Positions 1 through 64,000 of a DNA stretch of 64,000 nucleotides are shown here, one piece after another. Made by a program: the position numbers and the translations under genes. Under the pieces are notes generated by a model, which worked only from the letters and a program-made list of their open reading frames with translations, did no database searches and was not told the origin of the DNA. This DNA comes from Sphingopyxis terrae subsp. terrae NBRC 15098 (GTDB lineage: Bacteria; Pseudomonadota; Alphaproteobacteria; Sphingomonadales; Sphingomonadaceae), in the NCBI RefSeq assembly GCF_001610975.1, contig NZ_CP013342.1, forward strand, positions 1,240,001-1,304,000, given 5' to 3'. Every line of letters begins with the position of its first letter. The stretch's first letter is position 1.

Positions 1-168
1 GGCTATGCGGCGATGCTGATGCTGTTCGCCCGCCCCAACAATTTTTACTGGGCGATGCTGATCGAACCGACATTGTTCGTGGGGCTGATCTTCGCGCCCG
101 CCGCACTCCTTGCTCTGTACCGGTCGATCCGGGCGGTGCCGTCCCCAGTTTCCGTACCCGCGGTCTGA
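1..168 (+). CDS. C-terminal end of a membrane protein (partial)
   Basis: An open frame enters from the left edge and stops with TGA at 166-168. The 55 visible residues are hydrophobic, with one clear membrane segment (around LFVGLIFAPAALLALY) followed by a short basic tail. It ends 52 bp before coaBC on the same strand. The family cannot be named from this fragment. Confidence 0.6.
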   Translation, partial: GYAAMLMLFARPNNFYWAMLIEPTLFVGLIFAPAALLALYRSIRAVPSPVSVPAV

Positions 169-220
169 GCGGTCAGAATCTGCGTGGATCGCGGGCGCGG
201 ACATCCTATAGGATAGGGTC

Positions 221-1483
221 ATGACCCATCGGCGTATCCTTCTGATCATCGGCGGCGGCATCGCCGCCTACAAGGCCATCGAGCTGGTGCGCCTGCTCCG
301 CAAAGCCGGCCATAGCGTACGCTGCGTGCTGACGCGCGCGGGCGAGCAGTTCGTCACGCCGCTGACGCTCGCGGCCCTCTCTGAAAATAAAGTATATACA
401 TATCTTTTCGACCTGAAGGACGAGGTCGAGATGGGGCATATCCAGCTTTCACGCGAAGCCGACCTGGTCGTCGTTGCCCCCGCGACCGCTGACCTGCTGG
501 CAAAGATGGCGGGGGGCATCGCCGACGATCTGGCGACAACCTTGCTGCTCGCGACCGACAAGCCAGTGCTCGCGGCGCCGGCTATGAACGTACGCATGTG
601 GCTGCACCCCGCGACGCAGCGCAATGTCGCGACGCTGCGCGGCGACGGGGTGACGGTGATGGAGCCCGACGCGGGCGAAATGGCGTGCGGCGAATATGGC
701 CCCGGCCGCTTGCCCGAGCCCGAAGCAATCAAGGCGGCGGTCGAGGCGGCGCTGGTGCAAGGCACGGTTGTCCGACCGCTCGGCGGCCAGCCCGATTTCG
801 CGCCGTCGCGCCACCGCCCGCTCTTTGGCCGACGCATCCTCGTCACCGCGGGACCGACCCACGAACCGATCGATCCCGTCCGCTACATCGCCAACCGGTC
901 GAGCGGCAAGCAGGGCTTCGCGATCGCCGCAGCCGCCGCCGAAGCGGGCGCGGAGGTGCTGCTGGTCGCGGGACCGGTACCGCTGCCGACGCCGCCGGGC
1001 GTGATTCGCGTCGATGTCGAAACCGCGCGCGAAATGGCGGCCGAGGTCGAGGCGGGACTGCCCGTCGACGCCGCGATCATGGTCGCCGCAGTTGCCGACT
1101 GGCGCGCCGCCGACATATCGGCGCAGAAGATCAAGAAGGACGGCAGCGGCGAGGTGCCACCGCTCGCCCTGGCAGAAAATCCCGACATTCTGGCGAGCGT
1201 CGCGAAGAGCGCCAAGCGCCCGCCGCTGCTCGTCGGCTTCGCCGCCGAAACCAACGACGTGATCACCCATGCTCAGGCAAAGCTCGCCCGTAAGGGCTGC
1301 GACCTGATCGTCGCCAACGATGTGTCGGCGGACCCGATGGGCGGCGAGACGAACCGCGTTCATATCGTCAGCAGGGCTGGCGTCGAGAGTTGGGACCGGC
1401 TGCCCAAGGAAGCCGTCGCCCGCAAATTGATGGAAAAAATCGCCTATGAACTCGATACCCGCGTCCCGCTTGCCGATGATTGA
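221..1483 (+). CDS. coaBC: Bifunctional phosphopantothenoylcysteine decarboxylase / phosphopantothenate-cysteine ligase
   Basis: This 420-aa protein should carry out two coenzyme A steps: CTP-dependent coupling of phosphopantothenate to cysteine (CoaB) and FMN-dependent decarboxylation to phosphopantetheine (CoaC). The N-terminal half shows the flavoprotein start GGGIAAYKA and the PAMNVRMW motif near residue 120. The CoaB half begins near residue 200, with [26 protein letters not shown] and a KIKK stretch near 303. Length matches the bifunctional family. The ATG follows a GGATAGGG-like Shine-Dalgarno sequence. Its end overlaps the start of dut, an arrangement commonly seen in alphaproteobacteria. 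Confidence 0.96.
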
Positions 1484-2009
1484 GATCCGCCTCCAGCGCC
1501 TGCCCAACGGCGGCGGCCTGCCGGTTCCGGCCTATGCGAGCGACGGCGCCGCGGGGATGGACATCGTCGCGGCCGAGACGCTGACGCTGCGCCCCGGCGC
1601 GCGCCACGCGGTTGCGACCGGCTTCGCGATGGCGATTCCCGCAGGCTATGAGGTGCAGGTGCGCCCCCGCTCGGGCCTCGCACTCAAGCACGGCATCACC
1701 TGCCTCAACACGCCGGGGACGATCGACAGCGACTATCGCGGCGAGGTGAAGGTGATCCTCGCCAATCTCGGCGACGAGGTGTTCGAAATCAAACGCGGCG
1801 ACCGCATCGCGCAGATCGTGCCCGCGCCCGTCCAGCGCGCGACCTTTGCCGAGGTGGAGACGCTCGACGAAACGGCGCGCGGCGCGGGCGGCTTCGGATC
1901 GACCGGGGTCGCGAGCGGCACGGCCGCCGAACAGAGCGAAGGCGATCAGGATGCGCCCGCCAATGTCGGGTCGCTCTCGGCGATGAAGATGCGGCGGCCG
2001 GGCGAATAG
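1476..2009 (+). CDS. dut: dUTP diphosphatase
   Basis: Hydrolyses dUTP to dUMP and pyrophosphate, keeping uracil out of DNA and feeding thymidylate synthesis. All five trimeric dUTPase motifs are present: DGAAGMD (I), [10 protein letters not shown] (II), [10 protein letters not shown] (III), RIAQIV (IV) and GFGSTG (V). The ATG at 1476 was chosen because family members begin close to MIEIRL and it overlaps the coaBC stop, suggesting translational coupling. An in-frame ATG at 1446 would add ten residues. The protein has about 35 extra C-terminal residues beyond motif V, longer than the usual 150-aa form. Confidence 0.95.
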
Positions 2010-2012
2010 GTC

Positions 2013-2762
2013 TTGCTCAGCGACGCCGAACTCGACCGCTATGCGCGCCAGATCATCCTGCCGCAGTTCGGCGGCGCGGGGCAGGCGAAGCTCAAGGCGG
2101 CGCATGTCGCGCTGATCGGCGCGGGCGGGATCGGCTGTCCGGCGATCACCTATCTGGCGGCAGCGGGGGTCGGCAGGCTGACGATCATCGACGATGATCG
2201 CGTCGAACTTTCCAATCTGCAGCGTCAGCCGCTGTTTACCGATGCCGACATCGGCCGTCCCAAGGCGGTCGTCGCGGCAGACGCCGCGCGGCGCATCAAC
2301 CCCCATGTCGAAGCGGTGGCGGTCGAGGCGCGGCTCGATACGGGCAATGCCGAAGCGCTGCTGACCGATGCGAGGCTGATCCTAGACGGTTGCGACAATT
2401 TCGCCACCCGCCTCGCGGTCAACCGCGCGGCGGTCGCGCGCGAGATTCCGCTGCTCAGCGCCGCCATCGGCGCGTTCGAGGGACAGATCGCGCTCTATGA
2501 AGGCTGGCGCGGCGACAGCCCCTGCTACGCCTGTCTGGTCGGGGACGATCCCGACCGACCCGGCATCAACTGTGCCGAAGCGGGCGTGATGGGCGCGCTC
2601 GCCGGAATGGTCGGAACGATGGCCGCGCTCGAAGCGGTGCGCGCGCTGACCGGCTGGGGCCAGCCGCTGACCGGCCGCCTCGCCATCCTCGACATGCTCG
2701 ATCGCCGCTGGCGCGAGGTCGGTGTCGCAAAGGAGCCGACATGTCCGATATGCAGCGCCTGA
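2013..2762 (+). CDS. HesA/MoeB/ThiF-family adenylyltransferase
   Basis: E1-like enzyme of 249 aa expected to adenylate the C terminus of a sulfur-carrier protein, as MoeB does for MoaD and ThiF for ThiS. The nucleotide-binding loop GAGGIGC lies near residue 36, and the zinc cysteine pairs are CYAC near 171 and CPIC at the C terminus. It begins with TTG three bases after the dut stop and overlaps the next gene by 22 bp, so it is probably cotranscribed. MoeB or ThiF identity cannot be settled because no carrier-protein gene is adjacent. Confidence 0.9.
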   Translation: MLSDAELDRYARQIILPQFGGAGQAKLKAAHVALIGAGGIGCPAITYLAAAGVGRLTIIDDDRVELSNLQRQPLFTDADIGRPKAVVAADAARRINPHVEAVAVEARLDTGNAEALLTDARLILDGCDNFATRLAVNRAAVAREIPLLSAAIGAFEGQIALYEGWRGDSPCYACLVGDDPDRPGINCAEAGVMGALAGMVGTMAALEAVRALTGWGQPLTGRLAILDMLDRRWREVGVAKEPTCPICSA

Positions 2763-3115
2763 GCATCATCGTCGCGAGCTGTGACGGTGCGCGCTTCTAT
2801 GCCGCGCTGGAGACAGGGATTGCTGCCGCGGCGCTCGGCCGCCCGGCCCGGCTGTTCCTGCAGGGCGAGGCGGCGGCGCTGCTGCGCACGCCCGTCACCT
2901 TTGCCGGCGACGGTGCGCGCGAGGCGGTTGGTCAGCCGGGGCTTGCCGCATTGATCGCCGAGGCGATGGCGATGGATGTTGACCTGTTCGTCTGTCAGTC
3001 GGGTATCGCGCTCGCGGGCATGACGGCGAACGACCTGGTGCCGCAGGTGCGCGCCGCCGGCCTCGTCAGCTTCCTTGCCGACGCCCGCGCCGACGACAGG
3101 CTGCTGGTCTATTAG
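2741..3115 (+). CDS. DsrE-family protein
   Basis: Small 124-aa protein with the DsrE/DsrF-like layout: an N-terminal strand with SIIVASCDGARFYAAL, an alternating alpha/beta body, and FVCQSGIALAGM carrying the single cysteine that aligns with sulfur-relay positions in the family. It overlaps the end of the ThiF-like gene, which fits a shared sulfur-transfer role. Its stop codon overlaps the stop of the convergent methyltransferase gene. The substrate is unknown. Confidence 0.75.
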   Translation: MSDMQRLSIIVASCDGARFYAALETGIAAAALGRPARLFLQGEAAALLRTPVTFAGDGAREAVGQPGLAALIAEAMAMDVDLFVCQSGIALAGMTANDLVPQVRAAGLVSFLADARADDRLLVY

Positions 3116-3855
3116 GGGTTCTTGCAGACCTTGATGGCTGTAGGCGCTGGGCGCTGACCGTCGGGTACAAAGCGCGCGAGATAGCCGCCCGCATGTGCCT
3201 TGTCGTCATAGGACAGAAGCTTGAAGCCCACCGCCTCGAATTCGCAGACGAGCAGGCGAAAGGGTGTCCCATGCTGGGCGATCGGACGATCGCCGTCGAC
3301 GACGATCACCTGCCCGTCCTGGCGCAGCGCCGGGCGCAGGCACCACAGAAAGGCATAGGGCTCGCCGATCTCGTGATACATATGGACCATGAACACGCGG
3401 TCGAAGCTGGCCGCGGGCAGGCGCGGATCGTCGACCGCACCAAGTTTGAGCGAGACATTGTCGAGCCGTTCGCGCGCGACACGGTCGGCGAGCCGCTCGA
3501 TCACTTCGGGCTGGATATCCTGCGCCAGCACGCGGCCCGACTGGCCGACCCGCGGCGCGAGCCGCACGGTATAATAGCCGTCGCCGGCGCCGATATCGGC
3601 CACCGTCATGCCGGGGCGCACGTCGGCCGAATCCATGATGTCGTCAGCTTCGTTGACGCGGTCCCGCGCCTCTTCGGTCGACCATTTGGTCGAGGTGATC
3701 GGCGCGACCGGACGGTCAGCAGGCGGAAAGTCGCGCGCGGTTTCGGGGCGGTCGCTATTCTCGCTCCACGGCGCCTTGCATCCCCCGAGCAGCGACAGCG
3801 CGGCCAGCGCGGCGAACAGCGGCAGCGCCGCAGGCCGGGCCGCGCGGCGGCGCAT
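3112..3855 (-). CDS. Class I SAM-dependent methyltransferase with lipoprotein signal
   Basis: The 247-aa product has a signal sequence ending in the lipobox LLGGC, so it is predicted to be a lipoprotein. It then has a Rossmann methyltransferase core with motif I VADIGAGDGYYTV and a later motif with RVFMVHMYHEIGE. Such proteins are usually annotated as methyltransferases of unknown substrate. An envelope-exported methyltransferase is odd because SAM is cytoplasmic. Its ATG shares one base with the prfB stop (TGATG), indicating translational coupling in the amidase/PBP1A/prfB transcript. Confidence 0.85.
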   Translation of the reverse strand: MRRRAARPAALPLFAALAALSLLGGCKAPWSENSDRPETARDFPPADRPVAPITSTKWSTEEARDRVNEADDIMDSADVRPGMTVADIGAGDGYYTVRLAPRVGQSGRVLAQDIQPEVIERLADRVARERLDNVSLKLGAVDDPRLPAASFDRVFMVHMYHEIGEPYAFLWCLRPALRQDGQVIVVDGDRPIAQHGTPFRLLVCEFEAVGFKLLSYDDKAHAGGYLARFVPDGQRPAPTAIKVCKNP

Positions 3856-4982
3856 CAGTCGATATCCTCCACCTCGACCTTTTCGCCTGTCACCTTCTGC
3901 GACAGCGCCGCTGCCATGAAGGGGTCGAGCGCGCCGTCGAGCACGTCGGAGGGCGCAGTCGAGGTCACGCCGGTGCGCAAATCCTTCACCAGCTGATAGG
4001 GCTGGAGGACATAGGAGCGGATCTGGTGACCCCAGCCGATTTCGGTCTTGGCCTGATATTCGCCCGAAGCCGCGGCTTCGCGCTTCTGGAGCTCCGCCTC
4101 GTACATTCGCGCCTTCAGCATCCCCATCGCGGTCGCGCGGTTCTTGTGCTGCGACCGGTCGTTCTGGCTGGCGACGACGATGCCGGTCGGGATGTGCGTG
4201 ATACGCACTGCCGAATCGGTCGTGTTGACGTGCTGCCCGCCCGCGCCCGACGCACGATAGGTGTCGATCTTGAGGTCGCCTTCGTTGATCTCGATCTCGA
4301 TATTGTCGTCGATCACCGGATAGACCCAGACGCTGGAAAAGCTGGTGTGGCGGCGCGCCGAGCTGTCGTAGGGCGAAATGCGGACGAGGCGGTGAACGCC
4401 GCTCTCGGTCTTGGCATAGCCATAGGCATTCTCGCCCTTGACCAGCATCGTCGCCGATTTGATGCCCGCCTGTTCGCCCGCCTGATATTCGATCAGTTCG
4501 ACCTTCATGCCGCGCTTTTCGGCCCAGCGCATATACATACGCTGCAACATTTCGGCCCAGTCCTGGCTTTCGGTGCCGCCCGCGCCGGCGTGAACCTCGA
4601 TATAGCAGTCATAGCTGTCGGCTTCGCCCGCGAGCAGCGCCTTGATCTTGTCCTCTTCGGCGCGCGCCGCCAGCGTGGCGAGCGACTGCACCGCGTCATC
4701 GACCAGCGCCTCGTCGCCCTCCATCTCGGCAAGTTCGATCAGTTCGACCGTATCGCCCATCTCCTTTTCGATCGACCGCGTCGCGGTGATCGCCTCGTCG
4801 AGACGGCGGCGCTCGCGCATGACATCCTGCGCCGCCTTGGGATTGTCCCAAAGCGTCGGGTCCTCGACCTTCGCATTAAGTTCGTCGAGGCGGCGCACCG
4901 CGCGGTCCCAGTCGAGGAAACGGCGCAAGAGCGCCAGCGCGGCGTTGATGGTATCGACATGATCCTGCGCTTCGGCGCGCAT
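3855..4982 (-). CDS. prfB: Peptide chain release factor 2
   Basis: Recognises UGA and UAA stop codons and triggers peptide release. The 375-aa protein has the catalytic GGQ loop (SGAGGQHVNTTDSAV) near residue 250 and an N-terminal coiled region. The start at 4982 follows a CAGGAG ribosome-binding site. A longer open frame upstream has atypical composition and is not used. There is no in-frame UGA or programmed +1 frameshift of the type found in Escherichia coli prfB, as expected for alphaproteobacteria. It lies 61 bp downstream of PBP1A. Confidence 0.96.
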   Translation of the reverse strand: MRAEAQDHVDTINAALALLRRFLDWDRAVRRLDELNAKVEDPTLWDNPKAAQDVMRERRRLDEAITATRSIEKEMGDTVELIELAEMEGDEALVDDAVQSLATLAARAEEDKIKALLAGEADSYDCYIEVHAGAGGTESQDWAEMLQRMYMRWAEKRGMKVELIEYQAGEQAGIKSATMLVKGENAYGYAKTESGVHRLVRISPYDSSARRHTSFSSVWVYPVIDDNIEIEINEGDLKIDTYRASGAGGQHVNTTDSAVRITHIPTGIVVASQNDRSQHKNRATAMGMLKARMYEAELQKREAAASGEYQAKTEIGWGHQIRSYVLQPYQLVKDLRTGVTSTAPSDVLDGALDPFMAAALSQKVTGEKVEVEDID

Positions 4983-5043
4983 GGTCTTTGCTCCTGAAAC
5001 TGTAGGCGACGGCCATAGTGGCTCCGCCGCGCGAGGCAAGCCG

Positions 5044-7560
5044 TCAGATGATACCGCCGCGGTCGTCGAGGAAGTCGGCGTCGCTGCGCCGGCCATTGCC
5101 TTCCTGCACCGGGGCATCGGGTCGCTTGGCGGAGGCGGCAGGCTTGATCTCTTCTTCGCGGATCGTCCGGCGCGGTTCGCTTTCGGGCTTAAAGGCTTCC
5201 CAGATGATCGCCGCCTTGGGATCGGTCCCCGGCCACGCGCCATAGACGCGGCGGCCCGACTGGCGGTCGATGCGCACCATGCGGATATTCTTCGGCGCAA
5301 TGAACGGCACCGGCGGCCGGTCGGTCAGCGATTCGAGGAAGAATTGCTTGAATACCGGCGCGGCGAGGCTGCCGCCCTGCGCATAGCCGCCCATGCTGCG
5401 CGGCTGGTCATAGCCCATGTAGAGGCCGGCGACGACGTCGGGGGTGCCGCCGACGAACCAGACGTCGGTCGGGCCGGTGGTCGTACCCGTCTTGCCGAAC
5501 AGCGGCACGTTCAGATCGCGCAGCACCTGCGCGGTCCCGCGCTGAACGACGCCTTCGAGCATATGGACCACCTGATAGGCGGTCATCGGGTCCATCAGCT
5601 GCTTGCCCGACGGCGTGAAGCGCGGCATCGGCTTTCCATCCCAATCGTCGCTGTTGCACCCCTCGCAGGGCCTCCAGTTCTTGGGAAAGATCACCTTGCC
5701 GCGGCGATCCTGGACATAGTCGATCAGTCGCGGCTTGAGCTCGCGGCCGTGGTTGGCGAGCATCGAAAAGGCGTTGACCATCTTTTCGACCGTCGTCGAC
5801 CCGGCGCCGAGCGCGGTCGACAGATAGGGTTCGTGCGTCCCGATCCCCATCGTCTTGATCGTTTCGACGATCGGTTCCATCCCGATCTGGCTCGCCGTCC
5901 TGACCGTCATCAGATTGCGCGACTGCTCAAGGCCCCAGCGCATCGTATGTTCGCCGCTGCCGCTCGCGCCGCCGAAGTTGCGGAAGCATTTGTTGCCGAA
6001 GCGCGCGCCCTGATAGACGCAGAAGGGGCCGTCGACGATCAGCGTCGCGGGGGTCATGCCATTGTCGAGTGCCGTCGCATAGACGAAGGGCTTGATCGTC
6101 GACCCCGGCTGGCGTTCGGCCTGGGTCGCCCGATTGAACGGCGACAGGCGAACGTCGAACCCGCCCTGCATCGCATAGATGCGGCCCGAATGGGGGCTTT
6201 CGACGACCATGCCGCCCGACACTTCGGGGATGTTCTTCAGCGTATAGACGCCGGGCCCGGTCGCCTTGACCGCGATCAGGTCACCCGGACGCATCGCCGA
6301 AAAGGCGCTGCCGCCCGTCTTGCGATAGCCCATGCTCGCGGCACCGGCGGGCAGGCGCCCCTCTTCGCCGTCGGCAAAGCCGATGCGCGCCTCGCCGGCC
6401 GTTTTGGCGAGCACCGCGGCAACGCGCCAATTGTCGTAGTCGATGCCGATGAAGCTCGACGCGAGGCGGCTGCGCCATTTGTCGTCGGCCTCGATCCGCG
6501 CGATCGGTCCCGACCAGCCCTTGCCGGTGTCGTAGCGGACGAGGCCGCGGCGCAGCGCGCCGGTCGCGGCCCGCTGCATCTTGTCGTCATAAGGGGTGCG
6601 CACCCAAAGCCCGCCGCCATAGACGCTGAGCGGGCCGTCCTCGGGGGTCTCGCCGAACTGGTCGATCAGCTGGCGGCGCACCTCTTCCATATAATAGCCG
6701 CCGACCTGCGCGACCGCCTTGTTGCCCGTTTCAGAGAGGCCGAGCGGCATCGCCTGCGCGGCGTCGCGCTGCGCCGCGGTGATCCAGCCGTTGCGGAACA
6801 TTTCGGAGAGCACGAAATTGCGCCGCGCGATCGCCTTGTCGGTATTGCGCGCGCGGCCATAGGTTTCGGGTGCCTTGGGCAAAATGGCGAGGAAGGCCAT
6901 TTCGTGAAGCGCGAGCTGGTCGACATCCTTGTCGAAATAGGCGCGCGCGGCCGCTTGGACGCCGAAGCTGCGGCGGCCGAGCGGAATTTCGTTCAGATAC
7001 AGTTCGAGGATCTGCTGCTTCGTAAGCGCCGCCTCGATCCGCTTGGCGAGGATCGCCTCGCGAATCTTGCGGGTATAGCTGACCTCGCCCGTCAGCAGCA
7101 GATTCTTCGCCACCTGCTGCGTGATCGTCGAGGCGCCGACCGGGCGGCCGTCGCGCTTCAGATTGGTCAGGATCGCGGTCGCGATGCCGGGATAGTCGAT
7201 CCCGCCATGTTCGAAAAAGGTGCGATCCTCGGCCGCGAGAAAGGCGCGGACGAGAAGCTGGGGATATTCGGCATATTCCAGCTGGACGCGGCGCTCGCGT
7301 GCATAGCTGTGGACGGGCTTGCCCTCGCCGTCGCGCACCATCGTCGGCAGCGGCGGCTGATAGTCGCGAAGCTGGTCGACCGAAGGCAGGTTACGGGCGA
7401 AAATCGTCCACAGCAGCGCCAGTGCGGCCACGCCCGCCAGCGCCAGATAGCCGAGCCAGCGGAACCAGCGCCGCGTCCACATCTGCCGGAACCAGCCAAT
7501 GACGGCGTTGCTGTCGCGACGCAGGCGGTAACGGAAGTGGGACGTGCTGTCGGCGACCAT
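5044..7560 (-). CDS. mrcA: Penicillin-binding protein 1A (bifunctional transglycosylase/transpeptidase)
   Basis: Polymerises and cross-links peptidoglycan at the inner membrane. In this 838-aa protein a membrane anchor spans about residues 35-55. The GT51 glycosyltransferase domain follows, with its catalytic-Glu motif EDRTFFEHGG near 111 and GASTITQQ. The transpeptidase domain has STIK (active-site Ser near 487), SRN near 547 and KTG near 689. An OB-like insert lies between the two domains. The C-terminal tail is charged and low in complexity. Upstream lies the TetR operon rather than the amidase gene directly. Confidence 0.96.
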   Translation of the reverse strand: MVADSTSHFRYRLRRDSNAVIGWFRQMWTRRWFRWLGYLALAGVAALALLWTIFARNLPSVDQLRDYQPPLPTMVRDGEGKPVHSYARERRVQLEYAEYPQLLVRAFLAAEDRTFFEHGGIDYPGIATAILTNLKRDGRPVGASTITQQVAKNLLLTGEVSYTRKIREAILAKRIEAALTKQQILELYLNEIPLGRRSFGVQAAARAYFDKDVDQLALHEMAFLAILPKAPETYGRARNTDKAIARRNFVLSEMFRNGWITAAQRDAAQAMPLGLSETGNKAVAQVGGYYMEEVRRQLIDQFGETPEDGPLSVYGGGLWVRTPYDDKMQRAATGALRRGLVRYDTGKGWSGPIARIEADDKWRSRLASSFIGIDYDNWRVAAVLAKTAGEARIGFADGEEGRLPAGAASMGYRKTGGSAFSAMRPGDLIAVKATGPGVYTLKNIPEVSGGMVVESPHSGRIYAMQGGFDVRLSPFNRATQAERQPGSTIKPFVYATALDNGMTPATLIVDGPFCVYQGARFGNKCFRNFGGASGSGEHTMRWGLEQSRNLMTVRTASQIGMEPIVETIKTMGIGTHEPYLSTALGAGSTTVEKMVNAFSMLANHGRELKPRLIDYVQDRRGKVIFPKNWRPCEGCNSDDWDGKPMPRFTPSGKQLMDPMTAYQVVHMLEGVVQRGTAQVLRDLNVPLFGKTGTTTGPTDVWFVGGTPDVVAGLYMGYDQPRSMGGYAQGGSLAAPVFKQFFLESLTDRPPVPFIAPKNIRMVRIDRQSGRRVYGAWPGTDPKAAIIWEAFKPESEPRRTIREEEIKPAASAKRPDAPVQEGNGRRSDADFLDDRGGII

Positions 7561-7618
7561 GATTGGCTTGCCTCTAAAGCCTGCTTCGCCGAAAGGGAAG
7601 CGGCTTGCGCCCGGACGG

Positions 7619-8242
7619 TCAGCCGTCCGTCGCGAGATCCTGGAGCGACGCCTTTAGCAGACGCGCAGCGTCGGCGAGCACCGCATCGGCGGCGACCCGA
7701 TCTTCCTCATAGAGCATCTCGTCGGCGGCGAAGCCGATCTCGACCGCGAGGCGCAGCCACCGCCAACAAGTCTCGCGCGGCACGCCGACGAGCCAGGGCA
7801 GACATGCATCGGTCAGCCGGTCGGTGACGTGGCGATGCGATTCGAGCCGGACATGGACGAGTCGCGGGGTCGCGTGGAGCGCGCGCAAGGTCCACACCGC
7901 GCCCGGCTCGGCGCGCGTTACCGTGGCGGTTTTGGCGAGCAGTTCGCCGATATGATCGGCCATTGCCGCGATGCCGCCGCTCCGGTGCCGCTCGATCCAC
8001 GCCTCCAGCACTGCATTCTGCCGCTCCATCAGCCGGCGGCCCAACGCTTCGAGAACCGCATATTTGTCGCCGAAATAGCGATAGAGTGCGGGCGGGCTCA
8101 GCCCTGCCTCGGCGGCGATCCGGTTGGTCGAAATGCGTTCGATGCCCTCTTCGGCGAGGAGCAGGCCCGCGACATCGAGCAGCCTGTCATAGGTGGCGCG
8201 CGCGCGGTCCTGCTTCGGCGGCGCCTTCGCCGCGACGCTCAT
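7619..8242 (-). CDS. TetR-family regulator of the lactone oxidase/lyase operon
   Basis: This 207-aa protein carries an N-terminal TetR helix-turn-helix (RISTNRIAAEAGLSPPALYRYFGDK) and a helical ligand-binding C-terminal domain. Its ATG overlaps the stop of the upstream gene in an ATGA junction, so it is the third gene of the operon 10649 to 7619. The 22-bp palindrome at 10694-10715 upstream of the first gene is a likely binding site, giving autoregulation. The ligand is unknown. Confidence 0.88.
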   Translation of the reverse strand: MSVAAKAPPKQDRARATYDRLLDVAGLLLAEEGIERISTNRIAAEAGLSPPALYRYFGDKYAVLEALGRRLMERQNAVLEAWIERHRSGGIAAMADHIGELLAKTATVTRAEPGAVWTLRALHATPRLVHVRLESHRHVTDRLTDACLPWLVGVPRETCWRWLRLAVEIGFAADEMLYEEDRVAADAVLADAARLLKASLQDLATDG

Positions 8243-9384
8243 CGCGCGCGCCCGCGCGCACTGACCGGCCAGATGGCGACGAGCGTGTCGCCTGCGACGA
8301 CATGATAATGGTCATAGAGATTGACGGTCGGGTCGCAGTGCGGGACGGTCAGCGTCACCGGATCGCCCGGCGCCATCCGTTCGCCGATGCCGGGCGCGAC
8401 CAGCGCCGCATGTTCGTCGCCCATGAAGGCGAAGAAGCTGTCCGTGGGCGCGCCGCGCCGCACCACGGCGACCCCGCCGTCGGTCGACAGCGATTTGAAC
8501 CCCGCGTCGATGGTGACAAGGCCGCTATGATTGGCGCTGACGACGCGCGCATCGACACCGAGCGCAACCTCGAACGGCGGCGCGCCGTCGCCGGTCAGAT
8601 CGCAGTCGCAATATTGCTTGTCCATGAAGACGTAGGAGCCCGCCTGCAGCTCGGTAAAGACGCCGAGGTCGAGGTCGATATGGTGCGTTCCGGTCCCCGA
8701 GCCGCTGACGATTTCCGCCGCGAAGCCCGCGTCGGCAAGCGCGGCGAGGGCCGTCTTCAGATAATCGGTGCGCTCGGCGATCGCGGCGCGGCGCTCGGCA
8801 TAATCCTCGATATGTTGCTGCGACCCGCAATAATATTGGACGCCGCGCCAGCGCAGCGTCGGCAGCGCGGCGATGGCGCGGGCAAGGTCGACGGCCTTTT
8901 CGGGCGAGGCGACCCCGGTGCGCGCGATACCGGGATCGATGTCGATCAACACGTCGAGCGTCGCGCCTTGGACCGCAAGCGCGGCATCGATCCGCTCCGC
9001 AACATCGGGATGATCGACCGTCGCCATCAGCAGGTCCGCGCGCGTGGCCAGCGCCGCAAGCCGCTCGATCGCGCGCGGCGCGGCGACCGGCGAGGTGATG
9101 AGGATGCCGGTGATGCCGCCGTCGGCGAGTGCCTCCGCTTCGCCGATCTTCGCGCAGCAGACCCCGGCGGCGCCCGCTGCAAGCTGGCGCTTCGCGATAT
9201 CGACGCTCTTGTGGGTCTTGGCATGGGGCCTCAGGCCAATACCGCGCGCGGCGGCCAGCCCGGCCATCGCCGCAATATTGCGGTCGAGCGCCTCGATATC
9301 GAGGACGAGTACCGGCGTATTGAGGTCGGCGCGCGACCCCTGCCGACCGACAAGATGGGCGTGCAGGGTCAGATCGTCGCTCAT
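8239..9384 (-). CDS. DSD1/D-threonine aldolase-like PLP enzyme (alanine-racemase fold)
   Basis: This 381-aa protein resembles the fold-type III PLP enzymes D-threonine aldolase and D-serine dehydratase. The PLP lysine motif RPHAKTHKSV is near residue 52. A C-terminal PHCD motif matches the metal-binding His-x-Cys seen in DSD1-type enzymes. The start at 9384 sits in an ATGA overlap with the upstream oxidase. The reaction is probably cleavage or dehydration of a D-hydroxy-amino acid. The exact substrate is not deducible. Confidence 0.87.
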   Translation of the reverse strand: MSDDLTLHAHLVGRQGSRADLNTPVLVLDIEALDRNIAAMAGLAAARGIGLRPHAKTHKSVDIAKRQLAAGAAGVCCAKIGEAEALADGGITGILITSPVAAPRAIERLAALATRADLLMATVDHPDVAERIDAALAVQGATLDVLIDIDPGIARTGVASPEKAVDLARAIAALPTLRWRGVQYYCGSQQHIEDYAERRAAIAERTDYLKTALAALADAGFAAEIVSGSGTGTHHIDLDLGVFTELQAGSYVFMDKQYCDCDLTGDGAPPFEVALGVDARVVSANHSGLVTIDAGFKSLSTDGGVAVVRRGAPTDSFFAFMGDEHAALVAPGIGERMAPGDPVTLTVPHCDPTVNLYDHYHVVAGDTLVAIWPVSARGRAR

Positions 9385-10649
9385 GAAAACAGCGCCTCCA
9401 GATGCGGGTTCAGAAATTTGCCGTGGGGATCGGCAGCACGGCGGACCGCGCGATAGCGCTCGGCCATCGGATAAAGCGCATCGACATCGGCGCGCGTCAA
9501 TGTGTGGCGCTTCGCCCAATGCGGCCGCCCCCCATGCGCCCGAAAAATCGCTTCGGCGCCAGCAAAATGATCAGCCCATGGCATTTTTGCATATTGATGC
9601 ATCGAGATCGCAGCGACCGGCCCCGCGTTCATCGGGCTCATCCAGATATCGTCGGCGGCGACGGTGCGATATTCAAAGGGAAAGGTCACGGGCAAACGCC
9701 GGGCGCGAATCCAGCCGATCACCGCGTCGAGCGCGGCAAGGCCGACGGCGCGCGGCAGTTCATATTCCATTTCCTCGAAGCGGATCGTGCGGTCGGACGG
9801 AAAGATGCTGTGCGCGGGCCCGCGACGCTCGCCATCGAAGCGCGTCTTCATCATCGCGCGCTGGAGCAGCGGGGTCAGAAAAGGCGCGAAGGCCGCGACG
9901 TCGAGCGCGCGGCGGAAAGCGCTTTCGTCGACATCGCTCGTCGAGCGGGGCGGATCGCACGGGTCGCACGGCGTCAACGTCTTCAGGATCACATGTTCGG
10001 CGTGCGGAAAAATCCAGAATTCGATGTGGCGGTGCTGCTCGGCAAGCTCGTCGTAGCTTTCGCGGATTTCGTCCCAGCGCCTTTTCTCGATCTGTTCGAC
10101 CAGATGAAAGGCGGGGACGACGGCGACCTCGATCTCGGTCGCGATGCCGAACAGCCCGAGCGACAGCCGCTGGGCCGCGAATAGATCGGAGTTTTCCTGC
10201 GCGTCGCACCAGCGCGCCGCGCCGTCGGCGCCGATCAGCCGGAAGCCGCGTGCAAAGGTTGACAGCGAGCCGAGATCGACGCCGGTCCCGTGCGTGCCCG
10301 TCGCCATCGCGCCCGCCAGCGCCTGCGGATTGACATCGCCCTGGTTGGCGAGCGCAAGGCCGTGCTGCCACAACGCCTCGGTCAGCCGCTTGATACTCCA
10401 TCCTGCCGGGATGCGCGCGGTCTGACGATCGGGGGCGATACTGAGCTCGCCCGCCATCGCGTCGAGGCTCACGATCAGTTCGTCCGACTGGCATAGCGGC
10501 ATGAAGCTGTGCCCGGCGCCGACCGCGCGCACCTTGGCGGCCTCGCGCACCAGCGCGGAAAGCGCCGCCTCGTCCGTCGGTCGCGCCACCGTTGCCGGGG
10601 CACGGACGCTACCCGACCAGTTGCTCCATCCTGCCTCCGCCGTCGCCAT
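9381..10649 (-). CDS. D-arabinono-1,4-lactone oxidase-like FAD protein
   Basis: 422-aa aldonolactone oxidase/VAO-type flavoprotein. The FAD-binding N-terminal half contains GAGHSF, whose histidine is the usual covalent flavin attachment site, and GAMATGTHGTG. The C-terminal half carries the ALO domain ending in RPHWAKRH and DPHGKFLNPHL. It is the first gene of an operon with the D-amino-acid lyase-like and TetR genes. The ATG at 10649 was preferred to one 45 bp upstream because the palindromic operator would otherwise abut the coding region. The substrate is inferred by family only. Confidence 0.88.
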   Translation of the reverse strand: MATAEAGWSNWSGSVRAPATVARPTDEAALSALVREAAKVRAVGAGHSFMPLCQSDELIVSLDAMAGELSIAPDRQTARIPAGWSIKRLTEALWQHGLALANQGDVNPQALAGAMATGTHGTGVDLGSLSTFARGFRLIGADGAARWCDAQENSDLFAAQRLSLGLFGIATEIEVAVVPAFHLVEQIEKRRWDEIRESYDELAEQHRHIEFWIFPHAEHVILKTLTPCDPCDPPRSTSDVDESAFRRALDVAAFAPFLTPLLQRAMMKTRFDGERRGPAHSIFPSDRTIRFEEMEYELPRAVGLAALDAVIGWIRARRLPVTFPFEYRTVAADDIWMSPMNAGPVAAISMHQYAKMPWADHFAGAEAIFRAHGGRPHWAKRHTLTRADVDALYPMAERYRAVRRAADPHGKFLNPHLEALFS

Positions 10650-10693
10650 GTCGCTCTCCCGCCGCGAACCGGGCGAAAGCTGCGCGCACGTCA

Positions 10694-10715
10694 AAAGTTA
10701 GTCAAGACTAACTTT
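10694..10715. promoter_or_regulatory. 22-bp palindromic operator, probably for the adjacent TetR
   Basis: AAAGTTAGTC, two bases, then GACTAACTTT forms a perfect 10-bp dyad 45 bp upstream of the lactone-oxidase start. The G+C is far below its surroundings. Size and symmetry fit a TetR-family operator, and the operon it precedes encodes a TetR protein as its last gene. Confidence 0.8.
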
Positions 10716-10720
10716 CTGGT

Positions 10721-11989
10721 TCAGCGGCCGACTGCGGCGATCTGCCGCGCAAAATGAAGCTGGATGGCATCGCGGACGCCCCGCGCAACCTTCTTCTGCC
10801 CCGCCGCCGAGGCGAGAAATTCCGCATCCTCCTTATTCGAGATGAAGCCGGTTTCGAACAGGATCGACGGCGTATCGGGGGCCTTCAGCACGACGAAGGA
10901 TGCAAAACGGTGCGCGGTGGTGCGGAAGGTGACATCGTCCGCCGCCTCACGCTCGAGCAGACGGGCGAAGTCCGACGCGACATTCATCGTCTCGCGCTGC
11001 GTCAGGTCGAGCAGGATCGACGAGACTTCGCCGCTGTGCGCGCCCAGGTCGACGCCGTTGATGATATTCGCCTTGTTCTCGCGCGCCGCAAGCCGAGCCG
11101 CCTCGCGGTCGGAGGCGACTTCGGACAGCGTATAGACCGACGCGCCATGCGCCTCTTCATTCTCGGCCGCGTCGGCATGGATCGAAATGAACAGATCGGC
11201 CTTCAGCCGCCGCGCGATGCCATAGCGTTCCTCGAGCACCAGAAAGCGGTCGTCCGAGCGCGTGAGCGCAACGCGGACGCGGCCGCTGGCGACCAGATCG
11301 TCGCGAATCGCGCGCGCGATCCCCAGCGTGATATCCTTTTCGCGCTTGCCGCTGTGCGGCGAAATCGCGCCCGGATCGTGCCCGCCATGGCCAGCGTCGA
11401 TGACGACAAGCGGCAGGCGCGGATTATTCGGCCCTTCGATCTTGGGCAGCGCCGGCGCCGGCTTGGGCGCGCCGATCGGCACGGTGACGCTGTAGCGCTT
11501 TTCGGGCGGCTTGGCGCGAAAGTTGAGCGGCGGCTGCCATTCGGTGCGCGGCGTCTTGGCGGCGCGTTCGAACTCGTCGGCCGAGACGGGACGCAGGCGC
11601 AGCGAAAGGCTGCGCCCGTCGGCGGCGAAGCGCGCGTCGGTGACCACCGCGGGCCGCGCCAGATCGAGCACGACGCGCGCCGTGTCGGCGGCCGGCCGCC
11701 CCTGGCGCACCGCGCTGACAAGCCCGCTGCCCTGCGGCGAACGGCCAGGATCGGCGCCCAGAATGTCGAGCGCGATGCGGTCGGGTCCGGCGAGGACGAA
11801 GGCCAACGCGCCCGCGACGACGTCGGCAAAGCGCAGCGTCACCTCGCGGTCGCCGATTTCGACCGCGCGAATATCGCCCGCGATCGCCGCCGGCATCGAC
11901 AGGATCGTCGCGATCAGGACAAGGATCAGGCCCATCACCCGGTTATGCCGCCCCCGGCGCGCGATGGTCCAGCGCTTATTCGAAAACAT
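10721..11989 (-). CDS. amiC: N-acetylmuramoyl-L-alanine amidase with AMIN domain
   Basis: Periplasmic zinc amidase that cleaves the bond between muramic acid and the stem peptide, usually at septation. After an N-terminal membrane/signal segment (LILVLIATILSMPAAIA) come an AMIN domain and an Amidase_3 domain with VIDAGHGGHDPGA and the catalytic glutamate in SILFETGFISN. The start at 11989 has a GGAG-type site. ATGs at 12025 and further in are alternatives. The amidase precedes PBP1A on the same strand, separated here by the three-gene TetR operon. Confidence 0.92.
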   Translation of the reverse strand: MFSNKRWTIARRGRHNRVMGLILVLIATILSMPAAIAGDIRAVEIGDREVTLRFADVVAGALAFVLAGPDRIALDILGADPGRSPQGSGLVSAVRQGRPAADTARVVLDLARPAVVTDARFAADGRSLSLRLRPVSADEFERAAKTPRTEWQPPLNFRAKPPEKRYSVTVPIGAPKPAPALPKIEGPNNPRLPLVVIDAGHGGHDPGAISPHSGKREKDITLGIARAIRDDLVASGRVRVALTRSDDRFLVLEERYGIARRLKADLFISIHADAAENEEAHGASVYTLSEVASDREAARLAARENKANIINGVDLGAHSGEVSSILLDLTQRETMNVASDFARLLEREAADDVTFRTTAHRFASFVVLKAPDTPSILFETGFISNKEDAEFLASAAGQKKVARGVRDAIQLHFARQIAAVGR

Positions 11990-12025
11990 GAGCGCTCCGG
12001 CCGCAAAAAAGGATGAACCAGCCAT

Positions 12026-12591
12026 TAGCCATCGCCCGTCAAATCACGGTCAACCGGCACGGTTAACAGGCTATTCAGTATGAATTACGCGAAACGCCTT
12101 GTCGGCGCGCGCGAACATTCCCATGTGACTGCCGTGCTTTGGGTTGCCGTTGGTCCGTGCCGATGCTAGCACCCGACACACTGACGGTGTCCGACCCGAT
12201 CCCGTCCGGCCTTTTGAGGGGAAAGGCTGACCCGCGCGATTCGCGGTTCATGGCCTCCCTGGCGCCGGACATGCGGGGAAAGGCATATCCGTCAGTCCAC
12301 CCGGATGACCGGGCGGCGGCCGACCCCATTCCAGCGTCGCCTGCCATAACGGTCACCCCGTAACAGGTTGATGCCGTATGAGGCTTGCCATGCCCTCTTC
12401 CCATGCCGACGCAGTCGCATTTGCGCCGCGCGTCGACGTGACGGAAGACCGCATGCGCGTCCAGGACCGGACGCGGGCCACGCGCGGCAATAACGTCTTT
12501 TTCCGTTTGAACCCTATCGACCGCAGCCGCCCTCCACGGGCGGCGGCGGCCTTTTTGTTTGGCGCGCTGCGGCGCGCCTGGAGTAATAATA
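12026..12591 (+). promoter_or_regulatory. Divergent amiC/rne intergenic region with RNase E leader hairpin
   Basis: About 565 bp without a convincing gene. It must hold both promoters. Near the rne start, GCCGCCC (12526-12532), TCCAC and GGGCGGC (12538-12544) form a stable hairpin followed six bases later by CTTTTTG, resembling a terminator or attenuator. A second self-complementary stretch, GCGCGCTGCGGCGCGC, lies at about 12562-12577, just before the Shine-Dalgarno site. RNase E controls its own mRNA through leader structures in enterobacteria; the same here is inference. Confidence 0.5.
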
Positions 12592-15210
12592 ATGACCACG
12601 CGCATGTTGATCGACGCGCGGCACCGGGAAGAAACCCGGGTCGCCGTCACCAAGGGAAACCGCATCGAGGAGTTTGATTTCGAGTCCGCCGAGCACAAGC
12701 AGCTCAAGGGCAATATCTATCTGGCCAAGGTAACCCGCGTCGAACCGTCGCTGCAGGCGGCGTTCGTCGAATATGGTGGCAATCGCCACGGCTTCCTGGC
12801 CTTCAGCGAAATCCACCCCGATTATTACCAGATCCCGAAGGAAGACCGCGAAGCGTTGCTGCGCGAAGAGGCGGAGCATGCCGCCGAAGCCGCGATGCGC
12901 GCCGAGGAAGATCTCGACGAGCTGGAAGGCGATGTGGCCGATGTCGACGAGCCCGGCGACGATGACGCCGCCGTTGCCGCCCCCCAAACCATCGGCGAGG
13001 ACAGCGACGATGATGGCCGCGAAGATTCCGCGGACGACGCCGACGGCGAAGATGGCGAAGAATCGCGCGACGATCGCGACGACAAGGGTCGCCGGGGCCG
13101 CGGGCGTGGCCGGGGGCGCAAGGGCGGCCGCGGACGCGGACGCCGCGACGAGGACGAAAATGGCGAAAGCCGCATGTCGCTGCGCCGCAAGTACAAGATT
13201 CAGGACGTCATCCGTCGCCGCCAGGTGATGCTGGTGCAGGTCGTCAAGGAAGAGCGCGGCAACAAGGGTGCGGCGCTGACCACCTATCTGTCGCTGGCCG
13301 GCCGCTACTGCGTGCTGATGCCCAACACGATGCACGGCGGCGGGATCAGCCGCAAGATTTCAAATGGCGCCGATCGCCGCAAATTGAAGGCGATGATCGA
13401 CGAGCTCAACCTGCCGCCGTCGATGGGCTGCATCGTCCGCACCGCGGGGATGAGCCGCACCAAGACCGAGATCAAGCGCGACTTCGACTATCTCGCCCGG
13501 CTTTGGGACGAGATCCGCGAAAAGACGCTGGGGTCGAGCGCGCCGGCGCTGATCCATTCGGACAGCGACCTTGTGAAGCGTGCGATCCGCGACATCTATC
13601 ACCGCGACATCGAGGAAGTGCTCGTCGAGGGCGAAGAGGGCTATAAGGCGGCGAAGCAGTTCATGAAGCTGCTGATGCCCAGCCACGCCCGGCGCGTGAA
13701 GCAATATGCCGACCCCGTTTCGCTCTATCAGCGCTATGGCGTCGAGGATCAGCTTGCGGGGATGCTCAATCCCGTCGTCCAGTTGAAATCGGGCGGCTAT
13801 CTGGTCATCAACCCGACCGAGGCGCTGGTGTCGATCGACATCAACTCGGGGCGCTCGACGCGCGAGCATAATATCGAGCAGACCGCACTCAGCACCAACC
13901 TCGAGGCAGCGCACGAAATCGCCCGCCAGCTCCGCCTGCGCGACATGGCGGGCCTGATCGTCATCGACTTCATCGACATGGATCATGGCTCGAACGTCCG
14001 CAAGGTCGAGCGCGCGATGAAGGATGCGCTCAAGAATGACCGCGCGCGCATCCAGGTCGGCCGCATCTCGGGCTTCGGCCTGATGGAAATGAGCCGCCAG
14101 CGGCTGCGCACCGGCGTGCTCGAAGCGTCGACGCGACCCTGCCCGCATTGCGAAGGCACCGGCCTCGTCCGCACCGCATCGTCGGCGGGTCTCAGCGCGC
14201 TGCGCCTGATCGAAGAGGAAGCCGCACGTGGCAAGGGCAGCAAGATAATCCTGCGCGCGAGCCAGGAAGCAACCTTCTATCTACTCAACGAAAAGCGCCG
14301 CGAACTGCGCGACATCGAGGATCTGTACGGCGTCAGCGTCGAAATCCTGCCCGACGGAGAAACCGAAGGCGCGCGCATGGCGATCGAGGTCGGCGGCCCG
14401 CCGCCCGTTCAGCGCCGCAGCTTCGCCCCGATCGCGCCGATCGAGGATGATGATGACGACGATATCGTCGACGAAGAGGATATCGAAGAAGAGGAAGAAG
14501 AAGCCGAACGCCCCGCGCGCCGCGAACGCGAGCGTGACGAGGGCGATGCCGATGGCGAAGGCGGACGCAACAAGCGCCGCCGGCGTCGCCGCCGCGGTCG
14601 TCGCGGTCGCCGCGATGACGAGGGCAACGAAACCGCCGAGGGCGAAACGGCTTCCGAAGAGGCCGAGGACGGCGACGACGAAGTCGGCGCCGATGGTGCG
14701 GTCGAAACCGTAGCCGCCGAAGCGAGCGAGGAAGGCGAAGCCAAGCCGCGTCGTCGCCGCGGTGGCCGCGGTCGCAAGAAGGTCGAGGCCGAAGCCGAAG
14801 CAGGCGACGCGGACACGACCGCGCCCGAACCGGAAGCCGTCGAAGCTCCCGCCCCCGAAATGCCGCCGGCTGACGAAAAGCCGAAGCGCAAGCGCGCGCC
14901 GCGCAAGACCAAGGCGGCGATCGCTGCCGAAGCGGCCGCTGCCGAAGCGAGCAGCGAAGCGCCCGACGCTCCTGTCGCCGAAGTGCCGGTAGAGGAGGCG
15001 GAACCTGCCAAGCCTGCGCCGAAGAAGCGCGCCAGCCGCAGCAAGAAGGCGGCCGCCGCCGAGGCGCAGCCCGCCGAAGCGACGGCAAGCGCACCGCAGG
15101 GCGATGCGGCGGACGAAGCCGTCTCCGTCCCCGCCGAGGCCGATGCCGACGGCGACGCCCCAGCGGGCGAACCCCGCCGAGGCTGGTGGCAGCGCACCTT
15201 CGGCAACTGA
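12592..15210 (+). CDS. rne: Ribonuclease E
   Basis: Central endoribonuclease for mRNA decay and rRNA/tRNA maturation, 872 aa. The N-terminal S1 domain begins near residue 35 (KGNIYLAKVTRVEPSLQAAF) and is interrupted at about residues 100-195 by an acidic stretch followed by a Gly/Arg-rich stretch. The catalytic core holds GLIVIDFIDM and the zinc-link cysteines in RPCPHCEGTG. The C-terminal third is a disordered alternation of acidic, Arg-rich and Ala/Pro-rich blocks of the kind that scaffolds degradosome partners. GGAG lies before the ATG. A strong terminator follows. Confidence 0.97.
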   Translation: MTTRMLIDARHREETRVAVTKGNRIEEFDFESAEHKQLKGNIYLAKVTRVEPSLQAAFVEYGGNRHGFLAFSEIHPDYYQIPKEDREALLREEAEHAAEAAMRAEEDLDELEGDVADVDEPGDDDAAVAAPQTIGEDSDDDGREDSADDADGEDGEESRDDRDDKGRRGRGRGRGRKGGRGRGRRDEDENGESRMSLRRKYKIQDVIRRRQVMLVQVVKEERGNKGAALTTYLSLAGRYCVLMPNTMHGGGISRKISNGADRRKLKAMIDELNLPPSMGCIVRTAGMSRTKTEIKRDFDYLARLWDEIREKTLGSSAPALIHSDSDLVKRAIRDIYHRDIEEVLVEGEEGYKAAKQFMKLLMPSHARRVKQYADPVSLYQRYGVEDQLAGMLNPVVQLKSGGYLVINPTEALVSIDINSGRSTREHNIEQTALSTNLEAAHEIARQLRLRDMAGLIVIDFIDMDHGSNVRKVERAMKDALKNDRARIQVGRISGFGLMEMSRQRLRTGVLEASTRPCPHCEGTGLVRTASSAGLSALRLIEEEAARGKGSKIILRASQEATFYLLNEKRRELRDIEDLYGVSVEILPDGETEGARMAIEVGGPPPVQRRSFAPIAPIEDDDDDDIVDEEDIEEEEEEAERPARRERERDEGDADGEGGRNKRRRRRRRGRRGRRDDEGNETAEGETASEEAEDGDDEVGADGAVETVAAEASEEGEAKPRRRRGGRGRKKVEAEAEAGDADTTAPEPEAVEAPAPEMPPADEKPKRKRAPRKTKAAIAAEAAAAEASSEAPDAPVAEVPVEEAEPAKPAPKKRASRSKKAAAAEAQPAEATASAPQGDAADEAVSVPAEADADGDAPAGEPRRGWWQRTFGN

Positions 15211-15234
15211 CGCGCCTGCATCGCGTAAAAAGAT

Positions 15235-15265
15235 GGGCCCCCGTGCAAGCGGGGGCCCCTTTTTT
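15235..15265 (+). terminator. Rho-independent terminator of rne
   Basis: GGGCCCCCG, a 6-nt loop and CGGGGGCCC pair perfectly and are followed by a run of six T (15260-15265). It starts 25 bp after the rne stop codon. Confidence 0.93.
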
Positions 15266-15378
15266 GGACTGTCACCGCGGCGGCGACCATCTCTCGCCTT
15301 GCGCCCGCGCGGCTGGCGCCCCAATAAGTCTCCATGGCTTCAGTCGAGGTTCAGACGCGCGGCGCAAGACAGGCGGCG

Positions 15379-16785
15379 ATGATCGCCCCGTCCCCGTCCC
15401 ACATCCTGGCCCGGCTGGGCGCCTGGCGCGCCGCGCTGCGCCTGTTGATGACGCTCCTCGCCATGGTGGCCGTTGCCGCGCGGCCGGTGATGGCGCAGTC
15501 GATGCTGCGCGACGCCGAAACCGAGGCGCTGTTCCAGGACATGGTCGACCCGCTGCTCGTCGCGGCGGGGCTGCGTCCCGGACAGGTGCGCGTCCACCTG
15601 CTCGGCGACCGCAGCATCAACGCGTTCGTGGCGGGCAGTCAGGACATCTATGTCTTTAGCGGCCTGATCGAGACCGCCGACAGCGCCAACGAAGTGCAGG
15701 GCGTACTCGCCCACGAGCTCGGCCATATCATGGGCGGCCACGCAATCCGCGCCAGCGACGGCGCCAAGACCGCAACGGGCATCTCGCTGCTCAGTATGCT
15801 GCTCGGCGCCGCGGCGATCGCGGCGGGCGGCGGCGACGCTGGAATGGGCATCATGATGGCAGGGCAGCAGGCCGCACTCGGCAAATATCTGGCGTTCAGC
15901 CGGGTCCAGGAAGCGACCGCCGATGCCGCCGGCGCCCAATATCTGTCGAAGGCGGGGATCAGCGGCAGGGGCAGCCTCGATTTCTTCAAGAAGCTGCAGA
16001 ACCTCGAATTTCGCTATGCCGTCAAACAGGATGATGATCAGGCCTACAGCCGCACGCACCCGCTGTCTGGCGATCGCATCCAGGCGCTTCGCGAAGTCTA
16101 TGTCGTCGATCCGGCGTGGGACAAGCCGAGCGACCCCCAGCTCGAGGCCCGCTTCCAGCGCGTGAAGGCCAAGCTGCTCGGCTATATGGAAGAGCCCGAG
16201 CGGACGCTGCGCAAATATCCCGAAAGCGACAAGAGCGTGCCCGCGCGCTACGCCCGCGCTTACGCCTGGCACAAGAGCGCCTATCCGCAAAAGGCGCTGG
16301 ACGAGGTCGATGCCCTGATCGCCACCAATCCCGAAGACCCTTATTTCCTCGAACTCGAAGGCCAGGTTCTGCTCGAATCCGGTCGGCCCAAGGAAGCGAT
16401 CCCGCCGCTGCGCAAAGCGGTCGCCAACTCGAAATCGCAGCCGCTGATCGCCTCGACCCTCGGCCATGCGTTGATCGCGACCGAGGATCCGGCCAATTTT
16501 CCAGAGGCCGAGAAGGTGCTGAAGACCGCCGTCGCGCTCGATAACGAGAATCCGTTTGCCTGGTATCAGCTTGGAATTGTCTATGCGAACCGCGGCGATC
16601 AGGCGCGCGCCGCGCTCGCCTCGGCGGAACGCTACAGTCTCGAGGGTGGACAGCCGATGCTCGCGCTGCGTAATGCCGAAATGGCGATGCAGGGCCTGCC
16701 GCAAGGGTCGCCCGACTGGATTCGTGCACAGGATATTTCGATGGTTGCGCGCGCCGAGGTAGAACGGACGCGCAAACGGCGCTAG
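15379..16785 (+). CDS. M48-family zinc metalloprotease with TPR domain (BepA-like)
   Basis: This 468-aa exported protease has a signal peptide ending near MAQS, the zinc motif HELGH, a second metal-ligand region in SRVQEATADAAGAQYL, and a C-terminal TPR array (about residues 260-440). This architecture matches BepA/YfgC, which handles misfolded outer-membrane proteins in the periplasm. The start at 15379 follows GACAGG. An in-frame ATG at 15334 would lengthen the N terminus by 15 residues. It is followed 56 bp later by the DsbA-like gene. Confidence 0.9.
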   Translation: MIAPSPSHILARLGAWRAALRLLMTLLAMVAVAARPVMAQSMLRDAETEALFQDMVDPLLVAAGLRPGQVRVHLLGDRSINAFVAGSQDIYVFSGLIETADSANEVQGVLAHELGHIMGGHAIRASDGAKTATGISLLSMLLGAAAIAAGGGDAGMGIMMAGQQAALGKYLAFSRVQEATADAAGAQYLSKAGISGRGSLDFFKKLQNLEFRYAVKQDDDQAYSRTHPLSGDRIQALREVYVVDPAWDKPSDPQLEARFQRVKAKLLGYMEEPERTLRKYPESDKSVPARYARAYAWHKSAYPQKALDEVDALIATNPEDPYFLELEGQVLLESGRPKEAIPPLRKAVANSKSQPLIASTLGHALIATEDPANFPEAEKVLKTAVALDNENPFAWYQLGIVYANRGDQARAALASAERYSLEGGQPMLALRNAEMAMQGLPQGSPDWIRAQDISMVARAEVERTRKRR

Positions 16786-16841
16786 ATTCACGACGAAATT
16801 CGGGGATGCATCGCAATTTCGCGAATGCACAAGGGCGACAA

Positions 16842-18455
16842 GTGACAGACAAGAAAGACGAATATTACCAGCCGTGGTTGCGCGACCCGACGCCGGCGCC
16901 CGATCCCCTGCCGCGCGCCGACGAGGGGCTGGCGAAGCCGAAGGACGCGCCCCCCGTCGGCATCGACGTCGGCCGCTATACGCCGCAGCCCGCTCCGGCG
17001 CGCGATCCGCGCGTCACGGGCGAGCAGCTGAAGGCGGGTGCGGCGCGGCTATGGAGTGCGATCCGGCACGGCGCTGCGGCCTTTGCCGACTGGACGATCG
17101 ATGTCGGCGAACGCGCCGATATTCCCGCCCGCGTCGAGGCAATGGAGATACCGCGGCGGACGCGCGACCTTGCGCAGCGTTCGGGCCGCGGCGCCGCGCG
17201 CGCCGCGCGCGCCATCGGACGCGGATCGGCGAAGGCGGCGCGCAGCGCAGCAAGCGCGAGCGGCGAGGCGTGGGGCAAGATGGCGCTGGGCGACAAGGTC
17301 GCGAAAATTTCCAGCGAAGCCGGACGCGGGATCGGCGAAGTCGCGGGCAAGACGAAGGCCGGAATCGGCCAGGTCGCAGGTCAGGTTGCGCGCGCCGGCA
17401 AGGACGGCATCGGCGACGCCGCGAACAAGCTGCGTCCCGCCGCCGAAGAGCTTGCGCCGCCGCCCTCGGGGCTCGAACAATTGCTCGCGCGCGAAGAGGC
17501 AGAGGCGCGCGCCGCCGACGCCGGGAACGCGGGCGACCTGCCGCTCTTCGCCGGCGAAGCGATCCCCGCGACGCTGGCGGAAACGCCGGCCAAGGCAGCG
17601 GCAACAGCAATCGCGTCGGACGATGATCGCACCCCGCATGTCACGCCCCCGGCCAAGCCCAAGCCCGCGCGGACCAAGGCGATGACCGCGGGCCGCCTGC
17701 CGCAGCGCCAGGGAGGAATGATGGACGGCGTATCGACGCGAACCCTGCTGATCGGCGGCATCGCCGCGCTCGCGCTGCTCGGCGCGACCTTCTGGCTTGG
17801 CGGCCGCTTCGGCGGCGGCATGAGCAAGAGCGAGGTCGAGACGATCGTCGGCGACTATATTCGCGCCAATCCCGAAATCATCCCCGAGGCGCTGGAGGCG
17901 CAGCGCGACCGCGAAATGGCGAAGGCGATCGACGCGATCCGCCCCGCGCTCGAAAAGCCCTATGCCGGCGCCTGGGCGGGCAATGCCGACGGCGACGTCA
18001 CGCTGGTCGTCTTCACCGATTATGCCTGCGGCTTCTGCCGGGCGAGCGTGCCCGATGTCGACCGGCTGGTCCGCGAGGACAAAAGGCTGAAGGTCGTGTT
18101 CCGCGAATTGCCGATCATCTCGCCGCAAAGCCGCGATGCCGCGCTGATGGCGCTCGCCGCCGCGCGGCAGGGTAAGTATGACGCCTTCCACCACGCGATG
18201 TTCGCAGCGAGTTCGCTCGACCCCTCGGCGATCGCCGCAGCGGCACAGCGCGCGGGCGTCGTTACCGACGGCAGCGCCGACGCGACCGCGAACGAGGCGT
18301 TGTTCCAGCGTGAACTCGACGCGAATCTGGCGATCGCGACCCAGCTCCAACTCAACGCGACTCCGACCTGGGTTATAGGCAACCAACTGCTCCAAGGCCA
18401 GGTCGGCTATGACACGCTGAAGCGCGCCATCGCCAAGGCCCGGTCCAAGAGCTGA
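16842..18455 (+). CDS. Membrane-anchored DsbA-family thioredoxin-like protein
   Basis: 537 aa. About 290 N-terminal residues are Ala/Gly/Lys-rich and amphipathic with apparent internal repeats (GIGEVAGKTKAGIGQVAGQV and similar), presumably cytoplasmic. A single membrane helix follows (about 296-318, TLLIGGIAALALLGATF). A periplasmic DsbA-like thioredoxin domain has the redox pair CGFC near 395 and the cis-Pro region NATPTWVIG. It is probably a thiol oxidase or isomerase of envelope proteins. The start is GTG at 16842 after AAGGGCG. The long N-terminal extension is unusual for the family. Confidence 0.85.
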   Translation: MTDKKDEYYQPWLRDPTPAPDPLPRADEGLAKPKDAPPVGIDVGRYTPQPAPARDPRVTGEQLKAGAARLWSAIRHGAAAFADWTIDVGERADIPARVEAMEIPRRTRDLAQRSGRGAARAARAIGRGSAKAARSAASASGEAWGKMALGDKVAKISSEAGRGIGEVAGKTKAGIGQVAGQVARAGKDGIGDAANKLRPAAEELAPPPSGLEQLLAREEAEARAADAGNAGDLPLFAGEAIPATLAETPAKAAATAIASDDDRTPHVTPPAKPKPARTKAMTAGRLPQRQGGMMDGVSTRTLLIGGIAALALLGATFWLGGRFGGGMSKSEVETIVGDYIRANPEIIPEALEAQRDREMAKAIDAIRPALEKPYAGAWAGNADGDVTLVVFTDYACGFCRASVPDVDRLVREDKRLKVVFRELPIISPQSRDAALMALAAARQGKYDAFHHAMFAASSLDPSAIAAAAQRAGVVTDGSADATANEALFQRELDANLAIATQLQLNATPTWVIGNQLLQGQVGYDTLKRAIAKARSKS

Positions 18456-18466
18456 GGCGCGCGGGT

Positions 18467-20281
18467 TTGGCGACCGTCACGCACGATCAGGCGCTCGCCA
18501 ACGCCCGGCATCTGCTGGCGGGTCAGCCTGCCGCGGCGCTGGCGCAGGCTCGGGCGATTATCGAGGTTGTTCCGACATCGGCCGCCGCCCACCGCCTTGC
18601 CGCGCACGCGCTGCGCGCGCTCGGACGAGAGGATGAGGCGCAGGCGGCATCGCTCGACGCCGTCGGCGCGGCGATCCACGATCCCGAAATGATCGCAGCG
18701 GCGCTCGCCCTTGCCGAAGATCGGCTGCCCGATGCCGAGGTCGCGCTACGCGGGCGCCTGCGCGACGACGCCACCGATGTCGCAGCGATCCGCATGTTGG
18801 CCGAGGTCGCCGGGCGTATCGGCCGTTATGGCGATGCCGAAAAGCTGCTGATGCGGGCGGTCGAACTCGCGCCGGGGTTCGGCGCCGCCCGCGCCAATCT
18901 GGCGACGGTCTATTACAAGCAGAATCGCTTTGCAGAAGCCGTCGCGGCGCTCGATTCCGTGCTCGGCGACGATCCCGTCAATCCGGCCCACGCCAATCTG
19001 AAGGCCGCCGCCCTCGGCCGTATCGGCGGCTATGACGAAGCGATCGCGCTGTACGAAGAATTGACCCGCCGCTTTCCCGGCCACGCCAAATTGTGGATGA
19101 GCTATGGTCATATGCTCAAGACGGTCGGGCGGCAGGACGACAGCATCGCGGCCTACCGCCATGCGCTCGCTACCGATCCCGGGCTGGGCGAAATCTGGTG
19201 GAGCCTCGCCAATCTGAAGACCATTCGGTTCGACGCCGCCGACCGATCCGCCATGGAAGCTGCGCTCGCCGATGCGGCGCCAACGGACGAGGCGCGCGCG
19301 GATGACCGGCTCCATCTGCACTTCGCGCTTGGCAAGGCCTATGACGATGCCGGCGATCATGCCGCAGCCTTTCGTCACTACGCAGCAGGCAATGCGATCC
19401 GGTCGGCGCAACTCGGCTATGATCCGGCAGATACGCGCGCCACGGTCGATGCCATCATCGCCCATTTTCCGGCCGAACGCTTTGCGGCAATGGCCGGTGC
19501 GGGCGCGCCCGATCCCGATCCGATTTTCGTCCTCGGCCTGCCGCGCGCGGGTTCAACGCTGATCGAGCAAATTCTGGCAAGTCATAGTGCCATCGAAGGC
19601 ACGATGGAATTGCCCGATATTCCGGCGCTGGCGCTTAGCCTCGGGCGCGATGCGAAGGGCGACCCGCGTCGCTGGGTCGAAGCACTGGCCGATCTGCGCT
19701 CCGATGCGCTGGCCGACCTCGGCCGGCAATTTCTGGCGCGCACTGCAGTCCAGCGCAAGACGGACAAACCCTTCTATATCGACAAGCTTCCGAACAACTG
19801 GCTTTACCTGCCCTTCATTCGCCTGACCCTGCCCGGCGCAAAGGTCATCGATGCTCGGCGCCACCCGCTCGATTGCTGCTGGTCGAACTTTCGCCAGCAT
19901 TTCGCCAAGGGTCAGGCGTTCAGCTATGGGCTGGCGGATATCGGCGCCTATTATCGCGACTATGTCCGCCTGATGGCGCATATCGACGCGGTCCAGCCGG
20001 GCCGGGTTCACCGCGTGATTCACGAGGCGCTGCTCGACGATCCGGAGGGCGAGGTTCGCGCGATGCTTGCCTATCTGAACGTCCCGTTCGAGGAGGCCTG
20101 CCTGGCCTTTTACACCAATGATCGCGCCGTGCGTACCGCATCCAGCGAACAGGTGCGCCGCCCCATCAACCGCGACGGCGTCGATCAATGGCGCCCCTAT
20201 GACGCATGGCTCGACCCGCTAAAGTCGGCGCTCGGTCCGGTGCTGGAGGCTTATCCAGGGGTTCCACCGCTCGCCGACTAG
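18467..20281 (+). CDS. TPR-containing sulfotransferase-family protein
   Basis: 604 aa. The N-terminal half is a chain of TPR units (about residues 10-330). The C-terminal half is a sulfotransferase domain with the PAPS phosphate-binding loop LGLPRAGSTLIEQIL near 350 and a later DARRHPLDCCWSNF region. It starts with TTG 11 bp after the DsbA-like gene. Such proteins often sit beside TonB-dependent receptors in sphingomonads, as here. The acceptor substrate is unknown. Confidence 0.88.
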   Translation: MATVTHDQALANARHLLAGQPAAALAQARAIIEVVPTSAAAHRLAAHALRALGREDEAQAASLDAVGAAIHDPEMIAAALALAEDRLPDAEVALRGRLRDDATDVAAIRMLAEVAGRIGRYGDAEKLLMRAVELAPGFGAARANLATVYYKQNRFAEAVAALDSVLGDDPVNPAHANLKAAALGRIGGYDEAIALYEELTRRFPGHAKLWMSYGHMLKTVGRQDDSIAAYRHALATDPGLGEIWWSLANLKTIRFDAADRSAMEAALADAAPTDEARADDRLHLHFALGKAYDDAGDHAAAFRHYAAGNAIRSAQLGYDPADTRATVDAIIAHFPAERFAAMAGAGAPDPDPIFVLGLPRAGSTLIEQILASHSAIEGTMELPDIPALALSLGRDAKGDPRRWVEALADLRSDALADLGRQFLARTAVQRKTDKPFYIDKLPNNWLYLPFIRLTLPGAKVIDARRHPLDCCWSNFRQHFAKGQAFSYGLADIGAYYRDYVRLMAHIDAVQPGRVHRVIHEALLDDPEGEVRAMLAYLNVPFEEACLAFYTNDRAVRTASSEQVRRPINRDGVDQWRPYDAWLDPLKSALGPVLEAYPGVPPLAD

Positions 20282-20423
20282 CCCGCCGCGCGCAAATTCG
20301 TTGCCTTTGAGCAACAGCAGCCGACATTTTCGACTAACGCGCGCGCCGTTGCGATGACAATGCTTGCGCTTGCGCTGCACCGCGTCATTCTCCGTCACAT
20401 TGTTGTCATCGAGGGGGGTCTCT

Positions 20424-22811
20424 ATGCGGAATGTTTCAGCAGTGTTGACGAAAGGCAGCGCGCTGCTGCTCGGCAGCACGATCCTGTGCACGTCGGGAAC
20501 GGCGCTCGCACAGCAAACGACGCCGGCCAATGGCGACGACATCGTCGTCACGGCTTCGAAGCGCGAGCAGAATCTGCAGGACGTGCCGATGGCGATCACC
20601 GCGATCGGCACCGAAAGACTGGCCGAGTTGCAGGTCAAGGAATTTCAGGACGTCGTCAAATTCCTGCCGTCGGTAACGATCCAGACGGCCGCCCCGGGTT
20701 TTGCCCAGGTCTATTTCCGCGGCGTGTCGTCGGGCGAGAATGCAAACCATTCGGCCTCACTGCCGACCGTCGGCACCTATCTCGACGAAATGCCGGTGAC
20801 GACGATTCAGGGCGCGCTGGACATCCATGCCTATGACCTTTCGCGCGTCGAGGCACTCGCCGGGCCGCAGGGCACGCTGTATGGCGCAAGTTCGATGGCG
20901 GGCACGATCAAGCTTGTCACCAACAAGCCCGACGCCAGCGGCACCTATGGCGAGATCGGGGCCGAGATCAATTCGGTCGCGCACGGCAATTTCGGCGGTG
21001 TCGCCGAAGGCTTCATCAACGCGCCGCTCGGCGAGCGCGCGGCGCTGCGCCTCGTCGGCTGGTACCGGCACGATGCTGGCTATATCGACAATATTCCGGG
21101 CAGCCGCACCTATCCGACCAGCGGCATCGTCCAGAATAATTCGGCCTATGTCGAAAACAACTACAACGACGCCGACACCTATGGCGCGCGCCTCGCGCTC
21201 GGGATCGAGCTCGACGACAATTGGACGCTGCGTCCGACGATCATGGGCCAGATCCAGAAGACGAACGGTAGCTATTCGCAGGAACGGTCGAGCGCCGTTA
21301 CCGGCCAGCTGCAGACCGTCCAGTACAATCCCGAATGGAGCAAGGACAAATGGCTGCAGGCGGCCCTGACGATCGAGGGCAAGCTCGGCAATTGGGATCT
21401 GACCGTCACCGGCGGTCACCTGCGCCGCCGCACCGACGTCGCGAGCGACTATTCGGATTATTCCTATTTCTATGACGCGCTCTACGGTTCGGGCTATTAT
21501 CTGCGCGACAATGCGAACAATCTGATCAGCCCCAACCAATATATCAACGGCATCGACCGTTATAAGAAGAGCTTTGTCGAGGCGCGCATCGCATCGCCAG
21601 CCGACGCACCGATCCGCTTTATCGGCGGCGTGTTCTGGCAGCGCCAGAGCCATAATATCGAACAGAATTATATCATCGACAATCTGGCCGACGATCTGAA
21701 GGTGCCCGGCACGGCCAGCGACATCTGGCTGACTAAGCAGTTCCGCGTCGACCGCGACTATGCCGCGTTCGGCGAGCTCAGCTACGACATCACCGACAAG
21801 CTGACGCTGACCGGCGGCGGCCGTCTGTACAAGTTCGACAACAGCCTGGTCGGCTTCTTCGGCTATTCGGCGGGCGTATCGAGCCGAACCGGCGTCGCCG
21901 CCTGCTTCGGTCCGGCGATCGTTGCCGGATCGCCCTGTACCAACCTCGACAAACGGACCAAGGACACCGGCTTCATTCACAAGCTGAACCTGACGTACAA
22001 GCTCAGCGACAATGCCTTGATCTATGGCACCTGGTCGCGCGGCTTCCGTCCCGGCGGGATCAACCGCCGCGGCACCCTGCCGCCCTATGGTCCGGACACG
22101 CTCGACAATTATGAGTTCGGCTGGAAGACCAACTGGGGTCCGGTGCGCTTCAACGGCGCCATCTATCAGGAGGACTGGAAAGACATTCAGCTTTCCTTCC
22201 TCGGGCTCAACGGTCTGACCGAAATCCGCAACGCGGGCGTAGCGCGCATTCGCGGCATCGAACTCGACCTCGGCTATCGCGAGGGCGGCTTCTCGATCAA
22301 CGCCGGGATGAGCTACAATGATGCACAGATTCGCCGGGATTTCTGCCTGATCGCAAACAGCAGTTTCGACTGCACCCTGCCCGGCAGTGACGGCGCGACC
22401 AATGCGCTGCTCGCCCCGTCGGGAACGCAGCTTCCGGTGACGCCGAAGTTCAAGGGCAATCTGGTCACGCGCTACGAATTTCCGATCGGCGGCCTGGGCG
22501 GGCATGTCCAGTTCGCGCTCAACCATATCGGCAAGCGGCGCAGCGACCTTCGCATCTTTGAAAATGCGCTCAAGGGAACGCTTAAATCCTATACCACCGC
22601 CGATATCAGCATCGGCGTGAAGGGAGAGGATTGGAAGGCCGAACTGTTCGCGACCAATTTGTTCGACAGCAACGGCATCATCAATACGGGTGTCCAGTGC
22701 CTCGAAACCACCTGCGGCGATCCCGACGGGCTGACCGGCACCGGGGGGGTATTCTACGACACGCCGATCAGGCCGCGACTGATCGGGATCAAGGTCAGCA
22801 AGGAATTCTGA
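20424..22811 (+). CDS. TonB-dependent outer-membrane receptor
   Basis: 795-aa outer-membrane active transporter. The signal peptide ends at GTALAQ. A TonB-box-like DDIVVTASKR is followed by the plug domain (PMAITAIGTERLAELQV, VEALAGPQGTLYGASSMAG) and a 22-strand-type barrel ending in a terminal aromatic residue (KVSKEF). The ATG at 20424 was chosen because the signal peptide begins there. The ligand is unknown. The APC permease starts 4 bp after it, suggesting coupled uptake of an amino acid or related compound across both membranes. Confidence 0.93.
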   Translation: MRNVSAVLTKGSALLLGSTILCTSGTALAQQTTPANGDDIVVTASKREQNLQDVPMAITAIGTERLAELQVKEFQDVVKFLPSVTIQTAAPGFAQVYFRGVSSGENANHSASLPTVGTYLDEMPVTTIQGALDIHAYDLSRVEALAGPQGTLYGASSMAGTIKLVTNKPDASGTYGEIGAEINSVAHGNFGGVAEGFINAPLGERAALRLVGWYRHDAGYIDNIPGSRTYPTSGIVQNNSAYVENNYNDADTYGARLALGIELDDNWTLRPTIMGQIQKTNGSYSQERSSAVTGQLQTVQYNPEWSKDKWLQAALTIEGKLGNWDLTVTGGHLRRRTDVASDYSDYSYFYDALYGSGYYLRDNANNLISPNQYINGIDRYKKSFVEARIASPADAPIRFIGGVFWQRQSHNIEQNYIIDNLADDLKVPGTASDIWLTKQFRVDRDYAAFGELSYDITDKLTLTGGGRLYKFDNSLVGFFGYSAGVSSRTGVAACFGPAIVAGSPCTNLDKRTKDTGFIHKLNLTYKLSDNALIYGTWSRGFRPGGINRRGTLPPYGPDTLDNYEFGWKTNWGPVRFNGAIYQEDWKDIQLSFLGLNGLTEIRNAGVARIRGIELDLGYREGGFSINAGMSYNDAQIRRDFCLIANSSFDCTLPGSDGATNALLAPSGTQLPVTPKFKGNLVTRYEFPIGGLGGHVQFALNHIGKRRSDLRIFENALKGTLKSYTTADISIGVKGEDWKAELFATNLFDSNGIINTGVQCLETTCGDPDGLTGTGGVFYDTPIRPRLIGIKVSKEF

Positions 22812-22815
22812 CCGG

Positions 22816-24162
22816 GTGACGAACCCCGCACAGCAACAGGGCGAGGCCGGGCAGAAGCTCGGTCTCGCCATGTGCGTCGCGCTCGTCATGGGCAATATGA
22901 TCGGGTCGGGGGTGTTCCTCCTGCCCCGGGACCTGGCGCCGCTCGGCTTGAACGCGGTCATCGGCTGGGGCGTGACGATCACCGGCACCCTGTGCCTCGC
23001 CATCGTCTTTGCGCGGCTTGCGCGGCGATTGCCCGGCGGCAGCGCGACGTTCACCTATGCCAATGCAGCCTTCGGCCCCGGCACGGGATTCACCGTCGCC
23101 TGGAGCTACTGGATCAGTTGCTGGACGGCGAATGCGACGCTCGCCGTCGCGGCGGTCAGCAATCTTTCGATCGTCATCCCCAGGCTGGGCGACAAGGGGC
23201 AGCTGCCCGCGCTGGTCGCGATCGGCTTCCTGTGGCTGTTCACGCTCATCAACCTGTCGGGCATCCGCCGCGCGGGCGAGACGCAGATCATCACGCTGCT
23301 GTTGAAGCTGGTGCCGGTGATCGGCGCGGTGCTGGTCGCGGCTTGGCTGCTCGGTACCGGCGAAAGCCATGCCGCAGGGATGGCGCATACCCAGCCGGTC
23401 AGCCTGTCGGCAGTGAGCGGCGCGGCGACGCTGACGCTGTTCGCGCTGCTCGGCTTCGAAAGCGCCGCCGTCGTTGGCGACCGGGTGCGCGATCCCGAGC
23501 GGATGATCCCGCGCGCCACACTGATCGGTGCCGCGGCGACCGGCCTCCTCTATCTCCTGTCCTGCACCGCGGTCACCATGCTGCTGCCCGTCGAAACGCT
23601 GCAACAGTCGAACGCCGCCTATGCGACCTTTTTCGGAACGCTGGTCAGCCCGCTGGCGGGTGATATCGTCGCGGTCTTTGCCGCGATCGCCGCGCTCGGC
23701 GCGCTCAACGGATTCGTGATGCTGCAGGGCGAGATTCCGCGCGACCTCGCCCATCGCGGCCTGCTCCCTTCCCTTTTCGGGCGCGACAATCGTTTCGGGT
23801 CGCCGCAAATGGCGCAGATCGCGTCGAGCCTGCTCGCGAGCATCGTCGTCTATGCCAATTATTCGCGTGGCCTCGCCGAACTTTTCACCTTCATGGTGCT
23901 CATCACCACTTCGACCGCGATCATTCTTTATGTCGTCGGCAGCCTGTCGGCGCTGCGGCTCGAACAGGCGGGCAGCCTGCGCGTCTCGCCGGGCTTTGCA
24001 GCGCTGACCCTCGTCGGCTTCGGCTACAGCTGCTGGGCCTTCTACGGCGCCGGGATCGAGGCGAGCCTGTGGAGCGTCGCGATGACCGCGGCGGGGCTAC
24101 CCATCTATCTGCTGATGCGGCGCCGCGGGGGCGCGGCCTCAGCGCCAGCGGGGCGCGAATAG
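22816..24162 (+). CDS. APC-family amino acid permease
   Basis: 448 aa with about 12 membrane helices and the APC signature MGNMIGSGVFLLPRDLA in the first helix, where the GSG loop binds the substrate carboxylate. It starts at GTG 22816, directly after the TonB receptor stop, so both are likely on one transcript. Its 3' end overlaps the convergent oxidoreductase gene by 24 bp. Substrate specificity is not evident. Confidence 0.92.
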   Translation: MTNPAQQQGEAGQKLGLAMCVALVMGNMIGSGVFLLPRDLAPLGLNAVIGWGVTITGTLCLAIVFARLARRLPGGSATFTYANAAFGPGTGFTVAWSYWISCWTANATLAVAAVSNLSIVIPRLGDKGQLPALVAIGFLWLFTLINLSGIRRAGETQIITLLLKLVPVIGAVLVAAWLLGTGESHAAGMAHTQPVSLSAVSGAATLTLFALLGFESAAVVGDRVRDPERMIPRATLIGAAATGLLYLLSCTAVTMLLPVETLQQSNAAYATFFGTLVSPLAGDIVAVFAAIAALGALNGFVMLQGEIPRDLAHRGLLPSLFGRDNRFGSPQMAQIASSLLASIVVYANYSRGLAELFTFMVLITTSTAIILYVVGSLSALRLEQAGSLRVSPGFAALTLVGFGYSCWAFYGAGIEASLWSVAMTAAGLPIYLLMRRRGGAASAPAGRE

Positions 24163-25743
24163 ACCGCGGTCGCGCAGGATCACCTGCGCCGCATTATGCC
24201 CCGGCGCGCCGGTGACGCCGCCCCCCGGGTGCGTTCCCGCCCCGCACATGTAGAGCCCCTTCACCGGCCCGCGATAGCCGCCATTGCCAAGCACCGGCCG
24301 CGCCGACCAGAGTTGATCGAGGCTCATATTGCCGTGCATGATGTCGCCGCCGACCAGCCCGAACTTGCGTTCGAGACCCTTGGGGCTGAGGCGCGTCTGC
24401 CCGACGATGCTGGCGCGGAAGCCCGGCGCATGCTTTTCGACCGTGTCGATGATGCAATCGGCCGCGGCTTCCTCCTCATCGTCCCAGTCGCGCCCGTCCG
24501 GCAATTCGGGTGCGAACTGCTGGCAGAAGAGGCTGGCGACATGGCAGCCTTCAGGGGCAAGGCTGTCATCGACGGTCGAGGGGATGAGCATCTCAACGAT
24601 CGGTTCCTTCGACCAGCCGTCGCGCTTCGCATCCAGAAAGGCGCGGTCCATATAGTCGAGCGTCGGCGCGAGGATGATCCCCGACTGGTGATGCTCGCCC
24701 GGTTCGGGGAGGCAGGTGAATCTGGGGAGTTCGGACAGCGCGACATTCATCCGGAAGGTGCCGCTGCCTGCCTTGAAACCCTTGATCCGGCGTTCGAAAT
24801 CGGCAGGCAGGTCGCCCGCGTCCATCATCCGTTCGTAAAGCAGCTTGGGTCCGACATTGGCGATCACCCGCGCCGCCGCAATCTCCTCGCCGCCGACGAG
24901 CTTGACCCCCACGGCCTTGCCGCCGTCGACGAGCACTTTCGCTACCGGGCTTTCGAGGCTGATTTCGACGCCATGATCGCGGCAGACCTTGGCCATGATC
25001 TCGGTGATCTTGCCCATGCCGCCGACGCTGTGGCCCCACGCCCCCTTCTTGCCGTTCACCTCGCCGAAGACATGGTGGAGGAGGACATAGGCGCTGCCCG
25101 GCGTGTCGGGGCTGGCATAGTTGCCGACGACGGCATCGAAGCCGAAGGCGGCCTTGACCGCCTCGCTCTCGAACCAGCTGTCGAGCATTGTACGCGCCGA
25201 CTTGGTGAACAGGTCGAGCACATCGCGCTGCTGTTCGAGGCTGAGCGTCGCGAAGCGCCGCCCCTGCCGCGCGCCGTCGAGCAGCGTGCGCATGCCTTCG
25301 CCGACATTGGGCGGGACGCGCAGCGCAAGATCGCGGAGCAGTTCGGCGACATTTTCGAGCGCGTCATAATATTGCGGCAGCACCTCGGCATCGCGGGCGC
25401 TGAACTTGCGGAACTCGGCCTGCGTGCGTTCGAGCCCGGCGCCGAGTTTGAGATAGCCGCCATCCTCCTGCGGAAGGAAATTGCTGATCGGCCGCTCGAT
25501 GACGCGATAGCCATGATCGGCGAGCTTCATGTCGGCGATCACCTTCGGCTGCAGTAGGCTGACCGTATAGCTCGCGACCGAATTGCGGAAGCCCGGCGCG
25601 AATTCCTCGGTCACAGCGGCCCCGCCGACGACGTCGCGCGCCTCCACGATACGGACCTTCAGCCCCGCCTTGGCAAGATAAAAGGCACAGACAAGGCCGT
25701 TGTGGCCGGCGCCGATGATCAGCGCGTCATAGGCTTTGGTCAT
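24139..25743 (-). CDS. NAD(P)/FAD-dependent oxidoreductase (phytoene-desaturase-like)
   Basis: 534-aa flavoprotein with the dinucleotide-binding start DALIIGAGHNGLVCAFYLA followed by VVGGAAVTEEF. A C-terminal FAD motif shows GLYMCGAGTHPGGGVTGAPG. This is the carotenoid-oxidoreductase-like branch of amine oxidases, many members of which are not carotenoid enzymes. No other carotenoid gene is near. It is the last gene of the operon Rieske oxygenase, flavin monooxygenase, oxidoreductase, with an ATGA overlap at its start. Confidence 0.88.
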   Translation of the reverse strand: MTKAYDALIIGAGHNGLVCAFYLAKAGLKVRIVEARDVVGGAAVTEEFAPGFRNSVASYTVSLLQPKVIADMKLADHGYRVIERPISNFLPQEDGGYLKLGAGLERTQAEFRKFSARDAEVLPQYYDALENVAELLRDLALRVPPNVGEGMRTLLDGARQGRRFATLSLEQQRDVLDLFTKSARTMLDSWFESEAVKAAFGFDAVVGNYASPDTPGSAYVLLHHVFGEVNGKKGAWGHSVGGMGKITEIMAKVCRDHGVEISLESPVAKVLVDGGKAVGVKLVGGEEIAAARVIANVGPKLLYERMMDAGDLPADFERRIKGFKAGSGTFRMNVALSELPRFTCLPEPGEHHQSGIILAPTLDYMDRAFLDAKRDGWSKEPIVEMLIPSTVDDSLAPEGCHVASLFCQQFAPELPDGRDWDDEEEAAADCIIDTVEKHAPGFRASIVGQTRLSPKGLERKFGLVGGDIMHGNMSLDQLWSARPVLGNGGYRGPVKGLYMCGAGTHPGGGVTGAPGHNAAQVILRDRGLFAPRWR

Positions 25744-26960
25744 GAAAAATCTTTCGCAAGTGGGGACTGAACATGCTGCCGCCCGAAGCCGAGGCCGACT
25801 ATGCGGCCGGGAATCCGGCGCAGCAGCGGGATATGGTCGAGCAGGCGGATCGCGAGCGGTACATGATCGATCTTGCCGCGCAGCACAGGTTCGACGACGC
25901 GCCGGTGCGCAAAACGCTGCAGCGCCTGCATCTTTGTCGTGGGCTTCCATCGGCGGTCCTGCACCCGCGCGAGCAAGGGATCGGGGTCCGCGCCGGCGAC
26001 GAGCGGCGCCGCAAGGATGTTCGCGGCGGCCACTGCATCCTGCACCGCAAGGTTGATCCCGACGCCGCCGACGGGCGACATGGCGTGCGCGGCATCGCCG
26101 ATCGCGAGCAATCCGGGCTGCCACCAGCGGGTCAGCCGATCGAGCGCGACCGACAGCAGCTTGACGTCTTCGAAGCCGCCGATCGCGTCGATCCCGGCGG
26201 CGAGGCCCGGCGCTATCGAAACGATTGTCTCACGAAAGGCCGCGATACCGCGCGCCTCGACCGCCGCGAAGCCGCTCTTTTCGATGATCTGCGCGCACTG
26301 CCAATAATCGCCGCGCGGTATCGCGACGACCATGCCGCCTTTGTCGATCGTACCGAGCGGGACTTCGGTCATGTCCAGATCCGCCGGCATCGGCACCCGG
26401 AACCATAGCACATCCATCAGTGCGCCAAGATCGTCGAGCGGCAGCCTGGCGGCATCGCGCAGCACCGAGCGGCGCCCGTCCGCGGCGATGACAAGGCGCG
26501 CGGGCAGCGTTTCACCGCTCGCCAGCGTGACGCCGTCGACGCGGCCGGCGGCATCGTGGCGCAATCCCGTCGCTTCGGTCGACATGCGCAGGTCGAAGGT
26601 GGGATATTTGCGGCCTTCGCGCGCGATGAAGTCGAGCAGATCCCATTGCGGCATCATCGCGACAAAGGGTGCGGCAACGGGCAGATGCTTGAGCGTCGCG
26701 ATCGTGTAGCGGCGCCCGAGCAGGTCGAGCGTCATCGTGTCGATCGCGGCATGCGGAAGCGCGAGCAGCGCGCCAAGCAGGCCGATGTCGTCGAACAGAT
26801 CGAGCGTCGAGGGGTGCACCGTGTCGCCGCGAAAATCGCGAAAAAAGTCGGCGTGCTTTTCGAGCACCGTCACCGCCACCCCGGCGCGCGCGAAGAGCAG
26901 CCCCGCGACCATCCCGGCGGGACCGCCGCCGACGATCACCACGGGCGCCGTGCCGGTCAA
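25740..26960 (-). CDS. FAD-dependent monooxygenase (PHBH-type)
   Basis: 406-aa class A flavin monooxygenase. VVIVGGGPAGMVAGLLFARAG binds FAD ADP, and GDAAHAMSPVGGVGINLAVQD is the conserved second flavin motif. The start is a TTG within TTGA that overlaps the Rieske stop codon, so translation is probably coupled. Likely hydroxylates an aromatic or related small molecule in the pathway begun by the Rieske enzyme. Substrate unknown. Confidence 0.9.
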   Translation of the reverse strand: MTGTAPVVIVGGGPAGMVAGLLFARAGVAVTVLEKHADFFRDFRGDTVHPSTLDLFDDIGLLGALLALPHAAIDTMTLDLLGRRYTIATLKHLPVAAPFVAMMPQWDLLDFIAREGRKYPTFDLRMSTEATGLRHDAAGRVDGVTLASGETLPARLVIAADGRRSVLRDAARLPLDDLGALMDVLWFRVPMPADLDMTEVPLGTIDKGGMVVAIPRGDYWQCAQIIEKSGFAAVEARGIAAFRETIVSIAPGLAAGIDAIGGFEDVKLLSVALDRLTRWWQPGLLAIGDAAHAMSPVGGVGINLAVQDAVAAANILAAPLVAGADPDPLLARVQDRRWKPTTKMQALQRFAHRRVVEPVLRGKIDHVPLAIRLLDHIPLLRRIPGRIVGLGFGRQHVQSPLAKDFS

Positions 26961-28123
26961 GCGCGGCTCCACCCCGCCGCCGGCGCCTGCTCCAGCCGTG
27001 CTTCGGGGATGATCGCGCGCATCCGGGCACAGAAATGCTTGAGGCAGACTTCCTTGTCGCTGAGCGGTCCCATCTGGAAACTTTGCGATTGCATGCCCTG
27101 CTGGACGCGGGTGATCAGCGCCGTATCTTCGGCATTGACCTGACGATTGATGCGCCAGTTCAAATAGCGCGCGGCCTTCATCTCGCGGCGGGCATCGGGA
27201 AGCACGTAACTGATTTCGCGGATCAGGCAGCTCGTCGGGCCGGTCGGCAGCCACTGCATGAAATCGACCTGATCGGGGTAGATGTCGAAGGCGACATTGG
27301 GCCACAGCTTGAAATAGAGCCAGTGCCGCTGGTTCGCTTGCGGCAGGTGCGGGACCGGCGGCAGCAACCGCTGATAGAGCCGCTCGGACCAGTTCGCCGA
27401 CGGTCGGTCGGCGAGGTCGCCCCACATGCGATCGACGCGATCTTCGGCTTCGACGCCATAGCTTTTTCCGAATAATCGCGTCAGGCCGGGGTGGGCGACG
27501 GGAATGTGCAGGCCGTCCGAATAATTGTCGCCGACATTCTTCCAGTTCACATCGCGCGGGCGCAGCGTGACGCGCCCCAATGCGCCGAGTTCCGCGAAAC
27601 GATAGGGTTCGACCATCGCTTCATAGGGCGCCATCATCGCGGCGACCGACGGGCCGCCGTCGTCCTCCAGCCGCACGAACCAGAAGCCGCGCCATTGTTC
27701 GAGGCCGACGGGCGCGAGCCCCGCCTTTTCCTTGTCGAGCGTCGGATAGCTCGCCGAATCGGGAACGCCCGAGAGTCGCCCGTCGAGTTCGTAGGTCCAG
27801 GCGTGATAGGGGCAAACGAGCTTCTTCGCGCAGCCCGCCGCGCCGTCGACCAGCCGCGACCCGCGGTGGCGGCAGACGTTGGTGAAGGCGCGCACGACGC
27901 GGTCGGCGCCGCGCACGACGATCACGCTTTCGCCGCAATAATCGATGCTGTGCCAGTCGCCCGCCGCGGGAATGTCGCTGTCATGACAGACGACCTGCCA
28001 GCTCGGGCGGAAGATGCGCGCCATTTCGGCGGCGTAGAAATCGGGGTCGCTATAGGTCCAGGCCGGGAGCGACCAGCCGTCGAGCGGATCGGGATGCGAA
28101 TCGCGAAGGGGTGCAGTTGCCAT
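26957..28123 (-). CDS. Rieske non-haem iron oxygenase, alpha subunit
   Basis: 388 aa. The N-terminal Rieske [2Fe-2S] domain shows CRHRG and CPYHAW. The catalytic domain shows DNYSDGLHIPVAH, giving the two His of the mononuclear iron site with its bridging Asp. First gene of a three-gene operon; the reductase needed to supply electrons is not in the window. The start at 28123 lies just past a 22-bp palindrome shared with the divergent TetR gene, which probably represses the operon. Confidence 0.93.
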   Translation of the reverse strand: MATAPLRDSHPDPLDGWSLPAWTYSDPDFYAAEMARIFRPSWQVVCHDSDIPAAGDWHSIDYCGESVIVVRGADRVVRAFTNVCRHRGSRLVDGAAGCAKKLVCPYHAWTYELDGRLSGVPDSASYPTLDKEKAGLAPVGLEQWRGFWFVRLEDDGGPSVAAMMAPYEAMVEPYRFAELGALGRVTLRPRDVNWKNVGDNYSDGLHIPVAHPGLTRLFGKSYGVEAEDRVDRMWGDLADRPSANWSERLYQRLLPPVPHLPQANQRHWLYFKLWPNVAFDIYPDQVDFMQWLPTGPTSCLIREISYVLPDARREMKAARYLNWRINRQVNAEDTALITRVQQGMQSQSFQMGPLSDKEVCLKHFCARMRAIIPEARLEQAPAAGWSRA

Positions 28124-28133
28124 GGCTCGTTCC

Positions 28134-28155
28134 TTGTTATACACATGTATAACAA
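28134..28155. promoter_or_regulatory. 22-bp palindromic operator between Rieske operon and TetR gene
   Basis: TTGTTATACA, two bases, then TGTATAACAA is a perfect 10-bp dyad ending one base before the TetR start codon and 11 bp from the Rieske start. One bound TetR dimer could block both divergent genes. Confidence 0.85.
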
Positions 28156-28156
28156 T

Positions 28157-28747
28157 ATGACCGCCGCTCGCCAAGCCTTTACGCGCGAAAGTGCCGACGC
28201 CCGCCGGGCCGACCTGATCGACGCGACCGCGGCATGTCTTGCCGAGCTTGGGCTGGCGGGAACGAGCGTCCGCGCGATCTGCGCGAAGGCGGGCGTGTCG
28301 CCCGGGTTGCTGCGCCATTATTTCGGCGGCATCGACGATCTGATCGCCGCAGCCTATCAGGCGACGAGCGACCGGATCGATGCGGTCTTCGCCGCCGCCA
28401 CCGACGCGGCGGGCCCCGATCCGCACACGCGGCTGACCGCCTATCTGACTGCCAGCTTCCGCCCGCCGGTGACCGACCCGCAATTGCTCGGCGCGTGGAC
28501 CGCTTTCTGGGCGCTCGCGCGCAGCGATGCGCGCATGGCGGCCATCCATGCCGATAGCTATGCCGGTTATCGCGCCCGGCTGCGCGACCTGCTCGCGCCG
28601 TGCGGCGCGCGCGACCCCGACCAGCTCGCGATCCTGCTTACCGCCATGGTCGACGGGCTGTGGCTCGAACTGTCGCTCGACGCGAGCAGCTTCGGCGCCG
28701 ATGCGGCGGCGGCGATGGTCGAGCGGGCGGTGGCGGCGCTCATATAA
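28157..28747 (+). CDS. TetR-family regulator (BetI-like)
   Basis: 196 aa with an N-terminal helix-turn-helix (TSVRAICAKAGVSPGLLRHYFGGIDDL) resembling BetI-type repressors, followed by a helical ligand domain. Divergent from the Rieske oxygenase operon and directly next to its palindrome. Probably senses a substrate of that pathway. A longer in-frame reading upstream lies over the oxygenase gene and was rejected. Confidence 0.9.
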   Translation: MTAARQAFTRESADARRADLIDATAACLAELGLAGTSVRAICAKAGVSPGLLRHYFGGIDDLIAAAYQATSDRIDAVFAAATDAAGPDPHTRLTAYLTASFRPPVTDPQLLGAWTAFWALARSDARMAAIHADSYAGYRARLRDLLAPCGARDPDQLAILLTAMVDGLWLELSLDASSFGADAAAAMVERAVAALI

Positions 28748-28748
28748 T

Positions 28749-28776
28749 CGTCGCCCCCGCGCGGGCGGGGGCGACG
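28749..28776. terminator. Bidirectional hairpin between convergent TetR and M20 genes
   Basis: CGTCGCCCCCGC, four bases, GCGGGGGCGACG: a perfect 12-bp stem immediately after the TetR stop and 17 bp before the end of the convergent M20 peptidase gene. There is no T-run, so termination by this hairpin is inferred from position. Confidence 0.6.
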
Positions 28777-28792
28777 GCATAGGTTCGGACGA

Positions 28793-30166
28793 TTATTTCG
28801 CCAGGTCGCGCAGCAGGCTGTCCCAATGCGCAAGCGCGCCGGGAATGGCGTTGACCGGCACCCTCTCGTTGAGCCCGTGCGCGTAGCTGTCGCTCGCCTT
28901 CGAAAACAGACCCGCGACGCCATAGCTCGGAACGCCCAGCATACGGAAATGATAGCTGTCGGTCGCCCCTGCGCTCATCGACGGTATGATCGGCAGGCCC
29001 GGGAAGCGCCCATGGACGGCCTTCGTCACCGCCGCCATGACATCGGGGCGCAGCGGCGAGGCGTCGCTCGCGCTCGCGTCGGGATCGGGCTTCACCGCCA
29101 CCGCGGGGTCGGCGATCACGCGTTCGAGTTCGGCGCGCACCGCCTCGACAGGCACGCCAGGGAAGATGCGGCAGTTGATATTGGCGGTCGCCCGCTGCGG
29201 CAGGGCGTTTTCGGCGTGACCGCCGTTGACCAGCGTCGGGACGCAGGTGGTGCCGATCTGGCCGACATATTCAGGATCGGCGGTAATCGTCGCGATCGCC
29301 GCCGCGTCGGCGGGGTTTGCGGCAAAGGTCTTGAGCGCTGCGCCGATCGCACCGCCGACCTGATCGGCAACAATCGGCATACCGACCTTGGTCAGTTCGT
29401 TCTGCTGCGGCTGGAAATGATGGGCGCCCACCTTGGCGAGTGCATTCGACAATTGAACGATGGCATTGGTCGGCGACGGGCGCGAGCTGTGACCGCCGGG
29501 GTTCGTGACCTCCAGCGTGAAGTCGGCATAGGTTTTTTCGCCGGCCTGCAGAGCGTAATATTGCGCCTTGCCGTCTTCACCGATCAGGCCGCCGCCGCCG
29601 TCGCCGTTGAGCGCGAGTTCGGCGCCCTTATATTTGGCGGCGAGCGCACGCGTCGTCATCATCGACGTTTCCTCGTCGCCCGACAGCAGCAGGATGATCG
29701 AGCGCTTGGGCTTGAAGCCGTCCTTCCTGAGCTGCGCCATGGTGGCGACCATCATCGCGACGTCGAATTTATTGTCCTCCGACCCGCGCCCGAAAATATA
29801 GCCATTCTCCTCGACCGGCACGAACGGATCGCGCGTCCAGTCCTTCGCGTCGGCCTCGACGACATCCATATGGCCGAGCAGCAGGATCGGCTTTTCCTTC
29901 GTCGTTCCCTGCAGCGTGGCGGCGAAGGTCGCGGTTTCGCCCATCGGGGTGATGACGATGTCGCTGTCGGCATAGCCCGCCGCCTTCAGCACCTCGGCAT
30001 AATAGGCCGCAAGTTCGGGCACCTTGCCGCGTCCCGCGACGGTCGGGATCGCGACGCTGTCGATCAGGATCTTTTTCGCGGTACCCGCATCGGCGGGTTT
30101 GGCATGGACGGGCGCGGCGGCCAGCAAGGCGGCGGCGAGGGCGAGCGGAGCGGTAAGGGTGCGCAT
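28793..30166 (-). CDS. M20/M25/M40-family zinc metallopeptidase, exported
   Basis: 457 aa with a cleavable signal peptide (APLALAAALLAAAPVHA). Metal ligands are visible in LLGHMDVVEAD, GRGSEDNKFD and the catalytic Glu in GDEETSM. The central dimerisation domain contains NPGGHSSRPSP. A secreted carboxypeptidase or dipeptidase role is likely. Confidence 0.92.
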   Translation of the reverse strand: MRTLTAPLALAAALLAAAPVHAKPADAGTAKKILIDSVAIPTVAGRGKVPELAAYYAEVLKAAGYADSDIVITPMGETATFAATLQGTTKEKPILLLGHMDVVEADAKDWTRDPFVPVEENGYIFGRGSEDNKFDVAMMVATMAQLRKDGFKPKRSIILLLSGDEETSMMTTRALAAKYKGAELALNGDGGGGLIGEDGKAQYYALQAGEKTYADFTLEVTNPGGHSSRPSPTNAIVQLSNALAKVGAHHFQPQQNELTKVGMPIVADQVGGAIGAALKTFAANPADAAAIATITADPEYVGQIGTTCVPTLVNGGHAENALPQRATANINCRIFPGVPVEAVRAELERVIADPAVAVKPDPDASASDASPLRPDVMAAVTKAVHGRFPGLPIIPSMSAGATDSYHFRMLGVPSYGVAGLFSKASDSYAHGLNERVPVNAIPGALAHWDSLLRDLAK

Positions 30167-30250
30167 GGTTCGCGACTATGGCGTCTGCGCGGGGGCGCGC
30201 AAGACCCGAAGTTGGGCAGATCCCCCCTGCCCCCCAATCGCCGCCCGCGG

Positions 30251-30442
30251 TCAAGCCGGCGCGAGTTCACTCGCAAGCTTGAGCACGCAGCGCCCGTCGA
30301 GCATTTCGATCAGATAGGCGGGATTCCCCGCGCTCCCGTTGCGCACGATCCGGCTACCCTTGATCGTGCGTTCGACGCGGCGGTCGAAGCGCTCGGCGAT
30401 CACGCCGCGACCTTCGCCGCGGCCCCATTGCCAGCACACCAT
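30251..30442 (-). CDS. Small TUDOR-like protein (DUF2945 type)
   Basis: 63 aa beginning MVCWQWGRGEGRGVIAER and ending YLIEMLDGRCVLKLASELAP. This matches the small beta-barrel layout of the proteins annotated as hypervirulence-associated TUDOR domain. It lies 26 bp downstream of the bactofilin stop, so it may be read through from that transcript. The start is uncertain. Function unknown. Confidence 0.6.
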   Translation of the reverse strand: MVCWQWGRGEGRGVIAERFDRRVERTIKGSRIVRNGSAGNPAYLIEMLDGRCVLKLASELAPA

Positions 30443-30468
30443 CGTGCCGACCGGAAAATCGCGGTCGG

Positions 30469-30933
30469 TCAGGCGCCGAACGAGGCCGGCTTTTCGCCGA
30501 CGACTTCGAGCGCCGGAGGCGCCTTGGCCGCACCCGCGCGGCGGTGCGACAGCTTGCCGTCGACCTTGCCGCCATTTTCGATCGTGATCGTTTCGTAGGT
30601 CACGTCGCCGGTGATCCGCGCGCTGGCGTGGATGATCAGCGTCTTGGCCTCGATCGACCCGTCGACCAGACCCGCAAGCTTAGCGGTCTCGGCGACGACA
30701 CCGCCCTTGATCTCGCTCGCCTCGCCCTGGACGAGGTTGGCGCATTTCAAGTCGCCCTCGATCTTGCCGTCGACGTGCAGGTCGACACTGGCCGACACAT
30801 TGCCGGTGATGACCACATCCGACCCGATGATCGAGAAAGTGGTATGACGGGCGCCGGTCGCCATCTTAGCGGGCACCGGCGGAAGCGAGGGCGCCGACCC
30901 GCTGTCGGGCGTCGTCTTTGACTTTGAGAACAT
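30469..30933 (-). CDS. Bactofilin
   Basis: 154-aa polymer-forming cytoskeletal protein with a disordered N terminus, a beta-helical core of repeating short strands (SIIGSDVVITGNVSASVDLH, DGKIEGDL, GSIEAKTLIIHASARITGDV) and a disordered C terminus. The start at 30933 has a strong GGAGG site although it makes the gene overlap the end of the M23 peptidase gene by 68 bp. The pairing with an M23 peptidase is a recurring partnership in which bactofilin positions cell-wall hydrolysis. Confidence 0.93.
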   Translation of the reverse strand: MFSKSKTTPDSGSAPSLPPVPAKMATGARHTTFSIIGSDVVITGNVSASVDLHVDGKIEGDLKCANLVQGEASEIKGGVVAETAKLAGLVDGSIEAKTLIIHASARITGDVTYETITIENGGKVDGKLSHRRAGAAKAPPALEVVGEKPASFGA

Positions 30934-32071
30934 CGGCTTTGGCCTCCAGAAAACGCCGCGGATTGACCGCGACCCCGTTCAAACGGACTTCGAAATGCAA
31001 ATGGCTGCCGGTCGAGCGGCCGGTGCTGCCCATGCGGGCGATCTGCTGCCCCGCGGTGACGCGGTCGCCCACTTTGGCGTTGAAACCCGACAAATGGGCA
31101 TAGCGGGTCAGGATACCCTGACCATGATCGACCTCGACGACATTGCCATAGCCCGACTTCTGGCCGACGAAGCTGACACGCCCGGGCGCGGCGGCGAGGA
31201 TCGGCGCGCCGATCGGCCCCGGGAAATCGAGCCCCGCGTGCATCGCACCGGCGCCGGTGAAGGGATCGCTGCGATAGCCATAGCTCGATGAGAGCATCAG
31301 CACATGCGCCGGCTGACCCGAAGGAATCGCGACGAGGGTGCGTTCGAACACTTCCATACGGAACAGCGCGCCTTCGAGCGCGGCGAAGCTGGTGCCGAGC
31401 GCGCCCGCATTGCCGCCGCGGCGCTGGAAGGGGATGAGCGGACCACCACGACCCGACGAGGCGTCGCGAACGAGCGCGCGCGGATCGAGCCCGAGCTTGG
31501 CGACCGCGCTTTCGGCCTTGGCGGCGCGGGCGTTGACCGCGGCGAGCAGGCGCGACGAAAAGGCCTCCTGCCGCGCCTCGATGCGCGCGAGCGCCTGTGC
31601 TTCGGGGGGCAGGCGCGGATCGATGGCGCTGGTCTTGAGCGGCGTCGCGGCGTCGCCGTCGGCTTTTGCACCATCGGCCGCCTTCGCCGGCGCGGGCAGC
31701 GCTTCGTTGCCGAAATAATCCTGCTGCCACTGTTCGAGCTGCTTTTGCCGCTCGTCGAGGTCGGCGGCGATTTCGCCGACGCGGTCGCGATAGCGCGCGA
31801 TGCGCTGCTCGGCAGCCGCGGCAGCCGCCTGCTTCTGCGCGACTTCGGCGCGCTCGTCGGCGGTGAGCAGCTGGTTGACGAACACAGCGAGCGTAATCGC
31901 AGCCCAAGCGAGCAGCACCGCGCCAGCGATCAGCGCAACGCGCTTTTGCCAAACGGCGCTGATACGCAGAAACCGGACATGGCCGTGCGTGCGAATGAAG
32001 ATTTCATGGTCCTGGAACAGCGCATTAAAACGCTGGCGCCAATGGCGCAGACCCGTCGATTGGGAAGACAA
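30866..32071 (-). CDS. M23-family (LytM) peptidoglycan endopeptidase, membrane anchored
   Basis: 401 aa: cytoplasmic N terminus, one membrane helix (VALIAGAVLLAWAAITLAVF), a coiled coil rich in Ala/Gln (residues about 75-120), and a C-terminal LytM domain with zinc ligands in MHAGLDFPG and SHLHFEV. Overlaps the bactofilin gene downstream, indicating coupled expression. Confidence 0.93.
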   Translation of the reverse strand: MSSQSTGLRHWRQRFNALFQDHEIFIRTHGHVRFLRISAVWQKRVALIAGAVLLAWAAITLAVFVNQLLTADERAEVAQKQAAAAAAEQRIARYRDRVGEIAADLDERQKQLEQWQQDYFGNEALPAPAKAADGAKADGDAATPLKTSAIDPRLPPEAQALARIEARQEAFSSRLLAAVNARAAKAESAVAKLGLDPRALVRDASSGRGGPLIPFQRRGGNAGALGTSFAALEGALFRMEVFERTLVAIPSGQPAHVLMLSSSYGYRSDPFTGAGAMHAGLDFPGPIGAPILAAAPGRVSFVGQKSGYGNVVEVDHGQGILTRYAHLSGFNAKVGDRVTAGQQIARMGSTGRSTGSHLHFEVRLNGVAVNPRRFLEAKADVLKVKDDARQRVGALASAGAR

Positions 32072-32304
32072 GCTACGACCCCGTCTTGTTGTTCTGATGG
32101 AGCCCTCCGCCCCGACTTGGTGGGGCCTTTACCAGCGCCGGCGGGGCATCGCGACTCTTCAGCGGCCGAGTCGGGTTGAATCGAACCTGACTCGCGGTGA
32201 ACGGTGTCAAACCGTCGCAACTATGATCGATCGGGCGGCATTTTCGCCGCGAATCGGGGATTATCGTTGACGGCTTGCTTACCATTTCGGCCTAGGACGA
32301 GGGG

Positions 32305-33726
32305 GTGACCCATATGCCCGATCTTGCCGTTCCGGCGGCCGCCGAGACGGCGGCTGACGCCATCGAAGCGCCCGCTTCGCGCCCCCGATCGGCGGTCAGC
32401 GCCGGGGTCGGGATCGTCGGTATCCTGGGCCTGTTTTCCTATCTGCTGATCGCGCGCTACGCGCCCGAAATCGCGGCCTATCTGGGCGTCGACTGGGGAC
32501 AGCGCGGGCCGATGAACGGCCCCAATTCGGCGATCGCCAGCGTCCTTGCCTGCGGCGTTCCAATGGTGCTGTGGTCGCTGTTCGTCGACAAGGTGCACCG
32601 CAATCCGTCGACCGGCATCGACTGGTCGCTGCGCCGCCCGTGGCGCGAGACGGTCGACATCAGCCTGACCAAGATCGCCGGGCTGTGGACGACCTGGGCG
32701 CTGATCGCCGGATTCTATGCCGTGATGCGCTATTATTGGGAGGGCAATTACGCCTTCTCGATGGACCTGCTCGAACGGGTGGTGCCGTGGCTGCTGCTCG
32801 TATCGGTGCCCTATATGCTGTGGCTCGACCGCCGCATGGTCGAACCGCGCGACGGCTGTTACCAGTTCGGACGCTGGCTGATCGCGCCGCGCCAGTCGGG
32901 CCGCGCCCAGCCCGTCGATGGGCGCGCGATCGCGCATCATCTGCGCGCCTGGGCGGTGAAGGGGTTCTTCACCGCCTTCATGCTGTCGATCGTGCCGGGC
33001 AATTTCTCGTCACTGGCCAGCGTGCCGATGCGCGACGTCCTCGCCAATCCCTATATGACCGGCATCTGGACGATCAACCTGCTCTATCTGGTCGATGTCC
33101 ATGTCGCGACCGTCGGCTATATCCTGACCCTCAAGCCGCTCGACGCGCATATCCGCACCGCCAATCCCTATGGCATGGCGTGGGTCGCGGCGCTCGTCTG
33201 CTACCCGCCCTTCATTCTGATGAACGGCGGGCCGCTCGATTATACGGTGAACGGGTCCGACTGGGGCTATTGGCTTCAGGGGCACGACACGCTGATGACA
33301 TTGTGGGGCGTGGCGCTGGTATTTCTGGTCGGCATCTACGCCTGGGCGACGATGGCGTTCGGCATCCGCTTTTCGAACCTGACCCACCGCGGCGTCATCA
33401 CCCACGGCCCCTATGCCTTCACGCGGCACCCCGCCTATGTGTCGAAGAATCTGAGCTGGTGGATCGGCTCGCTGCCCTTCCTCGTCACATCTGGCAGCGC
33501 CGCCGACGCGGTGCGCAACACCATCCTGCTCGCGGCGGTCAGCGGCGTCTATTACTGGCGCGCCAAGACCGAGGAAAAGCATCTGCTCGGCGATCCCGCC
33601 TATCAGGCCTATTGGGCCTGGGCGCAGCGCCACGCCCTCGTCCCGCGCCTGTTCGCGAAGCTGAGTGGCCGCGCATTGCCGCGGATACGGCTCGATCCCG
33701 ATCCGCGCGTCGGGCCGGTCGCCTGA
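32305..33726 (+). CDS. Multi-pass membrane protein with isoprenylcysteine-methyltransferase-like C terminus
   Basis: 473 aa with about eight membrane helices. The C-terminal part has RGVITHGPYAFTRHPAYVSKNLSWW, followed by KTEEKHLLGDPAYQAYW, the SAM-binding signature of the ICMT/phospholipid methyltransferase superfamily. It starts at GTG 32305 after GAGGGG. An ATG at 32314 is the alternative. The 233-bp gap before it holds its promoter and that of the divergent M23 gene. Substrate unknown. Confidence 0.85.
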   Translation: MTHMPDLAVPAAAETAADAIEAPASRPRSAVSAGVGIVGILGLFSYLLIARYAPEIAAYLGVDWGQRGPMNGPNSAIASVLACGVPMVLWSLFVDKVHRNPSTGIDWSLRRPWRETVDISLTKIAGLWTTWALIAGFYAVMRYYWEGNYAFSMDLLERVVPWLLLVSVPYMLWLDRRMVEPRDGCYQFGRWLIAPRQSGRAQPVDGRAIAHHLRAWAVKGFFTAFMLSIVPGNFSSLASVPMRDVLANPYMTGIWTINLLYLVDVHVATVGYILTLKPLDAHIRTANPYGMAWVAALVCYPPFILMNGGPLDYTVNGSDWGYWLQGHDTLMTLWGVALVFLVGIYAWATMAFGIRFSNLTHRGVITHGPYAFTRHPAYVSKNLSWWIGSLPFLVTSGSAADAVRNTILLAAVSGVYYWRAKTEEKHLLGDPAYQAYWAWAQRHALVPRLFAKLSGRALPRIRLDPDPRVGPVA

Positions 33727-33745
33727 CCGCCCGGCGGACGCGCTA

Positions 33746-34402
33746 TCAGGGAGCCTGCCAGCCCTTCGGGGCGGGCGTCTTGGGCTTGTAACGGCACAGA
33801 TCGGCAACGGGGCAGCGCCAGCATTCGGGGGTGCGCGCCTTGCAGATATAACGACCGTGCAGGATCAGCCAGTGGTGCGCGCCGACGCGAAAGGGCTGCG
33901 GCGTTTCCTTGTCGAGCTTTTTTTCGACCGCGAGAGGCGTCTTGCCGGGCGCAAGGCCGGTGCGGTTGCCGACGCGGAAAATGTGCGTGTCGACCGCAAA
34001 GGTTTCCGCCCCGAAGGCGCAGTTCATGACGACATTGGCGGTCTTGCGCCCCACGCCGGGCAATTCGACCAGCGTATCGCGGTCGGCGGGCACTTCGCCG
34101 CCATGGTCGCGGACGAGAATTTCGCTGAGCGCGATGACATTCTTCGCCTTCGCGTTGAACAGCCCGATCGTCTTGATGTGCTGTTTGAGGCCGTCTTCGC
34201 CAAGGTCGACCATCTGCTGCGGGGTCTTCACGTCCTGAAACAGTCGCCGCGTCGCCTTGTTCACCCCGACATCGGTCGCCTGCGCCGACAGCACCACCGC
34301 GACGAGCAGCTGGTACGTGTTGCCAAATTCCAGTTCGGTTTCCGGACTCGGGTTGAGTTCGGCAAGGCGGCGATAGAATTCGAAGATGTCGGCCTTCTTC
34401 AT
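33746..34402 (-). CDS. nth: Endonuclease III
   Basis: 218-aa DNA glycosylase/AP lyase removing oxidised pyrimidines. The helix-hairpin-helix LPGVGRKTANVV carries the catalytic Lys, VDTHIFRV holds the catalytic Asp, and the C-terminal [4Fe-4S] cysteines are in CKARTPECWRCPVADLC. The start overlaps the stop of the upstream M48 peptidase gene in ATGA. Confidence 0.97.
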   Translation of the reverse strand: MKKADIFEFYRRLAELNPSPETELEFGNTYQLLVAVVLSAQATDVGVNKATRRLFQDVKTPQQMVDLGEDGLKQHIKTIGLFNAKAKNVIALSEILVRDHGGEVPADRDTLVELPGVGRKTANVVMNCAFGAETFAVDTHIFRVGNRTGLAPGKTPLAVEKKLDKETPQPFRVGAHHWLILHGRYICKARTPECWRCPVADLCRYKPKTPAPKGWQAP

Positions 34403-35559
34403 TCGGCCGCGGGCGGGTGCGCCGCCTTCCAGTCCATCGCGACGCGCACGCGCCGTTCGACCGAAGGATGGTCGTAAAAGATCGTCTCCTCGACCGCGCC
34501 GGGGCGCGGGTTGCGATATTCGGCGGTCTTGACGAGCGCGGTGGCAAGCGCATCGGGCCGGTTTTCGGTCTTGAGCGAATAAAGGTCGGCCTCGCTCTCG
34601 TCGATGCGGATCAGCGTGTTAGTGATCGGCAGGGTGACGAGGCCGAACAGCGACAGGAAGAAAATCAGGACAGGAAAGCCGCGCGGATCGCCGATCTCGG
34701 CATCGCTGCCGAACAGCCGTGCGAGGCGCGGAAAGAGCCGGTCGGCCAAAAAGAAAAGCAGCACCGCGAGCGCCGCAAAGACGAAAACCATGCGCCAGAT
34801 ATGGCCGAGCACATAATGGCCGATCTCGTGCCCCGTCACCGCGCGCACCTCGTCGAGCGAGGCCTTGCCGATCGCAACGTCCGAGATCGCGATGCGCGCC
34901 GAATGACCGATGCCCGAGACATTAGCGGTGAAATTGTTCGATTGGCGCGATCCATCGAACATATAGATACGGTCAGCGGGTATGTCGGCCTTTGCCGCCA
35001 TCTCGACGAGCGCATCGCGCACCGGCCCATCGGGAACCGGTGTATATTTGTTGAACAAAGGCTCGATCGCGATCGGCGCGACGAGCAGAAACGCCGAAAT
35101 GGCGATCGCCGCCAGCCCGCCCGACCAGATCCACCAGCGCTTGCCCGTGCGCCGGATCAGCGCATAGACGCCGAGGAAGAAGAGCCCGCCGAGCAGCGCG
35201 GTGATGACGGTCGAGATCGCCGCCTGACCGAGCCAGTCGCCGAGCGGCTGGCTGGTGCGATCATAGGCGGTCTCGCGAATCCAGCCGGTGTAAATGTCCC
35301 ACGGCAGAGTGACGAGCGCCGAAAGCAGGAAGAAGACCGCGCACAGCACCCAGGTCCGCAGTGCCCAGCCGCGCCGCGCCAGACGCGTATCGATGCGATC
35401 GAGAACCCGCAGCCGCACGAAAAGCAGGGTCACGGCCGCCGCGACGAGCAAGCCCCACAAGAGCAGCCAGTGATTGCCGTGCGTATAGGCGGCCGCCTTC
35501 GCCAGCGCCTGCGGCCCGAGGCTGTCGATGTAGCCCGCGGTTTCTGCGGCTGGGTTCAT
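34399..35559 (-). CDS. M48-family integral-membrane protease (Ste24/CAAX type)
   Basis: 386 aa with several membrane helices flanking the zinc motif HEIGHYVLGH and a downstream glutamate in DESEADLYSL. The N-terminal membrane domain (YIRRTGKRWW and similar) matches the Ste24-like peptidase family rather than HtpX. The start at 35559 has GAGGGGAG at good spacing. Cotranscribed with nth. Substrate unknown. Confidence 0.9.
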   Translation of the reverse strand: MNPAAETAGYIDSLGPQALAKAAAYTHGNHWLLLWGLLVAAAVTLLFVRLRVLDRIDTRLARRGWALRTWVLCAVFFLLSALVTLPWDIYTGWIRETAYDRTSQPLGDWLGQAAISTVITALLGGLFFLGVYALIRRTGKRWWIWSGGLAAIAISAFLLVAPIAIEPLFNKYTPVPDGPVRDALVEMAAKADIPADRIYMFDGSRQSNNFTANVSGIGHSARIAISDVAIGKASLDEVRAVTGHEIGHYVLGHIWRMVFVFAALAVLLFFLADRLFPRLARLFGSDAEIGDPRGFPVLIFFLSLFGLVTLPITNTLIRIDESEADLYSLKTENRPDALATALVKTAEYRNPRPGAVEETIFYDHPSVERRVRVAMDWKAAHPPAAE

Positions 35560-35638
35560 CGCGATATCTCCCCTCAACTTTGGCAGCGATGCCGTATTAG
35601 GAGAGCAATACGCCGAAATCGGCGCGCCGCAAGCCCGT

Positions 35639-36364
35639 TCAGAGGCCGAGCACCTGCGGCATCGTGTAGCGACCCGGCGGCTGGTGGATCAGCCACAGCG
35701 CCGCCCGCACCGCGCCGCGCGCGAAGATCATGCGGTTTTCGGCGCGATGCGACAGAGTGATCATTTCCTCCGGCCCGGCGAAGATGACATCATGGTCGCC
35801 GGCGATGGTCCCGCCGCGCAGCGATGCGAAGCCGATCTTGCCATGGCCACGCGCCCCGGTGACGCCATCGCGGCCACGTTCGGAGCAGCGGTCGAGGCTG
35901 ATGCCGCGCCCCTCGGCGGCTGCCTGACCAAGCAGCAGGGCGGTGCCGCTCGGCGAATCGACCTTCATCCGGTGATGCATTTCCAACACCTCGATATCCC
36001 AATCGGCGTCGAGCCGCGCCGCCGCCTCGCGCACCAGATGCGCAAGCAGCGTGACGCCAAGCGAAGTATTGCCCGTCTGGAGCACCGCGATATCCTTCGC
36101 GGCATCGTCGATCAGATAATGGTGACGCTCCTCAAGCCCCGTCGTGCCGATGACGATGGGCTTCCTTGCGGTAATGCAGGCGTCGAGCGTCGCCTCCAGC
36201 GCCCCCGGCGACGAGAAATCGACGAGCACATCGGCGGCGGCAACGAGCCGTGCGACATCGCCGCCCTTGTCGACGCCGCAGCTGCGCTGCCCCGCCTCCG
36301 AAATCGCGGCGGCGAGCGCGACGCCCATCCGTCCCTGACTGCCGATGATGCCGATGCTCGTCAT
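35639..36364 (-). CDS. dapB: 4-hydroxy-tetrahydrodipicolinate reductase
   Basis: 241-aa NAD(P)H-dependent reductase of the lysine/diaminopimelate pathway. The Rossmann start is IGIIGSQGRMG. GTTGL and the catalytic MHHRMKVDSPSGTAL (His-His and Lys) are intact. The start at 36364 was chosen at the Rossmann strand; upstream in-frame sequence is not protein-like. Divergent from the sirtuin gene. Confidence 0.96.
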   Translation of the reverse strand: MTSIGIIGSQGRMGVALAAAISEAGQRSCGVDKGGDVARLVAAADVLVDFSSPGALEATLDACITARKPIVIGTTGLEERHHYLIDDAAKDIAVLQTGNTSLGVTLLAHLVREAAARLDADWDIEVLEMHHRMKVDSPSGTALLLGQAAAEGRGISLDRCSERGRDGVTGARGHGKIGFASLRGGTIAGDHDVIFAGPEEMITLSHRAENRMIFARGAVRAALWLIHQPPGRYTMPQVLGL

Positions 36365-36491
36365 GACGCGTCCCCTTACCCCATCCCCCTTAGCGCTTCC
36401 GATCGCGCAAAGTCGAGGCGCGGCTCGCCCGGCACGGGCCGGATTGATGAAAAAGGATGAAGCCGCCACTGCGTCTCGATAGAGAGGCCGC

Positions 36492-37196
36492 ATGAGCGGC
36501 GTCCATAACATCGTGATCCTGACCGGCGCGGGCGTGTCGGCCGAAAGTGGTATCGACACCTTCCGTGACGGCGGCGGGCTTTGGGAACAGCATCGGGTCG
36601 AGGATGTGGCGACGCCCGAAGCTTTCGTCCGCGATCCCGATCTGGTCCACCGCTTTTACGATGCGCGCCGCGCCGCGATCCAGACCAAACAGCCCAACGC
36701 CGCCCATGCTGCGCTGGCACGGCTCGACGCGCATTGGCCCGGCGAGTTGCTGATCGTCACGCAAAATGTCGACGATCTGCACGAGCGCGCGGGCGCGAAG
36801 CGGTTGATTCACATGCACGGCGAACATCTGAACGCGTGGTGCACCGCGTGCGACCGACGCAGCCCATGGTCCGGCACGTTGATCGACCGGCCCGCCTGCC
36901 CGGCGTGCGGCCTGGTCGGCTATCTGCGCCCCGACGTCGTGTGGTTCGGCGAGATGCCCTATAGGATGGACGACATATATCGCGCCATCAACCGCGCCGA
37001 CCTGTTCGTTTCGATCGGCACCTCCGGCGCGGTCTATCCCGCCGCGGGTTTCGTGCGCGAGGCGCGGCAGGCGGGTGCCCGCACGCTCGAGCTCAATATG
37101 GAGCCGAGCCAGGGCAGCTATTGGTTCGACGAGGCGCGGCAGGGACCGGCAACGCAGCTGGTACCGCAATGGGTCGATCAATTTCTGGGGCTCTGA
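36492..37196 (+). CDS. cobB: NAD-dependent sirtuin deacylase (class III-like)
   Basis: 234 aa with GAGVSAESGI, TQNVDDLHERAG and the catalytic His in HMHGEH. The zinc cysteines are CTAC and CPAC. FYDARR supplies the Tyr and Arg that in SIRT5/CobB-type enzymes select acidic acyl groups such as succinyl-lysine, so desuccinylase activity is likely. Its stop lies just before the end of the convergent tadA gene. Confidence 0.93.
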   Translation: MSGVHNIVILTGAGVSAESGIDTFRDGGGLWEQHRVEDVATPEAFVRDPDLVHRFYDARRAAIQTKQPNAAHAALARLDAHWPGELLIVTQNVDDLHERAGAKRLIHMHGEHLNAWCTACDRRSPWSGTLIDRPACPACGLVGYLRPDVVWFGEMPYRMDDIYRAINRADLFVSIGTSGAVYPAAGFVREARQAGARTLELNMEPSQGSYWFDEARQGPATQLVPQWVDQFLGL

Positions 37197-37199
37197 CGG

Positions 37200-37658
<459 letters not shown>

Positions 37659-37784
37659 CTACCGCTAATCGCTTGACGAATCTCCGGCAAGCCGATAAGC
37701 GCGCGCCTTTCCCGGCCCACCCGGTCCCTTCGGCGCCTTTCGCGCCAACCGGCACGCCGCCCAGATTTTGTGAGGAAGAAGACG

Positions 37785-38078
37785 ATGTCGCGCATTTGCG
37801 AACTGACCGGCAAGGGCCGCCAGGTTGGCCACAATGTCAGCCACGCCAACAACAAGACCAAGCGTACCTTCCTGCCCAACCTGCAGAATGTGACGCTGCT
37901 GTCGGACGCGCTCGGCAAGGGCGTGAAGCTGCGCGTGTCGACCCACGGCCTGCGTTCGGTTGAACATAATGGCGGCCTCGACAACTGGCTGATGAAGACC
38001 GGCGACAATCTGCTTTCGGACAACGCCCGCAAGATCAAGAAGGAAGTCGCGAAGAAGCTGGCCGAAAAGGCCGCCTGA
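37785..38078 (+). CDS. rpmB: 50S ribosomal protein L28
   Basis: 97 aa starting [20 protein letters not shown], the conserved L28 N terminus, with [15 protein letters not shown] in the body. The start at 37785 has GAGGAAGAAG before it. A terminator hairpin follows at 38102. Confidence 0.97.
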
Positions 38079-38101
38079 TTCGTCCTTCGACGTGCTGCGA
38101 C

Positions 38102-38133
38102 AAAAGGCCGCCGGTTTACCGCGCGGCCTTTTT
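38102..38133 (+). terminator. Terminator after rpmB, overlapping the end of the convergent gene
   Basis: AAAAGGCCGC pairs with GCGGCCTTTTT around a loop. The T-run serves rpmB and the A-run serves the opposite strand, so it may act in both directions. It covers the stop codon of the convergent phytase-like esterase gene. Confidence 0.85.
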
Positions 38134-39117
38134 GCTGCCCGGCAGGTCGACGAGTTCGAATTCGACGAGCAGGCTGCGCTGCCAGGCGTTGAAATTATTG
38201 TCCGCGACGAGCCAGACGAACGTGCGGCCATCCCTCCGCATAACGGCCGCCCCTTCATAATTGTCGGCGAGCGGCGCCGGAACCTGACCGATCGCCATCG
38301 ACCGGACGGGAGCGTCCTTCGCAATATCGGCGGGGTCGACGATCGCGAGGATCGTCGTGAAGATCGGGGAGAGGCCCAGCCGCCGGTGAACGAGCAGAAC
38401 GCGGCCGTCGGGTAGCGGCGCGGCATCGCTGACCAGCCCCTTTCCTTCTGCCTCATAGAAGAAGCGCAGCGGCGCCGGCCCCGGTGCGGCCGGGTCGCCC
38501 GTGTAGAGCAGCGCCTCTCGTCCCCGCGGATCGCGGTGCGCGTCTTCGGAAAAGATCAGGGTCCGGCCGTCGGCCAACCGTGCCATCGCCTCCGGCCCGC
38601 TGTTCGACGGCCAGGCCGGTTCGGGCAAGGCGCGGCGCGATTCGATCTTCGTCAGCGCCGGATCGAGCCGCCAGACCTGATTGAGCCCTTCTAGCGCCAG
38701 CCAGGTCCGGCCGCTTAGCGGGTCGACCAGCATCGATTCGACGTCGCGCTGCGATTTGTTGCGCTCGCCGCCGGTCGGGGACGGCCCGGCCGGTGACGGA
38801 ATCGTGCCGATGTGCGCGGCGCGCGGCCGGCCGTCTTCGGTCAGGGTCATGCGGACCAGGACGCCGTTATCCCCGGCTAACTGAAACCGGTCGGGGCCGG
38901 TCAGCGCCAGCGCGGAAAAGCCGCCGAACATGGCATTGGGGCTGACGAGCTGCCAGCCGCGCACGAAGCGCAGCGTTCCGGTCTGCCCCGCCGGATAGAC
39001 CAGGGGCCGCGCCTCGATCCGTTGCGAGGTGCGGTCCATGACACGCAGCCGCTGCTCGGTTCCGGGCAGCGGGCCAAGCAAAAGGAAGATGGCGGCGGCG
39101 GAGAGAAGGCGGCGCAT
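38116..39117 (-). CDS. Exported esterase-like-activity-of-phytase family protein
   Basis: 333 aa with a signal peptide (LLSAAAIFLLLGPLPG) and a beta-propeller-like body containing RDVESMLVDPLSGRTWLALE, GPEAMARLADGRTLIFSEDA and ADNYEGAAVM, typical of the Phytase-like domain. Probably a periplasmic phosphoesterase-fold protein of unknown substrate. The start at 39117 was chosen for the signal peptide. Confidence 0.8.
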   Translation of the reverse strand: MRRLLSAAAIFLLLGPLPGTEQRLRVMDRTSQRIEARPLVYPAGQTGTLRFVRGWQLVSPNAMFGGFSALALTGPDRFQLAGDNGVLVRMTLTEDGRPRAAHIGTIPSPAGPSPTGGERNKSQRDVESMLVDPLSGRTWLALEGLNQVWRLDPALTKIESRRALPEPAWPSNSGPEAMARLADGRTLIFSEDAHRDPRGREALLYTGDPAAPGPAPLRFFYEAEGKGLVSDAAPLPDGRVLLVHRRLGLSPIFTTILAIVDPADIAKDAPVRSMAIGQVPAPLADNYEGAAVMRRDGRTFVWLVADNNFNAWQRSLLVEFELVDLPGSKKAAR

Positions 39118-39290
39118 CGCCGCGGCGATAGGCCCGAACCTTCCTCGCAGGCAAGCCCGGTGTCCGGCGCGCGAAGCTGAACAAATGCCAACAATGGCGT
39201 TCAGGCTTCCCTCAAGACGAATCGGGCAAAACCCTTTCATCGACCCACCGCCCGCACCGGGCAGACGCAAGAGATTGAAGGAGAAAGACG

Positions 39291-39692
39291 ATGAAAAAGA
39301 TGATGACGCTCTCCCTCGCCGCCCTGATGTCGACCGCGACGCTGGGCGTGGCGACGCCGGCCGCCGCCCAGCAGGGCTATTACGACGGCAGCTATGGCAC
39401 CTATTACAGCGGCTATGGTCGCGACGACCGTCGCCACGACCGTTACGAGCGCCGCTATGACCGCCGCGACTATCGAGCCGACCGCCGCTACGATCGTCGC
39501 TACGACCGCCGCAATTATCGCCAGTGCGACAATGGCACCGGCGGCACCATCATCGGCGCGATCGCGGGCGGCCTCGCAGGCCATGAAATCGCCGGCCGTG
39601 GCGACCGCACCGTCGGCACGATCATCGGCGGCGCCGTCGGCGCCATCGCCGGCCGCGCCATCGACAAGGGCAATGACGGCTGCCGTCGCTAA
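39291..39692 (+). CDS. Glycine-zipper 2TM-domain outer-membrane-type protein
   Basis: 133 aa. The signal peptide ends near TPAAAQ. A Tyr/Arg/Asp-rich segment of repeated YDRRYDRR-like units (residues about 45-78) is followed by a glycine zipper (GGTIIGAIAGGLAGHEIAG and GTIIGGAVGAIAGRAID), as in 17-kDa surface-antigen-like proteins. Basic-aromatic repeats may bind envelope polymers (inference). Followed by a terminator. Confidence 0.88.
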   Translation: MKKMMTLSLAALMSTATLGVATPAAAQQGYYDGSYGTYYSGYGRDDRRHDRYERRYDRRDYRADRRYDRRYDRRNYRQCDNGTGGTIIGAIAGGLAGHEIAGRGDRTVGTIIGGAVGAIAGRAIDKGNDGCRR

Positions 39693-39729
39693 GGCAGGCC
39701 CGAGCCCCAACAAAAAACAGTCTCCCTTG

Positions 39730-39760
39730 CCCCGTCCGGCCCCGCGCCGGGCGGGGTTTT
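39730..39760 (+). terminator. Rho-independent terminator after glycine-zipper gene
   Basis: CCCCGTCCGGC and GCCGGGCGGGG form an 11-pair stem (one G-U) with a 5-nt loop and a TTTT tail. Confidence 0.9.
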
Positions 39761-39867
39761 GCTGCGCCATGCGCCTTGCCATCGCGGCGGGGCGCGCCTA
39801 GGTTCGGTCCCAAGTGCACACCCGCGGCTGATCGCGGGTGGGTGAGTTGAGACAGGTCATTTAAATC

Positions 39868-40959
39868 ATGCGGCAAATGGCAGCGCCATCGGGCCGACCG
39901 CCGCGGTCAGGACAGGCGGCAAAAGGACGAAACAAGACGGCACCGCCCCCGCGGCCCGTGCCGGTCGTACGGCCGCGCAGCTATGCCGCCATCGACCTTG
40001 GCACCAATAATTGCCGTTTGCTGATCGCGCGCCCGCAGGAGGGCGAACTGGTCGTCATCGACGCTTTTTCGCGTATCGTGCGCCTCGGCGAAGGGCTGCA
40101 CAGCACCGGCCGGATCAGCGAAGCCGCGATGGACCGCACCGTCGCCGCGCTCGCCATCTGTGCCGACAAGCTGCGCCGCCGCCATGTCACCCTATCGCGC
40201 GCGGTGGCGACCGAGGCGTGCCGCCGCGCCGCCAACGGGGTCGAGCTCGCCGACCGGGTGCGCCGCGAAACCGGTATCGTACTCGACATCATCTCCGCCG
40301 CCGAGGAAGCGCGACTTGCCGCGCTGGGTTGCCACAATCTGATGGAACCCGGCGACGGTCCGGCGCTGATCTTCGACATCGGGGGCGGTTCGACCGAGCT
40401 GATGCACGTCGATATATCCGACCATGATGTTGCGATCCGCGACTGGATCAGCGTGCCGTGGGGCGTCGTCTCGCTGACCGAACATGCGCCGCCAGCTGAG
40501 GATAATCTCTCGGCCCGGCAGGCGAGCTATGCCCATATGCGCGCGGTGACGCGCGAGGCCTTCGCCGGTTTCGCCGAACGGGTGAAGTGCTACGAAGGCC
40601 AGCCGCTGCGTTTGCTCGGCACGAGCGGCACGGTAACGACCCTGGCGAGCGTCTTTCTTGATCTGCCTCGGTACGATCGGCGCGCGGTCGACGGGCTGGT
40701 CGTTCCCACCGACGCAATGCGCGACATCAGCCGCCGGCTCGCCGAGGCGAGCCTCGACGACCGTGCCGAAATCGCGTGCATCGGCCGCGAACGCGCCGAT
40801 CTGGTCGTCGCGGGCTGCGCGATCCTTGAAAGCATCATCGATCTGTGGCCCGCATTGCGCGTCGGCGTTGCCGATCGCGGTATTCGCGAAGGGATATTGC
40901 GCACGCTGGCGATGCAGGGGCGCGACATTCCAGTCACCCGGCGCGAGTATCGCAAATGA
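39868..40959 (+). CDS. ppx: Exopolyphosphatase / pppGpp phosphohydrolase family
   Basis: 363 aa. After a basic, proline-rich N terminus the ASKHA-fold starts with [22 protein letters not shown] is the second phosphate loop, and EEARLAALG carries the conserved glutamate region. Releases phosphate from polyphosphate or converts pppGpp to ppGpp. Its stop overlaps the rlmE start (ATGA). Confidence 0.92.
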
Positions 40960-41678
40960 GCGGACGCAAGGGCGGAGGCGGGGGCGGAAGCGGGCGCGGC
41001 GGACTGCACGAGCGCGTCAAGACCGCGCGTCGGCGCACCGCATCCTCGACGCGCTGGCTGCAGCGTCAGCTCAACGACCCTTATGTGCGGCGCGCGCAGG
41101 CCGAAGGCTATCGGTCGCGCGCCGCGTACAAGCTGATCGAGCTCGACGACAAATTCGGCTTTCTCAAGAAGGCGCGTGCGGTTGTCGATCTGGGCATCAC
41201 GCCTGGCGGCTGGTCGCAGGTGGTACGCAAGGCCAACCCCCGCGCGCGCGTCGCCGGTATCGACCTGCTCGCCTGCGAACCGATCGAAGGCGTTGTGATC
41301 CTCGAGATGGATTTCATGGACGATGCTGCCCCCGACGCGCTGATCGAGGCGCTCGGCAGTGCGCCCGACCTCGTGATATCGGACATGGCGGCCAACACCG
41401 TCGGCCACCCGCAGACCGACCATCTGCGTACTATCGCTCTCGCCGAGACGGCCGCCGATTTTGCGGTCCAGACGCTGTTGCCCGGCGGTGCCTTCGTCGC
41501 CAAGGTGTTCGCCGGAGGCGCCGACCGCGAATTGCTGATGCTGCTCAAGCAGAATTTCGCGAGCGTGAAACATGCCAAGCCGCCTGCAAGCCGCAAGGGG
41601 TCGCCCGAGCTATATGTGATCGCGCAAGGGTTCAAAGGACGCGGCGATAGCGCGCCGGAGCATGACGAAGGGGAGTAG
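40956..41678 (+). CDS. rlmE: 23S rRNA 2'-O-methyltransferase (U2552)
   Basis: 240 aa of the RlmE/FtsJ family. A Gly-rich N terminus precedes [16 protein letters not shown], motif [15 protein letters not shown] and [15 protein letters not shown]. The K-D-K-E methyltransferase residues are consistent (Lys in SRAAYKL, Asp in SDMA, Lys in FVAKVF, Glu in SPELYVI). Coupled to ppx. Confidence 0.95.
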
Positions 41679-41682
41679 GGAC

Positions 41683-43143
41683 ATGGCGAAACCGAGGGTG
41701 CCGCTGACCGCATTGACGATGGCGGCGCTGATGCTTGCCTCGTGCGGCGGAGGAGGAGGTAGCAGCACGGCGGGGAGCGGGCCGGTAACGGTCACCCCGA
41801 CACCCAGCCCGACCCCCACGCCCGCAAGCTGCGGTCTGTCGGCACAGCAGTCCTTTGCCAAGTCGGTGATCGACGAATGGTATCTCTTCCCGAACGATGT
41901 CGCGACGAACGTCAATCCGGCCAGCTATTCGACGGTGCAGGATTATATCGACGCGCTGGTGGCGCCTGCGCGAGCGCAGAGCAAGGATCGCTATTTCACT
42001 TACGTCACCTCGATCGCCGAAGAAGAGGCCTATTATAGCAGCGGGTCGAGCGCCGGTTTGGGCGTCCGCCTGACTTACGATCCCTCGACCCAGCGCGTGA
42101 TTATCGCCGAAGCCTATGAAGGCGCCCCCGCCCTCGCCGCCGGGATCGATCGCGGCACGCAGATATTGGCGATCGGGACCAGCGCCGCCAATCTGCGCAG
42201 CGTCGCCGACATCGTCGCGAGCGAAGGGACCGCGGGCATCACCAATGCCCTGGGGCCAAGCGATCCGGGCGTTACGCGCCTGCTGCGGATCAGCGATGCA
42301 GGCGGCACCCGCGATGTCAGCGTCACCAAGGCCGACTATAATATCGACCCCGTGTCCGACCGCTATGGCGCCAAGGTGATCACCGAAGGCGGCCAGAGCT
42401 ATGGCTATATCAATCTGCGGACCTTCATCAGCTCGGCCAATGATCAGTTGAAGGACGCTTTTCTGAATTTCCGCAGCCAAGGGATCACCAATGTCGTGGT
42501 CGATCTGCGCTACAATGGCGGCGGCCTTGTGGCGACCGCAGAGTTGTTCGGGGACCTGCTCGGCCGCAACCGCGCGGCAAGCGACGTCTTTTCGCGGACC
42601 AGCTTTCGCGCGTCGAAATCCGCGAACGATGAGACCCACAATTTCACGCCGACCACGCAGTCGATCGCGCCGACGCGCATCGCCTTCATCGGCACCGGAT
42701 CGACTGCGTCGGCGAGCGAACTCGTCATCAACGGCATGCTGCCCTGGCTCGGCACCAATATGACGCTCGTCGGCAGCAACACCTATGGCAAGCCGGTGGG
42801 CCAGATCGCGCTCGACAAAAGTGAATGCGACGAGCGGATGCGCGTGATCGCCTTTTCGACGGGCAATGCGAGCGGGCCGAGCGACTATTTTACCGGGTTG
42901 GCGCCCAAGATAGCGAACAGCTGTGCGGCCGCGGACGATCTCGATTATCCGCTCGGCGACGTGCGCGAGGCATCGGTACGCGCCGCAATCGATTTCCTGT
43001 CGGGACAAAGCTGCGCGGCGCACATCGCAAGCGCATCCGCCGGCATCGCCGCGCGCAGCTTCGCCGCCGCACCGGCCGCGCCGGAGATGCTGATGCCGGC
43101 CGACCCCCGCGCCGCGCAGCGCGAATTGCCGGGCCTGTTTTGA
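41683..43143 (+). CDS. S41-family C-terminal processing peptidase, lipoprotein
   Basis: 486 aa. The lipobox LMLASCGG is followed by a Thr/Pro-rich linker. A PDZ-like region (SAGLGVRLTYDPS, APALAAGIDRGTQILAI) and the S41 domain follow, with the nucleophile in GSTASASELV and the lysine in SNTYGKPVGQ. The start at 41683 follows GGAGTAGGG. Probably an envelope protease of the kind often found in sphingomonads. Confidence 0.9.
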   Translation: MAKPRVPLTALTMAALMLASCGGGGGSSTAGSGPVTVTPTPSPTPTPASCGLSAQQSFAKSVIDEWYLFPNDVATNVNPASYSTVQDYIDALVAPARAQSKDRYFTYVTSIAEEEAYYSSGSSAGLGVRLTYDPSTQRVIIAEAYEGAPALAAGIDRGTQILAIGTSAANLRSVADIVASEGTAGITNALGPSDPGVTRLLRISDAGGTRDVSVTKADYNIDPVSDRYGAKVITEGGQSYGYINLRTFISSANDQLKDAFLNFRSQGITNVVVDLRYNGGGLVATAELFGDLLGRNRAASDVFSRTSFRASKSANDETHNFTPTTQSIAPTRIAFIGTGSTASASELVINGMLPWLGTNMTLVGSNTYGKPVGQIALDKSECDERMRVIAFSTGNASGPSDYFTGLAPKIANSCAAADDLDYPLGDVREASVRAAIDFLSGQSCAAHIASASAGIAARSFAAAPAAPEMLMPADPRAAQRELPGLF

Positions 43144-43162
43144 CGCTGCGGCGCGAAGGAGC

Positions 43163-44326
43163 ATGACCATGGCCTCGATCTTCCTGCCGCGGTCGATCCG
43201 CATCGGCGGCGGCACGATCGCCGAGCTGCCGGCGGCGCTCGCCCAGTTCGGCCTCGCCGCTCCGGCGATCCTGACCGACCCCTTCCTGGCGCAAAACGGC
43301 ACGCTCGAGCGGCTGCTCGCGATCCTTGACGACGCAGGGATTGCGGCGCGCGCCTATTGCGACGTCATCTCCGACCCCACGGTCGCATCGGTCGAGGCGG
43401 CGCACGGCTTTGTCGCCGAAGGCGCGCATGACTGTGTGATCGCGCTCGGCGGCGGCAGTCCCATCGATACAGCGAAGGCGGTGGCTGTGCTCGCCGTACG
43501 CGGCGGCACGATGCGCGCGCGCAAGGTGCCGCATCAGGAAGATGCCCCCGCCCTGCCCATCGTCGCGATCCCGACCACCGCCGGCACCGGATCCGAAGCG
43601 ACCCGCGTGACGGTCATCACCGACGAGACCAATGACGAAAAGATGCTGTGCGCGGGCCTCGCCTATCTGCCGACCATCGCGATCGTCGACTATGAGCTCA
43701 CCCTGACCAAGCCGCTGCGCCTCACCGCCGACACCGGGATCGACGCGCTGACGCACGCTATCGAGGCTTACGTGTCGCGGCTCGCCAATCCTTTCTCGGA
43801 CGGCATGGCGCTCGCCGCGATGCGTGCGATCTGGCCCAATTTGCGTACCGCCTGCGCCGAACCCGGCAATCGCGCCGCGCGCGAGGCGATGATGGCGGGG
43901 TCGCTGCAGGCCGGAATCGCCTTTTCGAACGCCTCGGTCGCCTTGGTCCATGGCATGAGTCGCCCGATCGGCGCGCATTTCCATGTCGCGCACGGCCTGT
44001 CGAACGCGATGTTGCTCCCCGCCGTCACCGCCTGGTCGGCACCGGCGGCGCTGCCGCGCTATGCCGACTGCGCGCGCGCGATGGGGCTCGCGGCAGAGGG
44101 CGAAGGCGACCAGGCGGCCGTGGCGCGGCTGGTCGAAGCGCTACGAGACGTCAACCGCGACCTCGCGGTCCCCACCCCCAAAAGCTATGGCATCGACGAA
44201 GCGCGCTGGAGCGAATTGCTGCCCCTGATGGCCGAACAAGCGCTCGCATCGGGATCGCCGGGCAACAATCCCCGCATCCCCGACACCGCGACCATCGAGG
44301 CGCTGTACCGCGAAGCGTGGGCCTGA
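43163..44326 (+). CDS. Iron-containing alcohol dehydrogenase
   Basis: 387 aa of the group III Fe-dependent dehydrogenases. GGGSPIDTAKAV and PTTAGTGSEATR bind NAD. Iron ligands are in DALTHAIEAY and HGMSRPIGAHFHVAHG. Start at 43163, or 43169 by a second ATG. This is the last core gene; the mobile island begins 37 bp after its stop. Confidence 0.92.
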   Translation: MTMASIFLPRSIRIGGGTIAELPAALAQFGLAAPAILTDPFLAQNGTLERLLAILDDAGIAARAYCDVISDPTVASVEAAHGFVAEGAHDCVIALGGGSPIDTAKAVAVLAVRGGTMRARKVPHQEDAPALPIVAIPTTAGTGSEATRVTVITDETNDEKMLCAGLAYLPTIAIVDYELTLTKPLRLTADTGIDALTHAIEAYVSRLANPFSDGMALAAMRAIWPNLRTACAEPGNRAAREAMMAGSLQAGIAFSNASVALVHGMSRPIGAHFHVAHGLSNAMLLPAVTAWSAPAALPRYADCARAMGLAAEGEGDQAAVARLVEALRDVNRDLAVPTPKSYGIDEARWSELLPLMAEQALASGSPGNNPRIPDTATIEALYREAWA

Positions 44327-44362
44327 CCGGCCCGCCGTTGAAATTCCGATGTCAGCGAAGAA

Positions 44363-44379
44363 TGGAGCGGGCGAAGGGA
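44363..44379 (-). repeat. Attachment-site remnant: last 17 nt of tRNA-Gly
   Basis: Read on the minus strand, TCCCTTCGCCCGCTCCA equals the 3' acceptor end of tRNA-Gly(GCC) including CCA. It is also the outer tip of the left inverted-repeat arm. Chromosomal sequence lies to its left. Confidence 0.75.
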
Positions 44380-44693
44380 CCGCATCGGCTGCGATGATCT
44401 GGGGATCATCCTGACCATCCTCGGACGCCTGTTTCGAGCGTATTTCGATGGTTGTTGATGATGCGGCATCATCGATCTGGTCAGCGTGTTGGTCGGTCAT
44501 TTCGTGATCGTCGCACAGATCGCGGAGGCGTCAACGAGTTCGATTGGGCGATGATCGGCGGACGCTCTTGGTCGTTAATTTCTTCGCCTGCCGATTGTGC
44601 TATACGATTCGTGCGACCCAGAGGGGGGTTCACCTTGCACATCGTGTTCGCCCCTTGCCTTATGGCGGTGCCTGTAGGGGTGCCGCCATATTG
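44380..44693. other. Arm-end noncoding segment with two palindromes and a hairpin
   Basis: No convincing gene. GATGATC, 4 nt, GATCATC lies at 44393-44410 and the perfect 17-mer GATGATGC/G/GCATCATC at 44457-44473. A TGGCGG...CCGCCA stem at about 44664-44689 just follows the zinc-ribbon gene stop (on its strand) and may end that transcript. The same elements lie in mirror positions at 51765-52078. Confidence 0.6.
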
Positions 44694-44891
44694 CTATGTG
44701 TCGGGCTGATGTGACCATCGATGTCGGCATTCGAGGCATTTTCGATCTGGATCATCGACCATCACGACGCAGCCGCCGAGCGCGACCTCTTTCTGCTTTT
44801 CCTTTCGGAGCAGTCTCTTGCTCGGGAAGCCGTATATGATGGGGACGCCCGTCTTCTGCGTGCACTTGGGGCAGGTGAAGCGTGTGATCAT
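44694..44891 (-). CDS. Small zinc-ribbon protein of the arm cassette (left copy)
   Basis: 65 aa with FTCPKC near the N terminus and CLECRHRW near the C terminus, giving a four-cysteine zinc ribbon. The body PIIYGFPSKRLL ... GGCVVMVDDPDRK matches a widespread family of small zinc-ribbon proteins of unknown function. Overlaps the upstream 109-aa gene by ATGA, so it is the last gene of a three-gene operon. Confidence 0.75.
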   Translation of the reverse strand: MITRFTCPKCTQKTGVPIIYGFPSKRLLRKEKQKEVALGGCVVMVDDPDRKCLECRHRWSHQPDT

Positions 44892-45217
44892 GGGGCCAAT
44901 GCGCGTGCCTGCTTCGCCATTGTAGAAGGAACGATCTTCCCCACAAGGAAGGCTTCACGATCCTTCTGAGGGATGAGATGCCAGTTCCACACAATGCTTC
45001 GGATATCATGGAACATGACATTAAGAGCGTTCTTGTCTCGATCTGCCATTCGATACCATCTCACGGCTCTTTTAAACTCGGCGAGAACGGGATCGAGCTT
45101 TTCATCACCAATGATCACGCGATTGATAATTGTACGGATGACAGCCCGTCGGGCTTCGACGCTGTTTCGCCACTCCGATAGCTGGAACACATCTCCCGCA
45201 TTCAACGAGGCCCCCAT
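44888..45217 (-). CDS. 109-aa protein of the recombinase cassette (left copy)
   Basis: Unrecognised 109-aa protein. SVEARRAVIRTIINRVIIGD is reminiscent of a C-terminal segment of large serine recombinases (weak, by eye). The rest is helical with several Trp. It starts 11 bp after the recombinase stop and overlaps the zinc-ribbon gene. It could assist or regulate the recombinase (inference from the operon). Confidence 0.7.
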   Translation of the reverse strand: MGASLNAGDVFQLSEWRNSVEARRAVIRTIINRVIIGDEKLDPVLAEFKRAVRWYRMADRDKNALNVMFHDIRSIVWNWHLIPQKDREAFLVGKIVPSTMAKQARALAP

Positions 45218-45228
45218 TCTAACTCCCC

Positions 45229-45771
45229 TTAAGCTGCCAGCGCGCGATAGACGGATGCCCGACCTATGCCCATGGTCTTCGCGATCTGCGACGGCCCCAG
45301 ACCGTCATCTCGAAGCGTCTTCACGCGGGTGACATCGACAGTCGGCTTCCGTCCTTTGTATTTTCCTTCGACCTTGGCCTTGGCGATGCCTTCGCGTTGC
45401 CGTTCGAGGCGGATGTCGTTTTCGAAGGCCGCGACAGCACCGAGGATCGCGAGCATCAATCGCCCCGTCGAGCTATCGGTATCGACGCCGCTCTGGTTCA
45501 GGCATCGGAACGCGACCTTCTTCTCGGTCAGCTTCTCGATAATCCGATGAAGGTCGCCGACGCTCCGTGCCAGACGGTCGAGCCGTGTCACGACAAGGGT
45601 ATCGCCTTCCCGAACGAAGTCGATGGCTCGGGCCAATCCTTCGCGGTCGTGGGTCGAACGTCCTGACACCTTCTCAGCGAACATCTTCTCGCACCCTGCA
45701 TCGGTCAGGGCTTCATGCTGGATGTCGAGCGACTGTCCTGTCGAGCTTACACGCGCATAGCCAACGAGCAT
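45229..45771 (-). CDS. Small serine recombinase (resolvase/invertase), intact copy
   Basis: 180 aa. GYARVSSTGQSLDIQ carries the catalytic serine, at position 9 or 10. FVREGDTLVVTRLDRLARS contains the conserved Arg pair, and the long E-helix (LGAVAAFENDIRLERQREGIAKAK) leads to a C-terminal helix-turn-helix (GPSQIAKTMGIGRASVYRAL). Length is normal for Tn3-type resolvases and DNA invertases. First gene of the arm operon. The dyads at 45781-45861 just upstream could be its recombination site or operator. Confidence 0.93.
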   Translation of the reverse strand: MLVGYARVSSTGQSLDIQHEALTDAGCEKMFAEKVSGRSTHDREGLARAIDFVREGDTLVVTRLDRLARSVGDLHRIIEKLTEKKVAFRCLNQSGVDTDSSTGRLMLAILGAVAAFENDIRLERQREGIAKAKVEGKYKGRKPTVDVTRVKTLRDDGLGPSQIAKTMGIGRASVYRALAA

Positions 45772-45780
45772 CGGGCCTCC

Positions 45781-45861
45781 TGTCTCAATGAGATTTAGAC
45801 CCAGACTCTCACATGTCCCAGATTTGTCGAACTTATTCTAATGAGACGGTCGATCCGTCTC
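45781..45861. promoter_or_regulatory. Possible res/promoter region of the intact recombinase
   Basis: Upstream of the recombinase start, CTCAATGAG (45784-45792) and the inverted elements GTCTCA (45782) and TGAGAC (45842) are found, plus a 7-bp dyad GAGACGG/CCGTCTC with 5-nt centre at 45843-45861. Spaced dyads upstream of the gene are typical of res sites. The block is unique to the left side, not present beside the right arm. Confidence 0.45.
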
Positions 45862-45969
45862 GCAACATCGTCCCGTCAGGGTTTAGCTATCCGGCACAAG
45901 GGGGGCAAGGTATGGGCCTGATACGTTAATGCTGATATGAGAGAGTGCGATACTTTTCGGAAGGACGAT

Positions 45970-46269
45970 ATGACCGACGGCCCACTCGACGGTAACAAAG
46001 GGGGCTTCTTTGAGAGCCAAAAGGGCATTTCTGATCGTCGTGCGGCACGAGGTATCCCGCCCGATGTAGGCCGAAACACGAACTCTTCCGATGGTGGCAA
46101 TGCCACAGGCGGTGGCGGGAACCTCATTCCTATGTTGCTGTTCGGTGCATTGTGGCTCCTTTGGAAGGTGGTGGAACTCCTATTCCCGATCCTGCTTGCG
46201 CTGGCACGCGAGGCTGCCAAGCTCACAGGTCAGCTAATTATGGCGGCCATGAGTCGCAAACGGCGGTGA
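45970..46269 (+). CDS. Small hydrophobic protein, unknown
   Basis: 99 aa; Gly/Asp-rich hydrophilic first half, then one long hydrophobic segment (LIPMLLFGALWLLWKVVELLFPILLALA) and a basic tail. Predicted inner-membrane protein. The start at 45970 has AAGGA at good spacing. Seven bases separate it from the next gene. No family recognised. Confidence 0.6.
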   Translation: MTDGPLDGNKGGFFESQKGISDRRAARGIPPDVGRNTNSSDGGNATGGGGNLIPMLLFGALWLLWKVVELLFPILLALAREAAKLTGQLIMAAMSRKRR

Positions 46270-46276
46270 AGGACCC

Positions 46277-46912
46277 ATGGATATAAAGGAAATCGTTGCC
46301 TTCTGGCGGGGTCAGCAACAGATCGATTTACAGGGCGAATGGACGCATCGTCTTGATAGAACGGTGCTCGAAACTGGCCCTCACAGTTTCAACCTTGATC
46401 ATCCAGTTTGCCCGTATATTGGCGATGTGATCAATGCGCCGGTTATCATACTCAATGCAAACGCAGGCTACGATGCCGATTTGACGCCGACCGAATTTCC
46501 CGACGCTTCTACCGTCGATGCATATATAGCGCGCGTTGATGAACCTTCAGGGTCTGATTGGTCGTTCGTGTCTCAATACTACGACGACACTAACTACGGT
46601 CACCTTATCGCGTCGGGAAAGGCCGTTGCCGTAAATGCATGCGCCTATCGAAGCCCGAAGATCAGCAATGAGAAGGACAACCGCCGGATTATCCCTCGCC
46701 TGCCATCGGCGATCTTTACTCGTCGATGGCTGCTCGAAGCCGTGCTGCCAATGGCGGCCAAGGGAGAGAGGTTGGTGGTCGCCAATCGAAGTGGCCTATG
46801 GAAGCTCGACACTGCATCAAATGCAAACGGATTGGTCCGCGATGCCTGCCCAGTTAGCCCACGCATTACCGGCGTAGCTCTGTCAGCAATGAATGATTTC
46901 CTCTCTCGCTAA
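46277..46912 (+). CDS. Unknown 211-aa protein
   Basis: Soluble protein with an AAGGA site before the ATG. PVIILNANAGYDADL and NACAYRSPKIS, then LPSAIFTRRWLLEAVLP and LVVANRSGLWKL, give an alpha/beta pattern loosely like the uracil-DNA-glycosylase superfamily, but no diagnostic catalytic residue can be assigned. Function left open. Confidence 0.6.
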   Translation: MDIKEIVAFWRGQQQIDLQGEWTHRLDRTVLETGPHSFNLDHPVCPYIGDVINAPVIILNANAGYDADLTPTEFPDASTVDAYIARVDEPSGSDWSFVSQYYDDTNYGHLIASGKAVAVNACAYRSPKISNEKDNRRIIPRLPSAIFTRRWLLEAVLPMAAKGERLVVANRSGLWKLDTASNANGLVRDACPVSPRITGVALSAMNDFLSR

Positions 46913-46993
46913 TAGCTTCCACTCATTTTCAAAATGAGTTAGCACGGTTTAATAGGCCGCCACGCGCCAATTGTAGCGCAACAAAGTCAAGCC

Positions 46994-47533
46994 ATGAGCG
47001 GTGCAGTGAGGACTATGGATCGCTATTCCAAGGCCGTTTTCGCAAGTGCAATTTTCGCGGCCGTTATCCTCATTTTCTATTTTTACTTTCGCGGTTCGAC
47101 CGGAGGCGAGGTTGCGGAAACTGCCATCAAAGATAGCGCTCCCACCCAAATGCCCTCCGCACTCCCGCCGCCGATGGCAAAGCCAAAAGCGCGAGAACCC
47201 GACGAACCAGATAAGCAAAAGGTTACCGCGAGCGCGAAGTGGCTCGCAGGCTGGTGGTCTGAAGACGGATTCTGCGAGGGCGATGCTGGCGAAACATTTT
47301 TAGAAAATGGGGATTGGGGACGATGGGGCGTGGACGGGAATTGGAAATTGGATGGCTACGTCTTAACGGTCACCGAGACGACTCTCGTAGCCGACACTGA
47401 ATCGGGCGAACCCGAGCCGATTAATCCACCCGTCGTTTCAAGCGGCACCATATCAAACATCACCGCGAACAGCTTCGATCTTAAGAAAGGCGGTAGCGTC
47501 TTACGAATGGCTCGCTGCCCTGAGGGAGAGTAG
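46994..47533 (+). CDS. Unknown single-pass membrane protein
   Basis: 179 aa with one N-terminal membrane helix (AVFASAIFAAVILIFYFYF), a Pro/Lys-rich linker and a C-terminal beta-rich domain of about 95 residues (WLAGWWSEDGFCEGD ... SGTISNITANSFDL) with two cysteines. Probably anchored with the domain outside the cytoplasm. An ATG at 47015 is an alternative start. The next gene starts 2 bp later. Confidence 0.6.
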   Translation: MSGAVRTMDRYSKAVFASAIFAAVILIFYFYFRGSTGGEVAETAIKDSAPTQMPSALPPPMAKPKAREPDEPDKQKVTASAKWLAGWWSEDGFCEGDAGETFLENGDWGRWGVDGNWKLDGYVLTVTETTLVADTESGEPEPINPPVVSSGTISNITANSFDLKKGGSVLRMARCPEGE

Positions 47534-47535
47534 AC

Positions 47536-48015
47536 GTGCGAACCGCAGGAGCAGTTCTGGTCGCGTTGGCTGCGCTACTGCTAATAATCGCGGTATCCTA
47601 TGAGACGACCGTCACAAGCTTCGATTCTGATTTTTTGCAAAGAGAGACGTATAATCTGGGCAAGCTTCAAACCCAGATAATGTTTTTACATGCAGGACTC
47701 GGCTTTCTTATCACAGGCTGCATTCTGATCGGTTTCGGAGCAGTTGCCGAGCGGATGGACGCACTGAATCTGCCAAGATTTAAACAGGAAATCGACGACT
47801 CGGATCAGATATTCCCCAACGCCGAAGTTATTGAATCCACCCCCATCGCTCCACAAGAAATCGTTTCAGAACCAGAGATCTCTACCGTTGAAGCGCCTGA
47901 TGAAGAGATCACTTCGACGGTAGATCAACGCCGGAAATCACTCGCGGTCGTGGCCATTGCAGCTATATTTGCAATCGTAGCCTTTATCATTTTGAAGAAT
48001 GAAAATCTGATATGA
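47536..48015 (+). CDS. Unknown multi-pass membrane protein
   Basis: 159 aa with three hydrophobic segments: residues about 5-20, 50-68 and 138-154. An acidic loop (EIVSEPEISTVEAPDEEI) lies before the last. GTG start directly after the preceding gene, so the two are probably cotranscribed. No family recognised. Confidence 0.6.
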   Translation: MRTAGAVLVALAALLLIIAVSYETTVTSFDSDFLQRETYNLGKLQTQIMFLHAGLGFLITGCILIGFGAVAERMDALNLPRFKQEIDDSDQIFPNAEVIESTPIAPQEIVSEPEISTVEAPDEEITSTVDQRRKSLAVVAIAAIFAIVAFIILKNENLI

Positions 48016-48088
48016 GGGTGCCGACAAGATGCTGCCACGACAAGCTGTCGAACAAGGGTCGGTAGTGTCCGTTTATCGTCGTTGACGG

Positions 48089-48595
48089 CTAAAATGGGCT
48101 TTGCACGATTTCCACACCACACTTCCGAAGCAAGTCCACCTCTTCAGCGAAGCAAGCATTGGCAGCGAGAGACGCGCCCGACCCTCCTGCCGTCATCCGC
48201 TCGCATGCCGCTTTAATCTGGCCGTAGCTTTGGACCTCGCCCGCCGCTCGCGCAGCTTGGCAATCGGAAGCGCTCGGCATCACCTCAGTTTCGGCTGCGA
48301 CGGTGCTGGCAGGCTCCTCCGCTGAGCGACTGAACGGACCTTTATCGGTCGCGATGTTGCCCCAGATTGCCACAGAAGCAAGAATGGCCGATCCGCCCGC
48401 CAGCGCCAAAGCGTTGTTCCTATGTATCGTCTGCTTGCGTTCGGGATCGCCTGCCTTCTTGAACTCGGTGTAGGCGAAATATGCTCCCACGGCAGCGAGA
48501 GGTAGGCCGATCCAGAGCACGGCTACCCATAGCGCGTAGATGCCTATCGCCAGCAGAATAAACCCGATGCATCCGAGGTTTGAATTGTCCCGCAT
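48089..48595 (-). CDS. Unknown membrane protein divergent from the XRE regulator
   Basis: 168 aa starting at ATG 48595 after GGGGCAGTTAGGA. It has two adjacent membrane helices (IGFILLAIGIYALWVAVL and LPLAAVGAYFAY), a further hydrophobic stretch (ALALAGGSAILASVAIWG) and a C-terminal Cys-containing domain. Longer in-frame reading across the operator was rejected. It lies 18 bp from the palindromic operator. Confidence 0.6.
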   Translation of the reverse strand: MRDNSNLGCIGFILLAIGIYALWVAVLWIGLPLAAVGAYFAYTEFKKAGDPERKQTIHRNNALALAGGSAILASVAIWGNIATDKGPFSRSAEEPASTVAAETEVMPSASDCQAARAAGEVQSYGQIKAACERMTAGGSGASLAANACFAEEVDLLRKCGVEIVQSPF

Positions 48596-48613
48596 TCCTA
48601 ACTGCCCCCTCAA

Positions 48614-48638
48614 TCCATATGCGATTATCGCATATGGA
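48614..48638. promoter_or_regulatory. 25-bp perfect palindrome, probable XRE operator
   Basis: TCCATATGCGAT, one central T, ATCGCATATGGA. It sits between the divergent starts at 48595 (minus) and 48665 (plus), so it can control both. No other match was noticed in the window. Confidence 0.8.
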
Positions 48639-48664
48639 CGTTGCGCATTTACCGCAACCGCGAG

Positions 48665-48919
48665 ATGCGAAAATCCGTCTACAGTGAAGAAGGCAGGCTG
48701 CTCGCGGAGAGCCTGACGGAGGCAAGGAAGCGGGCTGGGATGCATCAGGCTGATGTCGCGGCAAAGATGGGCAGCGACCAAACCGTCATCTCGAACATCG
48801 AACGCGGGCACAGGCGGATCGACGCTATCGAATTCTTCGAATTTGCGAACGCAGTGGATTGCGATCCAGTCGAATTATATCGATCTATCGTCGAGAAGTG
48901 GCGTGGCCTTCCTCGCTAA
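48665..48919 (+). CDS. XRE-family helix-turn-helix regulator
   Basis: 84 aa with a Cro/CI-type HTH: LTEARKRAGMHQADVAAKMGSDQTVISNIERGHRRIDAIEFFEFANAV. Start at ATG 48665; a TTG 24 bp upstream is possible but would put the operator against the start. Probably represses its own and the divergent gene. Confidence 0.88.
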   Translation: MRKSVYSEEGRLLAESLTEARKRAGMHQADVAAKMGSDQTVISNIERGHRRIDAIEFFEFANAVDCDPVELYRSIVEKWRGLPR

Positions 48920-48979
48920 AGGGGCCTGATAACCAGTTCATTTTATTGACGGATTTCTCGTTCGTGATAGCTCCCTTCT

Positions 48980-49483
48980 ATGGGCGCTGAACTCACAAAC
49001 CAAATCAAATCTACGAAAGCTGGGACGAACCTGAAAGTCGAGCAGTTTCAGTCTTGGCTGAGCGGAAACGGCCAGATTTCCGAGCTTCAGCGCTATCAGA
49101 ATATTGGATGGGACGTTGATGCAACAATCTACGAGCATCCGCATGCGCCCCTGTTTTGGCGGTATATAACCGACAACCCGTTCGGTCAGCGCCATCATAT
49201 TGTGACCTTCAGGACTGGTCGCATGGTGAGGGATATATGGCGTGATCTCGCTCGCGCTGGATCGCCGTTGCTCCCGCTGCATTTTCATTCGATCAACTCA
49301 GTGCCTGAAGAGATGTGGCTGAGCTTTCAGATGCATCGGCAGGGCCTGCATCCCTACCCATTCTGGAAGGGGAAAACCTGCCACGAGTTGGGTATCGAAG
49401 TGCTGATCGATGATGCGACGATGGATGTGTGGGCGGGATGCAGCGAGCATTGCATCGACTATTTTCATCCCGACATGCTGTAA
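48980..49483 (+). CDS. HAD-like phosphatase-fold protein
   Basis: 167 aa with the order of HAD motifs: I in GWDVDATIYEHP, II in IVTFRTG, III lysine in WKGKTCHELG, IV in VLIDDAT. These suggest a phosphohydrolase or nucleotidase-type active site. Many bases nearby are A/T. The specific substrate is unknown. Located just before the hairpin-rich noncoding stretch. Confidence 0.65.
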   Translation: MGAELTNQIKSTKAGTNLKVEQFQSWLSGNGQISELQRYQNIGWDVDATIYEHPHAPLFWRYITDNPFGQRHHIVTFRTGRMVRDIWRDLARAGSPLLPLHFHSINSVPEEMWLSFQMHRQGLHPYPFWKGKTCHELGIEVLIDDATMDVWAGCSEHCIDYFHPDML

Positions 49484-50422
49484 GTTGAGTGGCGACGGTC
49501 AGCCGAGCAATCATCCAGTTCACTAATGACTACTGCTCGCGCGTCCCGCGCACGAGACATTTAATAATATAAAGAGATGCCAATGGAGCATATTTCGCTA
49601 TTTAACTTCTCATTTTTATATAAATATTCACAGTATTACAGAGACTAAATACTTTTGAGAAAAATAAATACAGTTTTATATGGAATGCGGAATTGATCCC
49701 ATGATATATAGTAAGACATAATTTGTTCAGGGCTTATCTGCCGATGTGGCCCGCATCAAAACAAGCTGAACGGCTTGCTGCCGCATCAGTGTATTGGGAG
49801 AGCAACCCGTCCGCGCTTATGGCGATGCGGATGCCGGTCAGGAGACCGACTAAAAAGAAGTCATAAAAAAGAGGAGAGCCATGTCTTTAGCTGACAACTC
49901 TCCACTGTATGTGCGTCAAAGGTAACAGGCGGCGTGCATGCAGCGCTTCATTCAATTGATAACCGTTGCGAGCCGAAAGGCTCAGGAGTGCGCACCAATA
50001 CAGGGTCTCGGGCAACCACCTGTTAAGCTATAAAGGCCGTAAGGTGCGAGCCAATCCATCGATACTCACGGAAATGTGAAATCATCACTCCCCCTCCAAG
50101 GTAGCCGCCGATAACCCGCTTGGAATCGTTTGCTTGTTTTTCGTAAACACGCGCCCCCGTGTTGGGGAAGGCTGCCTTGGAGGGGGGATTAGTGTGTCAT
50201 CTCAATCTACGGAAACGTGAACAGAAAGATTTATTAATGGATTTGCCTATCTGAGTTTTCTATTTCTTCGTTGAATGAATCGCTGGATTTCGTGAGTGAA
50301 AACGAACGAATCCAATGCGATTAGGAGGGCTGATTTATCAGCCCGACTCCTGAAGATTAATTGGTGATCAATCCGAAGAGGTAATCACCGAGCTATCACC
50401 ACTCGCGTATCCCGCGAAATCT
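49484..50422. ncRNA. Gene-free 0.94-kb stretch; 49834-50352 is a candidate structured RNA
   Basis: No protein-like frame. 49550-49730 is very A+T-rich and could hold a promoter. From 49834 on there is a run of hairpins: CGGTC/AGGA/GACCG; GGAGAG...CTCTCC (49872-49902); GAGCC/GAAA/GGCTC (49969-49982); CGCACC...GGTGCG (about 49991-50047) enclosing ACAGG...CCTGT; a TCAC...GTGA loop (50066); a long stem CTCCCCCTCCAAGGTAGCC with GGCTGCCTTGGAGGGGGG (about 50087-50187); AGGAGGGCTGA/TTTA/TCAGCC...CTCCT (about 50322-50352). Strand unknown. No reverse transcriptase is near. Confidence 0.4.
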
Positions 50423-50698
50423 TCAATGATCCCATTCCTCATGGCCGAGTGGTTTATGGTTCAACTCGGCTCTAATCACTCGCCAGCGCGGGAGATGCAG
50501 GTCCATCAGTGAAATAAAGCGCTCCCCATGTGAGCGCTCGATAAAATGCGCGATCTCGTGACAAACCAGATAATCGATGCAAGCGGGCGGCTTCTTCGCC
50601 AATTCCAAATTAAGCCAAATGCGGTTCGCCGACGCATTGCATGTGCCCCACTTGGTGCGCATCCGCTTTATGCCTAACTCGGGGATCGAAAGGCCGTA
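50423..50698 (-). pseudogene. C-terminal half of a YgjP-like (DUF45) metallopeptidase, truncated
   Basis: About 90 residues: KRMRTKWGTCNASANRIWLNLEL, then the zinc motif HEIAHFIERSHGERF and PLGHEEWDH, which is the C-terminal half of YgjP/DUF45 proteins, normally about 230 aa. The N-terminal half is replaced by the right inverted-repeat arm at 50699, so the gene is broken. Relatives often neighbour type I restriction systems (family knowledge). Confidence 0.8.
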
Positions 50699-51229
50699 TA
50701 TGCGCGTGTAAGCTCGACAGGACAGTCGCTCGACATCCAGCATGAAGCCCTGACCGATGCAGGGTGCGAGAAGATGTTCGCTGAGAAGGTGTCAGGACGT
50801 TCGACCCACGACCGCGAAGGATTGGCCCGAGCCATCGACTTCGTTCGGGAAGGCGATACCCTTGTCGTGACACGGCTCGACCGTCTGGCACGGAGCGTCG
50901 GCGACCTTCATCGGATTATCGAGAAGCTGACCGAGAAGAAGGTCGCGTTCCGATGCCTGAACCAGAGCGGCGTCGATACCGATAGCTCGACGGGGCGATT
51001 GATGCTCGCGATCCTCGGTGCTGTCGCGGCCTTCGAAAACGACATCCGCCTCGAACGGCAACGCGAAGGCATCGCCAAGGCCAAGGTCGAAGGAAAATAC
51101 AAAGGACGGAAGCCGACTGTCGATGTCACCCGCGTGAAGACGCTTCGAGATGACGGTCTGGGGCCGTCGCAGATCGCGAAGACCATGGGCATAGGTCGGG
51201 CATCCGTCTATCGCGCGCTGGCAGCTTAA
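50699..51229 (+). pseudogene. Serine recombinase, right copy, missing N-terminal start
   Basis: Identical to the left copy from Tyr5 onward, but the first four codons and the promoter are absent. Upstream in frame there is a stop at 50675 with no ATG, GTG or TTG between. The first usable ATG (50774) would give 151 aa lacking the catalytic serine, so it is probably inactive or a DNA-binding fragment. Confidence 0.85.
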
Positions 51230-51240
51230 GGGGAGTTAGA

Positions 51241-51570
51241 ATGGGGGCCTCGTTGAATGCGGGAGATGTGTTCCAGCTATCGGAGTGGCGAAACAGCGTC
51301 GAAGCCCGACGGGCTGTCATCCGTACAATTATCAATCGCGTGATCATTGGTGATGAAAAGCTCGATCCCGTTCTCGCCGAGTTTAAAAGAGCCGTGAGAT
51401 GGTATCGAATGGCAGATCGAGACAAGAACGCTCTTAATGTCATGTTCCATGATATCCGAAGCATTGTGTGGAACTGGCATCTCATCCCTCAGAAGGATCG
51501 TGAAGCCTTCCTTGTGGGGAAGATCGTTCCTTCTACAATGGCGAAGCAGGCACGCGCATTGGCCCCATGA
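51241..51570 (+). CDS. 109-aa protein of the recombinase cassette (right copy)
   Basis: Identical to the left copy at 44888-45217 and still overlapping the zinc-ribbon gene by ATGA. Because the right recombinase has lost its promoter region, expression would depend on readthrough or an internal promoter. Confidence 0.7.
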   Translation: MGASLNAGDVFQLSEWRNSVEARRAVIRTIINRVIIGDEKLDPVLAEFKRAVRWYRMADRDKNALNVMFHDIRSIVWNWHLIPQKDREAFLVGKIVPSTMAKQARALAP

Positions 51571-51764
51571 TCACACGCTTCACCTGCCCCAAGTGCACGC
51601 AGAAGACGGGCGTCCCCATCATATACGGCTTCCCGAGCAAGAGACTGCTCCGAAAGGAAAAGCAGAAAGAGGTCGCGCTCGGCGGCTGCGTCGTGATGGT
51701 CGATGATCCAGATCGAAAATGCCTCGAATGCCGACATCGATGGTCACATCAGCCCGACACATAG
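51567..51764 (+). CDS. Small zinc-ribbon protein (right copy)
   Basis: Identical to 44694-44891: 65 aa, CPKC and CLEC zinc pairs, PIIYGFPSKRLL and GGCVVMVDDPD core. Followed by the same palindromes and hairpin up to 52078. Confidence 0.75.
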   Translation: MITRFTCPKCTQKTGVPIIYGFPSKRLLRKEKQKEVALGGCVVMVDDPDRKCLECRHRWSHQPDT

Positions 51765-52078
51765 CAATATGGCGGCACCCCTACAGGCACCGCCATAAGG
51801 CAAGGGGCGAACACGATGTGCAAGGTGAACCCCCCTCTGGGTCGCACGAATCGTATAGCACAATCGGCAGGCGAAGAAATTAACGACCAAGAGCGTCCGC
51901 CGATCATCGCCCAATCGAACTCGTTGACGCCTCCGCGATCTGTGCGACGATCACGAAATGACCGACCAACACGCTGACCAGATCGATGATGCCGCATCAT
52001 CAACAACCATCGAAATACGCTCGAAACAGGCGTCCGAGGATGGTCAGGATGATCCCCAGATCATCGCAGCCGATGCGG

Positions 52079-52215
52079 TCCCTTCGCCCGCTCCAGAAAT
52101 TCAGAAATCGACGGAAAACTGCGACAGACCGTCCTCGCAACGGTCCCGTGCGAGCGTCCTTCCCACAAAGCTGCTACACAATGATGTCGCGGAACGTCCC
52201 TCAAACCTGCGGAAA
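52079..52215. repeat. 137-bp repeat of the integrase leader, inverted relative to 54913-55049
   Basis: Contains the tRNA-Gly 17-mer (52079-52095), then about 120 bp identical to the sequence between the att site and the frameshifted integrase, in opposite orientation. Position i pairs with 107128 minus i. It includes one copy of the arm-type repeat (read as GCTGCTACACAA). The PIN-like gene begins 8 bp after it. Confidence 0.9.
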
Positions 52216-52222
52216 CACGGAC

Positions 52223-53452
52223 ATGCGAATACCAAAAAACTTCAAATGGGAGCGTGCTCCTTGGTCGCAATGCCCAATGTGCAAGGAGAATACGCTCGGT
52301 TTTTTGAGCGGCGGGGGTCACAGCATCGTCTGGAGATGCTCCACGTGTCGATATGATGAAAAAGAGCCACTTCCGCCGACCGACAAAAAGATTCTCTATC
52401 TCGACCAGTTTGCATTTAGCGAACTTTTCAAGCTGAAGTCAGGATCACGCAGAGAGGATAAGCTAACTGAATTCTGGCAGGAGGTTGACGTCTTAATACA
52501 TCGCGTTGTGCATCTTCAGGCCGCCGTATTCCCCCACTGTAACATTCACCACGGCGAAACTGTCGTTTCGCCGTGGCCGAAAGAACTTCGCGAAGCGTAT
52601 GAGGAAATTGGCGGCGATATGCGCCTTGAAGATACGGGCGAAGTGCAACTTCGAGAGATAACGGAGTTTGCCCAAGCGTTCATTGAAGGCCGCGATCCGA
52701 CAATGAAGTTTGATGTGGATGACATCCTTCGCGGAAACCGCAACGAGTGGCTACCGAACATCCGTGTTGTCGTGAACGTCAACTACGACCAATTTGCTGA
52801 CGGCACGCGAAAGCGTCGTGAAAAGACGGGAAACAGCGTCAATAATTTGATGCAAGCTTGGCGTGAACGTGACCTTGGGTTTGATGAGGTGTTGGAGATT
52901 GAACTGGGTGCATACTCAGACAGTCGGATCGGTGCGCTCAACGATTATCGACAGAAATATTCGCGAGCCGAGGCAGAAGGTGACGTGATGGAGATGTTGA
53001 ATCTCGACATGAGTCCAATATCCCGAGAACTTGCGATGCTCGGCCGCCTGTTCGAGAGGGTAGGCATCCCCGAACCTAATCACGCGGCAGTTAGAGATCA
53101 GTTTTGGCAATGGAACCGAAATCGCGAAATGCCGTTCGGTCGCCTCCTCGCATATATGTTCGCAGCATTGGCTGGTCAGGTAAAAGCTGGCAGGAAAAAG
53201 GGCGTCTCGTCAGGGTTCATGAACGATGTAGAGGCCATCGCAGCCTACGCTCCGTTCGTAGATGCAATGTTCATTGATAAAGAATGCGCGTCGCTTCTGA
53301 CGCAGGGCCGCGCTGGACGAGAATTGACGTATCGATCACGCATTTTCTCACTTTCTAACCGAACTGAATTTTTGGACTACCTACGTGAGCTAAATGCAGA
53401 TGCCACCGAAGAAACAAAACGATACGCTCGAATAATTTACGGCCTTGATTGA
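52223..53452 (+). CDS. Zinc-ribbon plus PIN-like nuclease candidate
   Basis: 409 aa. An N-terminal zinc ribbon (WSQCPMCKENT ... WRCSTCRYDE, about residues 13-45) precedes a large domain beginning KKILYLDQFAFSELFKL and later showing YAPFVDAMFIDKECASLL. The spaced acidic residues in these two motifs resemble PIN-like ribonuclease sites. The assignment is by eye. Low-G+C codon use marks it as acquired. It abuts the 137-bp att-leader repeat and faces the broken integrase. A defence or toxin role is plausible but unproven. Confidence 0.65.
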   Translation: MRIPKNFKWERAPWSQCPMCKENTLGFLSGGGHSIVWRCSTCRYDEKEPLPPTDKKILYLDQFAFSELFKLKSGSRREDKLTEFWQEVDVLIHRVVHLQAAVFPHCNIHHGETVVSPWPKELREAYEEIGGDMRLEDTGEVQLREITEFAQAFIEGRDPTMKFDVDDILRGNRNEWLPNIRVVVNVNYDQFADGTRKRREKTGNSVNNLMQAWRERDLGFDEVLEIELGAYSDSRIGALNDYRQKYSRAEAEGDVMEMLNLDMSPISRELAMLGRLFERVGIPEPNHAAVRDQFWQWNRNREMPFGRLLAYMFAALAGQVKAGRKKGVSSGFMNDVEAIAAYAPFVDAMFIDKECASLLTQGRAGRELTYRSRIFSLSNRTEFLDYLRELNADATEETKRYARIIYGLD

Positions 53453-53461
53453 GAGCGACAC

Positions 53462-54861
53462 TCAGACCGCATATAGATGGGAGAAATCGATGGTGGGGAA
53501 GCGAACGGCGTTCAAGGCTTCGGCCAATGCGGACGCCCGATATCCGTTGCCATAAATGTCAGCTACTACCGATCCACTTCCCTCGGTTGTCCAACCGCCC
53601 AAAATCAGAGCGAGGTCGCGGCCAACCTTCGCATCTCGGAGGCCATCGCGGAAATTGTGGCGAAAGCTGTGGAAGCAGGTGAGTGGGGCGGACGCCTCGG
53701 CTGTAACCAAAAAGCGTGAGAACCAGCGAGAGAAGCTCGTCGAGCGGTAGCCAAGATGCCCCAGCGGAAGCTCGGGAAAGAGGCTAACCTCTCCGTGCAG
53801 CCGTTGGGCCTCGACGAACGCGAGGAAGCCGAACCGTATCAACTCATTGTGAATCGGAACGATCCGTTCGCTCGCAGCGGTCTTCACTCGCTTCTGTTGG
53901 CCAGCGTCGCTCAATCCCGCCATGACCCGAAGGCAATGCACGCCTTCGATGTGCTGGATGTCGGCAACTTCCAGTTGGCAGATTTCATTGAGCCGAAGCC
54001 CGCTGAACAGCGCAATCAACGGCACCCAAAACCGCGCTCGACGAGGACGCTGATCGCCAACAACGGCATAGTGATACTCGTCGTTCCGACAGCCCGTGAA
54101 AATTGGCGCGCTGAAGATCGCCCGCAACTGATCGGTGGAGAACGGGTGCCGCTTGTCGCGCTTTCTCACGGGGTCACGCAGCTTGAGGCCGCGAACAGGA
54201 TTCCGCTCGATGTAACCTTCGTCGAGCGCCCAGTTCATGACGCCGCCAAAGCGGTTCACATACGCGTTGAGATTCGCGGTGTTGATAAGGCGCCTTTCGT
54301 TTTGCTTCTTTGCGGCGGAGACGGCTTCGCGGATCGACATGTTGGGAAAGCGCTTGTCTGCGTGCTGCGGCATAGACCGCAGCAGATCGACGAACTCGCG
54401 GCACCCCTCTCGTGAGATGTCTGTAATCGGCGTATCGCCACCGAAGACCTCTACCACCCACTTGCGGGTCGTCACATGAGCGACCGCCGTTCGCTTCGAC
54501 CAGTTGTGCTTCGGGTCGGCGATGAATTGGTCATATACCTCACTGATCGAGCGCGTGCGGGCAGGCTTCGTTTCGTGGCTCGACACGGAATGATCGACGG
54601 ACGCCAAAACGGTGGGGAGACCGTCAAAGGACGGTGGGGCAGGCGTCACGATAAGCGTAGGATCAATTGATTGACCGAGACTGGACCGCGCTCGCTCGAA
54701 CTCGGCTTCTATGCCACGCCATGGAGACGGCGAGCCGCAAGCTTTCGGCTATCAGTGTCCAGCGAGCGCCAGATTTCACGACAACCGAGCGCCGTCACCA
54801 AATCGGTCGGAACACGCCTTCGATAATATAACCGTCCGTTCCGATCGAACAGGCCAACCAC
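53462..54861 (-). pseudogene. Tyrosine-recombinase integrase with N-terminal DUF6538-like domain, frameshifted
   Basis: The N-terminal part (VVGLFDRNGRLYYRRRVPTDL ...) runs into a TAG near 54711. The remainder resumes in another frame (IEAEFERARSSL, then the rest through 53462). Insertion of one base would join them, so a single-base deletion, or a sequencing error, splits the gene. The catalytic domain shows LFSGLRLNEICQL, HSFRHNFRDGL and a C-terminal GYRAS region where the Tyr is GNGYRA. The start is unclear (GTG 54861 proposed). Confidence 0.8.
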
Positions 54862-54865
54862 TCGT

Positions 54866-54958
54866 TTGTGTAGCAGCTTTGTGTAGCAGCCAGATCGATC
54901 ATTTTCTGAGGATTTCCGCAGGTTTGAGGGACGTTCCGCGACATCATTGTGTAGCAGC
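54866..54958. repeat. Three direct repeats TTGTGTAGCAGC, probable integrase arm-type sites
   Basis: Exact copies at 54866-54877, 54879-54890 and 54947-54958, all in one orientation, between the integrase start and the tRNA-derived core at 55033. This layout is that of the P-arm of a phage-type attachment site. Confidence 0.7.
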
Positions 54959-55049
54959 TTTGTGGGAAGGACGCTCGCACGGGACCGTTGCGAGGACGGT
55001 CTGTCGCAGTTTTCCGTCGATTTCTGAATTTCTGGAGCGGGCGAAGGGA
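54913..55049. repeat. 137-bp att-leader repeat (partner of 52079-52215)
   Basis: Runs from the integrase leader into the tRNA-Gly fragment. Apparently identical to the inverted copy at 52079-52215. The two enclose the PIN-like gene and the integrase. Confidence 0.9.
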
Positions 55050-55077
55050 TTCGAACCCTCGACCCCAACCTTGGCAA
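55033..55077 (-). repeat. att site: 3' half of tRNA-Gly(GCC), 45 nt
   Basis: Minus strand reads the anticodon loop TTGCCAA, then stem, variable loop, T-arm GAGGG/TTCGAAT/CCCTT and acceptor CGCCCGC-TCCA. No 5' half adjoins it, so it is not a gene. Exact direct repeat of 58103-58147. Confidence 0.9.
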
Positions 55078-55108
55078 TATTCATCTCTTTTATAACTACT
55101 GACGTGAT

Positions 55109-55170
55109 GGCGTGGACGGCCCCTGCACCCGCGTAGCTGTGCAATGATGCGGCCGTTGTAGGTCCACGCC
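55109..55170 (+). other. IS110-type upstream noncoding hairpin (possible bridge-RNA relic)
   Basis: GGCGTGGAC (55109-55117) and GTCCACGCC (55162-55170) form a 9-bp stem around 44 nt just before the IS110-type transposase start. In IS110 elements this region encodes the guide (bridge) RNA. That this copy is such a relic is inference. Confidence 0.45.
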
Positions 55171-55183
55171 TAGGAGTCGTCAT

Positions 55184-55405
55184 ATGAAGCAGGAGGTTGC
55201 CACCGTCGGATTAGATCTGGCGAAGAACGTTTTTCAGGTACATGCGATCGGTAGCGACGGCGCCGTCCTGGTGCGGCGGAAGTTGAGGCGCGCGGAGGTG
55301 ATCGGCTTCTTCACCGACCTTCCAGGCTGCGTGGTCGGCATGGAAGCGTGCGCATCCGCGCACCATTGGGCTCGCGAGCTGATCGCATTCGGCGATGCGG
55401 TGTGA
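55184..55405 (+). pseudogene. IS110-family transposase, N-terminal fragment
   Basis: 73 residues. TVGLDLAKNVFQVHAIG carries the first Asp of the DEDD site and VVGMEACASAHHWAREL the Glu, both typical of IS110/IS1111 recombinases. It then stops, lacking the rest of about 340 residues. The break point joins directly to an unrelated gene fragment. Confidence 0.85.
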
Positions 55406-55548
55406 GGACCAAAAAAGTCGAGCGCCGGGATTTTAACCAAGCCATGGGAGAAGGGTTTGACTTCCAGCGGGCTGGCGAACTCTGGCTGCGCGGGCGACTT
55501 GTCGCTCGAGCCATCGCCGCCGAACAAGCGCTGGAAGAACCCCTTCAT
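55406..55548 (-). pseudogene. N-terminal fragment of a third gene of the abiE operon
   Basis: About 47 residues beginning MKGFFQRLFGGDGSSDKSP and reaching LVKIPALDFFGP before the IS110 remnant replaces the rest. Its ATG overlaps the abiEii stop (ATGA), so it was translationally coupled to the toxin. Identity unknown. Confidence 0.55.
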
Positions 55549-56591
55549 GCGGCCGCGTTCAAGGAATTCTGCAATTCTGCAATCGCCTCGACGACCGCAT
55601 CAAAGGGCGGCGGCGCGCCGAAGATCATCGTGTTCATGGCGCGATAGTCCTGGCGCAAGGCATCCGTCATCCCTCCCTCCGGGCACAAGGCAAATGTCGG
55701 GGCCTGCGCGGCGGCGAGATCGAAGTCCGGGCGATTGAAGAACATGCGGGCATGGGCAACGCAGTCCTCGCCAAGCGCGCGGTTTGCAAGGGCGGCTTGG
55801 CCGATCTCCGATTGGACCAGGCGGAACAGGTCGTAATAGTGCCGAGAGATGCGCTGGCCGTCGCCCCGCAGCTGCCCTCGGATTTCGAACCATCGCCTCA
55901 GGCCATGAAGGATGACGACCTTGTCCCAGAAGGTTCGCTCGGCATCGACCACAGTCACGCCCGGCACGGCGAGGTCGAGGTCGACGGCGTCAGCGTCGAC
56001 ATAGGGCACAATAGTTCGGACCGAATTAGGATCGAGCGCCGACTTTGCGCCTGATTCGATCTTCACCGACTTGGCGATGTAGGCATCCTCGGGAGTGATG
56101 CTGGGATATACCAGGAGCAAGGTCTGGCCATCCCGGGCGTCGGCCTCGACCCGAATTGACTGCACTTCAAGGCCTGCGCGCGCGCAGGTTTCGGCGCAGA
56201 TTTGCGCGAGGCGCGCCTTCATTAGTCCGTTGATATGGGTTTCGCAGGCGTCCTTGATTTCATCGAGCGCGGCTTCCCGCTTCTTGCGGCTCAGTGCAGC
56301 CAATCCCGCGATGGTCGCGGGCACGCCGAGATCATCGCGGAAGACCGTTACGTCGATGTCTTCGGAGAACCGCTCGATCAGCCCAAACCCCTTCGACAGG
56401 GAGGTTCCGCCCTTGAACAGCAGGCGGGGTCCGTCCTCGATTCCGTTGAACAACGCATCAAGGGTCCAGCAGACCCAGAAATCCTTTTCGACGTTTTGCG
56501 GGGTCGTGCCGAGGCGTTGCGCAGTCGCCGTATAGAGCCCCGTGCGGGTGGCCGTGTCAGCGCGCAGCACTTCATCGAAGGCGGAGTTCAT
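55545..56591 (-). CDS. abiEii: AbiEii toxin (nucleotidyltransferase)
   Basis: 348 aa of the AbiEii/AbiGii family. LLFKGGTSLSKGFGLIERFSEDIDVTVF holds the GG-S and D-x-D nucleotidyltransferase core. The C-terminal helical part includes TFWDKVVILHGLRR. Type IV toxin that transfers nucleotides to targets such as tRNA ends in studied relatives. Coupled to abiEi by ATGA. Confidence 0.92.
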   Translation of the reverse strand: MNSAFDEVLRADTATRTGLYTATAQRLGTTPQNVEKDFWVCWTLDALFNGIEDGPRLLFKGGTSLSKGFGLIERFSEDIDVTVFRDDLGVPATIAGLAALSRKKREAALDEIKDACETHINGLMKARLAQICAETCARAGLEVQSIRVEADARDGQTLLLVYPSITPEDAYIAKSVKIESGAKSALDPNSVRTIVPYVDADAVDLDLAVPGVTVVDAERTFWDKVVILHGLRRWFEIRGQLRGDGQRISRHYYDLFRLVQSEIGQAALANRALGEDCVAHARMFFNRPDFDLAAAQAPTFALCPEGGMTDALRQDYRAMNTMIFGAPPPFDAVVEAIAELQNSLNAAA

Positions 56592-57241
56592 GCGCTGGGC
56601 ACTTCAGAGACGAGCGGACGGAGCAGGTCCTGCATCCAGGCCGGGAGCGTTGGCAGCCCCTCGGCAAGATCAGCGCGCAAAGCTGCGCCGTGGGTGGGGT
56701 TGCCGAGAAGGGCGGCAAGTCGCTCACGCCATTGTCTCGTGTCGTCGTCCGTCGACATTGTATCGCGCAGCCAGTGCAGCGCCTGGACGATCCTCATGGC
56801 CGGGCGTCCCGCCCAATAGAGTTTGCTTGCCGCGGTCGTTTTGAATTCGATGGTTAGGTTGCCGAGCTTGATCGACTTGGGCCGCGCTTCGCTGTGCACG
56901 ACGATTTTCGCCGGTACGGCATTGGTAAAGCCGAGATCGTTGGCGGCCGTCATTCCGTCGACCAGGACACGGATCTGATCGCGCCGCGCGACGGCGTCGA
57001 TGACCGCTCGCGGATCGGGAGCATTGTCCTGCCGGGTCAGGCTGTTGAACTGCGGTTTGTCATAGAGGCCGCGATCGATCCGGCGCAGCTCGCCCCATTT
57101 GACCAAACGCTGGAGGGTCTTGTCGACCGCATCGCGACCGGCAAGGTCGAGGAAGTCGGCCGGTGTCCAGACAGTGTTCGCCGTCCCTCGGCTTACACGA
57201 TCGAGGATTTGCGCTTTCAGTCCGGTCGGGATTTTGTCCAT
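56588..57241 (-). CDS. abiEi: AbiEi-type antitoxin and transcriptional repressor (DUF6088-like)
   Basis: 217 aa. The N-terminal winged-helix region (ANTVWTPADFLDLAGRDAVDKTLQRLVKWGELRRIDRGLYD) binds DNA, and the C-terminal domain carries antitoxicity in relatives. Start proposed at ATG 57241; an ATG at 57271 in the same frame is possible. Two identically spaced inverted repeats lie at and upstream of the start, matching negative autoregulation described for AbiEi. Confidence 0.9.
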   Translation of the reverse strand: MDKIPTGLKAQILDRVSRGTANTVWTPADFLDLAGRDAVDKTLQRLVKWGELRRIDRGLYDKPQFNSLTRQDNAPDPRAVIDAVARRDQIRVLVDGMTAANDLGFTNAVPAKIVVHSEARPKSIKLGNLTIEFKTTAASKLYWAGRPAMRIVQALHWLRDTMSTDDDTRQWRERLAALLGNPTHGAALRADLAEGLPTLPAWMQDLLRPLVSEVPSA

Positions 57242-57316
57242 GTCCGAAATAAGTAGCATAACTTCGGACATTATCAAAATCGCTATTGTCCGAAAAATGT
57301 AGACGGATTTCGGACG
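57241..57316. promoter_or_regulatory. Two tandem AbiEi operators
   Basis: TGTCCGAA-N14-TTCGGACA at 57241-57270 and TGTCCGAA-N14-TTCGGACG at 57287-57316. Both have the same 14-bp spacing, with centres 46 bp apart. Confidence 0.85.
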
Positions 57317-58082
<766 letters not shown>

Positions 58083-58102
58083 TAGGTGTTTAATGAAAAA
58101 AC

Positions 58103-58147
58103 TGGAGCGGGCGAAGGGATTCGAACCCTCGACCCCAACCTTGGCAA
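58103..58147 (-). repeat. att site: 3' half of tRNA-Gly(GCC), second copy
   Basis: Identical to 55033-55077 (one extra C shared on the left). Followed by unrelated sequence, so not a gene. The intact integrase starts 180 bp to the right, making this the left end of the third element. Confidence 0.9.
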
Positions 58148-58326
58148 GAAATTACTGCAAATACCCCAGAGCTTCTTTTTCTACGCCAAGGTACGAAAAT
58201 CCAAGCATTTGTTGACTTCGGCCTACGATAATTTATCCTAGCCCTACCCTGCGAAGCGGTGATTTTCTATTACGTCCTCATTACTTTTCGAATCGGCCAC
58301 CCTCGCGTAATATGATGGAGGAACTT

Positions 58327-59595
58327 GTGGCGCTTGCGAAGCTCAATAAGCGGACGGTCGATGCGCTGGCTGCACCAGCGACAGGCCAGGCATTTCTTTG
58401 GGATACCGAGATCAAAGGTTTCGGTGTCCGTGTCGGCGCAACCGGGACGAAAACCTTCGTCATCCAGTATATGAATGAGGAAGGCCGGGTTCGGCGAGTG
58501 AAGATCGGGCGCTTCGGCGTGATGACGGTCGAGCAAGCCCGCGAGCTCGCGAAGATTCAGTTGGGCAAGGTCGCCTCTGGCGAAGATCCCGCAGAGGAGT
58601 CGCGCCGGGTCCGGAAGGATCTCAATGTCGCCGAGATGTGCGAATGGTATCTCGTCGAAGCGCGAGCCGGCCGCATTCTTGGACGGAAGAACCGCCCGAT
58701 CAAGGACACCTCGCTCAACATGGATGAGAGCCGCATCCTGACGCATATCATCCCGCTGATGGGCAAACGCCTCGTGCGGAAGCTGACGATCGCCGACGTC
58801 GAGGCAATGCAAAATGACATTGCAACCGGTCAGACCCGAAAGCCTCCTTCGGGCGGGCGCGGCGGCCGCCCGACGGGCGGTGCCGGCGTTGCCGGGAGGA
58901 GCCTCGGCACCCTCCAGGCCATCCTAGGCCATGCAAAGCACAAGGGACTGATTGCGGAACATCCTACGAAGGGCGCGAAGAAGCTCGCGACCAAGAAAAG
59001 GACCCGGCGTCTCAGCATCGCCGAGATCGAGCTGCTGGGTCGGGCGATCGGCCGGGCCGAACTGGGTTCCGAGAACCCCGTTGCGCTCGCAATTGTCAGG
59101 ACGCTCCTTCTGACCGGCTATCGGCGCGAAGAGGCGCAGGCGCTGCAGCGGCAGTGGGTTAACCCCATGGGCGGCTACGTCGCGTTCCCCGACACGAAGA
59201 GCGATGCACAATTTCGGGCGATCGGACCCGAGGCGATCAAGATCGTCGTCGCTCAACCCGAAATAGCCGGCTGCCCCTACGTCTTTCCCGCGTCGAATGG
59301 CGAAGGCCCGTTTACCGCCGTCAGCGACTGCTTGGCCCGACTATGCCGCTCGGCCGGCATTGAGGGCGTAACGCCGCATACGCTGCGCCACACCTTCGGC
59401 AGCATGGCGGGCGAACTCGGCTTCTCCGAGCTCACGATCCGCGCGATGCTAGGCCACGCGTCGCAAAGTGTGACGCAGGACTATGTTCATATCGATGAAG
59501 CCGTGAAGCTGGCGGTCAGCCGCACTTCGGACGAGATCGCAAAACATCTTGAGACTGGCGTGCGGAAGGCGGCAAAGATGAAGTTCGCCGCCTGA
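58327..59595 (+). CDS. Tyrosine-recombinase integrase (P4-type)
   Basis: 422 aa. KLNKRTVDAL and FLWDTEIKGFGVRVGATGTK form the N-terminal arm-binding domain. Catalytic residues are Arg in LLTGYRREEAQAL, HTLRHTFGS and the Tyr in QSVTQDYVHID. The GTG at 58327 was chosen because GGAGG sits at ideal distance; upstream ATGs at 58312 and 58315 lie too close to that site. Expected to act at tRNA-Gly. The element extends right. Confidence 0.93.
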   Translation: MALAKLNKRTVDALAAPATGQAFLWDTEIKGFGVRVGATGTKTFVIQYMNEEGRVRRVKIGRFGVMTVEQARELAKIQLGKVASGEDPAEESRRVRKDLNVAEMCEWYLVEARAGRILGRKNRPIKDTSLNMDESRILTHIIPLMGKRLVRKLTIADVEAMQNDIATGQTRKPPSGGRGGRPTGGAGVAGRSLGTLQAILGHAKHKGLIAEHPTKGAKKLATKKRTRRLSIAEIELLGRAIGRAELGSENPVALAIVRTLLLTGYRREEAQALQRQWVNPMGGYVAFPDTKSDAQFRAIGPEAIKIVVAQPEIAGCPYVFPASNGEGPFTAVSDCLARLCRSAGIEGVTPHTLRHTFGSMAGELGFSELTIRAMLGHASQSVTQDYVHIDEAVKLAVSRTSDEIAKHLETGVRKAAKMKFAA

Positions 59596-60522
59596 TCAAG
59601 GCGGCGAACCGTCGCGCGCCTCCATTTGCTCGAGAAGCTGCACTCCGATGATTTCCAAATCGGACTTGCCGATATCGGCAACTCTCCGGATCGAGAGGTC
59701 ATGCTTTAGTATGGCAAGGTCCATCATCAGATCGGGCTCGCCATTCTCCTTCACGTAAGTGGGAACCAGAATGAACGAGCCACCCGCGGGATAGTTATCG
59801 AGAAAGAACCTCAGATTCGTGTCGGCGGCAGGTTCGAGCAGCTTGAGGCGGCTCGGCATGCTCACCAGCGTACCAGCGAAATCCCCTGGCTCAGTTCCCG
59901 CCATCAATAGCACCGCATAGTGGGACGGGGGCCGACCAGGTAGTTCGCGCAAGATCGCGATGTGGATAGCCCCTTTGGCATCTCGTGCGCCGAACCGTTC
60001 GCGCCAACGCTCGAAAATTTGGCGTCCCGCCTCGCGATCCTCAAAGTGCAATCCGACGATCGGGAGATCATGCTGCAGACCGAGCATCACGCCGATCCAG
60101 CGGGCCTGCTCCCATTGCGGAATGTCCAAGATCGAGCGCACTTCGACGCTGCGGTGATCGCCAGTCGCGTATCGCTCGCTGATTGTTTCTTCTTCGGGAT
60201 CAGCCTCTGGCACCCTTACAATTACCGGCCGGTCGGCCTTCGGCGGAAACCGCTCGAGCGATAGCTCGTTCCAATCCGTCAGTCGCGACGCTGGACTGTT
60301 CATCGCCCGGATGCGGCTGTTCGAACTCGCGACTGCGGCGCTGACGCGCTCAAGGAGTGATTCTTCCCGAAAAAGCTTCTCCAGAGATATTTTTTGCCGG
60401 TCGGCGAGTGAGGTCGCGACGAGCATCAGCGTTGAGAGAAGCAGGAATTGGCTATGGGTTCCGCTCTCACCGAGATGATCGGCGGGTGTCGATCCGGCAG
60501 GCCAATGAAGTTTGGCGCGCAT
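59596..60522 (-). CDS. Unknown protein paired with the STAND NTPase
   Basis: About 308 aa if started at ATG 60522. Starts at 60426 or 60303 are possible. The conserved-looking part covers DRPVIVRVPEADPEEETI, WIGVMLGLQHDLPIVGLHFED and a C-terminal NYPAGGSFILVPTYVKENGEPDL. No family recognised, no membrane segment. It is divergent from, and perhaps overlapping, the STAND gene, which suggests a functional pair. Confidence 0.6.
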   Translation of the reverse strand: MRAKLHWPAGSTPADHLGESGTHSQFLLLSTLMLVATSLADRQKISLEKLFREESLLERVSAAVASSNSRIRAMNSPASRLTDWNELSLERFPPKADRPVIVRVPEADPEEETISERYATGDHRSVEVRSILDIPQWEQARWIGVMLGLQHDLPIVGLHFEDREAGRQIFERWRERFGARDAKGAIHIAILRELPGRPPSHYAVLLMAGTEPGDFAGTLVSMPSRLKLLEPAADTNLRFFLDNYPAGGSFILVPTYVKENGEPDLMMDLAILKHDLSIRRVADIGKSDLEIIGVQLLEQMEARDGSPP

Positions 60523-63015
60523 GTTATTGCCATCGAAATCAACGTTCGGTGCTGTGGCAACATCGCTTTCCACGAGATCGATATCAAAGCGCTCGACGAA
60601 TGCTCCGATCCGCAGGCCGATATGGCTGCATATTGCTCGGATCTCGCGGCGCAGCTGCCATTCGGGTTGCTCAGGCCGGAGACGCTGACCTGGAAGCTGG
60701 CCGCCATGGTCATGCTCGCATCCGCTGGCACGCCTCCGCGCGAGGATCACAGTTTTTCCCGCGAGGAATTGCCGGACCTGTTCGAGCAGCTCGTGGTCCA
60801 GATGCAGCAGCTTCCGGCGCCGCCCCCGGTGTACCGCGCCCAGGTCGACGAACCCGCCCTGCTAAGTGACCAGCCCGTCCGCATCATAGCGGGACTTTCG
60901 GGCTCGGGGAAAACCGCCTGGATGGCCGAGGCCGCGGTCCATGCTGCGCTCCCGGTCACCTATCTCGACGTTGGGGACACGCCGGGACCCGCGCTCGCGT
61001 CAGCGGTAGCGCGCGAAGTGGCGGCGAAGATGTTCGGTCGCTCCAACGACAAGCTCGGCGAAATTCTTCTGCCGGGCGCGAGCGGATTGGACATGGTGAG
61101 CGCGCTGAGCATCAAGCTCGGCGAAGACGGCCTTCACGCGGCTGTCGTCATCGATAACAGCCACCGCATTCCCGCGGCCGATATAGAGGCGCTGGTAGCA
61201 CGGGGCCCCAATCTCCGATTTGTCCTGCTGAGCCAACCGGGTCGGCACATCGCCGAACTCGAAGCAGGACTAGATATTCAAGCCGAGACTCTGAACGGCT
61301 GGGACGAAGACACTATCGCGGCGGCAGTTCAAGATGCTGGTTGCCGTGCCGATTTCGGCGATTGCGAGCGGCTATCCAGAATTACCGGAGGCCTGCCATT
61401 TTATGTACTCAATGCGGCGACGATCGCGGCGCGCGAATATGGCGGCGACATTAGGGCCTTTTGTACGGATATCGAGCAGCAGACCAATATCGTCGAGACG
61501 GCTCAAGAGATTATCCTGAGGCGCGCGTTCGAAGGCTTGCCGCCGGTCGACAGAGAAACGATCGCGGTCCTGAGCCTCGCCGATGTCGCGCTCTCACGGG
61601 ACGAAGCCAGTGCCTTGCTTCAAGCCGCATGCGACATCGACGCGAAGGCGGCCACGGCCCGGTTGCGCGCGCTTCCCGCAACGGGTGCGCTGGAATTATT
61701 CGGGAATAGCGGCCTAAAAATTCACGACGCGGTGAGGATACTCGGCAAAGCGGACGTCTCGGCAAAGGGTCAGGACTTCGAGCAGAAAGCCTTGGGCTCG
61801 CTGCAGCGGGTCATCGTAAGCTCGATCCGGACCAACTGGAGCCTCGCGAAGTTAGGACTGCTCATCCGTCTGTTCGGGCTTCTCGGTCAGGCGAGAATAT
61901 TGGTGCAGTTTGCCACAGACGAATTGTTCCACGAACTCGGGGTCTGGCCGGAAATCGAACCCTATCTGCTGACGATCGCGGCCGATCCGAACGGAGATGC
62001 CGAGACAAGGCTGTGGGCGCTCGACGGCCTGGTCTTCAATGATCTGCGCGAGGGAGATTATGAGGCCGGCCGGGAGCGGGTCGACGAGATGGAATCGCTG
62101 CTGAGGGCGAACGAGCTCGGCGACGAGGAGTGGATGGCCTGGGGCATGAAGCGGATGTTGCTCTTGTCCGAGCTTGGCGACATTGATGGCGTCCGGGCCA
62201 TGCTTGACGAAGTTTCGGATCGACTTCCCGACCAGCCCGAACATCTGCGCGTGTTTCGCTACAATCGCGCCCTCGCCCTCTTCAAGCTCGGCGACAACGA
62301 TACAGCGGTAAGTGAGGCACTCGCCCTCATCGGCGAATATTATCGGGAGCTCGGGATCAGGCCCGACGATGTGATAGGACGGAACGCCCCCGAACTTCGG
62401 GAGCTTCTTCCCAAAGACGAAGATCTCACCGATCGGCTGAAACATCTGGCAGACAGTCACGATCTTTTCGCGCAGGCCTTGGGCCGGAAGAGCCAGCGAT
62501 CTACTCTCGCACGCATCCATGCGATGAAATTCTACGAACTGTCGCAATCCTACCAGTCATTCGTCCGGGTTGGTCTCGATCTTGTCGAAGAACTGGTCTG
62601 GGTGAACGACTTCATAAGCGCCCGCGAGGCCTTCGAACGGAACATCTTCCCCATCTTGCAAGGCGCGGGCCTCGCGGGGCCCGTTCTCGAAGCTCGCGCT
62701 CTATATGCGGTGGTTCTTGCGTACTGCGGCGACCATGATGCGGCGGCGAACGAGGTCGAGCGGCTGCTGCCGTTCGAGGATGCGATGGATCCGAACCATC
62801 GCGCGGCATTCCAGGAGCAGAAGGCCATCATTCGCGAGGTTCGGCGCAAAGGCGGTCCCCCGCAGCGACAGGTTGTGATTCCTGCCCCTTTGCAGGCGCT
62901 GTTCGATCAGCGTCGCGGTGCCCCCAGGGAGGTTGAGCCGAGGAAAAAGGTCGGCCGCAACGAAAAATGTCCCTGCGGTTCTGGCAAGAAATACAAAATC
63001 TGCCACGGGCGATGA
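60508..63015 (+). CDS. STAND-like P-loop NTPase with C-terminal SEC-C zinc motif
   Basis: 835 aa. After about 125 residues come Walker A IIAGLSGSGKTAW and Walker B AAVVIDNSHRIP, with sensor-like RFVLLSQPGR. A long helical repeat region (TPR-like, about residues 390-770) follows, and the C terminus CPCGSGKKYKICHG is a complete SEC-C zinc motif. This resembles STAND ATPases that sense partners by repeats. The start is uncertain (60448 possible). Defence function is inference from the island context. Confidence 0.75.
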   Translation, partial: KFGAHVIAIEINVRCCGNIAFHEIDIKALDECSDPQADMAAYCSDLAAQLPFGLLRPETLTWKLAAMVMLASAGTPPREDHSFSREELPDLFEQLVVQMQQLPAPPPVYRAQVDEPALLSDQPVRIIAGLSGSGKTAWMAEAAVHAALPVTYLDVGDTPGPALASAVAREVAAKMFGRSNDKLGEILLPGASGLDMVSALSIKLGEDGLHAAVVIDNSHRIPAADIEALVARGPNLRFVLLSQPGRHIAELEAGLDIQAETLNGWDEDTIAAAVQDAGCRADFGDCERLSRITGGLPFYVLNAATIAAREYGGDIRAFCTDIEQQTNIVETAQEIILRRAFEGLPPVDRETIAVLSLADVALSRDEASALLQAACDIDAKAATARLRALPATGALELFGNSGLKIHDAVRILGKADVSAKGQDFEQKALGSLQRVIVSSIRTNWSLAKLGLLIRLFGLLGQARILVQFATDELFHELGVWPEIEPYLLTIAADPNGDAETRLWALDGLVFNDLREGDYEAGRERVDEMESLLRANELGDEEWMAWGMKRMLLLSELGDIDGVRAMLDEVSDRLPDQPEHLRVFRYNRALALFKLGDNDTAVSEALALIGEYYRELGIRPDDVIGRNAPELRELLPKDEDLTDRLKHLADSHDLFAQALGRKSQRSTLARIHAMKFYELSQSYQSFVRVGLDLVEELVWVNDFISAREAFERNIFPILQGAGLAGPVLEARALYAVVLAYCGDHDAAANEVERLLPFEDAMDPNHRAAFQEQKAIIREVRRKGGPPQRQVVIPAPLQALFDQRRGAPREVEPRKKVGRNEKCPCGSGKKYKICHGR

Positions 63016-63025
63016 TCGCGAGCGG

Positions 63026-63742
63026 CTAGAGTCGGTCGTAGATGGCGTTCGGCAGAAGTTTCATCAGGCCAGCGACGAGCCACCAGCGTTTGGTGACATA
63101 GGCATGAGACTTACGGGCGCGGATGGCGCCGTAGATCTGCTTCGCCGCCTTTTCAGGCGAAGCAACCCAGAAGAGTCCGTCACCCTTCGCCATCGCGGTG
63201 TCGACGAAGCCGGGCCGCACGTCGGTCGTTGCAATCGGCAGGCCCCGGCGCGCCATGTTCTGGCGTAGCGCCTCCATATAGTTGGAGACGAAGGCCTTGG
63301 ACGCATTGTAGGCAGGCGCGTCGCCGCTTCCCCGCAATCCCGCGATCGACGAAATGGCCACCAGATGCCCCGTGCCTTGGGCGATGAAGTGCTGCATGCC
63401 GATATTGGCCGCGGCCGCGAAACCTTCGACATTCACCGCGATGGTCTCGCGTTCCGCCTCCCAGACAAGATCGGCATTTATGTGGCCGACCCCGGCACTG
63501 ATCACCAGCAAGTCGAGCCCGCCAAGCCGCTCGATCAGGGCGGCGAGTCCGCGTTGCATCGCGGTCGTGTCGGCCACGTCGAACGCCTCGTAGATTATCG
63601 AACCGGAAGAATTGCCAGCGAGATTGGCGAGCAGGTCGCGGCGCCGACTGGTGACGCCAACCGAATAGCCATGATGCGAGAGCAGCATCGCCAGCTCTCG
63701 GCCGATCCCTGAACTCGCGCCGACTATGATCGCTTTGTTCAC
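63026..63742 (-). CDS. Short-chain dehydrogenase/reductase
   Basis: 238 aa with cofactor motif VGASSGIG, NAG-equivalent ISAGVGH, catalytic Ser in ISSIAG and YNASK (Tyr-x3-Lys). The GTG at 63742 precedes the first strand. An upstream ATG at 63841 would overlap the neighbouring frame. The C-terminal hydrophobic tail (WWLVAGLMKLLP) suggests membrane association. Substrate unknown. Confidence 0.88.
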   Translation of the reverse strand: MNKAIIVGASSGIGRELAMLLSHHGYSVGVTSRRRDLLANLAGNSSGSIIYEAFDVADTTAMQRGLAALIERLGGLDLLVISAGVGHINADLVWEAERETIAVNVEGFAAAANIGMQHFIAQGTGHLVAISSIAGLRGSGDAPAYNASKAFVSNYMEALRQNMARRGLPIATTDVRPGFVDTAMAKGDGLFWVASPEKAAKQIYGAIRARKSHAYVTKRWWLVAGLMKLLPNAIYDRL

Positions 63743-63794
63743 GGGCAAGCTCTTGGAATGCGCCGGAACGAAACTGCGATCACAGCCTTCGTCA

Positions 63795-64000
63795 TCAGAT
63801 TTCGAATGCCTTGAGGAAGTCGGCCATAATTTCCGCGGCATGTCGCTGCCGCAAGATCCGGGCGTTCAGCAGATCGGGGTCGGCCGAGACATCGGCTTCG
63901 TCGTCTTCGAAACTTGCCACGGCGACGGGCCCGTCGCGCAAATAGCTCTCGTCGGGATTGGGATCGCGGAAGCGAGCCGCCATGCGAGTAAGAGCCTCGC
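63795..64000 (-). CDS. C-terminal end of an unknown gene (partial)
   Basis: The frame is open to the right edge and ends in LRQRHAAEIMADFLKAFEI. The visible 67 or so residues are acidic. An ATG at 63983 would make a 62-aa gene, but the frame continues beyond it, so a longer gene entering from the right is as likely. Confidence 0.4.
   Translation of the reverse strand, partial: EALTRMAARFRDPNPDESYLRDGPVAVASFEDDEADVSADPDLLNARILRQRHAAEIMADFLKAFEI

Follow-up and report, generated by a model that had tools for sequence, protein, structure and literature searches.

A probable inverted P-core-P' site inside a tRNA-Gly island of Sphingopyxis terrae and inverted repeats in related elements

Integrating islands are usually pictured with a single attP. 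Hin and Rci exemplify site-specific inversion switches in which the recombinase gene lies near inverted sites. In the yeast 2-micron plasmid, as outlined in passages of PMC6594588 and PMC3147054, two inverted repeats, each with a site of the plasmid's own tyrosine recombinase, split a circle into two unique regions. For Thermococcus, passages of PMC8371274 connect inversion between repeated sequences with tyrosine integrases and integrated elements. Here we describe an island within a 64-kb stretch of Sphingopyxis terrae subsp. terrae NBRC 15098 (the window; contig NZ_CP013342.1, positions 1,240,001 to 1,304,000). A literature search found no description of such an element; most subscription journals lay outside that search, so this is a weak sign of novelty.

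Architecture of the island

An earlier note on this DNA proposed a near-perfect 1.4-kb inverted repeat of paired coordinates summing to 96458 without indels around a 4.9-kb segment, and named many substitutions between the arms as an argument against its reading. Alignment of the two arms (Table 1) upholds the repeat and the sum, with 4939 nt between the arms; the repeat is perfect rather than near-perfect, the arms being exact reverse complements over 1397 nt with 0 mismatches. Such a pair is far above chance, because the longest inverted pair in the background outside the island (window positions 1-44000 and 55000-64000, each scanned separately, ~53 kb) measures only 46 nt at 74%. The window's own genome (2 contigs), when searched, showed no further copy of the inverted structure. 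The same note had let the structure end at 52095, whereas a second perfect inverted pair, of 137 nt, overlaps the outer 17 nt of the 1397-nt repeat and extends beyond it.

Table 1. Features of the island and its edges, in window coordinates
Feature	Position	Strand	Remarks
attL core, 17 nt, tRNA-Gly 3' end	44363..44379	+	identical to 55033-55049 and to inverted 52079-52095
Arm 1, likely P' side of attachment site	44363..45759	+	1397 nt, 100% inverted repeat
Zinc-ribbon-like ORF, 65 aa, arm 1	44694..44891	-	ORF; zinc-ribbon matches below cut-off only
109-aa ORF, arm 1	44888..45217	-	no Pfam, NCBIfam or PHROG match
Serine recombinase, 180 aa, complete	45229..45771	-	Pfam Resolvase 2.5e-41; first 12 nt inside X
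Segment X, 4939 nt	45760..50698	.	Xre-type HTH ORF and mostly unassigned ORFs
YgjP-like metallopeptidase gene, 3' part	50423..50743	-	Pfam YgjP-like 3.3e-31, profile positions 120-206 of 207
Arm 2, inverted copy of arm 1	50699..52095	-	1397 nt, 100% inverted repeat
Serine recombinase copy without start codon and first four codons	50699..51229	+	arm 2
109-aa ORF, second copy	51241..51570	+	ORF
Zinc-ribbon-like ORF, second copy	51567..51764	+	ORF
Internal inverted core	52079..52095	-	identical to attL core, inverted
Inner copy (IR2): inverted core and P arm	52079..52215	-	100% inverted to 54913-55049; counterparts in relatives
Cargo gene of Y, 409 aa	52223..53452	+	no match at cut-offs used in Pfam, PADLOC, NCBIfam, PHROGs
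Tyrosine integrase, main open frame	53462..54649	-	45% identical to intact homologue in G001; PHROG integrase 1.2e-26
Integrase N-terminal part, other frame, start approximate	54709..54861	-	gene appears frameshifted
Outer copy (IR1): P arm and core, attR	54913..55049	+	100% inverted to 52079-52215
tRNA-Gly(GCC) 3' half, 5' half absent	55032..55077	-	46 nt identical to intact gene in L060
Second tRNA-Gly 3' half, edge of neighbouring island	58102..58147	-	

The tRNA-Gly 3'-end core stands at both ends of the element in direct orientation and recurs inverted inside it, where IR2 plus arm 2 form an inverted P-core-P' site. Of three CTGCTACACAA motifs on the outer side in the window, the inner copy keeps only one, which counts against reading the two as equivalent sites. 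A tRNA gene search of the 64-kb window found none. The tRNA-targeted island, 10.7 kb in size, reads attL core, P' arm (1.4 kb, with serine recombinase), X, inverted P' arm, inverted core, inverted P, cargo gene, tyrosine integrase, P, core, and tRNA 3' half. We consider it likely that the 1397-nt repeat forms the P' portion of an attachment site present as two inverted copies in one tRNA-targeting island. It is the tyrosine integrase, not the serine recombinase, that fits the tRNA site. The earlier note had recognized neither this fit, nor the duplicated tRNA attachment site, nor the second inverted pair around the integrase. A composite transposon or IS pair was rejected: the arm ORFs encode a Resolvase-family protein and two unassigned products, with no transposase, and the outer ends are tRNA cores.

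Recombinase, 109-aa and zinc-ribbon genes had been assigned to both arms. The ORFs are indeed present twice, but the right recombinase is short at its 5' end; arm 1 ends at 45759 while the left gene starts at 45771, so the left copy alone is complete. The inner boundary of arm 2 cuts the YgjP-like gene. Against plasmid sequences, arm DNA matched 8 records at 65-74%, over no more than 21% of the query. Among 80 genomes of the genus the 109-aa ORF has a match in the window's own only, and the protein has no relative in viral contigs.

The main integrase frame adjoins the island end at IR1; the integrase match in G000 begins at residue 52 and has one TGA in frame. The window's copy of the island is, to judge by its sequence, probably no longer self-mobile, given an apparent frameshift in the integrase and a right-arm recombinase with no start. 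Viral contigs hold 15 integrase relatives at ≤40%, and the two examined (L133 and L134) have no inverted repeat. The tRNA-Thr integrase of G001 scored 0/396 at a strict cut-off in a search with no positive control. Cargo across relatives consists of DRT reverse transcriptase, OLD/GajA-like, PDC-S31, PDC-S64, HNH, DUF3800 or unassigned proteins, and 5 of 10 cargo proteins match PADLOC defence models. AlphaFold models of the 409-aa cargo protein (mean pLDDT 38) and of a 503-aa relative of the P-loop-type protein of G127 (mean pLDDT 40) were set aside.

Inverted repeats in related elements

The relatives comprise 40 loci: 24 full-length (≥40% identity, N-terminus matched), 5 truncated and 11 distant. 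Exclusion of L095, with only 43 bases upstream, brings the full-length count to 23. A P-side inverted pair is present in 22 of these 23 testable relatives, L110 being the full-length locus without it. The pair was found in 0/5 truncated loci, among which L109 and L122 have no N-terminus so that the expected P region may sit elsewhere, and in 0/11 distant integrase loci, among which L120, L126 and L129 have little flanking sequence. Three positives are weak (L093, 37 nt; L107, 88%; L115, 72%), and in another six of the 22 (L097, L103, L105, L116, L117, L118) the second P copy reaches a contig end or stops within 3 nt of one, where the repeat length may be assembly overlap. Since draft contigs end at the repeats in this way, short-read surveys would miss the layout. 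In 13 of the 22 positives (L094, L096, L098, L099, L100, L102, L104, L106, L107, L108, L113, L114, L115) P copy 1 begins no more than 1 nt from the boundary between T-loop and T-stem of a tRNA for Leu, Gly or Val. Scanning 22 full-length loci for tRNAs gave 21 with one, each time next to the 5' end of the integrase.

Among 18 elements compared (L093, L103 and L115-L118 left out), 17 have two P repeats that are identical or almost so, while the repeats differ between elements; the comparison covers the matched stretch only, which favors identity. The P repeats of L101 and L102 differ at 6 positions, the same ones in both copies. L107 is chimeric, with its IR1 nearer L106 than L108 (16 vs 27 mismatches), its IR2 nearer L108 than L106 (15 vs 24), and its P' like that of L106. 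For a second set of 19 genomes, which partly overlaps the genomes of the 40-locus set, stretches were read in 11: repeats of 144-372 nt occur in G432, G344, G255 and G399, short ones of 36 nt and 39 nt in G342 and G473, and none in the stretches of G213, G394, G198, G166 and G413.

Duplicated P' arms accompany the P repeats in three other elements: G127 (arms 2419 nt with 1 difference; P repeat 175 nt), G481 (1048 nt, 98.1%; 399 nt) and G131 (374 nt, 99.5%; 161 nt). Contig-end overlaps in G475 and G477 are consistent with P' arms, and a 207-nt pair at 99.0% in G001 is read as a remnant. In the stretches read of G128, G129, G130 and G132 an inverted P' arm was not seen; a third mismatch-free core is absent in G126, G129, G130, G132 and G133, and G128 has a third core at a contig start with a flank unlike the P' beside the element's inner repeat. 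These elements, like L110, count against the two-site reading.

Orientation, mechanism and competing explanations

Block orientation varies between elements. X is reversed relative to the integrase in G127 as compared with G001 and G481, and the integrase is reversed relative to arm 1 and X in G131 as compared with G127. The X reversal is not clean, as G127 and G001 both have a gene of 492-505 aa close to arm 1. The suggestion in the earlier note that the segment inverts by homologous recombination gains from the varying orientations and loses from the want of any clean arm-to-arm inversion; as read from the assembled sequences, inversion is a possible source of these differences. Neither a circle nor a second orientation was seen directly. 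Frequent flipping of Y, the integrase and cargo region, was rejected as the main function: the integrase is on the tRNA side in 21/21 tRNA-adjacent loci, which argues against Y inverting freely or the two sites being used equally.

We propose that attL x attR excision would yield a dumbbell-like circle, resembling that of the 2-micron plasmid, in which two oppositely oriented P-core-P' sites would separate X from Y. The repeats could be recombined by the host, by the integrase acting at the cores, or by the serine recombinase; such exchange would keep the copies alike and could turn X or Y around with respect to the other region. Several further roles may be considered. Inverted identical sites around integrase and cargo might allow Y to be swapped between elements, by analogy with engineered recombinase-mediated cassette exchange. 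Cargo varies between relatives and L107 is a chimera, yet single-core exchange or homologous recombination could give the same outcome and cargo orientation among relatives is mixed, so we regard such swapping as doubtful though conceivable. Integrase recombination at the inverted sites during circle replication might instead drive double rolling-circle amplification, with the serine recombinase perhaps resolving multimers. The head-to-head sites in inverted repeats and the tyrosine recombinase in one unique region match the 2-micron plasmid as described in passages of PMC6594588 and PMC3147054; scans of ten proteins from G127 and of window proteins recognized no replication gene, and plasmid integrases reach at most 37.5% identity among the 40 matches listed of 56 records. 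Amplification of this kind appears unlikely. Still less probable is an invertase role for the serine recombinase, with target sites in the arms, which would exist for its switch. A Resolvase-family gene does lie inside the duplicated arms of the window, G127 and G481, but the arm 2 copy in the window has no start, the G131 arms measure only 374 nt, and elements in which no arms were seen also have the P-side pair.

Integron attC and the attP of CTX phage suggest by analogy that inverted copies in single-stranded transfer DNA might pair into a double-stranded attP. Perfect pairing of core and P, and in the window also of P', would give a complete duplex site; against this, no relaxase or single-strand phage protein is found among the proteins scanned and diverged pairs exist (L107, L115), which leaves a folded site very improbable. 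The earlier note had also entertained a recent inverted duplication; taken as a single functionless event in this strain, with copies still identical through youth or gene conversion, we give it as little credence. The absence of mismatches would suit it, as would the way arm 2 cuts the YgjP-like gene and the recombinase like a rearrangement breakpoint. It is disfavored because the two-tier layout recurs with different arms in G127, G481 and G131 and because the P repeats, present in nearly all testable full-length relatives, are alike within elements and differ between them. An assembly artefact is hardly credible: six second P copies do sit at contig ends, but the window genome is in 2 contigs, and the layout is repeated in independent genomes, two of which (G127 and G481) have arms that are not fully identical.

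Comparison with known systems

The core at the tRNA 3' end, the integrase beside the tRNA, the attL/attR direct repeat and the neighboring islands at the same tRNA are shared with tRNA-targeted genomic islands with a tyrosine integrase (for example Islander, PMC4383910). Unlike those islands as usually pictured, the window island has a second, inverted P-core-P' site inside, with integrase and cargo between inverted P arms and a duplicated P' arm (up to 2.4 kb in this family). That the inner inverted site is near-universal, kept in all but one of the testable full-length members, and alike within each element implies that it is selected for or that some mechanism restores it.

A recombinase gene near inverted sites is common to the island and to inversion switches such as PsrA (PMC7096588). 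Unlike those of inversion switches, the island's sites are tRNA-type att within repeats of ~100 nt to kilobases, and the integrase is on the tRNA side in all 21 tRNA-adjacent relatives, although its orientation differs in G131. The Thermococcus inversions, in the passages of PMC8371274 concerned, occur between separate elements or chromosomal segments, versus two sites in one element here.

The 2-micron layout is shared by the window, G127, G481 and G131 elements, if circularized at their cores, and as in that plasmid the recombinase is encoded in one unique region, the integrase being in Y. Unlike the plasmid, the island is bacterial, integrated at tRNA genes and cargo-bearing, and its free circle, isomers within a culture and amplification are hypothetical. 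Improbable as we judge the full proposition, these could be bacterial counterparts of the 2-micron plasmid: tRNA-integrating, defence-carrying islands with two head-to-head attP, whose integrase would couple inversion to copy-number amplification and exchange cargo cassettes. In this family, 2-micron amplification may have a bacterial parallel open to testing, or defence genes a natural device for cassette exchange.

Inverted repeats and borders of the element

According to the earlier note, a 1.4-kb inverted repeat of serine-recombinase cassettes surrounds a 4.9-kb segment. The repeat is confirmed, its arms being perfect reverse complements over 1397 nt with a spacing of 4939 nt. Of the three genes assigned to each arm, the serine recombinase, a 109-aa ORF and a zinc-ribbon-like ORF do occur in both, but the right-arm recombinase is incomplete, lacking the start codon and first four codons. 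A second inverted pair of 137 nt, also perfect, shares the outermost 17 nt of the right arm. No further copy of the repeat was found elsewhere in the genome (2 contigs searched).

Features of the element and its right-hand neighbours (window coordinates)
Feature	Position	Remark
Arms of long inverted repeat	44363-45759; 50699-52095	P' side of attachment site
Second inverted pair	52079-52215; 54913-55049
17-nt core	44363-44379; 52079-52095 (inverted); 55033-55049; 58103-58119	match to tRNA-Gly(GCC) 3' end
tRNA-Gly(GCC) 3' half	55032-55077	46 nt, without 5' half
tRNA-Gly(GCC) 3' half	58102-58147	46 nt, without 5' half
Integrase	53462-54649	N-terminal continuation in another frame; looks frameshifted
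Adjoining 3-kb island	55049-58119	between the two tRNA-Gly 3' halves
Second tyrosine integrase	58312-59595	Arm-DNA-bind_3; adjoins second tRNA-Gly fragment

Because both tRNA fragments lack a 5' half and a complete tRNA-Gly(GCC) lies 88 kb to their right, we read the element as extending 10.7 kb from attL (44363) to attR (55049), one member of an island array. Its leftward neighbours are an S41 peptidase and an iron-type alcohol dehydrogenase; in another genome, G003, an S41 homologue adjoins another tRNA-Gly 3' fragment. On the minus strand from 52215 to 50699 the order is P, core, P' (the core between the two sides of the attachment site), the order expected of a circle junction but here lying inverted within the element.

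The adjoining island encodes what appears to be a toxin-antitoxin pair, AbiEii (6.5e-39) and DUF6088, along with a 73-aa ORF that lacks a Pfam match and resembles an IS110 transposase start. The second integrase has a 68% DNA match in G058, which is likewise preceded by a tRNA fragment and a P arm of the family type. Positions 55000-64000 hold no inverted repeat of at least 30 nt.

The P repeat among relatives of the integrase

A search of genome contigs with the window integrase gave 40 loci: 24 full-length integrases at least 40% identical (23 testable), 5 truncated and 11 distant. The P repeat, an inverted pair of core plus P that places one copy beside the 5' end of the integrase gene and its partner downstream, is present in 22 of the 23 testable full-length relatives, including six with the second copy at a contig end and L093, whose repeat spans only 37 nt. 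L110 lacks it, and it was not found in the truncated (0/5) or distant (0/11) relatives. Repeat identity is 100% in 17 positives, >99% in three, 88% in L107 and 72% in L115, and cargo lies between the copies in some positive loci and is absent from others. The outer copy starts at most 1 nt from the tRNA T-loop/T-stem boundary in 13 loci. Of the 22 full-length loci scanned, only L101 had no tRNA; in the other 21 (Leu 9, Gly 8, Val 4) the tRNA invariably adjoins the 5' end of the integrase gene. Of 397 genomes from the window's order, 19 contain strong family matches; one of the 19, from the window's own taxonomic family, shares its coordinates with L102 (Sphingomonas aracearum).

Over the matched stretch in 18 elements, the two P copies show no mismatch in 15, one in two and 16 in L107, whereas comparison of 11 pairs of elements gives 6 to 72 differing positions in the repeats. 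For eight pairs with identical copies within each element, the between-element differences are necessarily common to both copies. Likeness within elements and difference between them points to homogenisation of the copies. Inner copies retain the core and some repeated motifs, e.g. CTGCTACGG or CTACACAA, which look like putative arm-type integrase sites; the window's retains one of three.

Past the inner repeat, the P' of L096, L098, L099 and L104 holds another core-like stretch, CCTCTTCTGGGACTCGAAC, some 90 nt away from the core itself, and G001 has a Gly-type core-like stretch near a Leu-type core, hinting at target switching. Also in G001 (C1 2667184-2668921; L215 13184-14921), tRNA-Thr(CGT) adjoins an integrase of another type (422 aa, Arm-DNA-bind_3 and Phage_integrase), and a perfect 115-nt inverted repeat with tRNA 3' sequence in it flanks this gene as well; a second integrase family may therefore share the trait. 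L103, a 7945-nt MAG contig, has the family P repeat (130 nt, 99.2%) at both ends and several ORFs between.

Duplicated arms and cargo in other elements

The architecture recurs in other elements, as does identity within elements. The arms measure 2419 nt with one difference in G127 (L096 genome, Sphingomonas phyllosphaerae FA2; P repeat 175 nt), whose 22.7-kb element has attL and adjoins tRNA-Leu; 1048 nt at 98.1% in G481 (L114 genome, Erythrobacter sp. WG; P repeat 399 nt, tRNA-Gly(TCC)); and 374 nt at 99.5% in G131 (L101 genome, Sphingobium arseniciresistens; P repeat 161 nt), where no tRNA adjoins and the left core looks degenerate. G475 and G477 have contig pairs sharing 127 and 95 nt (P' plus core) and diverging beyond, as collapsed arms would give, and a 207-nt inverted pair (99.0%) in G001 is read as a remnant. 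Among draft assemblies, arms were not seen in G128, G129, G130 and G132, nor a third mismatch-free core in G126, G129, G130, G132 and G133; in G128 a contig begins with a third core, but the sequence flanking it fails to match the P' beside that element's inner repeat. Given this distribution, the arms go with attL in the window, G127 and G481, less surely in G131, G475 and G477, and not in every member.

Ten cargo proteins, one per element, were surveyed with PADLOC and Pfam. Five matched PADLOC models: DRT reverse transcriptase (L104), OLD/GajA (L115), PDC-S31 (L108, L093) and PDC-S64 (L094). Pfam alone matched those of L114 (HNH, at cut-off) and L113 (DUF3800), and three, the window's among them, matched neither. 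The 257-aa cargo of G001 has no PADLOC match.

Rearrangement, exchange and known systems

The earlier note proposed that the segment between the arms could invert by homologous recombination, or that the repeat reflects a recent inverted duplication. By tblastx, the corresponding block, encoding an MmeI-like enzyme, a helicase-like protein and others, lies in G127 opposite to its orientation in G001 and G481 relative to the integrase, and the integrase of G131 is opposite to that of G127 relative to arm 1 and the segment. These differences are compatible with rearrangement between repeats. In both G127 and G001, arm 1 keeps a gene of 492-505 aa close by, so the reversal is not a clean arm-to-arm inversion, and no near-identical pair differing by inversion alone was found among the compared elements; the block could have been acquired independently in either orientation. 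The main functional rival is cassette exchange between elements, in favour of which L107 is chimeric. That the elements sit at tRNAs in a uniform way speaks against equal use of the two sites.

A literature search of partial coverage found no published description of such an element, which we file as a tRNA-targeted island of new form. According to PMC3147054, inversion between the IS50 copies of Tn5 hardly ever occurs in E. coli; long identical arms are thus not by themselves a sign of frequent inversion. Excision of the island would yield a circle with two head-to-head sites, like the FRT sites of the 2-micron plasmid, whose amplification is proposed to be triggered by recombination as the plasmid replicates (PMC6594588, PMC3147054). 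A 2-micron-like reading of the island, though improbable, is a striking one.
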